This document shows, piece after piece, positions 1-50,661 of a stretch of 50,661 nucleotides of DNA; within the stretch, counting starts at the first letter, position 1, and each line of letters starts with the position of its first letter. The stretch is taken from positions 1 to 50,661 of the forward strand of contig CABVRW010000004.1 in the NCBI GenBank assembly GCA_902500785.1, written 5' to 3'. The notes under the pieces were generated by a model. That model had not been told where the DNA came from, ran no database searches, and was given only the letters and a program-made list of their open reading frames with translations. The DNA is from an uncultured Nitrospira sp. GTDB lineage: Bacteria > Nitrospirota > Nitrospiria > Nitrospirales > Nitrospiraceae. The position numbers were made by a program, and so were the translations under genes.

Positions 1-160
1 TCCCGATCACCGCACTCTGCTGATCGACCGGCTTGGTGACATGGACCGGCGAGACGAATTCCCCGGCCAGGCGCTGAAACTGTTTCTTGGTAGGCTTGCT
101 GATACACCCAGCAGCAACGACAAGACAGATCATGACAGTCACGTTCACTAGACACTTCAC
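1..160 (-). CDS. Lipoprotein, N-terminal fragment cut by window edge
   Basis: Only the first 53 codons are inside the window; the gene runs off the left edge. Reading from a GTG at 160, the product starts with a short signal sequence (MKCLVNVTV then MICLVVAAGC) ending in a lipobox, VAAGC, so the mature protein would be lipidated on Cys19 and anchored in a membrane. The residues after the Cys (ISKPTKKQFQRL) are Lys-rich and give no family. A purine-rich AAGGAAAAAAGAAG stretch just upstream can serve as the ribosome site; an internal ATG at 133 is a poorer alternative because it shortens the signal peptide. It lies 28 bases downstream of the SGNH hydrolase stop on the same strand, so the two are probably co-transcribed. 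Function unknown. Confidence 0.6.
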   Translation of the reverse strand, partial: MKCLVNVTVMICLVVAAGCISKPTKKQFQRLAGEFVSPVHVTKPVDQQSAVIG

Positions 161-188
161 GGCTTCTTTTTTCCTTTTGATGAGGCCT

Positions 189-1292
189 CTACAGCTGCTT
201 GGCGAGCACCCCGTCAGCACGGATCATCTTCGCGATAATATCCGCCATGACGCGATGTCCGGCTGCATTGAGATGCATCTGATCAAGGAACATCGTCGAG
301 ACAAATTCCTTGCGTGCGCCTAAATCAAGCACTCGGATTCCTCTGTGTCTCAATGCGGACTCAGCAGTCTCACGAAAGGTCTGATAGTCCCTACCATGAT
401 CCACATCCGGTTGCATGGCAACAAGGAATCGATAGTGAAACGCGGTTCCGATCTTGTGCATTTTGGTCAAATTCTCGACGTAACGGGTTGCGGCAAGATC
501 TATGGAGGGCGACGATATCTCCTCCCGGTCCAGCCAGCCAGCCCATCGACCGACTCGGGAATATTTCACACGATAACTGAGTCTCGGGAACAACAGCCAA
601 GGAACATTTCTCACGCGTCTGAGGAACGACGGATCTTCCAAGCCTGCCAAGGTGATTAACTGATCCTCGATCTGATCGAACCCATTCATCCCAAGCAGTC
701 GTGGATCGCTCAGCTCCAGCCGTTTGTAATAATCGTTCCAGCCGTCCAACGCAATGACTAAATCAGGATGCAGATCCACCAAATCGCTCAAGAGATACGT
801 GAGCTCTTGTCCGGACCCGTGGCCGATAACGGCTGCATTGACCACCTCCACATCCAGGATCTCGGCAAGTTGGGATGCGACCGTTTCACGATCGCTTTCC
901 AGTCCGGTACCGAAGGCTGTCGAGCCCCCTACTATCACAATGCGTTTCTTGCCGTCTTGAGGCCGACTGAGTCCGGTCTGCCGAAACCCTCTCTCGTCTA
1001 TCGAAAAATGGTCGGCACGCTGATTGGGCAGGTTCGTATAAATGGCAAACGGGTGTAAGGCGAGTTTCAACGGCCCTTTATGTTCATATCCAATATCGCG
1101 ACCATCGTGGGTGAGGAATTGCCACCAATAGTAGGGCTGGACCTCTTTCGACTTCTCTGTCCACTCCCGCGCATGATCCCCTTCAAGTTTGGTTTCCAAG
1201 ATCCAGAGGATTCCGAGGAACAGAGAGGAGAAGAAAAAGAGAATTGCCACCAAGTAGCGGATAGAGGCTGACAATCGAAGCGGTGGGGCCAT
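189..1292 (-). CDS. Membrane-anchored SGNH/GDSL-type hydrolase
   Basis: A 367-residue protein with one N-terminal membrane segment (about residues 7-33) and a long extracytoplasmic domain. The SGNH signature blocks are visible: GGSTAFG with the nucleophile Ser124, an Asn block in GWNDYY (Asn186), and a C-terminal DQMHLN block giving the Asp337/His340 pair. Members of this family remove or transfer acyl groups on sugars or lipids outside the cytoplasm; with a surface-glycan cluster 8 kb away, a role as a glycan O-acetyl esterase or transferase is possible but not shown. I chose the ATG at 1292; a TTG at 1334 in the same frame would add 14 residues of poor signal character. No strong ribosome site precedes either. 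The lipoprotein gene at the window edge follows closely. Confidence 0.8.
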   Translation of the reverse strand: MAPPLRLSASIRYLVAILFFFSSLFLGILWILETKLEGDHAREWTEKSKEVQPYYWWQFLTHDGRDIGYEHKGPLKLALHPFAIYTNLPNQRADHFSIDERGFRQTGLSRPQDGKKRIVIVGGSTAFGTGLESDRETVASQLAEILDVEVVNAAVIGHGSGQELTYLLSDLVDLHPDLVIALDGWNDYYKRLELSDPRLLGMNGFDQIEDQLITLAGLEDPSFLRRVRNVPWLLFPRLSYRVKYSRVGRWAGWLDREEISSPSIDLAATRYVENLTKMHKIGTAFHYRFLVAMQPDVDHGRDYQTFRETAESALRHRGIRVLDLGARKEFVSTMFLDQMHLNAAGHRVMADIIAKMIRADGVLAKQL

Positions 1293-1859
1293 ATACGATC
1301 GAGCGCGTGAATGGAACCCGGCGTTCCGGAACAATCTGCCGATGGAGCCGACGGTTGCGACTGAGGAACACTGAGGATCAGGAGCCCTGTCGGTCGCGCA
1401 AGCGCACCGCTTCGGCGTGTCATGACGCCGGACGGACCACAGAGCGTCCTCTCTTTCGGAGACAACCGTCCTCGTGCGTGACTAGTAAGCAACGTATATG
1501 CCTTCCTTAACCATGACGGATCGCATAGGATTTCATTCTTCGTCGCTGCAAAATTGAGCGTACCCGCACGAGCCGCACCGTGCGGAAACAGATTTCCCGA
1601 CAGGCATACATGCTTGGTGCTCCTGCGGCATTCAACGCCTCTCAGCGTGAGGCACGCTCAGACTGTCACTCCCTACTTTTTCCCTAGTCGGAATCATGGA
1701 TCGGAAGAAAACCGGGAGGAAGGATACTGAAGAACAGGACAAAAATCTACACCGGCATCGCCTGTGCACCGCGACACACATCCCTTTCGGCTCCTGCAAG
1801 AACATGTGACGCAACTGAAAGAAGAGATCTTCAGGGGGGAAGGCGAACCGATATCACGA
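1293..1859. other. Non-coding gap, no recognised feature
   Basis: A 567-base stretch between the TPR lipoprotein stop and the SGNH hydrolase start. Short open frames occur on both strands but have no family motif, no ribosome site and unnatural Arg/Ser/Pro-rich composition. A weak inverted repeat, CCGCAC-N10-GTGCGG near 1563-1584, is not followed by a T-run, so I do not call it a terminator. It probably holds the promoter of the SGNH gene, but I could not pick one. Confidence 0.4.
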
Positions 1860-3107
1860 TTACCGAGAAACCGGGACATCTGCGGAGGTACTTGACCGAT
1901 TCTGCGTCTCCAGCGACAAACGTTTCAATACACTCTTGGCTCGCTCCTCCAGGCGGTCGGCTTCCCCTGAGCGTTGCTTGCGTCTCAACAGGGAGGCATA
2001 ACTCTTCAGCGTCTTCGCGTAGGCCTCGCCATCATACCCGACGGACTGTTCATAGATCACAAGCGCCTGTTTATAGAGATCCTCAGACTGCTCCAACTTA
2101 TTCTGCGATTGATACAGACCCGCCAAATTCTTGAGTTCACCCGCCACCTGAGGATTCTCCGCTCCCTGCTGTTTTTCACGAATGGCGATCGCCTGCTGAA
2201 AGAGGGGCTCCGCCTGCGAGTAGAGGCCCTGCAGCTCATACAGTTGCCCCAAGCGGCTCATGGCCTCGGCCGTATCGACATGGTCGTTGCCGATGGATTT
2301 TCTGAAAATACTGACGGCTCGTTGATACAACACCTCGGCCTGAGGGTACTGATTCTGAGCCCGGTACGTGTCCGCGAGATTTTCAAGATTCCTGGCCACG
2401 ATGGGATGGTTGGGGCCGAAGGCCTTCTCATGAATCGTCAACGCGCGCTGGTATAACGGCATGGCGCGGGCATGTTGTCCCTGAGCCTGATACAATTTTG
2501 CCAAGTTATCGCGTGTAATCGCCGTCAAACTCTGCTCAGGTCCGAGCTGCTTTTCGAAAATCGCGAGTGCCCGCTGTAACACCGGCTCGGCGTCAGCGAA
2601 CCGCCGTTGGTCTTGATAGACGACGGCAATATTGTTCAAACTCTCCGCCGTCTTACTATGGTCCGCGCCGAACACCTTTTCGCGAATTTCTTTCGCCCGC
2701 TGATGGAGCGCCTCAGATTGAGTGTAGAGCCCCTGCATGCGGTAGAGCTCGCCCAAATCGGTCAGACTCGAAGCCGTATCGGCATGAGACGGACCAAACA
2801 CACGCTCCCTGATCGCCAATGCCTCTTGAAAGAGCGCCTCGGCTCGAGGAAGACGCCCCAACTCACGATTCACCTCACCCAGCTGACTCAACGTGTCGGC
2901 CAGACGTTTCCCTTGAGGATCAAGGATTTCCGCTTCCTTGCGCGCGGCCACGAAGGATTCTTCCGCATGGGTGTAGTCGCCGGCACGCAGAGCGTGATTG
3001 CCTTCCTGCATGGCTGAACGCCAGCGCTGGTCTGCCGCACAGCCTGAGATGATACCCAGAAAGGCCAGACCGATGGTAAGCGCACGCGCATTCAATCCAA
3101 TATTCAT
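1860..3107 (-). CDS. TPR lipoprotein, kinesin-light-chain type repeats
   Basis: A 415-residue lipoprotein: the signal sequence ends at the lipobox GIISGC (Cys at about residue 23), followed by a near-continuous array of 42-residue tetratricopeptide repeats of the TPR_12/kinesin light chain type. The repeats are easily seen by the recurring pattern A-E-x-L-x-Q-R-A-L-x-I-x-E-K-x-[FL]-G-x-x-H/E, at least seven times between about residues 45 and 385. Such arrays are protein-binding scaffolds; which partner is bound cannot be read from sequence. The ATG at 3107 is preferred over a TTG at 3116 because it starts directly at the signal peptide. Monocistronic as far as I can see, with 221 bases to the next gene upstream. 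Confidence 0.85.
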   Translation of the reverse strand: MNIGLNARALTIGLAFLGIISGCAADQRWRSAMQEGNHALRAGDYTHAEESFVAARKEAEILDPQGKRLADTLSQLGEVNRELGRLPRAEALFQEALAIRERVFGPSHADTASSLTDLGELYRMQGLYTQSEALHQRAKEIREKVFGADHSKTAESLNNIAVVYQDQRRFADAEPVLQRALAIFEKQLGPEQSLTAITRDNLAKLYQAQGQHARAMPLYQRALTIHEKAFGPNHPIVARNLENLADTYRAQNQYPQAEVLYQRAVSIFRKSIGNDHVDTAEAMSRLGQLYELQGLYSQAEPLFQQAIAIREKQQGAENPQVAGELKNLAGLYQSQNKLEQSEDLYKQALVIYEQSVGYDGEAYAKTLKSYASLLRRKQRSGEADRLEERAKSVLKRLSLETQNRSSTSADVPVSR

Positions 3108-3328
3108 GATGAGCAACTCTTCGGTGGTGAGGCTATTGCCGTTTTGGGACGATCCTACTCGTGGGATACCTCTAAGACTTACCCGCTCTGACGCCTCAAA
3201 TCAACCCCGGTGGACATCTTTTTCAATGCCGCAAACATCGCCATATTTTTCAATCACTTCGCTTCAGCTTTCACGTGGTTTGAGACAAGGATGAATCGGC
3301 TGTACGCCGATCTTGCGGAAGACAGTGG

Positions 3329-5341
3329 TCACCTCTCGGACACGTGATCCACGAGAGGAGCCAGCTTCGCGACACCGGAGGTATCGTAGGGCAGGACACT
3401 GAAGACTTTGGCTACATCGATCGCCGGCTTTCCGGGACGCAGGATTTTCTGCGCCAGCGTCGCCAGCCATGAGAGCGGGAGGAGCAACAGTCTCGGCAGC
3501 CAAACGACCGTCAGGTCTGGATTGGCTTGCCGGAGACGATCCAACAGCTCGTGTTTGGACGGTGATACCGGATCGAGGAGGTTCAAGGGGCTGGGCACTT
3601 GGTCCCACGCGTCCATCATCCAGCCAAGGAATCGACCGGCAAACCCGACATCCACGACTCCCAAGCGATCATTCGACGAGCCGACGGCGACGAAGATATT
3701 GCCCAATCGCTTGCCCAGACGGCCCGGCGGATCGAAATCACGATAGTCGACCAGTGCCCCGGGACGAATCACCTTTACGGAAAGACCGAGTTCCTTACCA
3801 AGTTGAACCGCAAGGCGTTCCGATTCCAACTTTCCCCACACATAGGGACCCGACCCCTTGCTGTCCGGCTCCAACGGATGATCATCGCCGATCGGCCGAC
3901 CGTGGCCCTGCGCCAATACCGCAAGACTGCTGACATGGACGAAGCGCGTGATACCTGCCGCAGCAGCCCCACGCACCATTTGCTCGGTGGCGTCGAGAGA
4001 ATTGCGCTGATGCTCCGGCCAACCACCGGCCGTTTCTGCCGCCGCGTGAATGACGGTGTCCACACCCTTGAAGAGCTGCGCGGCAACTCCCGTCGCCACA
4101 TCGGCCACCACATAATCGGCACCCGCAATCCGTTCCCAGGGGGATGGCTCACGACGCGCCACCACACGAACAGGACGGCCGCGCGACAAGAGCGCGCGGA
4201 CGATTTCTTTCCCCAAAAACCCGGTGCCCCCGGTGACCAGTACGCCCCGACTTTCGACCGGTTTCGGCGCCGCCGCCGCCAAGGCCTTGGCTTCTCCCAC
4301 CTTGAGGGCCTTCGCCACCCGCTCACAAATGCGCACCGTCTCCAGCAAACTCTCCGGCGACAAGGGAGAGGGACCACCGCTCCGCGCAGACTCGTAAAAG
4401 GCGGAAAACAGTTCGGCCAGGCCGGGATAACTCCGCTGGCTCTTGAGAAAGCGGCTCGCCATTGCGGAGGTTGTGCCGATCAACAATTGCCAGGCTTGTC
4501 GGTACGGCGCGAACAACTTATCGATGCCGGATGAACCGGGACCGATGGCGCGCTGCGTGGTGCTTCGGACGTAATCGGCGAACAACGACCCGTTCCGCCC
4601 GATCACCCGCAGATAACTCTCAACGGGACGCCCTTCCAGCGTGACGATCAAGGTACCCGTCACTCCGCCGCGTCGCACGAGCGCGTGCACGGTCCCGGCC
4701 TGGCTCACCTCCAGCGAGAGCAGTTCGGTCCGTCCCTCCCCGGCCTGTTCCAACACCTGAAGCAGCAAATAGACCGGGTGCGGCAGGATATCGAGCAACT
4801 GGTGGTCGGCGCGAAGCACCTTGCGGCCGCCCGGCGCATGGCGCACGGTCCGAAAGGAAAAATAGCTCTCGACATGTACGACCCGGCCGATTGAGAGCAG
4901 ATAGCGGGTCAACACCCGCGTCGGCGGTTCATATAGCAACTGATGGCCGGCGCAGACGCGAAGCCCCTTTGCGCTCGCCTCCTCGAGAATTTGTTGCGCA
5001 TCCTCTACCGACTCGGTAAAGGGCTTTTCAACATAAATGTGGCACCCCGCCTTGAGCGCCATCCTAGCCAGCGGAGCATGGGAGGCCGGCGGGGTAATGA
5101 TATGCACCACGTTAAGCCGTTCGGAGGCGAACAGCTCCTCAGGCGTCTTGAAACAGCCGATGCCCGGAACAATATCGCGCATGGCGGCTTGAGCCGCATC
5201 CGACGGGTCAGCCACCGCGACCAGCTGAACACCCGAGCAGCGCACAATAGCGCGGGCATGGTGCTGGGCATGACGGCCCGCGCCGATGAGCGCAATCCGC
5301 AACGGACGCGAGTCTGGAGGTGTCGGGTTAGAATTCGTCAC
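3329..5341 (-). CDS. Gfo/Idh/MocA oxidoreductase fused to NAD-dependent epimerase/dehydratase
   Basis: A 670-residue two-enzyme fusion. Residues 14-350 form a Gfo/Idh/MocA-type dehydrogenase: Rossmann motif IGAGRHAQHH (about 19-28) and the family EKP motif at 105-107, whose Lys is usually catalytic. Residues 365-670 form an extended short-chain dehydrogenase/epimerase: TGGTGFLG at 370-377 and a YxxxK active-site pair at Tyr500/Lys504. Both halves bind NAD(P) and commonly act on nucleotide sugars or myo-inositol-like polyols. An Ala/Pro/Lys linker (353-363) joins them. Start is a GTG at 5341; no clear ribosome site is present. A sigma-70-like promoter and a palindrome lie just upstream. With the DegT aminotransferase at 8912, it could take part in making an amino sugar, by analogy with WbpB/WbpE; that is inference. 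Confidence 0.85.
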   Translation of the reverse strand: MTNSNPTPPDSRPLRIALIGAGRHAQHHARAIVRCSGVQLVAVADPSDAAQAAMRDIVPGIGCFKTPEELFASERLNVVHIITPPASHAPLARMALKAGCHIYVEKPFTESVEDAQQILEEASAKGLRVCAGHQLLYEPPTRVLTRYLLSIGRVVHVESYFSFRTVRHAPGGRKVLRADHQLLDILPHPVYLLLQVLEQAGEGRTELLSLEVSQAGTVHALVRRGGVTGTLIVTLEGRPVESYLRVIGRNGSLFADYVRSTTQRAIGPGSSGIDKLFAPYRQAWQLLIGTTSAMASRFLKSQRSYPGLAELFSAFYESARSGGPSPLSPESLLETVRICERVAKALKVGEAKALAAAAPKPVESRGVLVTGGTGFLGKEIVRALLSRGRPVRVVARREPSPWERIAGADYVVADVATGVAAQLFKGVDTVIHAAAETAGGWPEHQRNSLDATEQMVRGAAAAGITRFVHVSSLAVLAQGHGRPIGDDHPLEPDSKGSGPYVWGKLESERLAVQLGKELGLSVKVIRPGALVDYRDFDPPGRLGKRLGNIFVAVGSSNDRLGVVDVGFAGRFLGWMMDAWDQVPSPLNLLDPVSPSKHELLDRLRQANPDLTVVWLPRLLLLPLSWLATLAQKILRPGKPAIDVAKVFSVLPYDTSGVAKLAPLVDHVSER

Positions 5342-5348
5342 AAGTCGT

Positions 5349-5364
5349 CACTGCATGTGCAGTG
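5349..5364. promoter_or_regulatory. Perfect 7-bp palindrome, candidate operator
   Basis: CACTGCA-TG-TGCAGTG is a perfect 7+7 inverted repeat with a 2-base centre. It sits between the proposed -10 box (5367-5372) and the GTG start of the oxidoreductase-epimerase gene, a typical repressor position over the transcription start. No regulator gene is adjacent. The symmetry is read directly; operator function is inferred. Confidence 0.4.
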
Positions 5365-5366
5365 CT

Positions 5367-5395
5367 ACTATAGTCTATTCGCGCGCGTTCTTGAA
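5367..5395 (-). promoter_or_regulatory. Candidate sigma-70 promoter for oxidoreductase-epimerase gene
   Basis: On the minus strand a -10 box TATAGT (5372-5367) lies 17 bases after a weak -35 box TTCAAG (5395-5390). The -10 matches five of six consensus bases, the -35 only three. The start point would fall near 5360, giving a leader of about 20 bases and placing the palindrome at 5349-5364 over it. Confidence 0.45.
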
Positions 5396-5450
5396 GCCTT
5401 CTTGGAAATTAGCGCAAGACGGCCGAATGGAGACGGCGCACGGGAAGGAT

Positions 5451-5509
5451 CGAGAACCTGAACATATGAACAGGTTTCTCGGCCGCGGACGCAGCATCCT
5501 GAAGGATGC
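5451..5509 (-). terminator. Two hairpins downstream of the response regulator, possible terminator
   Basis: Two stem-loops lie 40-98 bases past the response regulator stop: GCATCC-TGAA-GGATGC (5494-5509), and CGAGAACCTG-N10-CAGGTTTCTCG (5451-5481), a 10-bp stem with one bulged base. Neither is followed by a clean T-run on the minus strand, so if this stops transcription it may be inefficient or factor-dependent. Confidence 0.3.
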
Positions 5510-5548
5510 ACGCCGGTGTCGACGAACCTCGCGGATGTCGTACTACCC

Positions 5549-6544
5549 TTATTTATGCCTGCCGTCGCCGGGGAAACAGTGGCCCATACATTCCAGGCAG
5601 AGCCCGCCGTTGAACTGGATCGCCGATCGCTCCGCTATGAATGTCGCCAGGTCGTACCATTCACCGGACTGATCTGGAACGCGCTTGCACCAGGAGCACA
5701 GATTGATAATTCCTTGTGGACGCCCGAGTTGCTGATCCCTCTTCCATACGGCCTCGCTCCGCTCGTCCTGAACGTGAAGCTCCAGCCCGCTTGATGCCAT
5801 CTCGTGAAAGACGAGTACGGCGCCGAGCACGATGCCGCCGTCGTCGACCACCGGCGCCACGCTGCCGCGAATGGTCCGGCGTCCGCCTTGCCTGGAGATG
5901 AGGATCGCCTCGTCGATGGTCACCATACGCACCTGGGTCATCGCCTGCTGAGCCGGATTCTCAAACGGTGGCATCGCCCCAACCTCCTGAACGCTCAGGA
6001 GTCCCGACACACACATGCCTGCGGCTTCTTCCTGACTCCAACCCGTGAAATCCTCGGCCGCGGGATTCATATAGGTCACACGCCCCGCGCGGTCAGTCGT
6101 CACGATCCCGTCGCCGATACAGCGCACGGTGGTAGCAATCCACCGCAATTGCTCACGCATGTGGCGGTCATGCTGCGCGCGATGCAGCGCCAGTTCAATC
6201 GTCGTCCGCAGTTCGTTCGCCTGATACGGCTTGAGCATATAGCCGGCCGGCGACGTGACCTTTGCCCGCTCGAGCGTATGGGTGTCGGCATAGGCCGTGA
6301 GATAAATGACCGGCACATCCTGTTTTCGCTGAATCTGGAGGGCGGTTTCCACACCGTCCATGTTCCCCTTCAGCACAATATCCATCAAAATCAGGTCCGG
6401 ATGCATGTCGACGGCCTTGCGGATGGCCTCTTCGCCGGAGGTCGCCGTGGCCGGCACGCGATACCCCAGCCGCTGCAGGCTGAGCTGAATATCTTTCGCC
6501 ACCACGGGCTCATCTTCCACAATCAAGATGCTGGCTGGTTCCAT
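5549..6544 (-). CDS. Response regulator with PAS domain and C-terminal Cys-rich motif
   Basis: A 331-residue regulator. Residues 5-125 are a CheY-like receiver: acidic pocket Glu10/Asp11, phospho-acceptor Asp55 in LILMDIVL, Thr83 and Lys105 in MLKPYQ. A PAS domain follows (about 140-255, with TTDRAGRVTYMNPAAEDFTG). The C-terminus carries LCSWCKRVPDQSGEW then a FNGGLCLECMGHC segment, a CxxC-x(n)-CxxC arrangement found at the end of many PAS-bearing signalling proteins and possibly metal-binding. No DNA-binding domain is present, so output is likely through protein contacts. The ATG at 6544 is preferred because GAAAGGGTG precedes it and it begins five bases after the kinase stop (6550). It pairs with the kinase immediately upstream. 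Confidence 0.88.
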   Translation of the reverse strand: MEPASILIVEDEPVVAKDIQLSLQRLGYRVPATATSGEEAIRKAVDMHPDLILMDIVLKGNMDGVETALQIQRKQDVPVIYLTAYADTHTLERAKVTSPAGYMLKPYQANELRTTIELALHRAQHDRHMREQLRWIATTVRCIGDGIVTTDRAGRVTYMNPAAEDFTGWSQEEAAGMCVSGLLSVQEVGAMPPFENPAQQAMTQVRMVTIDEAILISRQGGRRTIRGSVAPVVDDGGIVLGAVLVFHEMASSGLELHVQDERSEAVWKRDQQLGRPQGIINLCSWCKRVPDQSGEWYDLATFIAERSAIQFNGGLCLECMGHCFPGDGRHK

Positions 6545-6549
6545 GGCGT

Positions 6550-8382
6550 TCACACCCTTTCTGAATAGTGCAGTTGTTGGAAGCGAATCTGCCATTCCGT
6601 GCCGTCCCCGCTGTTGAGTTCCGTGCGACCATCCAGCTTCTCCGCCAACAGGGTGACGAGTTCCAAGCCAAGAGAATCGGGATTATTGAGCACGCCGTCC
6701 CTGGGAATGCCGATGCCGTCGTCACTCACGCACAAGGTGAAGGTCCCGTCGACATGATCGAGCAGATCGATGTGCACCGTTCCACCACGGTCCTCGATAA
6801 ATGCGTGTTTCAAACAATTGGAAACCAGTTCATCGATAATCAACCCGCAGGTCAATCCCGTGTCGATATCGAACTCGACATCGTCCACGTTCAATTCCAG
6901 CGCGATGAGCGTCGGATCGACGCCGTAGGAGCGAAATAAATGGCCGGTCAACGTGCGGATATAGTCGCCCATTTTGATTCGCGAGAGATCGCTGGAACGA
7001 TGCAGCGTCTCATGCAATAGCGCAATCGAGGTGATACGCACCTGACATTCCCGGAACAGCTGATTGACGACGGGGTCCTTGATGGAGGCCGACTGCAAAT
7101 TCAGGAGACTGGAAATGACTTGCAGGTTGTTTTTGACCCGGTGGTGAACTTCCCGCAACAGGCTTTCTTTTTCCTTCAACATACGACGGAGCTGGTTTTC
7201 CATGTCCTTGCGTTCCGTCAGGTCCATGCAGGTGCCGATATACCCGCCGAATCGCCCCTCCTCGTCGAACAACGGAACTCCCGTATCCGTGATCCATCGA
7301 TATTCCCCGTCGTGGCGCCGCAGCCGGTATTCCATAAAGAACGGCCGCTCCGATTTGAAGGCGTCCAGATAGGACTTCCGGCAGCGCTCCAGATCATCGG
7401 CGTGAATGCCGGTAAACCAATTGTCTCCGATCTCTTCCTGCACGGTGCGCCCGGTAAACTCCAACCACCGTTTGTTGATGAAGGTAATATGCGTATCCGG
7501 CCCGGCCATCCAGACCATAACCGGGGCCGTGTCCGCCATCATCCGAAACCGGGCTTCGCTTTCACGCAGAGCCGCTTCGATCCGTTTCTTTACCGTCACG
7601 TCGCGCGCGATGGCCGATGCGCCCATGACGCAGCCGTCGACATCTTTCACCGGCGAAATCGTCAACGACACATCGATGCGCTCCCCCTGCTTTCGCCGCT
7701 GCACCATTTCGACATTGCGCACATGCTCCCCGCACGCGATCCGGTCGAGCATCGTCGGCACTTCATCCAACCGGGTCGGGGGGCAGAGTACGGAGATCGA
7801 TCGACCAAGAACTTCCTCGGCCCCATACCCGTAGACGCGTTCCGCGCCCCGATTCCAACTTTGAATCATGCCGTTCAAGGTCATGCCGACAATGGCATCG
7901 TCGGATGATTTGACGATCGCCACCAATTCGGACACCGCTTCCGCGCGCAACACTTCAAGTTCCTGATTGGCGGCGGCCAGATCCGCCGTACGTTCCTGTA
8001 CTTGCTGCTCGATATCTTCATTGATGCGCAGCAATTCGGCTTCGTCACGCTGGCGACGCAAGCACAGCAGCGCCGTCACCCATATCACCATCAATGCAAA
8101 GGCCCGATTCATGGCGCTCACCCAGGTCAAGGCAAACAGCGGCCGATCGAACATATCGAGCATTGTCACCAGAGATGCGATGGCGGCTATCCAGAACGTC
8201 ATGCGAGGATGGGGAATTCTTGACGCGATGAGGACGGGCACTACGTAGAGGGTGGTGATGGTCAGGCCCAATGGCAGCCACCAATCGATCGCGCCGATGG
8301 ACGCGATCAACGCCAAGGCCACTCCCAATATGGAATAGCTGCTGCGCGACATGCCGAAAAAGAATGAGGAATCGTTTGTCAT
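6550..8382 (-). CDS. Membrane sensor histidine kinase, PAS-PAS-HisKA_2-HATPase
   Basis: A 610-residue kinase that autophosphorylates and passes phosphate to a response regulator, most likely the one encoded five bases downstream. Four hydrophobic segments lie between about residues 16 and 107, then a coiled coil (QQVQERTADLAAANQELEVL), PAS1 (about 151-264), PAS2 (about 275-389, with an ending typical of a PAC motif), the HisKA_2 dimerisation box EVHHRVKNNLQVISSLLNLQ with His414 as likely phospho-acceptor, and a HATPase_c domain (N box DELVSNCLKHAF, G1 box DDGIGIP). The frame stays open upstream to 8580, but that stretch has no domain character, so I start at the ATG at 8382; its ribosome site is weak (AAGGAGG lies about 30 bases too far away). 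Start uncertain, identity not. Confidence 0.88.
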   Translation of the reverse strand: MTNDSSFFFGMSRSSYSILGVALALIASIGAIDWWLPLGLTITTLYVVPVLIASRIPHPRMTFWIAAIASLVTMLDMFDRPLFALTWVSAMNRAFALMVIWVTALLCLRRQRDEAELLRINEDIEQQVQERTADLAAANQELEVLRAEAVSELVAIVKSSDDAIVGMTLNGMIQSWNRGAERVYGYGAEEVLGRSISVLCPPTRLDEVPTMLDRIACGEHVRNVEMVQRRKQGERIDVSLTISPVKDVDGCVMGASAIARDVTVKKRIEAALRESEARFRMMADTAPVMVWMAGPDTHITFINKRWLEFTGRTVQEEIGDNWFTGIHADDLERCRKSYLDAFKSERPFFMEYRLRRHDGEYRWITDTGVPLFDEEGRFGGYIGTCMDLTERKDMENQLRRMLKEKESLLREVHHRVKNNLQVISSLLNLQSASIKDPVVNQLFRECQVRITSIALLHETLHRSSDLSRIKMGDYIRTLTGHLFRSYGVDPTLIALELNVDDVEFDIDTGLTCGLIIDELVSNCLKHAFIEDRGGTVHIDLLDHVDGTFTLCVSDDGIGIPRDGVLNNPDSLGLELVTLLAEKLDGRTELNSGDGTEWQIRFQQLHYSERV

Positions 8383-8911
8383 ACGTACAACGACACCGCG
8401 TCTCCTGCTGTCCTCCTTGGAGCAATCCCTATGCCTCGCACACCACGGACCACACATCCATCGTCCCGACAAAGACGCCGATTCCGGCCACCACTTGATG
8501 ATGGCGAGCGGCGAAGCCTGAACCGATATCACTTGCCAGGCTTGCCCGTTCGGACGTAGCGCACCGACTTCTTCGTTCATGGTTCGGCGAGCCAGGATCC
8601 GGTGCTAGGCAATGCAATGCCCCACGGCGGACCCTGTTGTACACCGTCGCCTCTTGGTTGTTCAGACTTGAACAGCACCTCTATCGGAGCGTGTGTCATC
8701 GGTTCGACGACCGGCAAGAGCAAACCTGCCGGTCATCAGGTCCGATGAGGCGACTCCGACTGTTGATTCACAGAAACAGGCAAGCGCCGGCAGTCCCAGG
8801 CCGGAAGGCTAGAAAGCGCCACCGGCCTGACCGACAATCGTGGACCCGTTGATGGGAAAGAGCTGGTGAGGAGTCTTCGGCCAGGGAGGGACGCGGCCTC
8901 GGACGACGGCG
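8383..8911. other. Non-coding gap with several inverted repeats
   Basis: The gap between the sensor kinase start and the DegT aminotransferase stop. It contains three perfect inverted repeats: TGTTCA-GACT-TGAACA (8659-8674), GACCGGCA-N10-TGCCGGTC (8709-8734) and CAGGCCGG-N17-CCGGCCTG (8797-8829). None is followed by a T-run on the minus strand. The segment may end the sugar operon, or form a structured leader for the kinase transcript. Open frames here (for example 8429-8644 minus) show no family motif. Confidence 0.4.
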
Positions 8912-10030
8912 CTATCGTGTGCGGTCGAACGATGCGATCGTCTGTACGACGTATTGGAGCTGTTCGTCGGAAAGTTCTGCGTAGATAGGAATCGAAAGCA
9001 CTTCTTCGGCAGCCCGTTCCGAATGCGGGAAGGCACCTTTCTGATAGCCCAGTTCTCGATAACAATTTTGCAAATGCAGCGGCAGGGGGTAATACACTTC
9101 CGTGCCGATGCCGTGGTCCTTCAAATAGCTTCGCAATTCGTCACGCTTCGGGACACGGAGCGTGAATTGATTGAACACATGAAAGTTGTCGGCGCCCACG
9201 ACGGGCACGGTCACACGATCCGTCAATTTCGCATCCGTGAATAACTGCACATACCGCGCGGCATTCCGGCGGCGGCCTTCCGCCCACTCATCCAGCCGTT
9301 TCAGTTTCACCAACAACACCGCCGCTTGCAAGGCATCCAACCGGCTGTTGATGCCGATCGCTTCGTGCACGTAGCGCACCCGGCTGCCGTGGACGCGCAA
9401 CATGGCGATGGATTCCGACAGATCCGGATCGTTTGTGGTCACCATACCGGCATCGCCGAAGCCGCCCAAATTTTTCGATGGGAAGAAGCTGAAACAGGCC
9501 AGATTCCCCAACACACCGGCATGCCGTCCGTTTCGGCGAGCGCCGATGGCCTGGCAGGCATCCTCGATCACGCCGATCTGATGTGCTCGGGCGATCTCGT
9601 TAATCGCCTCCATATCCGCGCATTGTCCGAAGAGATGCACCGGGATAACCGCCTTGGTCCGTTCCGTAATGGCGCGTTCAAGAAGTCCCGGATCCATATT
9701 AAAGTCATCCGGTCGGATATCGATAAATACCGGCTTGGCTCCGAGCCTGGAAATCGCTCCTGCGGTCGCGAAAAAGGTAAAGGGCACCGTGACCACTTCA
9801 TCGCCGGCTTTCACCCCCAAGGCCATCAAGGCCACCAGTAGCGCATCGCTGCCGGACGCCACGCCGACCGCGTGGGAGCTGCCGACATAGGTCGCCACAG
9901 CCTGCTCCAGCGCCGCCACGCGCGGACCGAGGATGAACCCCTGCTCGTCACAGGTGGCCTCAATCGCAGCCAGGATTTCACTGCGCATCGATCGATACTG
10001 GGCTTTGAGATCAAGCAGCGGAATGTTCAT
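8912..10030 (-). CDS. DegT/DnrJ/EryC1/StrS family sugar aminotransferase
   Basis: A 372-residue PLP-dependent aminotransferase that adds an amino group to a keto nucleotide sugar in the cytoplasm. Visible family features are the N-terminal LLDLKAQYRSMRSEI, the phosphate-binding SGSDALLVAL (60-69), the cofactor-contacting IEDACQAIGA with Asp157 and Gln160, and the Schiff-base Lys186 in SFFPSKNLGGFGDAG. The pattern GDEVVTVPFTFFATA is close to the WbpE/WlbC group, which makes 3-amino sugars, though I cannot fix the substrate. The length is normal. It is the last gene of the glycan run, 18 bases after the upstream glycosyltransferase stop, and no strong terminator follows. Confidence 0.9.
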   Translation of the reverse strand: MNIPLLDLKAQYRSMRSEILAAIEATCDEQGFILGPRVAALEQAVATYVGSSHAVGVASGSDALLVALMALGVKAGDEVVTVPFTFFATAGAISRLGAKPVFIDIRPDDFNMDPGLLERAITERTKAVIPVHLFGQCADMEAINEIARAHQIGVIEDACQAIGARRNGRHAGVLGNLACFSFFPSKNLGGFGDAGMVTTNDPDLSESIAMLRVHGSRVRYVHEAIGINSRLDALQAAVLLVKLKRLDEWAEGRRRNAARYVQLFTDAKLTDRVTVPVVGADNFHVFNQFTLRVPKRDELRSYLKDHGIGTEVYYPLPLHLQNCYRELGYQKGAFPHSERAAEEVLSIPIYAELSDEQLQYVVQTIASFDRTR

Positions 10031-10048
10031 CGTATCCTCAGGTCCCCT

Positions 10049-11239
10049 TTACAGTCGATTGGGCTGTAACTTCATCACATCGTCGCTCGGGCGCGTGGCG
10101 TGCAGGAGATAGGCATAAAGCGACTGGTACTGCTTGACCGTCTCCTGAATCGTAAACTCCTCCGGAAATTCCTGCGTACCGGTCCGAAGGTCAGTACGAA
10201 AACGCTCGTCTTCGAGTATCTGGCAGACCCGCTGGGCCATGGCCCGAACATCTCCGGCCGGGCAGAGCGTCCCTTGGATGCCCTCGACAATCGCCTCAGC
10301 CGCGCCGCCGACGCGCGTCGCCACGATCGGAATCCGGCTGGCTCTGGCCTCAAGCACCGCGCAGGACAACCCCTCCCAGTGAGACGTTAACACGAACACA
10401 TCGAAGGCTTTCAACAGCGCCGCCACATCGCGGCGCCAGCCGAGCAAGGTCACGCGCTCCTGCAACCCATTCGCCTGTAACAACGCTTCGATCCGTGGCC
10501 GCAACACGCCGTCGCCGACCAGAACACAGCGGGCCGCCGGCACACGCTGGCAGACGAGCGTGGCGACGCGGACAAAGTCTTCGGGAGATTTTTGCGGTTT
10601 CAAGCACGAGACCGTTCCCACGAGCAGGTGATCAGGGCCCACACCCAGCAGAGCGCGAAGACGATCACGCTCCGGTGACGCTATCCGGGCCGCAAAGGCC
10701 GTCGGGTCGATACCAGGCCTCACCACCGAGACCTTCGACGCGGTGAAGAGGCCCCATTCGATCCCCTGACGACGATCCGCCTGCGAGACCGCGATCCAAT
10801 GAGTAGTGATACGTCCGACTATCCATTCGAGGGCGATCAAGAGACGTTGTTGCCAGAACGGCTGCGCCGGCGTGATACCGTACCCGTGGATCGTGTGCAG
10901 GATGCAGGGGACACCGGCAAGCCACGCAGCTATCCGCCCTAGAATACCAGCTTTTGAACTGTGGGTGTGCACAATCTTTGGTCGGAGCCGTCGGAACGTG
11001 CCGACGAGTTCCCATAACGCCCGCAGATCGTGCAGCGGGCGAATGTCACGCAGCAGCGATGGAATCGTGCGGACCTCGACACCGTCGAGCGCATGCGCCT
11101 CGGCGGTCAGCATCCCTCCCACTCCCGCGATCAGGACAGGCCGGAATCGTCCGCGATCCAACCCCGCGACCACCCGCATCGCCACTTCCTGCGCGCCGCC
11201 TAATTCCAACTTCGTAATCACGTGACACACTACATGCAT
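10049..11239 (-). CDS. GT4-family glycosyltransferase
   Basis: A 396-residue GT-B fold glycosyltransferase. The N-terminal acceptor half begins VCHVITKLELGGAQEVA with the glycine loop common in GT4 enzymes; the donor half has GTVSCLKPQKSPEDFV and the E-x7-E motif in HWEGLSCAVLEARASR, which holds the sugar-nucleotide. The KIVHTHSSKAGILGR stretch is typical of enzymes acting on lipid-linked intermediates. It is cytosolic or membrane-peripheral with no transmembrane segment. It lies 13 bases downstream of the FAD enzyme gene and 18 bases upstream of the aminotransferase gene, clearly in one operon. Donor and linkage cannot be predicted. It belongs to the high-G+C left part of the cluster. Confidence 0.9.
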   Translation of the reverse strand: MHVVCHVITKLELGGAQEVAMRVVAGLDRGRFRPVLIAGVGGMLTAEAHALDGVEVRTIPSLLRDIRPLHDLRALWELVGTFRRLRPKIVHTHSSKAGILGRIAAWLAGVPCILHTIHGYGITPAQPFWQQRLLIALEWIVGRITTHWIAVSQADRRQGIEWGLFTASKVSVVRPGIDPTAFAARIASPERDRLRALLGVGPDHLLVGTVSCLKPQKSPEDFVRVATLVCQRVPAARCVLVGDGVLRPRIEALLQANGLQERVTLLGWRRDVAALLKAFDVFVLTSHWEGLSCAVLEARASRIPIVATRVGGAAEAIVEGIQGTLCPAGDVRAMAQRVCQILEDERFRTDLRTGTQEFPEEFTIQETVKQYQSLYAYLLHATRPSDDVMKLQPNRL

Positions 11240-11252
11240 GGCATTGACGCGC

Positions 11253-12563
11253 TCAGGCCGCGGCCCTCATCCGCAACCGCGCGGCAACTTGTTGTCCCTG
11301 AGCAATCGCGTCTTCCATCGACGTGTGTTCCCACAATCCATATCGCCCGATCGACGAGATCCCGCGTCGCTCCAACTCAGCCAGGAGTTCTTGGACCGCA
11401 TGCCCGCGATAGCGATCGAACAGGACATAGGCGTAATACAAATCCTTCACATCCGACATCACCAGCTCGTCGGCCCGTTGCAACACGCCGGCCTGCTCCA
11501 ACCCACGACGAACTCGATCGATCAGCGCGGCATCGGATTCTCGCTCCGTCGGCTGGTGCGAAATTTCCACGTACAGAGAACTGCAGCCGGACTGGCCCAT
11601 CGCAGGTGAAAAATTCATAGGGAACCCTGCACGATAAAATGGGTACTGGTGTTCCGGGAAGTAGATCCAATGTTTGTCGGAGATGCGCTCGCGCGCGACG
11701 GCCAGATTCACGTTAGACACCGATACCCATCGCAGCGACGCGGCCAATTCGCGCAACGATGCCGGCAGATCGACACAACGCCGCACCAAGTCGGGCAAGG
11801 GAATCGTCGACACGACCCGCTCATACTCTTCCGTGCGTTCACCCTGTGCGCTGCGAAACACCGCCCGCCGCCGCCCCGTCTCGATCTCAACCAACTCGGA
11901 GTCGTACGATAGATTCTCAATCGAGGGAAGGAACGCTTCCGGCAGTACCTTGATCCCGCCGCTGGCAGGATACAAAAACGACGGGTTGTAGCCGAACGCC
12001 TTGTCCTTAATACCCAAGGCGCCGTTGACGACATCTTTCACGTCCGGCTTCGGAACCAGCCAGGACACCCAATCGGACGTCAGCTCCTCAAGCGGCACCT
12101 GCCACAACTTTTCGTTGAAGGGCACCATGAAATGTTTCGCAATGCCCTCTCCCAGGCTCTCGATGATCCATTGTTTGAACGACCCGCTCTCTGCCGGCGG
12201 CGTCGACGAAGGGTTCGACAGCGTGGCGATGAATCCCAGCAGGCACTCCCGCACCACTTCCGGCGGGAGCCCATGCGTATTCACCTGAAACGGATACTCC
12301 GTATACGTCTCATGCGAGAAGACATAGGATCGGCGGGCGTGGCGCTGCAGTTGACCGGGGAGCAAACTTTCCACCAAGGCCTTGATCGCCGTTTGACGAA
12401 AGTGCAGCAGGTGCCCGGTATAGTCGAACGTGAACCCGTCTTTGACGTACGACCGGCACAGTCCTCCGGCCTCGCGTTCCCGCTCTAGAATCTTATAGGG
12501 CATCCCGCGCAGGTGGTAGGCCGCACTGAGGCCGGCCAATCCAGCGCCGACGATCACAATCAT
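11253..12563 (-). CDS. FAD-dependent amine-oxidase/UDP-galactopyranose mutase-like protein
   Basis: A 436-residue flavoprotein. The N-terminus MIVIVGAGLAGLSAAYHL carries the dinucleotide-binding GxGxxG, followed by an acidic residue in ILERE and the second motif AGGLCRSYVKDGFTFDYTGH, the pattern of the protoporphyrinogen-oxidase/amine-oxidase/GLF superfamily. Genes like this occur in many surface-polysaccharide clusters, usually with unassigned substrates; conversion of a sugar ring form or oxidation of a lipid-linked sugar are both possible. The start ATG overlaps the TGA of the WecA-like gene by four bases (ATGA), so translation is coupled. The frame stays open far upstream inside the neighbour, but that extension is a shadow and is excluded. 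Confidence 0.85.
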   Translation of the reverse strand: MIVIVGAGLAGLSAAYHLRGMPYKILEREREAGGLCRSYVKDGFTFDYTGHLLHFRQTAIKALVESLLPGQLQRHARRSYVFSHETYTEYPFQVNTHGLPPEVVRECLLGFIATLSNPSSTPPAESGSFKQWIIESLGEGIAKHFMVPFNEKLWQVPLEELTSDWVSWLVPKPDVKDVVNGALGIKDKAFGYNPSFLYPASGGIKVLPEAFLPSIENLSYDSELVEIETGRRRAVFRSAQGERTEEYERVVSTIPLPDLVRRCVDLPASLRELAASLRWVSVSNVNLAVARERISDKHWIYFPEHQYPFYRAGFPMNFSPAMGQSGCSSLYVEISHQPTERESDAALIDRVRRGLEQAGVLQRADELVMSDVKDLYYAYVLFDRYRGHAVQELLAELERRGISSIGRYGLWEHTSMEDAIAQGQQVAARLRMRAAA

Positions 12564-13618
12564 ACTGCGCCGGTCCTTTCTGTCGAACGTGGCGGGACCG
12601 CGTCCCTGCTGATCGCCGCGATTCCTTTGGACACATTCACGCGAGTCAACGCCACGGCGGCCGCGGCCAAGCCCAGCACCGTCACCCCGCTCAGAATCAC
12701 GGCGATAGACTGAGGCACCGCCATGACCAAGAGACCGATCCCTCCCAGTAAGGCCGCGCCGACATAACTGAGCACAACGACTTGGGTCACCGAGAGCCCC
12801 CAATGCCGCAAGCGAATCGCGAAGTGATCCGGACTGCCGAGAAACACCGGCAGCCCGCGCAAGAATCGGATGTACATGACGAATAGGGTATCGAAAATAG
12901 GCATGCCCAGTATCAACACCGGCGTCAGAAGCGATATGGAATGGCCTTCCGTATACTTCCCGATCATCGACAGGGCGCCGAGCATCAGACCGATGAACAT
13001 CGCGCCGGAATCGCCCATATAAATCGAGGCCGGTCGCCAATTGTATCGAAGGAATCCGATCAGACTGCCCATGAGCGCGGCCAGCATGAACGCAATCGCC
13101 TGATCATTATTCAGGATCGCAACCACACACAGAAACCCCGCACTGATCACGCCGACCCCGGCCGATAACCCATCCATGATGTCCAGCAGATTGAAGGCGT
13201 TGATGATGCCGATCATCCAGAACACTGTCAGCGCGATATCGACCCAATCAGGCAACGACGCGATTTCGATGCGAATCCCGCTTTTGATCAGCACGAAGAC
13301 CGCTAGGAATTGGCCTGCCAGTTTGGTTCCCGGCGACAACACCCCAAAATCGTCGATCAGTCCCAACATGACGATCAACGTACCCGAGAGCACGATGCCG
13401 AGCACGTCCTGCCGGAACTCGAACGTAAAGGCCAGACTCACGAGAAAGGCGAGATAGATCGCCAGTCCGCCCAAATAGGGAACCGGCTCACGCTGATGCT
13501 TCAGTCGACCATCCGGACTATCGACGATGCCAAACTTGAGCGCGGCCCGGCGCGCAAGCGGCACGCCATAGATCGACAACAGCACCGCGACGAGGAATGT
13601 CACAGCTAGCCAAAACAT
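12560..13618 (-). CDS. WecA/TagO-like polyprenyl-phosphate sugar-1-phosphate transferase
   Basis: A 352-residue polytopic membrane enzyme of the MraY/WecA/TagO family. It moves a sugar-1-phosphate from a UDP-sugar (often GlcNAc) onto undecaprenyl phosphate, starting glycan assembly. Visible: about ten hydrophobic segments, the Mg-binding LGLIDDFG with Asp89/Asp90, the NAFNLLDIMDGLSAG motif (Asn140, Asp146, Asp149), a conserved KHQREPVPYLGGLA near residue 40, and a cytosolic DHFAIRLRHWGLS loop. It lacks the extra MraY-specific signatures, so a WecA-type role is favoured. It is the only initiating enzyme seen in this cluster, so every chain made here could begin with it. Coupled by ATGA overlap to the FAD enzyme; 12 bases from the upstream glycosyltransferase. 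Confidence 0.9.
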   Translation of the reverse strand: MFWLAVTFLVAVLLSIYGVPLARRAALKFGIVDSPDGRLKHQREPVPYLGGLAIYLAFLVSLAFTFEFRQDVLGIVLSGTLIVMLGLIDDFGVLSPGTKLAGQFLAVFVLIKSGIRIEIASLPDWVDIALTVFWMIGIINAFNLLDIMDGLSAGVGVISAGFLCVVAILNNDQAIAFMLAALMGSLIGFLRYNWRPASIYMGDSGAMFIGLMLGALSMIGKYTEGHSISLLTPVLILGMPIFDTLFVMYIRFLRGLPVFLGSPDHFAIRLRHWGLSVTQVVVLSYVGAALLGGIGLLVMAVPQSIAVILSGVTVLGLAAAAVALTRVNVSKGIAAISRDAVPPRSTERTGAV

Positions 13619-13630
13619 ATAGATTAGGAA

Positions 13631-14830
13631 TTACGACTGGCTTGCTGACCCAGCAACCCCAATTTTCTGCCTTTCCTGGATGGCATAGACAGAAAAAAGA
13701 TTCTCATAAAGGTCTTCGTGCCGCTTAGTGGCCGTCGCCATCGAAAACTGTTCACGTGCGCGCCGCATGCCAGCAGAGCCGTACGCAGCGGAGGTCTTGG
13801 GATCAGTTAATACCCGGCACATTGCATCGGCTAACTCCGCCACATCACCCGGAGGCACAAGGATTCCGGTTTCGCCACGGATGACAATTTCAGGGATTCC
13901 ACCTACCGCAGTCGCTACGACAGGGCGAGCAGCGGCCATCGCCTCGACGATTGCAATGCCAAAGCCTTCATACTGTGAAGGCGATACAAAAAGATCCATG
14001 AGCGGAAGTATTTTCTCTACATCGCGCCGCATCCCCGCAAACACCACGTGATCGGCAATGCCTAGAACCTTGGCTAGATCTTCCAATTTGCATCGCGATG
14101 GTCCATCTCCAACCAACAACAGTCTTGCATGTCCCAGTCCAGGCATATTCAGTAATCGCTGAACCGCCTGAAGCAAACTCGTGATCCCCTTGACTGGTTC
14201 GTCGAGACGACACACTGTTCCAATTATTGGAACACCATCACATATGCCGATATCGGCTCGCGACAGAGATGTTTTTCCTTCAAAACGAAGAATATCAATA
14301 CCGTTGTGAATTACTACATATTTCCCCTTTTCTCCTCCAATCCTTGCCAACACAGATCGCCGAACGGCCCACGAACAACACGTGGATGCGTGCACCCAGC
14401 TTGAAGTCACACGATCAATGAGCGCTAATGGCCATTTGCCATAGATCTCTACACCGCGATATGATCCGATCACTACGGGAACCTTTAAAACCCGCCCTAT
14501 AATTCGACTAGCAATATTCGCAAGAAACAAAAAAGCATGGACGATGTCCGGTTGCTCTCTGCGAAGCACCCGCCATAATCTGAATGGCACCCGAACGTCC
14601 CACTTTCCCATGCCCCCTAACGCGAGAATCCGAATCCCACGATCACGGAATTCGCCTCCCATCGAACCCTCTCTCTTCAGGACGCAAACACTGACATCGT
14701 AACGACTCCTATCAAGGTGCGACGAAAGGTCAAGAATCTGGCGTTCGGTTCCGCCAGCCTCCAATCCCACCGTCACCATGATCACCTTTAAGCGACGCGA
14801 AGGGGTGATAGGATCGAATTGACGCTCCAA
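13631..14830 (-). CDS. GT4-family glycosyltransferase
   Basis: A 399-residue GT-B enzyme. The N-terminal half has VTVGLEAGGTERQILDL, the donor half GTVCRLDEPVKGITSLLQA and the E-x7-E motif in YEGFGIAIVEAMAAARPVVA. There is no transmembrane segment. The N-terminal 18 residues before IMVTVGL are not conserved in character, so a later start is possible, but no good ribosome site marks one. This gene is the first, reading leftwards, of the AT-rich block: one 60-base line inside it (14281-14340) has only 21 G+C by hand count. It lies 26 bases after the asparagine-synthase-like gene. Donor and acceptor unknown. Confidence 0.88.
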   Translation of the reverse strand: MERQFDPITPSRRLKVIMVTVGLEAGGTERQILDLSSHLDRSRYDVSVCVLKREGSMGGEFRDRGIRILALGGMGKWDVRVPFRLWRVLRREQPDIVHAFLFLANIASRIIGRVLKVPVVIGSYRGVEIYGKWPLALIDRVTSSWVHASTCCSWAVRRSVLARIGGEKGKYVVIHNGIDILRFEGKTSLSRADIGICDGVPIIGTVCRLDEPVKGITSLLQAVQRLLNMPGLGHARLLLVGDGPSRCKLEDLAKVLGIADHVVFAGMRRDVEKILPLMDLFVSPSQYEGFGIAIVEAMAAARPVVATAVGGIPEIVIRGETGILVPPGDVAELADAMCRVLTDPKTSAAYGSAGMRRAREQFSMATATKRHEDLYENLFSVYAIQERQKIGVAGSASQS

Positions 14831-14856
14831 GGCTGCTATTCCCTGCTATTGGACTA

Positions 14857-16791
14857 TTAATAGAAAAACCGCCGGTGCCATAACTCCAGACACACCCATC
14901 GCCAGACACTCGCTCCGATTTCTATTTCTCCTCTGCAATAGCGTTCGTAGGCATGTCTCAGTTGTGTAGAATTCCAATATCCTCGTTGTTCAAACTCCGA
15001 CGAGCGAAATAAGAGTTCAAGCTCCGGACGCAACGTCTCTCGAAGCCATCGATCCTGAGGCGTGGCGAACCCTACCTTGTCCGTTCGCTGAGACACTACG
15101 GACGGCAGCACATCCATGAGCGCCTCTCGAAGAATTACCTTACTTTGCCCCTGACACAATTTACGTTCGGCTGGTAGGCTTAGCAGGAAATCAACCAATT
15201 GAGAGTCTAGAAACGGCAGCCTGGCTTCGACAGAAAACGCCATGGAACTTCGGTCTTCGTGATGTAACAATGCCGGAAGACTATGCGTATGAAGATATGA
15301 GGCGGTATGACCGGCAAGCGCACCCGCGAACTTGTCATCGTAAGACAGTCCCGTGCGGTCACGACTCTTATAGGCGGCGGAGAAATTCGGGTCGATCCAA
15401 AGTGAATGACGCTTGAATCCAAACCGAGCACTGGCAATTAATTGCGATGGAAGTATTGCCCGGGCAAAATTACTGAATACTGTGGGGTGTATGCGTGCTT
15501 GTTGCCGGTGGTATGCCCTGACCTCATCATACGCCTTCCGCCAAGATCCAGCTCGACATAGATCACCTATATATGATCCCCAGTATCCTGGGTATCCGCA
15601 GAGAAGCTCATCCCCGCCTTGCCCATCCAGCAGCACTTTGACTCCATGTTCAGCGACCACTCGCATGAGCTCCCACTGGGCCAAATAACTCGTCCCAGCG
15701 AAAGGCTCTTCTTGGGCCCACAAAATTTTAGGCATTTCTGCATATAACCGCCTCCCATCCGGCATCACCTCCACACTCTTAGTACCGGCTTTCGAGACAA
15801 CCGCATGAATATATGGGCGCTCGTCGCAAATGGGGTCATTGAAATAGGCCGAAAACGTCTGTACCGCATGAGAAGGAAGCTGCTGACGCATCGTACAGAC
15901 AATCGATGAAGAGTCCAGCCCACCACTTAGACAGCTACCAACGGGAACATCACTCCTGAGATGAATACGTACGGCCTCTTGAAAAAGGTCAGTGAATGTC
16001 GTCGATGTGCACTCTTCCGGTCGCCGTTGCAAATCGCGCTGGCGAATGCCCCACCATTCTTCAATATGTATCCTCCCTCCCTCCAGCAACATGAAATGGC
16101 CTGGACGAAGCTGTTTAATCCCGTCAAAAAACGTCTCGTCTGTATGATCCTGAAGACTCAGTACAAGAAAATCATAGATGATGGGAAGATTCGGTGAGCG
16201 CCTTAGCGAGGGATCCTCCAAGAGTGCCTTGATTTCTGAGGCAAAGGCCAATCGCCCGGCAGAAACCCGATAGTAAAACGGTTTCATGCCCAGACGGTCT
16301 CTGGCACAAAACAGCCGATTGTGACGTCCATCCCAAATTGCAAACGCAAACATTCCATTCAGGCGCGTTAGGCAAGAGGAACCCCATTCTTCGTACGCCT
16401 GCAAGACCACCTCTGTATCCGTCATAGACTGGAATCGCCGGCCAAGTGCCATTAATTCACGCCGAATTTCAAGATAGTTGTAGACCTCTCCGTTATATGT
16501 GATCCATACGCGGCCATCCTCATTCGACATCGGCTGACTGCCTAATGGAGAAAGGTCAAGCACAGCGAGGCGTCGATGGCCCAATCCAACGGGATACTCT
16601 GGACCAATTTCTTGAGGGCACTCAGTCCCAATATTCCGTACTACGATCGGCCGGCGCTTGCCATGGCAACTCAATAGGGCATAGCCTTGCCCATCAGGGC
16701 CACGATGCGCCAAGGAACGAGTCATGGCTTCAAGCAACTTTACGTCCACAGGGACTTTATTCAATTGAACAATGCCTGCGATCCCGCACAT
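14857..16791 (-). CDS. AsnB-like glutamine amidotransferase (asparagine synthase family), copy 1
   Basis: A 644-residue class II amidotransferase. The true start is the ATG at 16791 because the catalytic Cys must be residue 2 (MCGIAGIVQL); GGCGAG precedes it. The N-terminal glutaminase domain has LAHRGPDGQG and VYNYLEIR; the C-terminal synthetase domain has the PPi-loop SGGLDSSSIVCTM and LDGQGGDELLCGYPGYWG. The family normally makes asparagine, but members inside polysaccharide loci are thought to amidate sugar acids or similar glycan parts; the same may hold here, since free-standing asparagine synthesis would not need two divergent copies. Its neighbours are GT4 genes on both sides. Compare with copy 2 at 21539, from which it differs widely. 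Confidence 0.9.
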   Translation of the reverse strand: MCGIAGIVQLNKVPVDVKLLEAMTRSLAHRGPDGQGYALLSCHGKRRPIVVRNIGTECPQEIGPEYPVGLGHRRLAVLDLSPLGSQPMSNEDGRVWITYNGEVYNYLEIRRELMALGRRFQSMTDTEVVLQAYEEWGSSCLTRLNGMFAFAIWDGRHNRLFCARDRLGMKPFYYRVSAGRLAFASEIKALLEDPSLRRSPNLPIIYDFLVLSLQDHTDETFFDGIKQLRPGHFMLLEGGRIHIEEWWGIRQRDLQRRPEECTSTTFTDLFQEAVRIHLRSDVPVGSCLSGGLDSSSIVCTMRQQLPSHAVQTFSAYFNDPICDERPYIHAVVSKAGTKSVEVMPDGRRLYAEMPKILWAQEEPFAGTSYLAQWELMRVVAEHGVKVLLDGQGGDELLCGYPGYWGSYIGDLCRAGSWRKAYDEVRAYHRQQARIHPTVFSNFARAILPSQLIASARFGFKRHSLWIDPNFSAAYKSRDRTGLSYDDKFAGALAGHTASYLHTHSLPALLHHEDRSSMAFSVEARLPFLDSQLVDFLLSLPAERKLCQGQSKVILREALMDVLPSVVSQRTDKVGFATPQDRWLRETLRPELELLFRSSEFEQRGYWNSTQLRHAYERYCRGEIEIGASVWRWVCLELWHRRFFY

Positions 16792-16814
16792 AGTCTCGCC
16801 TGAGCGAATCTCCG

Positions 16815-17936
16815 TTACGCTGCATTCCCTCTGAGTTGTTCGTACCACTGCTCCATTCGCATCATTTCACGATCCTGATTTCCAATTGTTTCCATCAATT
16901 CGAGATTCCATCGTACCGCCGATCGCCGCAACGCTGCGTTGCCTAACGCTTCTTGCAAGGCCTCGGAAATTGCCCGTGCGCAAGAGTCTACAAGTAACCC
17001 GTTCCGCCCTGACTCAATTATCTCCTCATATTGGGGAAGTCGGCCCAAAACAGGAAATGCTCCACAGGCCATCGCTTCGAGCAGCGTATTAGGCATCCCG
17101 TCCGAACGGGGAGCCATCACCACTATTTGCGCGAGATTAAGCCACAACGGCATGTCCGCGTAGGAAATCGAGCCGACAAAGCGGACACAGGACTTCAAAT
17201 CATAGTCTTCGACCAATATGCGTAATCGTCGAACGTAACTGTGGTCGGGGAACTGCTCGGGGATTACAAGGACAACATTCGGCAGGCTGTGATGGACCTC
17301 TTGAAAGGCTTCGAGAATGACCTCATGTCGATACAATGGTTGGGCGAGCCGTGGGCTCAAGATCACTTGCTGATCAGCCCCAATGCTCCAGCACCGGCGT
17401 AATTTCGTCGTATCAATCCCGGGGCGAAACGACGTTAGGTCGACCCCCCATCCGATACGTGCAATGGGCGTGACTGTCGTACATAATCCCTTCACTCGAT
17501 CTTCTAAATATTGCGAGTGAGTCGTCACAAGGTCCGCCCCGGCAAGAACTTGTCGCGTTAAGATGTGACCACTCCAGTCACGAAATGCTCCTTGCTCAGC
17601 CAATACGTCACTCCCCCATGGGGTAACGACATACGGATGGTACCTACTCAACAGAATGCCCCATGCAAGGCCTCTGAGATAATGGACATGAACGACGTCT
17701 GGAGCAACCGATCTGATATGGGCCGCCAATCGAGCAGCAGATACTAGCCGAGCAACTTTTCGAGGGAGCGCCCGCGTAGTCAGATCAATCTGTCGAAATC
17801 CCTGAACGTCACACAACTTGGCTGGTTCAACCGTGAGAAGCGTAACCTCATGCCCCTGTCGCGCAAACCATTGAATCCAACGCCGAGTGGTGATGTTCTG
17901 CGCTGGCCCCACAAAACATAAGCGTAATTGCCTCAT
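16815..17936 (-). CDS. GT4-family glycosyltransferase
   Basis: A 373-residue GT-B enzyme. It begins with LRLCFVGPAQNITTRRWIQWFARQ, then VVHVHYLRGLAWGILLSRY, and the donor half carries ILSPRLAQPLYRHEVILEAF and the motif SDGMPNTLLEAMACGAFPVL, in which Asp replaces the first Glu of E-x7-E, a substitution tolerated in this clan. There is no membrane segment. It is separated by 23 bases from the asparagine-synthase-like gene downstream and by 138 bases from the Wzt-like gene upstream, the largest break within this run; that gap (17937-18074) shows no recognisable site. Substrate unknown. Confidence 0.86.
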   Translation of the reverse strand: MRQLRLCFVGPAQNITTRRWIQWFARQGHEVTLLTVEPAKLCDVQGFRQIDLTTRALPRKVARLVSAARLAAHIRSVAPDVVHVHYLRGLAWGILLSRYHPYVVTPWGSDVLAEQGAFRDWSGHILTRQVLAGADLVTTHSQYLEDRVKGLCTTVTPIARIGWGVDLTSFRPGIDTTKLRRCWSIGADQQVILSPRLAQPLYRHEVILEAFQEVHHSLPNVVLVIPEQFPDHSYVRRLRILVEDYDLKSCVRFVGSISYADMPLWLNLAQIVVMAPRSDGMPNTLLEAMACGAFPVLGRLPQYEEIIESGRNGLLVDSCARAISEALQEALGNAALRRSAVRWNLELMETIGNQDREMMRMEQWYEQLRGNAA

Positions 17937-18074
17937 GAGTTACTGCACTATCCGAGGTTAGGGCTCGTTATTTGAACTTCCACGGGCGGGACACACATCG
18001 TCTCTTCTCTATCAGCGCTCCTATCAGGGGTCTTCTGGGCGAGTGGCTCGACCAAGGAGAGCGCCGGTCTCGGA

Positions 18075-19331
18075 TCAGCATTCAACAGGGCGGCTCCATT
18101 GATGTTCAAGACACACGACGCCACCATCGCGTCTCGTGCCTAGAACCTCAATTTTTCTCACACGTTCACGAAGATCATAGGGCACGGACCAATTGTTGTC
18201 GGATGTGACCCCTACCGTCAGCCAATATGTACCTGGAACCACGGGGAGACTCGGATAACGTAGCTCAATTATTCCTGATTCCCTCGTCATATTGAGAACC
18301 ATCCCACTGATGAATGTATTTGTGCCATGCACAAACACTCCGTCGTGAGACATAATATTTACCCCGAAACCAGCGTCATGACAGGGCTTGCGCAGACGGT
18401 AGCTGATTCGGACCACCAGCACATCATCACTCCGAAACGCCATCCGTGGCTCACCTGTTTCGTTGCAAGTCGCGACTTCCACGATCTCTATTTCGCCAGT
18501 TCCACGGCGAGATTCCGCTGCCTCCTGATCGAGTACTACCTCGGTTCGAAGATTACGGTCACGCTCTTGCTGGACAGCCAGCAGATAGGCCTCGACTACC
18601 TTCTCCGGATCCCCCTCACAATGAAGACGCCCTTGCCTTACCCAAAGCACTCGGGAACATACTTCTCTTACTCGAGTCAGATCGTGCGACACAAAAATGA
18701 TGGTCGAGGCAGCTTGCAGATCTTTGAACTTCCGCAAACATTGGCGTTGAAATGCGGCATCTCCGACAGCCAAAATCTCATCCGTTATAATCACATCGGC
18801 CTTCACGTGCGCGGCAATGGCAAACCCTAACCTGGCGTACATACCGGATGAATAATATTTGACCGGCACATTCAGAAAACTGCCCAAACCTGAAAACTCC
18901 TCGATCCTCGCCACGCAGCCATCAATCTCTGCCCGGCTCAATCCTTGAACCGCCCCATTGAGATAGATATTCTCATGACCCGTGAGATCAGGATTAAACC
19001 CCGCCCCTAATTCAATTAGACTGCTGATGCGCCCCTTTACATCAACTCGCCCATGGGTCGGGACTGTGATCCCTGCCATAAGTTTCAGAATTGTACTTTT
19101 CCCTGCGCCATTGTCGCCGATAATCCCAAGTGTTTCTCCTCGCTTGACGGAAAAACTCAACTCCCGAAGTGCCCAAAAACCTGACTCCTGGGCCTGATCT
19201 CCTTGGGCATTCCATAGGCCCAACCGACGCCATGACTCCAGCAGTGTCTTCGTTTGCTGCATGTAACATTTTGAGACCTGCTCAAATACAATCATGTTCT
19301 CAGCATGGTCTATTTCAAGCTTACTAGGCAT
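18075..19331 (-). CDS. wzt: Polysaccharide ABC exporter ATPase, Wzt/TagH type with C-terminal domain
   Basis: A 418-residue ATPase that drives export of a finished, lipid-linked glycan through the partner permease. Walker A GDNGAGKS at 72-79, signature YYSSGMYARLGFA (SSGM at 160-163), Walker B VIITDE (Asp183/Glu184), and the LIELGAGFNPDLTGHENIYLNG segment diagnostic of the Wzt/TagH/KpsT subfamily. The extra region from about residue 250 to the end is a Wzt_C-like beta domain, which in O9a-type systems binds the chain terminus and sets export specificity. The ATG at 19331 begins one base after the permease stop; a TTG at 19349 and an ATG at 19295 are alternatives. The symbol names the family, not a proven substrate. 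Confidence 0.9.
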   Translation of the reverse strand: MPSKLEIDHAENMIVFEQVSKCYMQQTKTLLESWRRLGLWNAQGDQAQESGFWALRELSFSVKRGETLGIIGDNGAGKSTILKLMAGITVPTHGRVDVKGRISSLIELGAGFNPDLTGHENIYLNGAVQGLSRAEIDGCVARIEEFSGLGSFLNVPVKYYSSGMYARLGFAIAAHVKADVIITDEILAVGDAAFQRQCLRKFKDLQAASTIIFVSHDLTRVREVCSRVLWVRQGRLHCEGDPEKVVEAYLLAVQQERDRNLRTEVVLDQEAAESRRGTGEIEIVEVATCNETGEPRMAFRSDDVLVVRISYRLRKPCHDAGFGVNIMSHDGVFVHGTNTFISGMVLNMTRESGIIELRYPSLPVVPGTYWLTVGVTSDNNWSVPYDLRERVRKIEVLGTRRDGGVVCLEHQWSRPVEC

Positions 19332-19332
19332 G

Positions 19333-20166
19333 CTACATAATGTCGGCAAAGCGAACTTCTACGTGCTTGAAATATGCATAACCACTTGCAAACGCCACAA
19401 TAGCAATAATCGATGCCGTCCCCATGGCTGCCACAGAAGGCGCTGGCACTCCCAACGTAGCGCTTCGGTAGGACTCGATGATCGTGGCCATTGGGTTAAT
19501 TAAGTATAGCGACTGATACTTTTCCGGAATTAGACTTGATGGATAAATGACCGGGCTTAGGAACATCCATACCTGCAGAAGAAGCGGCATCACGCTGCCG
19601 ACATCACGTTTCAGCACGTACAGCGCTGCTCCCCAAAGTACTAAACCGGCAGTGAACAACACATGCACGCATAGAATCCAGGGAAACAGAAACCACATAG
19701 GCTTGAATGGCATCCCATACACCGCGAGTAGCAGCAGAAAACATCCCCAACCAATCAAGAAGTCGAATCCACTGGCGATGAGTTTTGAAAGAGGGATGAC
19801 TTCGCGTGGAAAGCTTGCTTTGGTAATCAGGTTCATCTGTGATACGACACTCGTAGTTCCTGTCGAAAATGAAGTTGCAAAAAACAACCATGTCACGAGA
19901 CCAACATAGGCAAACAGCGCATATGGCACGCCTTGACGGATCGGCACATTGACAAAAACAGAAAAGACTACGGCATACACGACCATCAAGGAAACTGGCT
20001 GAAGTAATGCCCAGAGCATCCCCAACGCTGTTTGGCGATGCTTGGACTTCAGTTCGCTGACGGCGAGGTTCCAGAGTAAGCCTCGGTACCGAACAAGCCT
20101 TTTGAAATGTTCGACCATTAGCGTAATGACTGTCACGTTGAGCGATCGATCAGAAGCGCATCGCAT
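19333..20166 (-). CDS. wzm: Polysaccharide ABC exporter permease, Wzm/TagG type
   Basis: A 277-residue ABC-2 permease with about six membrane segments and the family stretch LLWNLAVSELKSKHRQTALGMLWALLQPV ahead of the first one; LSPVIYPSSLIPEKYQSLYLINPMATIIESYR near the C-terminus is also typical of Wzm/TagG. Together with the ATPase encoded one base downstream it forms the exporter that flips an undecaprenyl-linked polysaccharide across the inner membrane. A second in-frame ATG at 20118 would remove 16 weak N-terminal residues; neither start has a convincing ribosome site, so the 5' end is uncertain. Its presence means the chain is probably completed in the cytoplasm rather than polymerised by a Wzy protein. 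Confidence 0.9.
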   Translation of the reverse strand: MRCASDRSLNVTVITLMVEHFKRLVRYRGLLWNLAVSELKSKHRQTALGMLWALLQPVSLMVVYAVVFSVFVNVPIRQGVPYALFAYVGLVTWLFFATSFSTGTTSVVSQMNLITKASFPREVIPLSKLIASGFDFLIGWGCFLLLLAVYGMPFKPMWFLFPWILCVHVLFTAGLVLWGAALYVLKRDVGSVMPLLLQVWMFLSPVIYPSSLIPEKYQSLYLINPMATIIESYRSATLGVPAPSVAAMGTASIIAIVAFASGYAYFKHVEVRFADIM

Positions 20167-20199
20167 GAATGTTCAACGGCAACCAGCTTTCGATGGATT

Positions 20200-21462
20200 T
20201 CACGACACTACTTCAGCCTTCCCTTTACTCTTTAGCACGTCATGAATTACACCTTTGAAACGCCTCACCGCTTCGGATAGTTGATGATGTTCCATTGCAT
20301 ATTTATATGCGCGATGACCACATTCGCGTCGCAGACTTCCTGACACCAGGAATTGCTGCACTAGTTGGAGCAGCTGCGCGAATGATCCGCCTGCACACGC
20401 GCCAATACCCTGCCGAGTCAGTACGCCATCGGGGTCGACTGCCAAGGATAGTATCGGAGTTCGAACCATTGCGGCTTGAACAAATGTGTTGGGAAAACCT
20501 TCATACTCAGACGTACAAACCAGCACTTTAGCACTCTCGTAAAATGAGTCCATCTCATGCCATGGCATGTTCTCATGCACGCAGAGATTGGGTATGGTCG
20601 CTGCCTGTGTGCGAATCTCCGACCAAAGATCAGGATGACCATCATCTTTCTTGATCACCATCGTACAGGGCACATGTGGATAGTGGCGTGCGACGTCTAA
20701 GAACAGGTGAGGTCGTTTCAAAGGGACGACTCTTCCCACCCACAAGAGAGTCTCCTTTTCCTCGAATACTCGCCCTGAATTCCTCTCCGTTCGATCCGCA
20801 TGGGCTGTCTTAATTAAGACTCCCTCCTTATGAAAACGCGCCCGCAGCCATTCCTGCTGTTCCGTGGATCGGCACACCACAACATGTGCATATCGAACCC
20901 CCAACGGATACAGCCACTGCAAGGGTGACGTCACACCGCCGGCTATCGCTCGCACATCGGCCGAGGAGGCAACAACAAAAACAAATCGTTTCTTGAGAAG
21001 CCGACAAATTGCAGCGTAGGCACCCACTTCGACGCCGGCTCCTGCATGGATATAGACATCCGCATTTATCGATCGGAACAAGGCAAGCATTTCGACAAAT
21101 GCCGCCAGATAATTAACGATACCATTCGGAACTGCATACCAACGCTTCTGAATGAGTCGACCGCCCGATCGACGCTTGACTAACGTCAGACGCCCTACTT
21201 GCTCACTTCCTTCCACATCATTCACAGTCACTAACACTGATACTTTATATCCCTCTTCAACAGCCAACGCATTGGCAAGGAGAAACAGCTGGAATTCAGC
21301 TCCACCAGCACATTCGACTGTCGAACCATACAAACTAGCTCCCAATGGAGAGATCACGCAGACATGAACAGTCCCTTCTTGTCTCGTCTCGTTTACACAA
21401 TTTCCATCTTTCGCCCGAGGCCAACTGAATGCGCTGCAAAGCTGCCTGGCTAACGCAGTCAT
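20200..21462 (-). CDS. GT4-family glycosyltransferase with E-x7-Q donor motif
   Basis: A 420-residue glycosyltransferase. After a 30-residue lead it has VHVCVISPLGASLYG and a GGAEFQLFLLA loop, then LLWVGRVVPLKRPHLFLD and EGFPNTFVQAAMVRTPILSL in the donor half. The second Glu of E-x7-E is Gln here, followed by VDPDGVL, a variant I recall from other GT4 enzymes of polysaccharide loci. The ATG at 21462 is preferred because GAGG stands six bases before it; a GTG at 21501 in frame lacks this. It sits 33 bases before the Wzm permease gene. Substrate unknown. Confidence 0.85.
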   Translation of the reverse strand: MTALARQLCSAFSWPRAKDGNCVNETRQEGTVHVCVISPLGASLYGSTVECAGGAEFQLFLLANALAVEEGYKVSVLVTVNDVEGSEQVGRLTLVKRRSGGRLIQKRWYAVPNGIVNYLAAFVEMLALFRSINADVYIHAGAGVEVGAYAAICRLLKKRFVFVVASSADVRAIAGGVTSPLQWLYPLGVRYAHVVVCRSTEQQEWLRARFHKEGVLIKTAHADRTERNSGRVFEEKETLLWVGRVVPLKRPHLFLDVARHYPHVPCTMVIKKDDGHPDLWSEIRTQAATIPNLCVHENMPWHEMDSFYESAKVLVCTSEYEGFPNTFVQAAMVRTPILSLAVDPDGVLTRQGIGACAGGSFAQLLQLVQQFLVSGSLRRECGHRAYKYAMEHHQLSEAVRRFKGVIHDVLKSKGKAEVVS

Positions 21463-21538
21463 TGGATGCCTCGCATCAGCATTGTACGTGTAGCCTTCCA
21501 CGCTCTCGCCACAGCCCCTGCCGGACGGTCATACGTTC

Positions 21539-23437
21539 TCATGCGGCCAAGGATCCAGCGCTCGCGTGGTCATCTACATATGCACAATGCCAAAGCTCCA
21601 ACATCAGCAATGCGTATAGTTTATACCCGCAAGCGATTCCTCGCTGCTGATGTTCATCTAGCAAGTTCTGTATATAGCCGCGAGAAAAATATCCTCGCGT
21701 CACGCTGCGGGATGATAGAAGCGTGTCTCGAACATAATCCCGACAGTCCTCACGGAACCAACGATCAATAGGCACACCAAATCCCTGCTTGCTTCGGGTA
21801 ATGATCTGTTTCGGCAGCACTTCTCGCATGGCCCGCTTCAATAGATATTTTGTCTCTCCATTACGAACTTTAAAACCAATGGGCAAAGCGGCTGTGAACT
21901 CCAAGAGCTTATGATCCAAGAATGGGCTGCGTGCCTCAAGCCCATGCGCCATAGTCGATCGATCCACCTTCACTAATAAGTCGTCTGGCAGATAGCTCCG
22001 AATATCAACGGCCAGCATCTGGTCGAGCAGCTCGGCCATGGGAGCGTCCTCAAACCATCGATTGAGTAGCGAAAATGAGTCATGTCCCTGAATAAGGGCC
22101 GAAAATTCCGGCGTGTAGAGGGAGGTTTTGTCGTGGGGAGAGAAGTAGCAAATACGGTTCAAATAGGTGGCGGCAAACGAGTCACACGCACGCTCGGCAA
22201 TTTGCCGAATTGCGCGCGGCAGAAGTGAAAGTGGTACGCGCAGAAGAGTGGCTTTCAGCGACTCTCGAACATGTTTACCAACATACCGGCTCATCCATCG
22301 TTCCAGCTCACGATAGTTATATCTGGGATATCCTGCCAGCGCTTCGTCACCTCCATCGCCATTCAGCACCACCTTGACCGACTGACGGCTCAATTGCGAG
22401 AGATAGTAAGTTGGTATCGCGGAGGAGTCGGCAAACGGCTCATCGTAAACGCAAACTAATTTTGGCAAAATCTCTAGCGCAGAAGGCTCTACGATAAATT
22501 CATGATGGTCTGTGCTAAATCGCTGGGCGATCTCACGCGCATACGGCAGTTCATTAAACGCCTCCTCCTTAAAGCCGATCGAGAAAGTTTTAACCGGCTG
22601 AGTCATGCATCTACTCATGACGGCGACTATGCTGCTCGAGTCCAATCCGCCACTCAGAAATGCCCCAAGAGGGGCATCACTAATGAGGCGAAGTCGCACA
22701 GATTCATCCAGAAGACTCTTAAACGCCTCTAGATATTCTTCTTCAGTTCCAAACTTGACCTTTCTATCGTATTGCAGTGACCAGTAGGTATCGAAAGATA
22801 TCTTCCCCTGATCACATACCATCACCTGACCGGGAAGTAACTTTTTGATGCCACGGTAAATTGTTAGCGGGGCAGGAATGTATTGAAACGTGAGGTAATG
22901 ATTGAGTGCGATAGGGTCAATCTCCGGCCTTGACGGCTCGACTAGCAACGCTTTGAGCTCAGATGCAAAAGAAACACTCGTATCGGTGACCCTATAAAAA
23001 AGAGGTTTTTTCCCGATGCGATCTCTAGCTACCATAAGGCGCTGCGCCGCTTCATCCCATACGGCAAAAGCGAACATTCCTCGCAGCATCGACAAACATT
23101 GCACTCCATAGTCCTCATAGAGATACAGCAGTACTTCCGTGTCGGTTCGAGTACGAAAGTTACGAGGCGTTCGGAGGCATCCTCGCAATTCCTCAAAGTT
23201 GTAAATTTCTCCGTTAAAAACGATCCACACGTTCCCTTGAGCATTGGACATCGGCTGATGTCCCGCTTCACTCAAGTCTAAAATACTTAATCGTTGATGA
23301 GCGAGCCCGGCATGACCTTTGACATACACACCAGAATCGTCCGGTCCACGATGACTAAGTCGCGCCCCCATGGCCATAAGCAATTCGCGTTGCAATGGCT
23401 GCCGATCAAATTGTATTTTCCCGGCTATTCCACACAT
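21539..23437 (-). CDS. AsnB-like glutamine amidotransferase (asparagine synthase family), copy 2
   Basis: A 632-residue class II amidotransferase starting exactly at MCGIAGKIQF, so Cys2 is in place for glutamine hydrolysis. The glutaminase domain shows LSHRGPDDSG and EIYNFEELR; the synthetase domain shows SGGLDSSSIVAVMSR and LNGDGGDEALAGYPRYNY, and VDRSTMAHGLEARSPFLDHK near the C-terminus, all as in AsnB. It is nearer to the classical bacterial AsnB pattern than copy 1, so it could be a true asparagine synthetase, or the amidating enzyme of the glycan pathway. It lies 16 bases after the methyltransferase gene and 76 bases before the next glycosyltransferase. Confidence 0.9.
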   Translation of the reverse strand: MCGIAGKIQFDRQPLQRELLMAMGARLSHRGPDDSGVYVKGHAGLAHQRLSILDLSEAGHQPMSNAQGNVWIVFNGEIYNFEELRGCLRTPRNFRTRTDTEVLLYLYEDYGVQCLSMLRGMFAFAVWDEAAQRLMVARDRIGKKPLFYRVTDTSVSFASELKALLVEPSRPEIDPIALNHYLTFQYIPAPLTIYRGIKKLLPGQVMVCDQGKISFDTYWSLQYDRKVKFGTEEEYLEAFKSLLDESVRLRLISDAPLGAFLSGGLDSSSIVAVMSRCMTQPVKTFSIGFKEEAFNELPYAREIAQRFSTDHHEFIVEPSALEILPKLVCVYDEPFADSSAIPTYYLSQLSRQSVKVVLNGDGGDEALAGYPRYNYRELERWMSRYVGKHVRESLKATLLRVPLSLLPRAIRQIAERACDSFAATYLNRICYFSPHDKTSLYTPEFSALIQGHDSFSLLNRWFEDAPMAELLDQMLAVDIRSYLPDDLLVKVDRSTMAHGLEARSPFLDHKLLEFTAALPIGFKVRNGETKYLLKRAMREVLPKQIITRSKQGFGVPIDRWFREDCRDYVRDTLLSSRSVTRGYFSRGYIQNLLDEHQQRGIACGYKLYALLMLELWHCAYVDDHASAGSLAA

Positions 23438-23453
23438 GACCTATCCTCATTGG

Positions 23454-24398
23454 CTACGCGTGAGACTTACGGCCTCGGACCGAAACTGGAAAGCTCAACA
23501 CCTGGATCTCTTTCAAGCTAGCCCCGTTGAACCAACCAATCACTTCTGGCTCCTTATGTTTCCACTGATAGCGAGGGGAGTACGCGTCAAATGTGTCCAA
23601 TACGTCCCAAGTAAGTCCGCGACCTTGGTCACTAACCGGAACAAGCATGGCTAAGTATTTGATCCCTGGCACGTGCCTCATCGTTCTGAAAAATGGCACC
23701 AATAGCCAACACATCACATACAGTGAGAATTGTGGAATTCGAGTCGTAAGGGCTCGCACCCTATCAAGACGTTGAGAATAGAGGCCCGCATCAACGTACA
23801 CCCAAATTGCAATCGTGCCTCCTTGCTTCAATAAGGGAGGGAGACATGCAAAGGCCTTGCGTGTGTCGGGAGTATGGTGCAGCACTCCTATGGAATAAAT
23901 CGCATCAAACGTATCCGATCTGAATGGGAGACGAAAAACGTCTGCCTGCACGACATGAATTCCAACCCGGCGCCCCATGTTCAGATACGCTGCGTCGACC
24001 GCATATGACAGATCGATGCCTATAACTTCCGCACCCAAGCTATTGGCGACCTCCATAAATCGCCCGGTCCCCACGCCAACATCTAAAACCAATTTGTCTT
24101 TCAGCTCAGAATCCGTCAATCCCGTTTTGGTTTGGAACGTCTTGCAGGACTCGGAGTGTCCTGCAATAGAGTCTACCTGGGTCGTCCGATGAGTATTCCA
24201 TTGAAAAGAGAAGTTCTTGACGTACGCGTCTGTCGAGACAAACCTGGGAATACCTCGTACAATTGGATAGGATTTGGTGCAAGACGGGCAAAGAAGTTCG
24301 CCTTGCTCAATTTCCTGCCCATCCGCTTCCACGATGGAAAGACTCAATGACTGCTTGCAATCTGGACATACAAGATATGACACCAACTTCTCTTTCAT
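23454..24398 (-). CDS. SAM-dependent methyltransferase with N-terminal zinc ribbon
   Basis: A 314-residue protein. Residues 1-50 form a Trm112-like zinc ribbon with Cys11, Cys14, Cys37 and Cys40 (LVCPDCKQ and LLCPSCTKSYPIVRGIPRF). Residues 60-220 are a class I methyltransferase: motif I VLDVGVGTGRF (104-114), an acidic residue in IGIDLS, ADVFRLPFRSDTFDAIYSIGVLHH as the post-II region. The C-terminal 90 residues contain a hydrophobic stretch (LYVMCWLLVPFF). This layout is common in polysaccharide loci, where it may methylate a sugar or cap a chain end, but the substrate is not fixed. Its ATG overlaps the upstream glycosyltransferase TGA by four bases, so the two are translationally coupled. 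Confidence 0.88.
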   Translation of the reverse strand: MKEKLVSYLVCPDCKQSLSLSIVEADGQEIEQGELLCPSCTKSYPIVRGIPRFVSTDAYVKNFSFQWNTHRTTQVDSIAGHSESCKTFQTKTGLTDSELKDKLVLDVGVGTGRFMEVANSLGAEVIGIDLSYAVDAAYLNMGRRVGIHVVQADVFRLPFRSDTFDAIYSIGVLHHTPDTRKAFACLPPLLKQGGTIAIWVYVDAGLYSQRLDRVRALTTRIPQFSLYVMCWLLVPFFRTMRHVPGIKYLAMLVPVSDQGRGLTWDVLDTFDAYSPRYQWKHKEPEVIGWFNGASLKEIQVLSFPVSVRGRKSHA

Positions 24399-26164
24399 GG
24401 GTTTCCTTCGCTCCCATCATTTAAGTACTTATCCGCGCCATCGACTTTACCATTACCGTCTCTCTGAACCTGCCCACTCTCGCATTGCCATAAGTAGCAA
24501 CCTTGTATAGCTCTGGCGACCTGATCAGCCGAAAACATCCGATATGCTCGCCTTTTGGCCGCCTCCGCGAATTCTCTTCTCAACGGAATATCCCGCATCA
24601 GTTTCACTATCTTTTCCGCGACGGCTGGAGAGTCGGCACAAGGCACGACGAACCCCGTTTCTCCATCCACGACAACTTCCACTGCCCCACCCGCAGCCGT
24701 CGTCACTACTGCGACTCCGTATGCCGCCGCTTCCAGCAATACATTGGGAAACCCCTCGCTTCTAGACGTGAGCACCAACACGTCCATCAATTGCATAAGT
24801 ACCAGGGCATCCCGTCGCTCTCCCGTCAAAATCACATGATGGTCCAACTCAAGATCGGCAATCATACTTCTGATCTGCCCTTCCGATGGTCCTGCACCAA
24901 CTATTAAGAATTTTACGTGTGGAATTGCCTGGCGAATAAGATGGGCGGCCTTCAAAAATGTCGCATGATCCTTCTCGGGCGACAGACGCCCGACAATACC
25001 CACAACGGGGGCGCCTCGAGGAAGGGCAACCTCATTGCGGAGACGCTCTTCTTCGGTAGGGAGGACACCTTGAATTGTACTGAAGTCGATGCCGTTATAG
25101 ATGGTAACGATTTTTCGATCCGGCAATACAATCTTCCGTCGATTCTCTTTTCTTACGGCCTGGGAGTTGGCTATTACGATTGTTTGCAGCGGAGCTGTCA
25201 TGGCATACAGAACACGCTCCCACAGTGGGAAAAACCACGGAAATCGGCTGGGATGCTCACTTCTAACGGACGCTATAATCGTCGGAGTTCCAATGAGTGT
25301 GCCGGCGATGCCTCCAAGTGCGCCCGCAGAAAACAACCAATTATGCAAGACATGACTTGGATTGCGGTACAAATAGCTGATCAATTGCCAAATGATTCCC
25401 ACTTCATACAATTGCCAGTGGGGATTGAGATAATGAATCGTCACATTCAAGTCACGAATTGCCGGCTCAAAAAACTTATCCAAGGCGTCGACCGTCACCA
25501 CTTCTACATCCCACTGACTTCGATCAAGACGTTCAACAAAAATTGCCAACTGACGTTGGGCGCCGCCCAAGCCTAAGCTAGGAATATGAAGCACGACTTT
25601 TCGGCGGCCGGCGGGCAATCTATTCTTAACCCTCCACTGGCCCGGATGAAGCCCGACGGCGCTTGCAACCTTCATGACTAACGCAGCACCAGCCAATGCG
25701 AACGTTCCTACGATGGATACACTTCGGCGGATCCTCCACCAGATTGTTCTAAGAAGACCGAGTCCGAGAAATATGACTCGCGCGATAGTGGTCACGAACA
25801 GACTTTCAAGGACCCAGGTCGAGAGGATGAACTCTTTGAATTGACGAGATTTGTTATAAGAGGCGATCCGATGAATTCTTAGGCGAATCGGAATTGAGCG
25901 AAATGTCCAATACTGGATGCCAAATCGATCTTCAAAAGGCACTAGGCAATAATCAAATGTTGTACTGAGCATGCTGAGCGTCTTGCTCAAATTCTCCTTG
26001 TGAGTCTGTAGAATCTCTTGAAATAAGTGACCAGCCTTCGCTTCGTCTAGATCACCCAATTGAATGAGACCCGTCAGCCTTGCCTGAGGATAGCGCACAA
26101 CAGTTTCCTGCACGGCAGCGTGGAAATGGTCGTATCGACCCGTCTGCACAGCAAGAATGTTCAT
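24395..26164 (-). CDS. GT4-family glycosyltransferase with extra N-terminal domain
   Basis: A 589-residue protein, nearly 200 residues longer than the other GT4 enzymes here. Residues 1-115 (MNILAVQTGRYDHFHAAVQE...) are an unrecognised alpha/beta-looking domain, followed by a hydrophobic region (about 118-175) that probably makes membrane contact. The GT-B part runs from about 190: VVLHIPSLGLGGAQRQLAIF, GIVGRLSPEKDHATFLKAA, and the E-x7-E motif SEGFPNVLLEAAAYG. The ATG at 26164 is chosen because AAGGA precedes it with good spacing. It is the first glycosyltransferase read in the cluster and the first gene of the AT-rich block, 68 bases after the ABC-2 permease. Its role is unknown. Confidence 0.86.
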   Translation of the reverse strand: MNILAVQTGRYDHFHAAVQETVVRYPQARLTGLIQLGDLDEAKAGHLFQEILQTHKENLSKTLSMLSTTFDYCLVPFEDRFGIQYWTFRSIPIRLRIHRIASYNKSRQFKEFILSTWVLESLFVTTIARVIFLGLGLLRTIWWRIRRSVSIVGTFALAGAALVMKVASAVGLHPGQWRVKNRLPAGRRKVVLHIPSLGLGGAQRQLAIFVERLDRSQWDVEVVTVDALDKFFEPAIRDLNVTIHYLNPHWQLYEVGIIWQLISYLYRNPSHVLHNWLFSAGALGGIAGTLIGTPTIIASVRSEHPSRFPWFFPLWERVLYAMTAPLQTIVIANSQAVRKENRRKIVLPDRKIVTIYNGIDFSTIQGVLPTEEERLRNEVALPRGAPVVGIVGRLSPEKDHATFLKAAHLIRQAIPHVKFLIVGAGPSEGQIRSMIADLELDHHVILTGERRDALVLMQLMDVLVLTSRSEGFPNVLLEAAAYGVAVVTTAAGGAVEVVVDGETGFVVPCADSPAVAEKIVKLMRDIPLRREFAEAAKRRAYRMFSADQVARAIQGCYLWQCESGQVQRDGNGKVDGADKYLNDGSEGNP

Positions 26165-26232
26165 GAGAGTTCCTTCAATTCCTACACCGGAAGGCAACCG
26201 TGTGGTCCGACAAATGAAGCTGAGGAGATGAG

Positions 26233-26997
26233 CTAAAAGTCTCGTCGTTGAAATACCGCACAGGCGGCAGTGAGGATCACACCAGCATAGATCACCCCAT
26301 ACAATGACGCGAGAAATACATACTGGTGGCTCGCGAGAATCCCGACTGCGGCCTGTCCCTTAATATTCATCAACTCCAGATTGGGAAACACGTAATAGAA
26401 TGCGTCCACGACGCGACTCACAACAATGCTCCCGCTGCTCTCCGCCAAGGTTCGCACATCAGCCGTCAAATGCCCCACCACATAAATACCCAATGTTAAA
26501 ATGGCACTGAGAGTCGAGGAGCTGAACGTCGAGAAAAAGAGCGCGATGGCGGTCACCACCAAGATTTCGACGAAGATCAGTTGAACCGACTGGAAGAGAG
26601 AAAATACAATCGGCACGTGATAGAGCCACAGCGTCACGAGAAACACAGCCAGCATAATCGACATATTCACAAATAGGGTGAACGTCAATCCAAGATATTT
26701 CCCAAGGATAAATGATGTCCGGCTGATCGGCCTGGCCATAATCGTATAGATCGTGCGTCGTTCGATTTCTTTATTGACCAGACTGATGCCGACGAAAATG
26801 GCGATGATGACGCCGACCAAGTTGATTGCCGCCAAGCCCATATCCGCGATGACCTTGTGATGCTCGGTAATGGAAAGGTCCGCGAGCAGCACCGAGAGAC
26901 CGATGAGTAACCCGGCAAACAACACCAGATTGTAGAGAATCTTGTCCCTCAGGCTCTCACGGAACGCATTCAATGCGATGACTCCAATGGCACCCAT
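26233..26997 (-). CDS. ABC-2 type transporter permease, PilI-like
   Basis: A 254-residue membrane protein with about six segments and the ABC-2 family feature VNKEIERRTIYTIMARPISRTSFILGKYLG in the first cytosolic loop. It forms a transporter with the ATPase whose stop codon is one base upstream; GGGAGGG precedes the ATG at 26997. In Myxococcus xanthus an ABC pair (PilH/PilI) encoded near pilA is needed for pili, and the position here, in the same run as two pilin genes, suggests the same kind of function. Export of another substrate is equally possible from sequence alone. The G+C drops just downstream of this gene. Confidence 0.85.
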   Translation of the reverse strand: MGAIGVIALNAFRESLRDKILYNLVLFAGLLIGLSVLLADLSITEHHKVIADMGLAAINLVGVIIAIFVGISLVNKEIERRTIYTIMARPISRTSFILGKYLGLTFTLFVNMSIMLAVFLVTLWLYHVPIVFSLFQSVQLIFVEILVVTAIALFFSTFSSSTLSAILTLGIYVVGHLTADVRTLAESSGSIVVSRVVDAFYYVFPNLELMNIKGQAAVGILASHQYVFLASLYGVIYAGVILTAACAVFQRRDF

Positions 26998-26998
26998 A

Positions 26999-27970
26999 TC
27001 AGGACACCCTCCCACGCATCATATGCGCCGGCACAGGCGAGGCTTCGTGCGCAGCCTCATGGAAAAATAAATCTTCAAGCGATGCCTTATGAGGGGTCAC
27101 CGAGAGCAACCGCCCCCTCTGGCGTCGGATCTCACCAACCATGGCATCCACCGCATCCGGGTTAGGCAAGACGATCAGGCATTGCTGACCTTGCTGTATC
27201 ACGCGTGTGGCAAGAGAATGAATGAATGCGTTTCCTTCCGTCTTGACCTCCTCACAGACGATCTCGACCGACTGCGTGTGATCGCGCCGGACCAACTCGT
27301 CGACTCGCCCGCTGGCCAACAGACGACCTCTCATGACAATACCGACACGATCGCAAATCATCTCGACGTCATGCAGAATGTGCGTGCTGAAAAAGACCGT
27401 CTTGCCTCGGTCTCGCAAGCTCAGGATCAGATCGCGCACCTGCTTCCTACCGACCGGGTCCAACCCGGTCATCGGCTCATCCAAGATGATCAGTTCAGGA
27501 TCGTGAATCAGGGCTTGGGCCAACCCAATACGTTGAAGCATGCCTTTGGAAAATTTGCGCAATTGCCTCATGCGCGCCTCAGTGAGACCGACGAGTTGCA
27601 GCAGTTCGGACACCCTGTGTGCAATCACTGCGCGACTCAACCCTGCCAACTGCCCATAAAAAAAGAGAAACTCTTCAGCGGTCAGATAGTCATAGAAATA
27701 GGGCGATTCCGGCAAAAAGCCTATTCGACTCCGAGTTTCCACATCGCCTACAGGCTGCCCCAACAGCGATGCCGTCCCACTGGTTTGACGGACAAGACCC
27801 ATGAGTATCTTGAGAGTCGTCGTCTTACCCGCTCCATTCGGCCCTAGAAATCCAAAAATTTCACCTTTACGGACCGTCAAAGACAAGCCGTCCAGCGCGA
27901 CAAAGGGAGGACGCCCAGGCCAACCAGAGGCATATGATTTCGTCAAGGCTTCGATCACAATGTCGTTCAC
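26999..27970 (-). CDS. ABC transporter ATPase, PilH-like
   Basis: A 323-residue ATPase of the ABC-2 (CcmA/NatA) type. Walker A GPNGAGKT at 43-50, Q-loop region GFLPESPYFYDYLTAEEF, signature FSKGMLQRIGLAQ (140-152), Walker B LIILDEP with Glu165, and a C-terminal extension of about 90 residues. It energises the permease encoded directly downstream. It lies 12 bases after the helical-repeat membrane protein gene, forming with it and the ligase gene a tight operon that follows the two pilin genes. The resemblance to the pilG-pilH-pilI order of Myxococcus is from memory and should be checked by alignment. Confidence 0.88.
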   Translation of the reverse strand: MNDIVIEALTKSYASGWPGRPPFVALDGLSLTVRKGEIFGFLGPNGAGKTTTLKILMGLVRQTSGTASLLGQPVGDVETRSRIGFLPESPYFYDYLTAEEFLFFYGQLAGLSRAVIAHRVSELLQLVGLTEARMRQLRKFSKGMLQRIGLAQALIHDPELIILDEPMTGLDPVGRKQVRDLILSLRDRGKTVFFSTHILHDVEMICDRVGIVMRGRLLASGRVDELVRRDHTQSVEIVCEEVKTEGNAFIHSLATRVIQQGQQCLIVLPNPDAVDAMVGEIRRQRGRLLSVTPHKASLEDLFFHEAAHEASPVPAHMMRGRVS

Positions 27971-27982
27971 CGCATCCTCCCT

Positions 27983-28939
27983 CTACTTGAACACAGGCAT
28001 CGGATTTTCCACGAATGGGCTGGGGAGATTCGACTTCTCAGCAGGGTGGCAAGCTACTTTTTCATGGATACGTAACCGTTCGCGCCTCGAAGAAGCGCTG
28101 ACCCTACCTGTGAGGGGATCAACTTGATACTGACCCCCTAACGGATCGATCGGCAGTTGTTGAATCACTCCGCGCAACAGCAGGTCTTCAAGTTTGGACG
28201 GAGGCTGTCCATATTTCTGCCGATACTGCCGGGTAGCATCTTCCAAGAAATACAGGTCCTTTTCCTGAGTCACTTCTTGCATTCGCTGCAGAAGTGCCTC
28301 CCGCACGCGCGCATCCGTCACCGAACGAGAAAACCGGTCGAGAAACTCAAGCGCCGCCGTGGGCTCACCACTTTCTACCGTCATGCGCGCCGCCAATTTC
28401 GGCAAGTAGGCCGGGGCACCGGGTATCTGCGCAGCCTCCTGCAAATATTTTCCACCTGCGATCGGATCGCACTGTTCGTAATAGGCGATATAGCCGGCCA
28501 AAAATGGGAGCTGCCACACTCCGGGATTGTGGCGAAAGCCTTTGCGAAGGATATCGATCCCCTCTTCATGTCGGCCGACCAGAACTCCAAGAAACAGGCC
28601 GGTCGCCTGATAGGGAGGAACGAATGTCGGATCCAGATCTGTGAGCACATCCACGGCATGATAGGTCCATCGATATCCAAGGTGCGTATCGCGCTTGGCT
28701 CCGATGTGATGAACTGCCTGTAGCCAGATCAGGTCTGCGATCACTTGTCGATAGCCGAGCACCGCCAATTTCAAATATTCTCCCTTAGGGAGATAGGCCA
28801 ATTGCTCGGCCCGCGCGACCGCGTTTCGCTCGTGATCCAAGATATGGAGCAGCCCTGATGCGCCGGCTAACAGAGCCATCCCCCAGAAGGCCTGGAGCAG
28901 CCCGCGCTTCACGTGCCATAGGGGGCCTCCAAACTTCAT
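27983..28939 (-). CDS. Membrane-anchored helical-repeat (TPR-like) protein of the pilin locus
   Basis: A 318-residue protein with one N-terminal membrane segment (LLQAFWGMALLAGASGLLHI, about 14-33) and a periplasmic part made of amphipathic helices with TPR character (for example GRHEEGIDILRKGFRHNPGVWQLPFLAGYIAY and PTAALEFLDRF). A C-terminal segment, ATRQYRQKYGQPPSKLEDLLLRGVIQQLPIDPLGG, resembles the variable C-terminal part of pseudopilins, where PxDP[WF]G is common, so it may contact pilins. I do not recognise a named family. Its ATG overlaps the ligase TGA by four bases and the ABC ATPase follows 12 bases later, so it probably works with both. Confidence 0.72.
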   Translation of the reverse strand: MKFGGPLWHVKRGLLQAFWGMALLAGASGLLHILDHERNAVARAEQLAYLPKGEYLKLAVLGYRQVIADLIWLQAVHHIGAKRDTHLGYRWTYHAVDVLTDLDPTFVPPYQATGLFLGVLVGRHEEGIDILRKGFRHNPGVWQLPFLAGYIAYYEQCDPIAGGKYLQEAAQIPGAPAYLPKLAARMTVESGEPTAALEFLDRFSRSVTDARVREALLQRMQEVTQEKDLYFLEDATRQYRQKYGQPPSKLEDLLLRGVIQQLPIDPLGGQYQVDPLTGRVSASSRRERLRIHEKVACHPAEKSNLPSPFVENPMPVFK

Positions 28940-30933
28940 CCGGCTATGTCCTTTTCTCCGACGGCGGCACGAAGAGGCACGACATCAACATTTAGAAATG
29001 CCTGCTCGAAACTATTTTTGTTCCACTGTTTAAACTGCGCTTGCCGAGCCTGGATTTCTTGAAGCTGGTTTCGCGCCTCGTCTACACGTCCCGCATGTAC
29101 CCACAGGCGTGCCAGGAGTGCGCGAGCAGGCAGAAAGTTCGGCTCCAAATCCTCCGCCTCTTTGGCTCTGCGTTCAGCTTCGCTCCGCTCTCCAAGCATC
29201 CAGTAGAGTCGCGCTTGTTCATATCGATATATCGCAGAAAACGGCGCAAGGTGAGTGGCTCGTTCATACGCCTGAACCGCCGCGCGTAACCAGGCCTTTT
29301 GCTGTTCATCGGAAGTCGTGGGAGAAGATGAAGCCTGTGCCGCCGACACATACAGCTGCCCCAGCAGCCCGAACAACCGGCCGTCGAGCGGATTCAACTC
29401 AGTCGCAGCTTTGAACTCTGCATGAGCAAGTTGGAACGCGTGTCCGTCGCGCGTGTCCTGAAATTCTCTCGCATAGACCGACCCGAGACCATGATGGTAC
29501 AGCGCCTTTCCCGGATCCAACTTAATGGCCGCCTTCAATCCCTCGATCGCCGCAATAGTCTCTCCTGCGATGGCCCGACGAGACGCCGCATCAAACTTCA
29601 TCCAGGCAACACCCATTCGCGTCACTTCTACCCCGGCAACCATGATCAGACATGCGGCACCGATTCCCCATGCCAGGCGTGAGTGGATCGGTATGACATA
29701 CACAGCTCCGGATCCACGGCGGGTCAATCGTCCAACCGAGACAATCAGTCCGGCGCACAGCACCAGCAAGATCGCAAGAGCCGCCTCACGCAAACTCGAA
29801 TCAAGCACGGCATGGACAAGCAGCGCGATAACCCCACCCCCCACGCCCACCATGAGACTCCGCTGCCAACGCCTCAATCGCGACTGAAGCACACGCATCA
29901 GTTCTCGAATGACCAGCACAATGCCGGTCCCAAACACGAGGATTGCCCCGGTCCCCATTTCAACACCCATTTGGAGATAATCGTTGTGTGGAGTCTGGGC
30001 GACTTTTCCAAATCGTGAGATCTCGCCCTCAACCGGAAACGCATAGAGGGGATACGTGTACTGGTAGAGTCCCAGCCCGATTCCCAATGGATGATCGACC
30101 ATTTGCGCAGTCGCCCCCTGCCACATCTGCCAACGCGCGTAGGAGACTGGATTTTGTTGATGCTCAGCCAGGATACGTTCGCGGATCGGCGTGGGGACCA
30201 GAACCCCGGCGAGCACGAGTAACAGCACACAGCTACCGGATAACTTCCACCCATACCGAGCGGTCAGCACAAAGACAGTCCCCGCAAAAAATACGATCAT
30301 GCCCCCTCGTGACTGGGTCAACAGAACGGCAAGGAACAGGCCGGACAATGCCGAGCCAAGACCGATCCACCAGAGGACCGGCGGCATCCACGACTGCGAA
30401 AATACCGAGACGTGTCGATAGGCATGCACCGCGACGCTCAAGAGAATCGCCCAGGTCACCGTGAGATATCCGGCCAGAAAGTTGGGATTGAAGAAGGTGC
30501 CGCTGGGTCTCGCGGCATTCCATGCAAAGCCTTGCACGATCGCCCATCCTGCTTCGCCGACCCCCATCAACACGATCATTGCAGTCAACGTGCGCACATG
30601 CTCCCAACGGTCAACGAAAGAAACAAGTAAATAGAACAACGTGGCATACCCCGCGATCATGATCAGCCACTGTCGACTCGGATGCGGGTAGGGAGAAAAG
30701 ATGGTCGCCACCAGAGCAAGTCCGACAAACGCCAACACGACATACCTCACCGCAAGCACAGGGACGGCAAGCCGTTCCGCTCGTATGCCGACCGCCAGAA
30801 CGATTCCCAGCCACACTAGAATCAACAGCCTGATGATCATTTGCGCCGGATGCGTCGTGCCGCCCTCCTGCAGAGGCGAAACGATCACGAGTGCACTGAT
30901 CACCAGAAGCGAAATGGAAGGCAGAATGTTCAT
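28936..30933 (-). CDS. O-antigen ligase/Wzy-C family membrane protein with C-terminal TPR domain
   Basis: A 665-residue inner-membrane protein. About twelve membrane segments fill residues 5-450; the large periplasmic loop carries the family motif AQTPHNDYLQMGVEMG with the expected catalytic-type His316, plus LGIGLGLYQYTYP and SRGGMIVFFAG. From about residue 465 to the end is a soluble TPR region (LYHHGLGSVYAREF, LFGLLGQLYVSAAQ, YRYEQARLYWMLGERSEAERRAKEAEDLEPNFL). Ligase-family proteins transfer lipid-linked glycans to lipid A (WaaL) or to pilins and other proteins (PglL/TfpO). Adjacency to two pilin genes favours a protein-glycosylating role, but this is inference. I use the ATG at 30933; an in-frame TTG at 30999 would add 22 residues. 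Confidence 0.85.
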   Translation of the reverse strand: MNILPSISLLVISALVIVSPLQEGGTTHPAQMIIRLLILVWLGIVLAVGIRAERLAVPVLAVRYVVLAFVGLALVATIFSPYPHPSRQWLIMIAGYATLFYLLVSFVDRWEHVRTLTAMIVLMGVGEAGWAIVQGFAWNAARPSGTFFNPNFLAGYLTVTWAILLSVAVHAYRHVSVFSQSWMPPVLWWIGLGSALSGLFLAVLLTQSRGGMIVFFAGTVFVLTARYGWKLSGSCVLLLVLAGVLVPTPIRERILAEHQQNPVSYARWQMWQGATAQMVDHPLGIGLGLYQYTYPLYAFPVEGEISRFGKVAQTPHNDYLQMGVEMGTGAILVFGTGIVLVIRELMRVLQSRLRRWQRSLMVGVGGGVIALLVHAVLDSSLREAALAILLVLCAGLIVSVGRLTRRGSGAVYVIPIHSRLAWGIGAACLIMVAGVEVTRMGVAWMKFDAASRRAIAGETIAAIEGLKAAIKLDPGKALYHHGLGSVYAREFQDTRDGHAFQLAHAEFKAATELNPLDGRLFGLLGQLYVSAAQASSSPTTSDEQQKAWLRAAVQAYERATHLAPFSAIYRYEQARLYWMLGERSEAERRAKEAEDLEPNFLPARALLARLWVHAGRVDEARNQLQEIQARQAQFKQWNKNSFEQAFLNVDVVPLRAAVGEKDIAG

Positions 30934-31057
30934 AACCGCACGCAAGTCATGTGACGAAGCAGACACCTCCTGCTTTATCAGACAGGGGCGATTTGGCAAA
31001 GGGAAATTGAAAACCTAGGCATGACACGCCACGAACCGCAGCAAAAAATCTCAGCGC

Positions 31058-31090
31058 GCTGGTCGAGGAGCTGGTCGAGGAGTTAGTCGA
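31058..31090. repeat. 12-bp tandem repeat, 2.75 copies
   Basis: GCTGGTCGAGGA occurs twice in direct succession (31058-31069 and 31070-31081), followed by a decayed third copy GTTAGTCGA. It lies between the pilin terminator and the ligase gene. No function is evident. Confidence 0.6.
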
Positions 31091-31127
31091 AATGAAAACG
31101 GGGGAGGAATGACATTCCTCCCCCGTT
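31091..31127 (-). terminator. Rho-independent terminator of the pilin transcript
   Basis: On the minus strand a perfect 14-bp stem (AACGGGGGAGGAAT paired with ATTCCTCCCCCGTT, 31097-31127) with a three-base loop is followed by a T-rich tail, TTTTCATTT. It lies 22 bases after the stop of the pilin gene at 31150, so it should separate the highly expressed pilin message from the ligase/ABC genes. Confidence 0.9.
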
Positions 31128-31149
31128 GAGTACTACCTGTGAATGGCTG

Positions 31150-31668
31150 TTAGCCGTTCACATCGTCAGGAACAGCCTGGGTCAATCCACTCTTGACGTC
31201 GTTGACACTCCACCCGTCGATGGTGGTGTCACTGTCGAGATTCGCAACTGCCGAGGCGGTGAAACCAACCGGGCTGATAGCGGCAAGGCTAGCAACAGAT
31301 CCGGTTGCTCCATCAGCGGGGTTCGTACAACCTGAAGGAGCCCCGCAGGCAATATAGTCAACGTTCACCACACCTGACGATGTAGCCGTGCCACCAGCCG
31401 CTGGGCTGCGATACGTATACCGATTGGTCGACCCGGCCAAGGCATAGCCAATCTCTGAGAAGCTCCCGTATCGGGATTGCTCGCTGAGATAGGCCGTCTC
31501 CGCCACGAAGACCGCGCCCAAGTTGGTTTTGGCTTCCGCCTGTCTGGACTTCGCCTGGTACCGCAAGAAGTTCGGAATGGCGATAGCTGCCAAGATTCCG
31601 ATGATCGCCACCACGATCATCAACTCAATCAACGTAAAACCTTTTTGACCCTTGATTTGCTTCAACAT
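31150..31668 (-). CDS. pilA: Type IV major pilin-like protein, copy 1
   Basis: A 172-residue prepilin. The ATG at 31668 follows AAGGGAGGAAGT, an excellent ribosome site, and gives a short leader [10 protein letters not shown] cut before [20 protein letters not shown] (Gly-Phe cleavage by PilD, Glu5 present). The body has [29 protein letters not shown] and NRYTYRS, as in pilins of Deltaproteobacteria and Nitrospirota, and a CGAPSGC pair that could form a disulfide. It ends [22 protein letters not shown], the same frame of residues as the neighbouring pilin. A sigma-54 promoter match stands about 100 bases upstream and a strong terminator follows, so it is probably its own transcript. Confidence 0.93.
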
Positions 31669-31769
31669 ACTTCCTCCCTTTCCTATTGTTGCCACTTCAT
31701 CCGACACGTTCTTCTCTCTTGCCTCTTCGTACGACACAGCTTTTTTCAAGCCTAGCAGATCTTGGGAAT

Positions 31770-31785
31770 AGCAGATTCTATGCCC
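31770..31785 (-). promoter_or_regulatory. Sigma-54 promoter match upstream of pilin copy 1
   Basis: On the minus strand GGGCAT-AGAAT-CTGCT matches the -24/-12 consensus TGGCAC-N5-TTGCT, with the invariant GG and GC exactly 12 bases apart. The start point would be near 31759, giving a leader of about 90 bases before the ATG at 31668. pilA genes of several bacteria are known to be RpoN- and PilR-dependent. Confidence 0.7.
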
Positions 31786-31921
31786 AACACCTCCTTCCTA
31801 TAGCTTCTAGTCATTCCTTCTACTTTCCAGTTACTTAGATCCATCTTCGACTCAATCTCTGCGTCCGCCGACTGGAACCGATTCCATTTTCCGTCATCTT
31901 CTGACAAGTTTTGCGCTCTCA

Positions 31922-32449
31922 CTAGCTCGACACGTCATTGGGCTCTGCAGCATCCAAACCCTGCCGCGCGTCGTTCACATACCAACCGTCATGCGTCGCA
32001 TCTCCGTCGAGATCCGCAGCCGCTGTGGCGGTGAATCCTGCTGTCGAGGTCATTGCGGCGCCCACGGTTCCAGTGAAGGTGATCGTTCCCGCCGTAGGAG
32101 ATTCCGTCTGAATCGTGTCGCAACTGCCGGAAGACCCGCACAGATTGCCCCCATTCAGTCCCAACCCTGCTCCAGTCCCTAAACCGGTTCGATAGGTATA
32201 GCGGTTCGTCCCACCCGCGGCGATGGCAAAGCCAATATCCGTGAAATTTCCAAATTCTTTTCGCTCCGTGAAGAACGAGGTCTCGGCCACAAAAATACCC
32301 GCTAAATTCGATCGCGCCTCGGCCTGCATGGCTTGGGCCCGGTATCGAAGAAAATTCGGTATCGCCAAGGCAGCCAGAATTCCCACGATCACCACCACAA
32401 CCATCAATTCGATCAGCGTAAACCCTGTCTGTTTTGATATGGTCATCAT
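31922..32449 (-). CDS. pilA: Type IV major pilin-like protein, copy 2
   Basis: A 175-residue prepilin with leader MMTISKQTG cut before FTLIELMVVVVIVGILAALA (Glu5 present). The first 55 mature residues closely follow copy 1 (NFLRYRAQAMQAEARSNLAGIFVAETSFF, NRYTYRTG); the middle differs, with a Gly-rich loop and a CGSSGSC cysteine pair, and the end DGWYVNDARQGLDAAEPNDVSS again matches copy 1 in pattern but finishes with two serines. Two adjacent ATGs (32449, 32446) are possible starts, both with a weak ribosome site. A strong sigma-54 match lies just upstream. The two genes are likely an old tandem duplication whose products build one pilus or alternate. Confidence 0.92.
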   Translation of the reverse strand: MMTISKQTGFTLIELMVVVVIVGILAALAIPNFLRYRAQAMQAEARSNLAGIFVAETSFFTERKEFGNFTDIGFAIAAGGTNRYTYRTGLGTGAGLGLNGGNLCGSSGSCDTIQTESPTAGTITFTGTVGAAMTSTAGFTATAAADLDGDATHDGWYVNDARQGLDAAEPNDVSS

Positions 32450-32791
32450 GGAGTTTGACAGCCTCTATAAGCAGGCCTCATGCCACGAAACCGTCAGATG
32501 CCATGAAGATGTGTAACATCTCGCCAGCATTGATATTTTTTATGGCAATTTTGCTGCGAAAGCCGGCCGACACCGATCGGGGAATGTGAGTCCATACGGG
32601 AAAGTGCCAAAAATTGACTGAATCGAACAGTCACTGCTCTTCGATCCACGAAACAGGGACTAGCCAGAGTTGGTCGCTCTGCACTGTGCAATTGAAAACA
32701 AATCGGGAGGATTCGTCTGGGATGTGGACGGCCGCAAGCGCAACCGGACCGGGTCGGGAAATTACCGATAGAAGGGGAAACGGAGGGACGC
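32450..32791. other. Regulatory gap ahead of the pilin genes
   Basis: No gene is seen in this 342-base gap between the TPR lipoprotein stop and pilin copy 2. It holds the sigma-54 match at 32470-32485 and, 23 bases further upstream, a small palindrome GATGT-GTA-ACATC (32508-32520) that could be part of an activator site. The rest is unassigned; no terminator for the TPR gene was found. Confidence 0.45.
32470..32485 (-). promoter_or_regulatory. Sigma-54 promoter match upstream of pilin copy 2
   Basis: On the minus strand TGGCAT-GAGGC-CTGCT fits the -24/-12 consensus TGGCAC-N5-TTGCT at nine of eleven fixed bases, with GG and GC correctly spaced. The predicted start, near 32459, leaves a leader of only about ten bases before the ATG at 32449, which is unusually short and the one odd point. 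Confidence 0.72.
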
Positions 32792-34645
32792 CTACTGGAC
32801 TGGAGCGGTGTCTTTACGGTCGGAGACGCGCCGAATGGCCTGGCGGATCCGTTCTTCCTTGGCAGGATCGCCCAAGCCAAGTTCTCGAAATCGCTGCATC
32901 AACTTGTCATTGGACGGATCCAGTTCGAGTGAATGCAGAAGGGCCTCTCGACCATCCGAGAGGTGTTGCTGTTTCAGATAGATTTCGCCGAGATGCTCAT
33001 AAATCACGGGATCATCGCCCACCAACGCCACCGCCCGCTTCATCTCTGCGAGGGCATCGGGCAGGAGTCCCTTTTTGAAAAAGGCCCACGCCAAACTATC
33101 GACATAATACCCGTTGGTCGGGCGAAGTGCGACGGCCTGTTTGGTCAACGCGATCGCCTCCTCAAGCTTCACGCCTCGATCCGCATAACTGTAGCCCAAA
33201 TAATTCATGGCGTCGGCATGGTGAGGATCCAGCGTGAGCGTCGTCTGCATCGACTTCTCAACGTCCTCGAAACGATTCAATTTGTCATACGCGGTCCCGG
33301 CATTGAAGTGCAGATCCGCATTGTCCGGATTGTGACGAATCCCTTCCAAAAACGCCTGCAGGGAGGGCTCATATTGCTCCATCTGAAAATGCGACAGCCC
33401 AAGGACGATATGGGCTTCAGGCTGCTTCGGATTCAAGCGGCTGGCTTCCTGGAGATGCCGGATGGCCTCGGCATAGTGCTTAGTCCGATACAGCAAGACA
33501 CCCAAATGGAGATGCCCCTCAAAATACGACGGCTCCAACGTGAGATTGTGACGGTAGGCCTCCGCCGCATGCGCGTAATCCTTGGACTCTTCGTACAGAT
33601 ACCCTAAGTAATCGCGGACCTTGAGCTCCGTCGGGCGTACCGTCAGAATCTGATTCAGCTGCTCAATGGCTTTGGGATAATTTTTTTGTTCACCATACAC
33701 AAGACCCATCCGGAGCTGCGCATCGAGGTCGGACGGATCCTCCGCCAACATCTCCCGTAGTTCCTGCAGCGCCTCATCGTACTGCTTGGCCGACACCTGC
33801 AGACGAATCAGATGATGCCGGATGTCCCGGTTTTTGGGATTCACTCCCTGCAAATAGCGACGATAGATACCGATCGCCTTGTCACGGTCCTGCTTCGCCT
33901 CATAGACGGATCCCAACGCCACATACGCCGGCTCAAACGCCGGATTCAGGGTCACAGCCTGTTCGAAGTGAGTCGTCGCCTTGTCAAAATCTCTGGCCTC
34001 AACACTAATGCGGCCTAAATAATAGTATCCAACCGCCGAATCAGGACTGACCTTGATGCCAGCGCGGATGGTCTCCTCTGCGTCGCTATATTGCTTCTGA
34101 TTGGCCTGCAACAAGCCCTTCGCAAAAAAGTGTTCGCTTCGCTGCGGTTCCTGCTGAATGGCACGATTGAACAGGCCCAACGCCTTGTCCGGTTTCCCAG
34201 CAGCGGCATACATACCGCCGATCTGGCCCAGCATCTGGGCGTCCAAACCCGGCGCATCAGCGACCTCGTCAGCAAAGCGCACCGCAGCAGGCACATCACC
34301 CGCAGTGAAATACAACACCGCCAGCCGAGCTTTCAGATAGTTCGATGCGGGATCCGTTTGCAACGCGAGCTGATACTCCTTGATCGCATGCTCCGTCTCC
34401 TGATCCAGCTCGGCCTGATACCCGAGCAGAAAGTGATAGGAGGCACGGGAATCCGAGGAGGGGGACACCGCACGAGGCGGGGCGGGGGCGACGGTGGGAA
34501 CCACGGGCGGAGCCGGGCGAGCGCTTTGGCAGGCGGCGGTGACACACGACACTGCCGCCAGCAACAATGCTACCGTTCCGACACGGACAGGCCTCCTTCG
34601 GACGAGACGCTGCCGACGCTCTTCACACAATCCTTGCACAATCAT
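32792..34645 (-). CDS. Large TPR lipoprotein
   Basis: A 617-residue protein with a lipoprotein signal (VGTVALLLAAVSCVTAAC, lipobox VTAAC), a Pro/Ala-rich linker (PAPPVVPTVAPAPPRAVSP) and then a continuous array of about fifteen 34-residue TPRs to the C-terminus, e.g. AVGYYYLGRISVEARDFDKATTHFEQAVTLNP. Such proteins are membrane-tethered scaffolds; this one could help assemble pili, since pilins follow, or act in cell-envelope traffic. I start at the ATG at 34645, the most natural start for the signal peptide; the frame is open to 34723, overlapping dnaB, but that extension is not signal-like. It lies 74 bases after dnaB on the same strand. Confidence 0.82.
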   Translation of the reverse strand: MIVQGLCEERRQRLVRRRPVRVGTVALLLAAVSCVTAACQSARPAPPVVPTVAPAPPRAVSPSSDSRASYHFLLGYQAELDQETEHAIKEYQLALQTDPASNYLKARLAVLYFTAGDVPAAVRFADEVADAPGLDAQMLGQIGGMYAAAGKPDKALGLFNRAIQQEPQRSEHFFAKGLLQANQKQYSDAEETIRAGIKVSPDSAVGYYYLGRISVEARDFDKATTHFEQAVTLNPAFEPAYVALGSVYEAKQDRDKAIGIYRRYLQGVNPKNRDIRHHLIRLQVSAKQYDEALQELREMLAEDPSDLDAQLRMGLVYGEQKNYPKAIEQLNQILTVRPTELKVRDYLGYLYEESKDYAHAAEAYRHNLTLEPSYFEGHLHLGVLLYRTKHYAEAIRHLQEASRLNPKQPEAHIVLGLSHFQMEQYEPSLQAFLEGIRHNPDNADLHFNAGTAYDKLNRFEDVEKSMQTTLTLDPHHADAMNYLGYSYADRGVKLEEAIALTKQAVALRPTNGYYVDSLAWAFFKKGLLPDALAEMKRAVALVGDDPVIYEHLGEIYLKQQHLSDGREALLHSLELDPSNDKLMQRFRELGLGDPAKEERIRQAIRRVSDRKDTAPVQ

Positions 34646-34719
34646 CCGCTCAACGTGTAGAGGGAATATTCGGAGGACATCCAACGATGCGGGATTATAC
34701 CGGCCCGAGAAAGAATGCG

Positions 34720-36075
34720 TCAAACGGCCTCGCGAGTCTCCAGGCTCTCAAACTTGGCAAACCGATCATGAAAAAACAACTCCCGTTTTCCGATCGGCCC
34801 GTTGCGATGCTTACTGACTAAAATATCGGCGATGCCTTTCCGTTCCGTGCCCGGCTCGTAGACTTCTTCACGGTAGATGAACATGACCACGTCGGCATCC
34901 TGCTCGATCGCGCCGCTTTCCCGCAAATCAGCCAGCATGGGAATCGGCGGTTTCCTGGCTTCAACCGCGCGGCTCAACTGCGACAAGGCAATGACCGGGA
35001 CGTTCAGCTCTTTGGCCAGGCTTTTGAGGGATCGCGAGATGTCGGATATTTCTTGCTGCCGCGATTCGGAGTCGCTCTTCCCCTGCATGAGCTGCAGGTA
35101 ATCCACAATCAACAAATCGAGGCCCCGTTCGGCCTTGAGCCGTCTGGCTTTCCCACGCATCTGCTGCACGGTCACGGCTCCGGAATCGTCGATAAAGATC
35201 GGCGCTTGTTCCAGCTTGCCGGCCGCCTCAGCCAACCGCCACCAATCTTCCTTCTGCAGCCGGCCGGTTCGAAGGGAGTGCGAATCGACCCGGGCCTCGG
35301 AACTCAACATGCGGAGCACCAGTTGCGGCTTCGACATTTCGAGGCTGAAAATTCCGACGACGGTCCCGGCGTGAAGCGCGGCATGTTGCGCCATCCCGAG
35401 CGCCAGACTGGTCTTCCCCATACTCGGCCTTCCGGCCACCACGATCAAATCCGAAGGCTGCAATCCCGCCGTCAAGTCATCCAGATCGTAAAACCCTGTG
35501 GGCACGCCCGTCACACGTTCCTTCCGCTTGGACAGCTTGTCTACGACATCAAGGCTCTCTTTGATGATCTGATTGACCGGCGTAAAAGACCGATCGAGCT
35601 TTCCCTGGGCAAGACTAAAGACCGAGCGTTCGGCAAAATCCAGCAACTCGTCGACGGCCACCGTCCCGTCATACCCGCGGGTCACGACCTCCGTCGAGGT
35701 TTGAATGAGTCCGCGCAGCAACGCCTTGTCTCGCACGATCTTGCTGTGGTACCGAATGTTCGCCGCCGTCGGCACCACCTGGACCAGCTCGGCCAGATAG
35801 GCTGATCCTCCGATCGCCTCAAGCTCCGAACGCCCCTTCAGGCATTCCGTCAGCGTGATCTGATCGATGACCTCGCCGCGATCGGAGAGTTCGAGCATTG
35901 CCTGATAAATCTTGCGATGCGCGGTCCGGTAAAACTCCTCATCCGTCAGCACTTCCATAACCTTGGCCATCGCCGTATTGTCCAGCAAAATAGCGCCGAG
36001 CACCGACTGTTCGGCCTCGACATTCTGCGGTGGCAACTTGGGCGCGGTGAGATCCATGGCGGAAAGCGCCTTCAT
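34720..36075 (-). CDS. dnaB: Replicative DNA helicase DnaB
   Basis: A 451-residue hexameric helicase that unwinds DNA at the replication fork. The N-terminal domain has PPQNVEAEQSVLGAILLD; the RecA-like domain has Walker A GRPSMGKT (215-222), VGIFSLEMSKPQL, Walker B DLLIVDYLQLM and the arginine-finger region SKHRNGPIGKRELFF near the C-terminus. The length is normal and there is no intein insertion. The first ATG overlaps the hisZ stop by four bases (ATGA), so the two are translationally coupled; a second ATG six codons later (36057) is possible. Linking a replication helicase to hisZ and serA is a chance-looking but tight arrangement. Confidence 0.97.
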   Translation of the reverse strand: MKALSAMDLTAPKLPPQNVEAEQSVLGAILLDNTAMAKVMEVLTDEEFYRTAHRKIYQAMLELSDRGEVIDQITLTECLKGRSELEAIGGSAYLAELVQVVPTAANIRYHSKIVRDKALLRGLIQTSTEVVTRGYDGTVAVDELLDFAERSVFSLAQGKLDRSFTPVNQIIKESLDVVDKLSKRKERVTGVPTGFYDLDDLTAGLQPSDLIVVAGRPSMGKTSLALGMAQHAALHAGTVVGIFSLEMSKPQLVLRMLSSEARVDSHSLRTGRLQKEDWWRLAEAAGKLEQAPIFIDDSGAVTVQQMRGKARRLKAERGLDLLIVDYLQLMQGKSDSESRQQEISDISRSLKSLAKELNVPVIALSQLSRAVEARKPPIPMLADLRESGAIEQDADVVMFIYREEVYEPGTERKGIADILVSKHRNGPIGKRELFFHDRFAKFESLETREAV

Positions 36076-37196
36076 GCGCGACTCCTGCGCCGCCGGTGTT
36101 CGGCAGCAACCCGCTTGGGACGGCCTGTTGTGGATGCTACGACGGGAACAGGCATCGCACCACCGGTGTAATCAATGGCTCGAAACAGACGATCGACATC
36201 GAGAGCAAATCCGGTGGATGCAGCCGTGCGACCGAACCGACCCATCAGATGATCGTATCGGCCTCCTCCTCCCACCTCCGCCCCGATTCCAGGCGCAAAG
36301 ACATCAAAAACGATCCCGTCATAGTATTCAAACCCGCGGAATTCTCCTAAATCGAGCAACACTGCCTGTCGCCCAGGCGACACCAACCGCTCATAGACGT
36401 GCGCAAGACGATCGAGTGGTCGCAGAAGATTCCGGTCACGGCCGACCAACTTTCTCCCGCGCGCCAACACCTCCGGCCCACCGCATAATTCCAACGCTTC
36501 AAGAATGACCCTCCCGGTCGATCGGGATACACCATCTCGCTTCAACAGTTCTTCGAGGAGCGGCATGTCTTTCCGCGCGGCCGCCTGCTCCACTCGCTTC
36601 TGGCCTTCACTGGATAAACCGGATCGAACGAGCAGAGCCATAAAAAACCCGACGTGACCGACCGCGACCTTGAACGACGACAGTCCCACTCGACTCAAAC
36701 ATTCAAGGAGGAGCGTCAGGACCTCGGCATCACCGGCCACTCCGTCGACCCCGATCAGCTCAGCCCCGACTTGAAAAATCTCACGGTCACGGCCGGCGTG
36801 TTCACGCTCATACCGAAACACGGACGTGCGATAACACAAACGCAGCGGAAGCCGCGCGCCCATCATGCCCATCGCGACCGTTCTCGCGATTTGCGCGGTC
36901 GCATCCGGACGCAGCAGCATCAATCGGCCCGTCGTTCGATCGACCAACTGATAACTTTTCTCGATGAGCTCTGACTCCAGGCCGGGCGCGAGCACGTCCA
37001 GATACTCGAACATCGGGAGGATGATCTCGTCGTAGCCCCCATGAGCGAGCACGGCGAGCAAGGTCTGTTCGAGATGTCGAATGCGTCGAGCGGCCTCAGG
37101 AAGGATGGTGCTCATTCCGACTGGAATGAGCGACCGTTCCCGACCTGCCGCCATCGGCGCGGAGGAAGAAGTGGCCTTCAACGAAAGGAAGCCCAT
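36072..37196 (-). CDS. hisZ: ATP phosphoribosyltransferase regulatory subunit HisZ
   Basis: A 374-residue HisRS-like protein without tRNA-charging function. HisZ partners a short-form HisG to make the first enzyme of histidine synthesis and gives it histidine feedback. Class II synthetase-type motifs are visible: IPVGMSTILPEAARRIRHLE, motif 2 LRLCYRTSVFRYERE preceded by LLRPDATAQIARTVA, and AEVGGGGRYDHLMGRFG. It lacks the HisRS anticodon-binding domain, which supports HisZ over HisS. The start at 37196 follows serA by 18 bases; an ATG at 37154 is an alternative. The C-terminus is Arg-rich (GRPKRVAAEHRRRRSRA). hisG is not in the window. Confidence 0.92.
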   Translation of the reverse strand: MGFLSLKATSSSAPMAAGRERSLIPVGMSTILPEAARRIRHLEQTLLAVLAHGGYDEIILPMFEYLDVLAPGLESELIEKSYQLVDRTTGRLMLLRPDATAQIARTVAMGMMGARLPLRLCYRTSVFRYEREHAGRDREIFQVGAELIGVDGVAGDAEVLTLLLECLSRVGLSSFKVAVGHVGFFMALLVRSGLSSEGQKRVEQAAARKDMPLLEELLKRDGVSRSTGRVILEALELCGGPEVLARGRKLVGRDRNLLRPLDRLAHVYERLVSPGRQAVLLDLGEFRGFEYYDGIVFDVFAPGIGAEVGGGGRYDHLMGRFGRTAASTGFALDVDRLFRAIDYTGGAMPVPVVASTTGRPKRVAAEHRRRRSRA

Positions 37197-37214
37197 GGTC
37201 GACTGCCGGGCAAT

Positions 37215-38807
37215 CTACAAGCCTTTCGACAGGTCGGCGACCTTTACGGAAAGGATGTGCTTGCTGCTCGTAATCTGATCGAGGACGGGCGAAGGAAGTG
37301 GCGCATCGAGCCCGAAAATCAACAAGGCGTTGCCGCCGCGCTCTTCCCGTGAACACTGCATGCGCGCAATATTGATGTTGTGATCGCCAAGAATATGCCC
37401 CACTGTGCCGATGACCCCCGGACGATCCTCGTTCAGAATCAGGAGAAGATGATTATCCGGCACTACCTCCACCTTGAACTGATCGATCTCAATGACGCGC
37501 GGATCCTTCCGATGGTAGAGAGTCCCGGCTACCTGATGGGATTGTTTCCCGGCCTCCACCCGCACTCGAATCACACTGGTAAAATCTCCGGCATCGTTGA
37601 TCTTCACTTCTTTGACTTCGATGCCACGCTCCTTGGCGACCACCGGGGCGTTCACATAGTTGACCGGATCTTCGAGGATGGGGGTCAGAAGTCCCTTCAG
37701 CACCGCAATCGTCAACGGCGCGACATTCAACCCCGCAACTTCTCCGCTGTACTCGACGGTCAACCGCTCTAAGCCACCTTCCAACAGCTGCGCCTGCAGG
37801 AGCCCGACACGCTCCCCAAGCGACAGATACGGCTGAAGCTGCGGCAAAAGCTCCGGCGAGACGGAAGGGATGTTGACCGCGCCACGGGCGATCCCTTTGG
37901 TGAAGTACTCGACGATCTGCTCGGCGATCCCGATGGCCACGTTTTCCTGCGCTTCCGTCGTGGAGGCGCCGATGTGCGGCGAGCAAATAAAATTGTCCAG
38001 CGCCAACAGCGGGTTATCTGGCTTCACCGGCTCATCTTCGAACACATCAAACGCGGCAGCGGCAACCTTCTTGGTTTTAAGCGCCTCGCAGAGGTCCCCT
38101 TCATGCACAATCCCGCCGCGCGCGCAATTGGCAATCATGACGCCCGTTTTCATCTTGGCAATGGCTTGCGCATTGATGAGTGCCTTGGTTTCCGGAGTGA
38201 GGGGCGTGTGCACGGAGATGACGTCGGCGCGGCGGAACAATTCATCCAATTCGACGATGGTCACGCCCATTTTCTGCGCACGTTCCTGTGCCAGATAGGG
38301 GTCATATGCCATCACCTGCATCCCGACTCCCTGAGCGAGCTTGGTAAGATACCCGCCGATTTGTCCGACCCCGACAATCCCGAGCACCTTGTTGTACAAC
38401 TCCACGCCCATGAACTTTTCTTTTTCCCACTTCCCGGTCTTGGTCGAGGCAGTGGCTTGCGGGATGCGGCGCGACATCGAAAAAATCATGGCCATCGTAT
38501 GCTCGGCGGTCGTCACGGTATTCCCGCCCGGCGTATTCATCACGACAATGCCACGACGGGTTGCGGCCGGGGTATCGACGTTGTCCAGGCCGGAACCGGC
38601 TCGCCCTACCACCTTCAGCTGACCGGCTGCAGCAATGACTTCGGCAGTGACCTTGGTGCCAGACCGGACGATCAGCCCATCCGCATCCTTGATCTCCTTC
38701 AATAACTCCTCTTTAGGCAGCTTGGTTTTCACCACCACCGTAAAGCCGGCCTTCTCCAACACCTCCACACCCTGCTTCGAGAGACTATCGCTGACCAAAA
38801 TTTTCAT
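37215..38807 (-). CDS. serA: D-3-phosphoglycerate dehydrogenase
   Basis: A 530-residue type 1 PGDH that oxidises 3-phosphoglycerate to 3-phosphohydroxypyruvate with NAD, the first step of serine synthesis. The substrate/NAD domains show VVGRAGSGLDNVD, the Rossmann motif GIVGVGQIGG (143-152), and the catalytic Arg, Glu and His in NCARGGIV, VFEDEP and SPHIGAST. After residue 315 come the allosteric-substrate-binding domain and a C-terminal ACT domain (about 455-530, LLLILNEDRPGVIGTVGHIL) that usually binds serine. It lies 28 bases downstream of the class V aminotransferase gene and 18 bases before hisZ. Confidence 0.97.
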   Translation of the reverse strand: MKILVSDSLSKQGVEVLEKAGFTVVVKTKLPKEELLKEIKDADGLIVRSGTKVTAEVIAAAGQLKVVGRAGSGLDNVDTPAATRRGIVVMNTPGGNTVTTAEHTMAMIFSMSRRIPQATASTKTGKWEKEKFMGVELYNKVLGIVGVGQIGGYLTKLAQGVGMQVMAYDPYLAQERAQKMGVTIVELDELFRRADVISVHTPLTPETKALINAQAIAKMKTGVMIANCARGGIVHEGDLCEALKTKKVAAAAFDVFEDEPVKPDNPLLALDNFICSPHIGASTTEAQENVAIGIAEQIVEYFTKGIARGAVNIPSVSPELLPQLQPYLSLGERVGLLQAQLLEGGLERLTVEYSGEVAGLNVAPLTIAVLKGLLTPILEDPVNYVNAPVVAKERGIEVKEVKINDAGDFTSVIRVRVEAGKQSHQVAGTLYHRKDPRVIEIDQFKVEVVPDNHLLLILNEDRPGVIGTVGHILGDHNINIARMQCSREERGGNALLIFGLDAPLPSPVLDQITSSKHILSVKVADLSKGL

Positions 38808-38835
38808 TGTCGTGGTGCCTTACCTGATCGTGAGT

Positions 38836-39981
38836 CTAGGACTGTCCCATAATAATTTCTTGAGCCTTCGCCACCCCGCTGCCGAGTTTTACGGGATAGC
38901 CCAGCCCCTTGATGACCATCTCCACCGCCGCCAAGGCCGTGATGACATCAAAGCTATCGATATAGCCCATATGTGAAATACGGAAGATCTTGCCCTTCAG
39001 GTGATCCTGACCTCCTGCGGCCGTCATGCCGTACTGTGTTCGCAAATTTTTATACACCGCCTGACCGTCCACACCTTGCGGCGCCTCGATGGCAGTCAAG
39101 GCATCGCTCGGACGTTCCCGGGGGAAGATAGAGAGCCCAGCGGCCTTGACGCCTTCACGCATCGCCGTCGCCAACATGGCGTGGCGAGCGAAAACTGCTT
39201 CCAAGCCTTCGGCCTTCAGAATGTTCATCACTTCCTTCAAGCCCAAGATGAGCGAGACGGCCGGCGTATAGGCAGTCGTACTCTTCTGCTGATTTTCTCG
39301 CTCGCGCTTAAAATTGAAATAGAACGCCGCGTTCTTCGCCTTGTCGGCCAATCGCCAGGCCTTTTCACTCACACTGGCAAAGGCCAATCCCGGCGGCAAC
39401 ATCAGCGCCTTCTGCGAGCCGGTGATGACCACATCGAGGCCCCAGGCATCGGTCTTGAGGTCAAGCACTCCCAGAGCGGTGATCGCATCCACTACCAGAA
39501 TGGTCTCCTCATACCCTTTGACAATATCGGCCAACGCTTTGACGTCGTGCGCCACGGCCGTGGAGGTTTCGCTGGCCTGCACATAGACGGCCTTAATCGA
39601 TGGATCCTTCTTCAACGCATCGGCAACGGCCTGCGGATCCGCCGCGTGCCCCCACTCGACTTTCAGCTCGGTCACCTGCGCGCCGAACGCCTTACACAGC
39701 TTCGTCCATCGTTCACCGAATTTGCCCCCATTGATCGTCAGGGCCTTATCCCCTGGAGACAGGAAATTCGAAACCGATCCTTCCATGCCCCCGGTGCCGG
39801 ATGCCGCGAGAATCAACACATCGTTCCTGGTCTGAAACAGCCACTTCAGGTCCTCACGAACCTCGGCAAAGAGTTTGTCGAATTCAGGAGCACGGTGATG
39901 AATCATCGGTCTGGCCATCGCCAGTAACACCTCCGGAGGAACGGGGGTGGGTCCAGGAGCCAGCAAATACCGTTTGAGCAT
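38836..39981 (-). CDS. Class V aminotransferase, possible phosphoserine aminotransferase
   Basis: A 381-residue PLP enzyme of the serine-glyoxylate/alanine-glyoxylate aminotransferase type: LLAPGPTPVPPEVL at the start, ASGTGGMEG for phosphate binding, VVDAITALG with Asp165, and the Schiff-base Lys191 in TGSQKALMLPPG. The family uses serine, alanine or aspartate and glyoxylate or pyruvate. Being first in an operon with serA suggests it supplies the second serine step, transamination of phosphohydroxypyruvate, as proposed for similar pairs in other lineages lacking classical SerC; that is inference. The ATG at 39981 is chosen because GAGGAGG precedes it. The promoter lies at 40038-40066. Confidence 0.92.
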   Translation of the reverse strand: MLKRYLLAPGPTPVPPEVLLAMARPMIHHRAPEFDKLFAEVREDLKWLFQTRNDVLILAASGTGGMEGSVSNFLSPGDKALTINGGKFGERWTKLCKAFGAQVTELKVEWGHAADPQAVADALKKDPSIKAVYVQASETSTAVAHDVKALADIVKGYEETILVVDAITALGVLDLKTDAWGLDVVITGSQKALMLPPGLAFASVSEKAWRLADKAKNAAFYFNFKRERENQQKSTTAYTPAVSLILGLKEVMNILKAEGLEAVFARHAMLATAMREGVKAAGLSIFPRERPSDALTAIEAPQGVDGQAVYKNLRTQYGMTAAGGQDHLKGKIFRISHMGYIDSFDVITALAAVEMVIKGLGYPVKLGSGVAKAQEIIMGQS

Positions 39982-40037
39982 GGAACGATCCTCCTCACTG
40001 TACGGAACGAACAATGTCAGGGATTTAGAAGGGGCGT

Positions 40038-40066
40038 ACGCTACCATAGCCCCCCTGAGGTGTCAA
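40038..40066 (-). promoter_or_regulatory. Sigma-70 promoter of the aminotransferase-serA-hisZ-dnaB operon
   Basis: Minus-strand TTGACA (40066-40061), exactly 17 bases, then TAGCGT (40043-40038), preceded by TGG, which fits an extended -10. The start point would be near 40030, about 50 bases before the ATG at 39981. Confidence 0.72.
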
Positions 40067-40204
40067 GGTAACAACCCGTGAAGATGCTTATCTTTTCAGC
40101 AACTTCAACACATCGCGCAAGATTGATATCCGGGAGAGTCCACGACTTCACGTGCGATCTTTTCCAGGCCTCATTTCAATTCATAATTCAACTCCCTCAA
40201 TTTC

Positions 40205-40233
40205 TTGACAAGTTGCACCCTCCTCGATAGGCT
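40205..40233 (+). promoter_or_regulatory. Sigma-70 promoter of the transglycosylase gene
   Basis: Plus-strand TTGACA (40205-40210), 17 bases, then TAGGCT (40228-40233). The -35 is perfect and the -10 keeps the key TA----T positions. The predicted start near 40240 leaves a 49-base leader before the ATG at 40289. Confidence 0.6.
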
Positions 40234-40288
40234 ACCCTTCAAGAGTCAGTCACCACACACTCCCTGAACCGTCTAAGTGGGTACCCTT

Positions 40289-41695
40289 ATGCATGCACGT
40301 TTCCTGGGCAGAGGTGTTCGCGCGCTGTCGGTACTATCATTCTGCCTGGCTTCTCTCTCGTGGCCAGCCCTTACAGGAGCGGAGTCGCCGACTCCGCTTG
40401 AAGTCGATCCGCCCACGAGCACAGACACCACCGCAGAAAGTGTTCCGTCAGAAGATACTCCCTCCCTCATCCAGGAACCGGAATACTCGCTGGAAGAAGC
40501 AGATCGCACCGCTGCCACCGAGCTCGAGGCGACCGAACCTCCAGCCCCCGTTGCCAGCGAACCGTCGACGGAAGTGCCGCCGGCCGAGGCGCTTCTTCAA
40601 CTCAAGCCTCTCAGCGGCGCCGCGGCCAGATTTACGGACCTGCTGACACCTCCGGCTGAGGTGGTCCAGGAAGAAGCCGCCGCCCAGGGCCCGGAATCGG
40701 AGGACGCGCTCGCATATAATGTACCGATCGTGCTTGACCCGTCCGTTCAAGGCCACATTCGTTTTTTCAACGTGTCTATTCGTAACCGGTTTGAACAATG
40801 GCTCATCCGCCTCAGCCACTACCGGCCGCTGGTGGATAGTATTTTCTCCGAGTTCCAGCTTCCCAGCGATCTCATCTATTTGTCTCTCGTTGAAAGCGGA
40901 TTTAATCCCCACGCCCTTTCTCGCGCCCGTGCGGCCGGCCCGTGGCAATTCATGAAAGGCACCGCCAAGGTGTATGGACTGCGCGTCGACAGTTATGTGG
41001 ATGAACGGCGAGACCCCGTGAAGTCGACCGTCGCGGCTGCGCGCTATCTGCGTGACTTGTACGATTTGTTCGGCACCTGGCCTCTGGCGATGGCGGCCTA
41101 CAACGCCGGAGAAGGCAAGGTGATGCGCGCCCTCCATACGGCACAAGCGGAGAGCTTTTCAGACATTGCGAAGACACGGCTGATCCGACGGGAAACCAAG
41201 GAATATGTGCCTCGTTTCATGGCCGCGACCATCATCGCTAAGAATCCCGACCGCTATGGCTTTCCGCAGAACGAGGTCCAGCCTCACCAGTTTGAAGAGG
41301 TGGTCGTCCGGCGCTCCATCCATTTCAAGGCTATTGCCAATGTCACGGGAATTTCGTACCAGGAATTGAAAGTGCTGAACCCGGAACTGCGGCGCGATGC
41401 CACACCTCCTGACGATGCCGAGTATCATCTGAAGGTTCCGGTCGGCACCAGGGAAAAGGTTGAACGGCTATTGGATCGGGCCCCGACCCACAAGTTCGCG
41501 CCACTCTCTGTCCCCGTCAAGGGACGGCGCGTCAAGCCTGAACCAGACTCCGGGCACTGGTATCGAGTGCGAGTCGGCGACTCACTTGAGAAAATCGCCA
41601 AACGATTCAACATCTCCGTCAAAACCCTGAAATCCATCAATAACCTGACAGGCCATACCATCAAGGCAGGGAGCCGTTTGGTCATCACGCACTAA
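40289..41695 (+). CDS. Membrane-bound lytic murein transglycosylase, MltD-like
   Basis: A 468-residue cell-wall enzyme. A signal peptide (about 1-33, ALSVLSFCLASLSWPALTGAES) precedes an acidic, Pro/Glu-rich low-complexity stretch (35-140), then an SLT catalytic domain with Glu202 in YLSLVESGFNPHALS, GPWQFMKGTAKVYGL and MAAYNAGEGKV. Weak LysM-like repeats at about 320-390 and a clear C-terminal LysM (HWYRVRVGDSLEKIAKRFNI, about 425-468) bind peptidoglycan. It cleaves glycan strands to form anhydromuramic ends. ATG 40289 is preferred over GTG 40277, which would add four residues. It is expressed rightward from its own promoter, divergent from the serA operon. Confidence 0.92.
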   Translation: MHARFLGRGVRALSVLSFCLASLSWPALTGAESPTPLEVDPPTSTDTTAESVPSEDTPSLIQEPEYSLEEADRTAATELEATEPPAPVASEPSTEVPPAEALLQLKPLSGAAARFTDLLTPPAEVVQEEAAAQGPESEDALAYNVPIVLDPSVQGHIRFFNVSIRNRFEQWLIRLSHYRPLVDSIFSEFQLPSDLIYLSLVESGFNPHALSRARAAGPWQFMKGTAKVYGLRVDSYVDERRDPVKSTVAAARYLRDLYDLFGTWPLAMAAYNAGEGKVMRALHTAQAESFSDIAKTRLIRRETKEYVPRFMAATIIAKNPDRYGFPQNEVQPHQFEEVVVRRSIHFKAIANVTGISYQELKVLNPELRRDATPPDDAEYHLKVPVGTREKVERLLDRAPTHKFAPLSVPVKGRRVKPEPDSGHWYRVRVGDSLEKIAKRFNISVKTLKSINNLTGHTIKAGSRLVITH

Positions 41696-41732
41696 CGCGA
41701 CTCCATCTCTCCGCGTCATTCTGAGTGAACTG

Positions 41733-42566
41733 CTAGGGGTTCTTCTTGGAGGACGGAGCAGCAGACTTACCTGAAGATTTGGCGGGCGCTTCAGTCTGGG
41801 GAGCGGGCGCTCTCACTGCCGGAGCGGGTGCAGCATCGGTCGCCGGATTCTCCGGAGACTTCTTCACTTCCAGCACTTTCACTCTTACGGCGGCTTCACT
41901 CGTGAAGGGCGAGTTGGGATAATTTTTCATCAGGTCCTGATAATGCGCGAGGGCCCCCTCGGGACGGGACTGCGACTCTTCCAGTTTTGCCAGCTCGAAC
42001 AACACATGGTCCTTATTGAGGGCGCCGGGGATCTCAAGAATCCCTGCAAATGCCTTGACCGCCTGATCGCGATCGCCTTTGACCAAATAAGCATAGGCAA
42101 GCCGTTGCTGCACGAGCCCCAGAAGCGAGGTATTGGAGCTATAAAGCAACATGAATCGCTTGTAGGTTTCAATCCCCGCATCCACTTCATTGGCTAGAAC
42201 TTGGGCATTACCCAGACGGAACAATGCCAGCGGCGCAACGGGACTCCGCGGATACTGATCCACAACCTGCTTATACAGCGTAATCGCCTGCGCGAGTTGT
42301 TCGTGCCCTTTTTTTGGATCATCGGCAGGCCGATTGAGATAGTGGAGCGTCGCTTCTTGATCGAGTTCACGGGCCTTCAGTGTGGATTGATGGTCATACC
42401 ACATGACACCGGCAACCACCGCCGCTGCGACAAGCAATACCCCCAACCCAGCGAGCACGGCACGCCGTTGCTCCTCCAAGACATGGAGAAACCGATCCAC
42501 TCCGCTCAGCAAATGGGCTTCGTCGAGTGGATCACCTTTGGATGGAATCTTGATTCGATAACTCAT
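41733..42566 (-). CDS. YfgM-like membrane-anchored TPR protein
   Basis: A 277-residue protein with a short cytosolic head, one membrane segment (AVLAGLGVLLVAAAVVAGVMWY, about 36-57), then periplasmic tetratricopeptide-like repeats (YKQVVDQYPRSPVAPLALFRLGNAQVL, VLFELAKLEESQSRPEGALAHYQDLMKNYPNSPF) and an Ala/Pro/Lys-rich tail (from about 240). The layout matches YfgM/ancillary SecYEG subunit proteins, which help periplasmic chaperone traffic; that match is by architecture only. It converges with the transglycosylase gene (37 bases apart) and diverges from bioF. Confidence 0.75.
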   Translation of the reverse strand: MSYRIKIPSKGDPLDEAHLLSGVDRFLHVLEEQRRAVLAGLGVLLVAAAVVAGVMWYDHQSTLKARELDQEATLHYLNRPADDPKKGHEQLAQAITLYKQVVDQYPRSPVAPLALFRLGNAQVLANEVDAGIETYKRFMLLYSSNTSLLGLVQQRLAYAYLVKGDRDQAVKAFAGILEIPGALNKDHVLFELAKLEESQSRPEGALAHYQDLMKNYPNSPFTSEAAVRVKVLEVKKSPENPATDAAPAPAVRAPAPQTEAPAKSSGKSAAPSSKKNP

Positions 42567-42628
42567 CGTGTCACGATCATTCTATCGGCAGAGTATACGA
42601 AACGGTCGTATCTGAAAGCCTCGCGCCT

Positions 42629-42634
42629 TATACT
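42629..42634 (+). promoter_or_regulatory. Candidate -10 box for bioF
   Basis: TATACT on the plus strand, five of six consensus bases, 54 bases before the bioF ATG. The -35 region 16-18 bases upstream is poor. A second TATACT lies on the minus strand in the same gap and may serve the YfgM-like gene, so the two starts may be arranged back to back. Confidence 0.35.
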
Positions 42635-42687
42635 AGGGAGCAGTCAGCCTTGTCAAATATCCAAGCCCGTCAAGAACGCAGGGCGTT

Positions 42688-43848
42688 ATGTTCAAGGAAT
42701 ATCTCCAAACATTACAGGATCAACACCTCCTGCGCCGGCTTCGCACCATCGCCTCGGCCACGGGGCCGACGGTCACGCTCGACAATCACACGGTGATTCT
42801 CCTCTCGTCCAACAATTACCTGGGCCTTGCCGCACACCCGGCAGTCGTGGAGGCAGCCGTCGCGGCCACCCGTCAATACGGGGCTGGATCCGGGGCATCA
42901 CGTCTCGTTTGCGGCAGCCTGACGCCTCATGAGGCACTTGAAACCGCACTCGCCCAGTTCAAAGGCACGGAAGCCGTGCTCACATTTGCCGCCGGATACT
43001 TGGCGAATATCAGCGTCATTCCGGCGCTGATTGGGAAAGACGGACTCATCCTCGCCGACCGCCTCTGCCATGCCAGCCTGATCGACGGCTGCCGCTTGAG
43101 CGGCGCCACATTTCGCGTCTACCGCCATCGAGACATGAATCATCTGGAACAACTACTCTCCCGTCGGCCCTCGACCAAACCGACCCTCATCGTGACCGAC
43201 GGAATCTTCAGCATGGATGGGGACATCGCCCCGATGAGGGACATCGCCCTCTTGGCGGAACGGTATGGCGCAGCGGTCTATGTCGACGATGCGCACGGCA
43301 CAGGCATCCTGGGGAAAACAGGACGCGGCACCCTCGAACATTGTGAAGTCGAATCGCACGTGCCCTATCACATGGGCACCTTAAGTAAAGCGCTTGGGAG
43401 CGCAGGAGGGTACCTGGCTGGATCAGCCACATTCATTGCCTATCTCGTGAACACCTGCCGCGCCTTTACCTACACCACCGCTCCCCCGCCGGCCTCCGCT
43501 GCAGCCGCCACTGCTGCACTCGGCGTCATCAGGCGGGAGCCGGAACGGCGCGCCCAATTGTGGCAAAATCGCGAACGCCTCGCGCAAGGTCTCAGTCGGC
43601 TCGGCTTCCACCTCGCCCCTTCAGAGAGCCCAATCCTCCCGATTATCGTGGGCGATCCCGATCGTGCGATGAACCTCGCCCACACACTGCTCACTCTCGG
43701 GGTCTACGCCCCCGCCATTCGTCCACCGACAGTGCCTCCGGCCACGAGTCGGATTCGTCTCAGCATCACGGCCGATCACACTTCTGCGCACATCGACCAG
43801 GCACTGGCCGCACTCGCACAAGCGGGCCGTGAGCTGGATATGATTTAG
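42688..43848 (+). CDS. bioF: 8-amino-7-oxononanoate synthase or related alpha-oxoamine synthase
   Basis: A 386-residue PLP enzyme. BioF joins pimeloyl-thioester and alanine in biotin synthesis; the same family includes KBL and serine palmitoyltransferase. Visible are SSNNYLGLAAHPAV, YGAGSGASRLVCGSLTPHEALE, TDGIFSMDGDIAP, VDDAHGTGILG (Asp201, His203 over the cofactor) and the Schiff-base Lys234 in GTLSKALGSAGGY. BioF is favoured by length and the DAHGTG-GK-GRG pattern, but there are no other biotin genes in the window to confirm it. AGGGCG precedes the ATG. It is a single-gene unit, with a weak hairpin downstream. Confidence 0.87.
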   Translation: MFKEYLQTLQDQHLLRRLRTIASATGPTVTLDNHTVILLSSNNYLGLAAHPAVVEAAVAATRQYGAGSGASRLVCGSLTPHEALETALAQFKGTEAVLTFAAGYLANISVIPALIGKDGLILADRLCHASLIDGCRLSGATFRVYRHRDMNHLEQLLSRRPSTKPTLIVTDGIFSMDGDIAPMRDIALLAERYGAAVYVDDAHGTGILGKTGRGTLEHCEVESHVPYHMGTLSKALGSAGGYLAGSATFIAYLVNTCRAFTYTTAPPPASAAAATAALGVIRREPERRAQLWQNRERLAQGLSRLGFHLAPSESPILPIIVGDPDRAMNLAHTLLTLGVYAPAIRPPTVPPATSRIRLSITADHTSAHIDQALAALAQAGRELDMI

Positions 43849-43881
43849 CGCAGGACATTGAGCATTGCACCGACCGCCGAC

Positions 43882-43894
43882 AGCCGCTGCGGCT
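43882..43894 (+). terminator. Weak terminator after bioF
   Basis: AGCCG-CTG-CGGCT, a 5-bp stem with a three-base loop, followed by a T/C-rich tail (TCCCTCTTCT), 33 bases after the bioF stop. Short for a Rho-independent terminator. Confidence 0.3.
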
Positions 43895-43903
43895 TCCCTC
43901 TTC

Positions 43904-43919
43904 TGGGTATTTTCTTGCT
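43904..43919 (+). promoter_or_regulatory. Possible sigma-54 site upstream of pilT
   Basis: TGGGTA-TTTTC-TTGCT keeps the invariant GG and a perfect TTGCT at the right spacing, but the CAC part of the -24 element is not conserved. It lies about 105 bases ahead of the pilT ATG. Weaker than the two pilin sites. Confidence 0.3.
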
Positions 43920-44025
43920 TTCTCACCTTCCTATGGCATGATCGGATCAACTCGACGAGCCATGATCATCTACTCATAACTACGCTCGTTTCTCCGCACA
44001 TTCTCTCACTGCATGGAGTGATCCG

Positions 44026-45087
44026 ATGATTGACATCTCGAAACTGTTGACCTTTGGCGTCCAGCAGGGCGCCTCCGACTGTCACATTAGCGCCGGCGAG
44101 CCGCCGATGATCCGCCTGCATGGCGATCTCAAGAAACTCGATCACCCTCCCCTGACTCAGGACGAAACGCACGCGCTCATCTATGACATGATGAGCGATG
44201 CGCAGCGCAAGAACTTCGAAGAACACCGGGAATGCGACTTCTCGTTCGACCTCGGCGACATTGCCCGATTCCGCGTGAACGTCTTCGTTCAAGGGCGTGG
44301 ATTGGGGGCCGTGTTCCGGACCATTCCGACCGAAATTCTTCCGCTGGAAAAACTTGGCATGCCGCCCATTCTCCGTCAGCTCTGCGATCGCGAGAAAGGA
44401 CTGATCTTGGTCACCGGTCCGACCGGGTCCGGAAAGTCCACCACGCTCGCGGGCATGATCGACTACCTCAACAACACCTTCGAAGGGCACATTCTCACCA
44501 TTGAAGACCCGGTGGAATTTGTGCACAAATCCAAAAAATGCCTGGTCAACCAGCGAGAGCTCGGCGTGCACACCCTCTCGTTCGCCAATGCCCTTCGTGC
44601 CGCCCTCCGCGAAGACCCCGACATCATTCTTGTCGGTGAAATGCGGGACTTGGACACGATTCAGTTGGCCTTGACCGCAGCCGAGACCGGCCACTTGGTC
44701 TTTGCCACCCTGCACACCTCGAGCGCTCCGAAAACCATCGACCGTATTATCGACGCCTTCCCTCCAAACCAGCAGGCTCAGGTCCGCGCGCAGTTGTCGG
44801 AAACGCTGGAAGCCGTGCTGACTCAGACGCTCCTCAAGAAGAAGAGCGGTGGCCGCATCGCTGCGGTGGAGATCATGGTCGGCACTACGGCCGTGCGAAA
44901 CCTCATCCGAGAGGGCAAACTCCATCAAATTCCTGGGATCATGCAGGCCAGCCAAAAAGACGGCATGCAGACCATGGACATGGCCCTGGTCGACTTGGCC
45001 ACGCGCGGCATGGTGACAAAAGCCGAGGCCCAGTCGCGTAGCATGAATCCCAATCTATTCAACGCCGCAGTCGGGGGCGCCGCATAA
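44026..45087 (+). CDS. pilT: Type IV pilus retraction ATPase PilT
   Basis: A 353-residue hexameric ATPase that depolymerises pili and powers twitching, DNA uptake or surface sensing from the cytoplasmic face. It shows Walker A GPTGSGKSTT (131-140), the Asp box TIEDPVEFVH, Walker B ILVGEMRDLDTIQLALTAAETGH, the His box FATLHTSSAPKTIDRIIDAFP, and the C-terminal AVRNLIREGKLHQI, the AIRNLIRE-type element specific to PilT. Length is normal. It is followed after 46 bases by a second retraction ATPase gene. The pilin genes lie 12 kb away on the other strand. Confidence 0.97.
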   Translation: MIDISKLLTFGVQQGASDCHISAGEPPMIRLHGDLKKLDHPPLTQDETHALIYDMMSDAQRKNFEEHRECDFSFDLGDIARFRVNVFVQGRGLGAVFRTIPTEILPLEKLGMPPILRQLCDREKGLILVTGPTGSGKSTTLAGMIDYLNNTFEGHILTIEDPVEFVHKSKKCLVNQRELGVHTLSFANALRAALREDPDIILVGEMRDLDTIQLALTAAETGHLVFATLHTSSAPKTIDRIIDAFPPNQQAQVRAQLSETLEAVLTQTLLKKKSGGRIAAVEIMVGTTAVRNLIREGKLHQIPGIMQASQKDGMQTMDMALVDLATRGMVTKAEAQSRSMNPNLFNAAVGGAA

Positions 45088-45133
45088 ACGCGCCCCCTCG
45101 CATGGTTTAGACGGCAGCATAAGAGGCATTCCC

Positions 45134-46297
45134 ATGGATGTTCGCACCCTTCTCGAAGTGATGGTCAAGCAGGAATCATCCGACCTGTATCTCACCGTTG
45201 ATGCGCCACCCATCTATCGCATCCATGGATCGACACATCGAACCGATGCCCCGCCGTTCACCAATGAGCAGCTCGAATCGCTGGCGCTGGCCCTCATGCG
45301 CGGCCAGCAGCGAGGTGAGTTCGAAGAGAAAATGGAGATGAATCTCGCCCTCTATTACAAGGATCTTGGCCGCTTCCGCGTCAACATTTTCCGGCAAAAG
45401 GGAAACGTCGGTTTGGTGTTTCGCCACATCAAAGCGGAGATCATGACAGTCGAACAATTGGACCTGCCGCCCATCGTCAAAGACATCGCCATGACCAAGC
45501 GGGGGCTGGTGCTCGTCGTCGGTGCGACGGGCTCCGGCAAATCCACCTCGCTGGCAGCCATGATCGATCACCGTAATACGGTGCATGCCGGCCATATCAT
45601 CAGCGTGGAAGATCCGATCGAGTTCGTCCATCATCACAAGAAATCTATTGTGACTCAGCGCGAAGTCGGCTTTGATACCCATTCCTTCGGACACGCCTTA
45701 AAGAACACCTTGCGACAAGCCCCGGACGTCATTCTCATCGGTGAAATCCGAGATACGGAAACCATGGAAGCCGCCATCACCTTCGCCGAAACCGGCCATC
45801 TCTGTCTCGGAACGTTGCACTCGAATAACGCGAATCAATCCATCGAACGCATCATGAACTTCTTCCCGGTAGAACGGCACGCGCAAATCTATCTGCAGCT
45901 CTCATTGAACCTGCGGGCCATCATCTCTCAACGATTGATCCCCTCTCTCGATGGCCGTCGGGTACCCGCGCTCGAAATCATGCTCGATACCCCGCGTATC
46001 AAGGACCTCATCAAGCGTTCGGAGATCGATACGTTGAAAGAAGCGATGGAGCAGGGCATTGATGAAGGCTGCCAAACGTTCGACTACGTGCTGCTGCAAC
46101 TCTATAAGGCTGGGAAAATCAGCATTGAACAAGCATTGATCAACGCGGACAGCGCGAACAACCTTCGTCTTAAAATTAAACTGGCAGGATTGAAAGGCGA
46201 CGACGCGGTGGCCGCCCTGCTAGACAAGAACGACAGAGCGGAGAAGGGATTTCAGATTCAAGGGCAAATGGGACAGGGCGGAGGCAAGAAACGTTGA
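45134..46297 (+). CDS. pilU: PilT-dependent retraction ATPase PilU
   Basis: A 387-residue PilT paralogue. Walker A GATGSGKSTS (130-139), Asp box VEDPIEFVHH, Walker B ILIGEIRDTETMEAAITFAETGH, His box LGTLHSNNANQSIERIMNFFP. The AIRNLIRE element of PilT is replaced by RIKDLIKRSEIDTLKEAMEQG and the protein has a longer Gly/Lys-ending tail, both as in PilU. PilU normally boosts PilT-driven force. The gene pair pilT-pilU is standard order, probably one transcript. It converges on the cytochrome c gene with 91 bases between. Confidence 0.94.
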   Translation: MDVRTLLEVMVKQESSDLYLTVDAPPIYRIHGSTHRTDAPPFTNEQLESLALALMRGQQRGEFEEKMEMNLALYYKDLGRFRVNIFRQKGNVGLVFRHIKAEIMTVEQLDLPPIVKDIAMTKRGLVLVVGATGSGKSTSLAAMIDHRNTVHAGHIISVEDPIEFVHHHKKSIVTQREVGFDTHSFGHALKNTLRQAPDVILIGEIRDTETMEAAITFAETGHLCLGTLHSNNANQSIERIMNFFPVERHAQIYLQLSLNLRAIISQRLIPSLDGRRVPALEIMLDTPRIKDLIKRSEIDTLKEAMEQGIDEGCQTFDYVLLQLYKAGKISIEQALINADSANNLRLKIKLAGLKGDDAVAALLDKNDRAEKGFQIQGQMGQGGGKKR

Positions 46298-46388
46298 TGA
46301 TCAGCGGGTGACGCGCTTCAGTGTATCGCTCAAGTCTTCATGTTGCCCCTCTGCGAAACCGCATCACGCAACTCATCGGCACCTCTGC

Positions 46389-46910
46389 CTATGGGCTTCT
46401 CGGTGCAGACTCTTCTACCGCCTGCTCCAAATACGACGCAATCTTATCCAATGCACCCGCACTCAACTTTCGTCCATACCATACCGGCATCGTGTCCGCA
46501 GGAAAACCAGGGACTACATAGGTTCCCGGGGATACCACTGATTCTACGATATACTCCCGAACCGTCTGCGCCTGCCCTCGATATTCCGGATCGGCCAAAC
46601 GAGCCTCCCCTGTCTTCCCCAACCAAAGTGGCGGACCGACCTGCCCTTTCGCCCCGACGATGCCGGGAATCTGATGACAGACCGGACAACCGGCACGGAC
46701 AAAGAGTTCCTGGATCGGTTCGTCCCCCGTCACCAAGGGCACCATGTTCGGATCGACGTTCAGAGCACCCAGGGATGAATCAAGCAATGGCTGGATATTC
46801 CGGATTCCAGCCATTGCAACCAGCAACACAATCCCAGCCACCAACGCCGCTAATGCCTTGTTCTTTTGGTTCAATGGCGGAACAGATGGCGGCACGTTGG
46901 CATTCAGCAT
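46389..46910 (-). CDS. Membrane-anchored class I cytochrome c
   Basis: A 173-residue electron carrier. An N-terminal membrane segment (ALAALVAGIVLLVAMAGI, about 19-36) anchors a periplasmic heme domain with a single CPVCH site (Cys75, Cys78, His79) and a Met141 in DTMPVWYG as likely sixth ligand, plus a final helix GALDKIASYLEQ typical of class I cytochromes. A 45-residue insertion between the heme site and the Met holds LAVPEY-like surface loops (GEARLADPEYRGQAQTVREYI). It follows the formylglycine-enzyme-like gene by 18 bases and so may share its transcript and a common electron-transfer or assembly task. Confidence 0.88.
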   Translation of the reverse strand: MLNANVPPSVPPLNQKNKALAALVAGIVLLVAMAGIRNIQPLLDSSLGALNVDPNMVPLVTGDEPIQELFVRAGCPVCHQIPGIVGAKGQVGPPLWLGKTGEARLADPEYRGQAQTVREYIVESVVSPGTYVVPGFPADTMPVWYGRKLSAGALDKIASYLEQAVEESAPRSP

Positions 46911-46928
46911 AGACCGGTAACAGAAACC

Positions 46929-47786
46929 CTAGTTCTTGGCATCCATCGCACAGCGAAACCCAATCGTGCGGTCTTGAAAGTCAGGCTCTGCGGAGAAACG
47001 CGCCGACACCCGCAAGGCGGCTGGTAGGTCGGCCCAAGACCCCCCACGGAGCACCCGCTTCTCACCGCTCGCCGGCCCCGTCGGATTCTTCTCCGGACTC
47101 TTCCCATAATATTCTCGATGATACCAGTCAGCTACCCATTCGGCCGCATTTCCAGCCATGTGGTGAAGCCCATACGGACTCCGTCCCCCCGCTTTCAACC
47201 CATGGCGAACACTCATCCCCTCGACACCGCCAGCCACCCCAACCAACGTGATCGCCTCACTCACCCACACCCCGCGATTGTAATTCGCAATATCCACAAA
47301 CGGCTGCATGTGCCCCCAGGGATACCGACGCCCGTCGGTCCCGCGCGCCGCCTTTTCCCACTCAGCCTCCGTCGGCAGCCGTTTCCCCGCCCAGGCACAA
47401 TAGGCTGTCGCATCGCTCCAGCTCATCCCGACCGCCGGACGATCGCCCACAGTCTCCGCTGCTTCATCATCCCAGGTGGGCGGCGCATCATGCTGCGCCT
47501 CTTGAAGAAACCTTCTATAGAGCTGTAGCGAGACCTCATATTGATCAATCGCATAGGAATCGAGGGTGACTGAATGCTCCGGGCGTTCGGAGGGGAGTCC
47601 GTCATTGCTACCCATCGTAAAAGATCCAGATGGAATCAACACCATCGGGGCGCCATCCTTTCCCTTGATCATCTCCGCAGCACCTGGCAGATCACTCGCC
47701 CTAGATTGTGGCTCGGCAGCTCGAACCAACCAGCCTTCGGCAAACACAACGGCGAACATCACGATGATTACGCTGAATAGCCGCAT
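46929..47786 (-). CDS. Exported formylglycine-generating-enzyme-like (SUMF1) protein lacking active-site Cys
   Basis: A 285-residue protein with a signal peptide (LFSVIIVMFAVVFAEGWLVRA) and an FGE-sulfatase domain: VLIPSGSFTMGSNDG, YEVSLQLYRRFL, RPAVGMSWSDATAYCAWAGKRLPTEAEWEKAARG, AGNAAEWVADWY, RVLRGGSWADLP and IGFRCAMD. True FGEs have a copper-binding Cys pair in the last third; here RGGSWADLP has no Cys, so it probably does not make formylglycine and instead binds or remodels another partner. ATG 47786 is preferred with GGGAGG at good spacing. Being directly before a cytochrome c gene, it may serve a respiratory or maturation role, which is unproven. Confidence 0.85.
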   Translation of the reverse strand: MRLFSVIIVMFAVVFAEGWLVRAAEPQSRASDLPGAAEMIKGKDGAPMVLIPSGSFTMGSNDGLPSERPEHSVTLDSYAIDQYEVSLQLYRRFLQEAQHDAPPTWDDEAAETVGDRPAVGMSWSDATAYCAWAGKRLPTEAEWEKAARGTDGRRYPWGHMQPFVDIANYNRGVWVSEAITLVGVAGGVEGMSVRHGLKAGGRSPYGLHHMAGNAAEWVADWYHREYYGKSPEKNPTGPASGEKRVLRGGSWADLPAALRVSARFSAEPDFQDRTIGFRCAMDAKN

Positions 47787-47990
47787 ACACACCTCCCACC
47801 AGGAATAAACCTGCAGGCAGCCCGATCCTACTCTTCAGCGAAGTGTAGCCGCGCGTCTATGCAAACTCAACTACACTACAAGATGTGAGCTTGAGGCGGA
47901 AACCCTTCCGGCTGATAAAAGTAACCAACGCCTGCAATTCATTGCGAGCATTGAGTGACGTGATGATCCGGCGATACGCGCAGAAACGGC

Positions 47991-48021
47991 TCCGGCCGGC
48001 ATGCTTCGCATGCCGGCCGGA
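47991..48021 (-). terminator. Perfect 14-bp hairpin after the small lipoprotein gene
   Basis: TCCGGCCGGCATGC pairs perfectly with GCATGCCGGCCGGA across a TTC loop. It lies 34 bases past the lipoprotein stop. On the minus strand it is followed by GCCGTTTCTG, a short T-run, so a terminator is plausible; a mobile palindrome (REP-like) is the alternative. Confidence 0.5.
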
Positions 48022-48054
48022 TGAGAGGCAGGCTAAATATCTAGCGTCGCTTTA

Positions 48055-48549
48055 TCACTTGAGCTCCGCAACACGGCGGTCGTGGTCTTTCACACTCTTT
48101 ACAGTCGTGAGATCCGACCGCTCCAACAGATTGTGAAGCACCTCTTGTTTCAACTGAATCATCAGCGCCTTGCTATGGACGGATGAGGGCGCGGGATCCT
48201 GCAAGAGGTTCAACCACCCCGTCGTGGCTGCGTCATAACGATTATTTGGCATAGCCGTGTGTAACTCTTGAAACACCGTAATCGCATCGGCCCGATTCTC
48301 AAAGAGCGCGACCAATCCACGGGTGTAGTAGGCCTCTTCACAGGCTGGCCCTTTGTGACAATTCTTCATCCGGGTATCCTGCGCGTAGGCAATCGCCTGA
48401 AGCAATTTCAACTCACTGGTCTCGACGGGGAAGAACGCGCTGCTCGGCAACGTAGTGGAAGAACCGGGCTGACTCATCGTCGTACACCCTTCAAACCCGC
48501 CGGCGATGAGCATCAACAGGGCGAGGGAGAGAACAGTTCGTCGCGACAT
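48055..48549 (-). CDS. Small lipoprotein of unknown function
   Basis: A 164-residue lipoprotein: signal MSRRTVLSLALLMLIAGGFEGC with lipobox FEGC, then a Ser/Thr-rich linker and a helical domain (LKLLQAIAYAQDTRMKNCHKGPACEEAYYTRGLVALFENRADAITVFQELHT) with a CHKGPAC pair and a short TPR-like piece. A C-terminal coiled-coil-like stretch (HSKALMIQLKQEVLHNLLERSD) ends the protein. I do not recognise a family. The ATG at 48549 is chosen because TAGGAGGC precedes it; the frame remains open upstream without signal character. It is alone, with the RTX gene 297 bases upstream. Confidence 0.75.
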   Translation of the reverse strand: MSRRTVLSLALLMLIAGGFEGCTTMSQPGSSTTLPSSAFFPVETSELKLLQAIAYAQDTRMKNCHKGPACEEAYYTRGLVALFENRADAITVFQELHTAMPNNRYDAATTGWLNLLQDPAPSSVHSKALMIQLKQEVLHNLLERSDLTTVKSVKDHDRRVAELK

Positions 48550-48846
48550 CGTATGCCTCCTAACAAGCGCGGACATGGTGACGCGCAATGATGATCTCTT
48601 GCGTTGCATTGATGTTCTGACTGTACCACCGAACCGCAATTGGACCATTCCACAGAGGCTGTACCTCTTCGGTACTGGGCGACAGGGCCCGCAAGCCTTT
48701 GCAATATCAGACGATTTAGAGTCAGTTAATGAGAGAAATGAACGTCTAGGCGACGCTTGCGCCTACCTATTCCAGAGAAGAGGCGAAGCGCGATGTGGTC
48801 CGGAGGAAGTCGCCCCGCCGAGCAGGCAGAGCGACCGAGACATACC
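48550..48846. other. Gap between RTX gene and small lipoprotein
   Basis: A 297-base gap with no supported gene. It must carry the promoter of the small lipoprotein and the end of the RTX transcript, but I found neither a clear -35/-10 pair nor a strong stem with a T-run. Confidence 0.4.
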
Positions 48847-50661
48847 CTAGCGCCAGTTCGCTGCCAAGATCTGCTGCACATCCTGGGGACGCTGGGCCAC
48901 GGCTTGCTCCCAACTCAACCCCGTCTGTTGCGTGAATCCCGCCATCGCCTGGATCAATTGGTTAACCTGTGTATTCATCAGCTGTTGGCCATTGCCAGCT
49001 TGGACCGTTTCGATCTGATTCGTGGCACCCCCATACCAGTTGGCAATTGTAACCTGATCGGTCGAACCGTAGAGCGCAATACGCAGATCACTAGCACTTT
49101 GACTCAACATAATGTCCAGAGGATTGACCCCGGAGCCAAAGTTCAGCCGATCGCTGCTCCCATTCGTGTCGGTGATGGTATCCTGGCCATCTCCGCGAGC
49201 AAATTGAAAGAGATCATTTCCCGATCCACCACTAAGCACATCGTTTCCCTGTCCACCTATGATCGTATCGTTACCATCACCACCTGCCAACGCATTGTTG
49301 CCACCATTTCCGGTCAGCACATTGGCCAAGGTATTGCCCGTCCCGTTGATCGCCGTAGATCCGGTCAGTGTGAGATTTTCGAGGTTAGCTCCCAGGGTCC
49401 AGGTCACAGAACTCTGCACCGTATCGGTGCCGGCATTCAGTGTCTCAACCACCGTATCCCCCGCGCCAACAACATAGGTATCGTTTCCTGCCCCACCGGT
49501 CAACGTGTTGGCCGCGCTGTTGCCAATCAGAATATTGTTGAGCCCGTTCCCCGTTCCATTGATAGCGGCAGTCCCGGTGAGCGTCAAGTTCTCGACATTC
49601 GCCGCAAGTGTATGCGTCACAGAACTCTTGACGGTATCAATCCCGGCATTCAGCGCTTCGACAACGGTGTCGCCGGCTCCGACGACATAGGTGTCGTTCC
49701 CGGCTCCCCCAGTGAGTCGATTTGCCGCGCCATTCCCAATCAGAATATTGTCCAGGCCGTTCCCGGTTCCGTTGATCGCTGAGGTCCCAGTCAACGTAAG
49801 ATTCTCCACATTGGCGGCAAGCGTGTACGTCACCGAACTCTGAACCGTGTCGATGCCTTCATGAGACAATTCAGTTATCTTGTCGCCGGTGTTGTCCACG
49901 ATGTACGTGTCGTCGCCCTGGCCTCCGATCAGCGTATCTGCGCCGGCGCCACCATTGAGAATATTTGCGGCACTGTTCCCAGTGAGGGTGTTCGCGACAC
50001 TGTTGCCGGTTCCGTCGATGGCGAATGTTCCCGTTAACACCAACTTTTCCAAATTGGCTCCCAGGGTCCAACTCATTTCGGTTTGGACGATATCAGTCCC
50101 GGCACTCGCGGCCTCTACGATCGTGTCACCTGTCCCGACGACATAGGTGTCGTTCCCCGCCCCGCCTGCAAGAACATTGGCCGACCCATTGCCGACAATG
50201 ATATTGTTGAGTGAATTCCCGGTTCCGTTGATTGCTGCACCGCCTACGAGAGTCAGGTTTTCGACGTTCGCTCCCAACGCATACGTGATACTGCTCTGAA
50301 CGGTATCCGTCCCTTGCCCTGCCTGTTCCGTCACTCCATCCCCAACATCATCGACTACGTAGAGATCGTTTCCGGATCCACCGATCATGGTATCCGCACC
50401 GATACCCCCGTCCAACGTGTCGTTCCCGGCGCCGCCATCCAACTGGTCAACTCCTCCACCGCCAAGAAGTGTGTCATTGCCTGCTCCACCATAGAGGCGG
50501 TCATCTCCGCCCAATCCTGAAAGAATGTCGTTCGTGACGTTCCCAAAGAGGTAATCCACATCATCAGCGCCGACGAGATTCACCCCTTCAACGTGAGACA
50601 GCATCATGCTGTAATTCCAGGTCGTGCCGTCTGCGAATTGGATCAGATCGACACGGAGCGA
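48847..50661 (-). CDS. RTX (hemolysin-type calcium-binding repeat) protein, C-terminal part
   Basis: The frame is open from the right edge, so only the last 604 residues are here. At the edge [13 protein letters not shown], a common RTX-linker motif, is followed by nonapeptide repeats [11 protein letters not shown], the calcium roll, and then about five modules of ~71 residues ([34 protein letters not shown]...[24 protein letters not shown]) with a DNA period of about 213 bases in the best copies. The end ([26 protein letters not shown]) is likely the uncleaved type I secretion signal. Such proteins leave the cell through a type I secretion system and fold when they bind calcium; adhesion, surface-layer or degradative roles are all possible. 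No secretion genes are in the window. Confidence 0.88.

Follow-up and report, generated by a model that had tools for sequence, protein, structure and literature searches.

A type IV pilus operon of an uncultured Nitrospira sp. encodes a ligase of the WaaL/PglL superfamily in which the membrane core is followed by a thirteenth transmembrane helix (TM13) and about 220 TPR residues, predicted to lie in the periplasm. Because the gene stands beside pilus genes and keeps this place in distant bacteria, its product probably glycosylates pili. Our preferred reading, to which we assign a probability of about 0.55, is that the protein is a pilus-dedicated O-oligosaccharyltransferase that transfers a glycan, mostly one exported by a Wzm/Wzt transporter, to the adjacent pilin, its TPR arm recruiting the acceptor. 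The window analysed comprises 50,661 nucleotides (GCA_902500785.1, contig CABVRW010000004.1, positions 1–50,661, forward strand), and all features located below lie on its reverse strand (-).

The focal gene (28936..30933) encodes 665 amino acids if begun at the ATG at 30933; the open reading frame itself spans 28936..30999, with TTG as its first codon. This ATG is a putative start only, because no obvious Shine-Dalgarno-like sequence lies close by and an AGGAGG can be read about 33 nt upstream. Pfam searches identified Wzy_C (PF04932) at residues 198–334 (66.2 bits, cut-off 31.7), together with TPR_19 (31.7 bits, cut-off 25) and TPR_11 (28.7 bits, cut-off 26.8), the TPR matches spanning residues 458–637. 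In the AlphaFold model (pLDDT 89.0, pTM 0.87), 12 membrane helices lead into a helix at 419–455 and then a TPR-type solenoid reaching about residue 657, giving a layout of membrane ligase core (residues 1–406), TM13 (from about 419) and TPR arm (about 443–657). Both the model and the loop charges place the C-terminal domain after TM13, including the TPR arm, in the periplasm, as a prediction.

Residues 1–406 of the model matched WaaL from Cupriavidus metallidurans (7tpg_B; Z 27.9, 371 residues aligned, r.m.s.d. 4.1) at a low sequence similarity of 15% over the structural alignment, while residues from about 441 to 665 matched TPR proteins in a structure search; the VIA-align comparison covered the ligase model only. 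The active-site residues R209, R267 and H316 align with R215, R288 and H338 of WaaL from E. coli K-12, and are retained in 29, 29 and 28 of 29 aligned pilin-linked sequences, respectively. In one relative (L147) a Glu is aligned at the catalytic His column, which counts against the pilus-dedicated reading. Unlike WaaL, to which it has low sequence similarity, the focal protein carries TM13 and the predicted periplasmic arm and is encoded in a pilus operon. These data confirm the first-pass annotation in recognizing a ligase-family protein with its own TPR part of about 200 residues, and the structural comparison with WaaL that it proposed returned a fold match. Its remark that WaaL and PglL proteins usually end soon after the membrane part did not hold. 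A C-terminal TPR motif is described for WsfB and PglL in the accessible text of PMC2943079, and 13 transmembrane helices with a large periplasmic C-terminal domain for PglS in that of PMC12800693. Moreover, all seven scanned Wzy_C proteins that are not linked to pilins also have TPR matches, which rules out the tail as a distinguishing feature and counts against a pilus-dedicated role.

Upstream of the ligase, on the same strand, lie two type IV prepilin genes with N_methyl matches (PF07963), in agreement with the annotated proximity to pilins. Prepilin 2 (31150..31749; 199-residue ORF with a GFTLIEL motif; 39.5 bits) is kept beside the ligase and is the proposed acceptor; prepilin 1 (31922..32449; 175 residues; 34.4 bits) is kept upstream of prepilin 2 across the genus. 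Synteny also places a large TPR protein with a lipoprotein-like N terminus (32792..34723; 643-residue ORF; TPR matches, lipobox read by eye) upstream of the pilins. The gap of about 216 bp between prepilin 2 and the ligase contains a strong terminator- or attenuator-like hairpin (31097..31127; 14-pair stem with a T-rich tail), which counts against the pilus-dedicated reading, and a similar hairpin is found in this gap in 46 of 67 loci. In L034, L090, L152, L153, L155 and L156, the ligase gene adjoins or overlaps the pilin gene (gap 0–9 bp), and L034 also has pilB, pilT and pilC upstream.

On the other side, the stop codon of the ligase overlaps the ATG of the next gene (as ATGA). This gene encodes a PilG-like protein (27983..28939), which the predicted model (pLDDT 82.1) and family alignment describe as an N-terminal helix followed by a TPR-like solenoid. 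It matched no Pfam family above cut-off, and its model matched no PDB entry at E ≤ 0.001, with weak matches to TPR-type folds. An ABC transporter ATPase (26999..27970; PF00005, 101 bits) and permease (26233..27015; PF12679, 40.5 bits) follow, in PilH-like and PilI-like positions by synteny. This order of pilin, PilG, ABC ATPase and ABC permease is that of pilA-pilG-pilH-pilI in Myxococcus xanthus. It also recalls the xap cluster of Geobacter (GSU1498-1508), which includes the ABC ATPase XapD (GSU1501) and which, going by locus numbers in the accessible sources, begins right behind the pilin genes (GSU1496-1497); the proposed homology of window proteins to PilG of M. xanthus and XapD of G. sulfurreducens is drawn from gene order only. 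Neither the PilG-like/ABC genes nor the Wzm/Wzt exporter, which both accompany the ligase, had been noticed in the first-pass annotation.

The conservation of this slot was assessed using 70 homologues of at least 400 bits, of which 67 were scorable (at least 300 bp upstream; pilin scored within 500 bp). A pilin lies directly upstream of the ligase in 66 of these 67 loci, so that the adjacency reported at first pass is kept over large distances; a PilG-like gene lies downstream in 65 of the 66 loci with room, and an ABC ATPase in 56 of 56. The full arrangement of pilin, ligase, PilG-like and ABC genes occurs in Nitrospirota and in a Desulfobacterota-type phylum. The cultured Ca. N. defluvii (L068) is among the bacteria that carry the locus. 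A Deltaproteobacterium (L090) and a Schekmanbacterium (L093) each show the pilin alone beside the ligase before the contig ends. Among homologues of at least 400 bits that have room upstream, L091 (454.7 bits) is the one that lacks a pilin; L101 (Clostridia, 380 bits) likewise has none. Pilins at the ligase loci have a Ser/Thr content of 0.208 (n = 67) versus 0.168 (n = 12; p = 0.0013, phylogeny ignored), a difference set aside as weak evidence confounded by phylogeny. No acceptor sequon of a known kind was found, which counts against the pilus-dedicated reading.

All 17 Nitrospirota-phylum genomes with the ligase carry PilG, and a ligase of the pilin-linked clade is absent from 41 of the 58 genomes of this phylum that carry the PilG-like family. 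Among 20 ligase-less PilG loci examined, pilA stands directly before pilG in 12. The other 8 (L169, L172–174, L179–182) show different arrangements, including a slot filled by a TPR protein that is anchored in the membrane but has no ligase domain (L181 and L182) and, in the geopilin-type L172 and L173, a different Wzy_C protein between the pilin and ABC genes. The occupant of the slot in L181 and L182 would suit a pilus-assembly or signalling factor that has lost its ligase activity, or keeps it as a secondary function, and whose TPR arm, with the PilG-like/ABC proteins, handles pilin. The match of the neighbours to the M. xanthus arrangement, whose PilGHI proteins are described as required for pilin translocation in the accessible text of PMC3724824, points the same way. 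The retention of the R/R/H residues across the pilin-linked sequences argues against such a factor, which we consider very improbable.

Beyond the operon, the window encodes a GT4 glycosyltransferase (24395..26197; PF00534, 135 bits), a SAM methyltransferase (23454..24398; PF08241), an asparagine-synthase-like amidotransferase of surface-glycan type (21539..23437; PF00733; TIGR03108 at 627 bits, under its cut-off of 816.9) and another GT4 enzyme (20200..21501; PF00534). In the same cluster as the focal ligase are a Wzm-like ABC permease for glycan export (19333..20166; PF01061, 60.8 bits) and a Wzt-like ATPase with a Wzt_C glycan-binding domain (18075..19349; PF14524, 80.5 bits, plus PF00005). 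A polyprenyl-phosphate sugar transferase of the WecA/MraY family (12560..13618; PF00953, 118.8 bits) is a candidate for the first step of donor synthesis.

Ligase and exporter are jointly present or absent across loci. For 42 ligase loci, a permease was detected and at least 7 kb of sequence lay beyond it. Wzm and/or Wzt matches occur within 7 kb behind PilI in 35 of these, and both in 29; the seven without a match count against the pilus-dedicated reading. The comparison set was the 12 of the 20 ligase-less loci above in which pilG immediately follows pilA, and none of these has Wzm/Wzt behind the operon. In an independent tally, 9 of 14 genomes had Wzt_C no more than 11 kb from the ligase, and 0 of 11 ligase-less genomes had it on the PilG contig.

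As the only one of the four Wzy_C proteins in the genome that is linked to Wzm/Wzt, rather than to another polysaccharide cluster, the focal protein could be the LPS ligase of the cell. It would then have WaaL function, joining the exported polysaccharide to lipid A-core, and its gene would belong to a polysaccharide locus docked on the pilus operon. This is the main rival to the pilus-dedicated reading, consistent with the WaaL fold and with the position of the Wzm/Wzt and glycosyltransferase genes after the operon, and we give it a minor but appreciable chance. A docked locus would not place the ligase between pilA and pilG in different phyla, and a second Wzm/Wzt pair is present elsewhere in the source genome. 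No LPS-core gene was found among the 29 window proteins scanned, which does not exclude an LPS role. A bifunctional or general ligase, serving LPS and several periplasmic proteins with the pilin as one acceptor among them, would fit a genome in which one non-polymerase Wzy_C candidate was seen, and general O-glycosylation is known for Neisseria from the accessible text of PMC3643930. The strict linkage to the pilus operon points instead to one main client, making such a ligase rather improbable.

The pilin-linked ligases form one clade (97/90), apart from the three other Wzy_C proteins of the genome, in a tree from which L150 was omitted because its core was truncated. Clustering with Wzy polymerases, named in the first-pass annotation as evidence against its proposal, was thus absent. 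Those three are encoded within clusters for exopolysaccharide; Wzx-family flippases are found close to two of them, and at least two belong to Wzx/Wzy-type clusters. Their company, and a Pfam family common to Wzy, would favour a Wzy-type polymerase for exopolysaccharide. Such a function is unlikely, with a very slim chance in our estimate, given the separate clade, the lack of a Wzx-family match among the 29 window proteins scanned, the presence of Wzm/Wzt instead and the dispensability of Wzy for ABC-exported glycans. A PF13425 search of the source genome was uninformative, with no match in any control.

Like PglL, PglO and PglS of Neisseria and Acinetobacter, as described in the accessible texts of PMC3643930 and PMC12800693, the focal ligase combines a Wzy_C core and the R/R/H residues with pilin neighbours and a C-terminal domain, here predicted to be periplasmic. 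In PMC3643930, pilin genes are reported beside 21 of 31 PglL candidates, and a further source describes PilE targeting as set by periplasmic domains (PMC9239064). PglL membership by motif was ruled out by domain and residue tests. PglL_A (PF15864) matched positive controls but neither the focal protein at E ≤ 0.1 nor 6 pilin-linked relatives at E ≤ 1, and Wzy_C_2 (PF11846) had no match in the focal protein, with a sub-threshold one (17.9 bits) in L149. The PglL-specific residues Q178, N180, G316, G318, H400, E404 and P406 correspond to N149, N151, G284, G286, H374, D378 and S380, so that 4 of 7 are kept and Q, E and P are replaced by N, D and S. These absences and changes count against the pilus-dedicated reading. 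The focal ligase further differs from the PglL group in having true TPRs and in being tied to the PilG-like/ABC genes and Wzm/Wzt export. The slot ligases of L172 and L173 group with PglL (91/85, long branch) and also lack a PglL_A match at E ≤ 1; their place between the pilin and the ABC genes speaks for the pilus-dedicated reading.

The donor of PilO/TfpO in Pseudomonas aeruginosa is a single O-antigen unit, unlike the glycan proposed here, and we know of no PilGHI-like/Wzm–Wzt block at its locus; the likeness is one of gene position and motifs. As with the focal ligase, the gene lies beside the pilin in the same orientation, and the protein is without PglL motifs in the account of PMC3643930. 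In architecture only, the focal ligase resembles WsfB of the Paenibacillus/Geobacillus WsfB/WsaB group, which has Wzy_C and a C-terminal TPR, and in the WsaB scheme, as proposed here, a Wzm/Wzt-exported glycan passes to a surface protein (accessible text of PMC2943079). The acceptor of that group is a Gram-positive S-layer, whereas the focal ligase belongs to a pilin operon of Gram-negative phyla. FlmG of Caulobacter is a protein glycosyltransferase that binds its acceptor flagellins through a TPR domain (accessible text of PMC7591256), although it is a cytoplasmic GT-B enzyme with an N-terminal TPR and another reaction. A literature search, in which subscription journals were thinly covered, gave no apparent description of this ligase in Nitrospira or in a PilGHI context; a pilus-linked ligase with a TPR arm would add a new variety to a known class of enzyme.

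On the pilus-dedicated reading, a glycan would be assembled in the cytoplasm by the WecA-like enzyme and the same-strand GT4 enzymes, with polyprenyl as its carrier, and the Wzm/Wzt transporter encoded behind the operon would bring it to the periplasm. The 12-helix WaaL-type core, through R209, R267 and H316, may then move it from the carrier to Ser/Thr of the neighbouring prepilin or pilin. The arm is predicted to lie where a pilin acceptor would be, in keeping with the earlier suggestion that it is suited to acceptor binding, and could keep either the pilin itself or a partner bound to it, the PilG-like protein for example, close to the active site. Speaking for this reading, Synechocystis that has lost a KpsM/Wzm-type exporter shows altered glycosylation of PilA, with LPS reported unchanged, in the accessible text of PMC7885315.

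More tentatively, the ligase, the PilG-like/ABC genes and a dedicated Wzm/Wzt pair may form one system attaching long ABC-exported polysaccharide to type IV pilins, a possibility that we regard as doubtful. Such a pathway would explain the polysaccharide genes (Geobacter xap) and the ABC transporter (Myxococcus PilGHI) behind pilA, and would make the pilus itself an anchor of matrix polysaccharide.

Should the pilus-dedicated reading hold, the pili of nitrite-oxidising Nitrospira and of a Desulfobacterota-type phylum would be glycosylated by a TPR-armed enzyme that current PglL models miss because it lies outside the PglL motif definition. The shared operon would give the PilGHI ABC genes behind pilA, an old puzzle, a testable role. 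Pili would also be linked to surface polysaccharide export where both matter for biofilms, a link that would bear on electron transfer in relatives of Geobacter as well.

The protein encoded at 28936-30933 (-) was described in the first-pass annotation as a ligase with a TPR stretch beside pilin genes, a description that our analysis bears out. Using Pfam profile searches, we placed Wzy_C (PF04932) at residues 198-334 and TPR matches across residues 458-637 of the 665-aa product (an alternative start further up, at TTG 30999, is possible), and two type IV prepilin genes lie immediately upstream on the same strand. In the AlphaFold model (pLDDT 89.0, pTM 0.87), the core consists of 12 membrane helices, with R267 and H316 on one long loop, while a 13th membrane helix starts at about residue 419 and a TPR-like solenoid extends to about residue 657. 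The core is similar to WaaL (7tpg_B; Z 27.9, 371 residues aligned, rmsd 4.1) and the C-terminal arm resembles TPR proteins, including O-GlcNAc transferase (TPR domain) and MamA. R209, R267 and H316 align with R215, R288 and H338 of E. coli WaaL, whose numbering and importance are reported in PMC3643930, and are retained in 29/29, 29/29 and 28/29 pilin-linked sequences, respectively. One pilin-linked ligase, L147:2936-4933, carries Glu at the aligned catalytic His (AESDAL) while retaining the full operon; it is possibly inactive or of altered chemistry. Mean net charges across 29 aligned relatives were +2.3 (loop 10-11), -1.7 (loop 11-12), +1.6 (loop 12-13) and -2.9 (TPR arm). The positive-inside rule therefore predicts a periplasmic location for the arm as well as for the catalytic loop.

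The ligase gene occupies a fixed slot within a pilus operon. An initial draw of 148 genomes from the same phylum gave a match in 27, and all 17 near-full-length matches (29-79% identity) showed the order pilin, ligase, PilG-like, ABC ATPase. Scanning named genome contigs gave 77 loci, the stronger ones nearly all from Nitrospirota. Among 345 genomes of a Desulfobacterota-type phylum, there were 16 matches at E≤1e-40: the ten strongest loci share this gene order, two (L157 and L158) have pilins directly upstream of the ligase and four are unlinked. For ligase loci of at least 400 bits with enough flanking sequence, a pilin was found within 500 bp upstream in 66/67, a PilG-like gene in 65/66, an ABC ATPase in 56/56 and a permease in 55/56, the exceptions being L091 (no pilin) and L158 (neither PilG-like gene nor permease). 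Below 300 bits, a pilin accompanied 1 of 19 homologues and PilG none of 18, and the single pilin-bearing locus, from Schekmanbacteria, is a true pilin-ligase start at a truncated contig end. One Nitrospirota MAG locus (L034) carries pilB, pilT, pilC and a response-regulator gene, followed consecutively by pilA, a second pilin, the ligase, the PilG-like gene, the ABC ATPase and the permease. A large TPR protein with a lipoprotein-like N terminus (32792-34723) is encoded directly upstream of the pilins, and is kept in most Nitrospirota loci with room for it.

The ligase stop overlaps the start of the PilG-like gene, and in several other lineages the pilin and ligase genes abut or overlap. A strong GC-rich hairpin with a T-rich tail lies 3' of the pilin at 31097-31127, and similar hairpins occupy the pilin-ligase gap in 46/67 loci overall, including most Nitrospirota loci examined. 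We read this as probable attenuation between an abundant pilin and a scarce ligase; with such a hairpin in the gap, co-transcription cannot be assumed for this genus.

Phylogenetic analysis of the ligase core placed 28 pilin-linked sequences on one side of a branch (97/90), with 27 unlinked sequences, 4 PglL, 2 geopilin-slot proteins and E. coli WaaL making up the rest; several outer branches are long and of unsure placement. The PilG-like protein (27983-28939 (-)) comprises an N-terminal helix and a TPR-like solenoid, matches no Pfam model above cut-off and belongs to a family with a conserved C-terminal motif, P-x-[ED]-P-x-G-G-x-Y. This family was found in 86/345 Desulfobacterota-type genomes and in 58/148 genomes of the Nitrospirota phylum, and all 17 with the ligase clade are among those 58. 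Twenty PilG loci without this ligase served as a natural control set. In 12 of them, pilA directly precedes pilG and the ABC genes, as in Myxococcus. Two others, L172 (7300-9845) and L173 (5389-8002), contain, in this order, a short geopilin-like (PilA-N-like) pilin, a small secreted protein, a different Wzy_C protein, and then ABC genes and PilG; these Wzy_C proteins cluster with PglL (91/85) on a long branch, and the same slot seems to have been occupied by a second lineage of ligases. In L181 (7120-8244) and L182 (6556-7167), a membrane-anchored TPR protein lacking a ligase domain is all that separates the pilin from the ABC genes, as if the arm alone had been kept or acquired.

Glycan genes follow the operon. 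At least one match was present within 7 kb behind the permease in 40/42 ligase loci, with Wzm and/or Wzt in 35/42 and both in 29/42. The same interval in 12 ligase-less loci held no Wzm, Wzt or glycosyltransferase match; a DegT-type aminotransferase was the only glycan-gene match in 4 of the 12. Because the loci share ancestry, a Fisher value for this comparison is not a fair probability. An independent search for Wzt_C, tallied over genomes common to both draws, placed it no more than 11 kb from the ligase in 9/14 ligase genomes and gave no match on the PilG contig in any of the 11 ligase-less family genomes. In the window, Wzm (19333-20166 (-)) and Wzt (18075-19349 (-)) are accompanied by a WecA-family enzyme and several GT4s. 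The glycan locus also encodes a 670-aa protein (3329-5341) joining GFO_IDH_MocA oxidoreductase and epimerase/dehydratase domains.

The genome's three other Wzy_C proteins all lack a TPR match, and each lies within an exopolysaccharide cluster: the first alongside a Wzx-type flippase and a Poly_export protein, the second near a different Wzx-type flippase, and the third, an 895-aa Wzy_C-GT4 fusion (L205:7900-10587, contig C18), beside a Bac_transf sugar transferase. A Wzy polymerase role is therefore unlikely for the window protein. It is also the only ligase candidate seen in the genome, which leaves attachment of O antigen to LPS, as by WaaL, as the main, less probable alternative; a second Wzm/Wzt pair is present elsewhere.

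From the parts, fold, residues, synteny and co-occurrence, which the analysis shows, we infer the ligase activity, its donor and acceptor and the role of the TPR arm: with a probability of roughly 55%, the ligase would pass a polyprenyl-PP-linked glycan, exported by Wzm/Wzt in most lineages, from its carrier to a pilin held by the TPR arm. Reported precedents include WsfB, a Wzy_C-TPR O-OTase, and WsaB, which acts behind Wzm/Wzt (both PMC2943079), FlmG, which binds its acceptors through TPRs (PMC7591256), and Neisseria PglO, whose periplasmic domains decide PilE targeting (PMC9239064). In Synechocystis lacking a KpsM/Wzm-type exporter, PilA mass and glycosylation were shifted, with LPS reported unchanged (PMC7885315).

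A Wzy_C protein O-oligosaccharyltransferase adjoining a pilin is already known. The window ligase differs from PglL in matching neither PF15864 nor PF11846 in the Pfam search, in carrying the equivalents of Q178N, E404D and P406S, and in its linkage with PilG-like/ABC genes and Wzm/Wzt; our literature search turned up no apparent description of this pilin-linked variant. By locus number, the Geobacter xap polysaccharide cluster GSU1498-1508 (ABC ATPase XapD), as reported in PMC4974642, PMC3495685 and PMC5585712, lies just behind pilin genes GSU1496-1497, a gene order suggesting that it may be the same module as the ligase operon.
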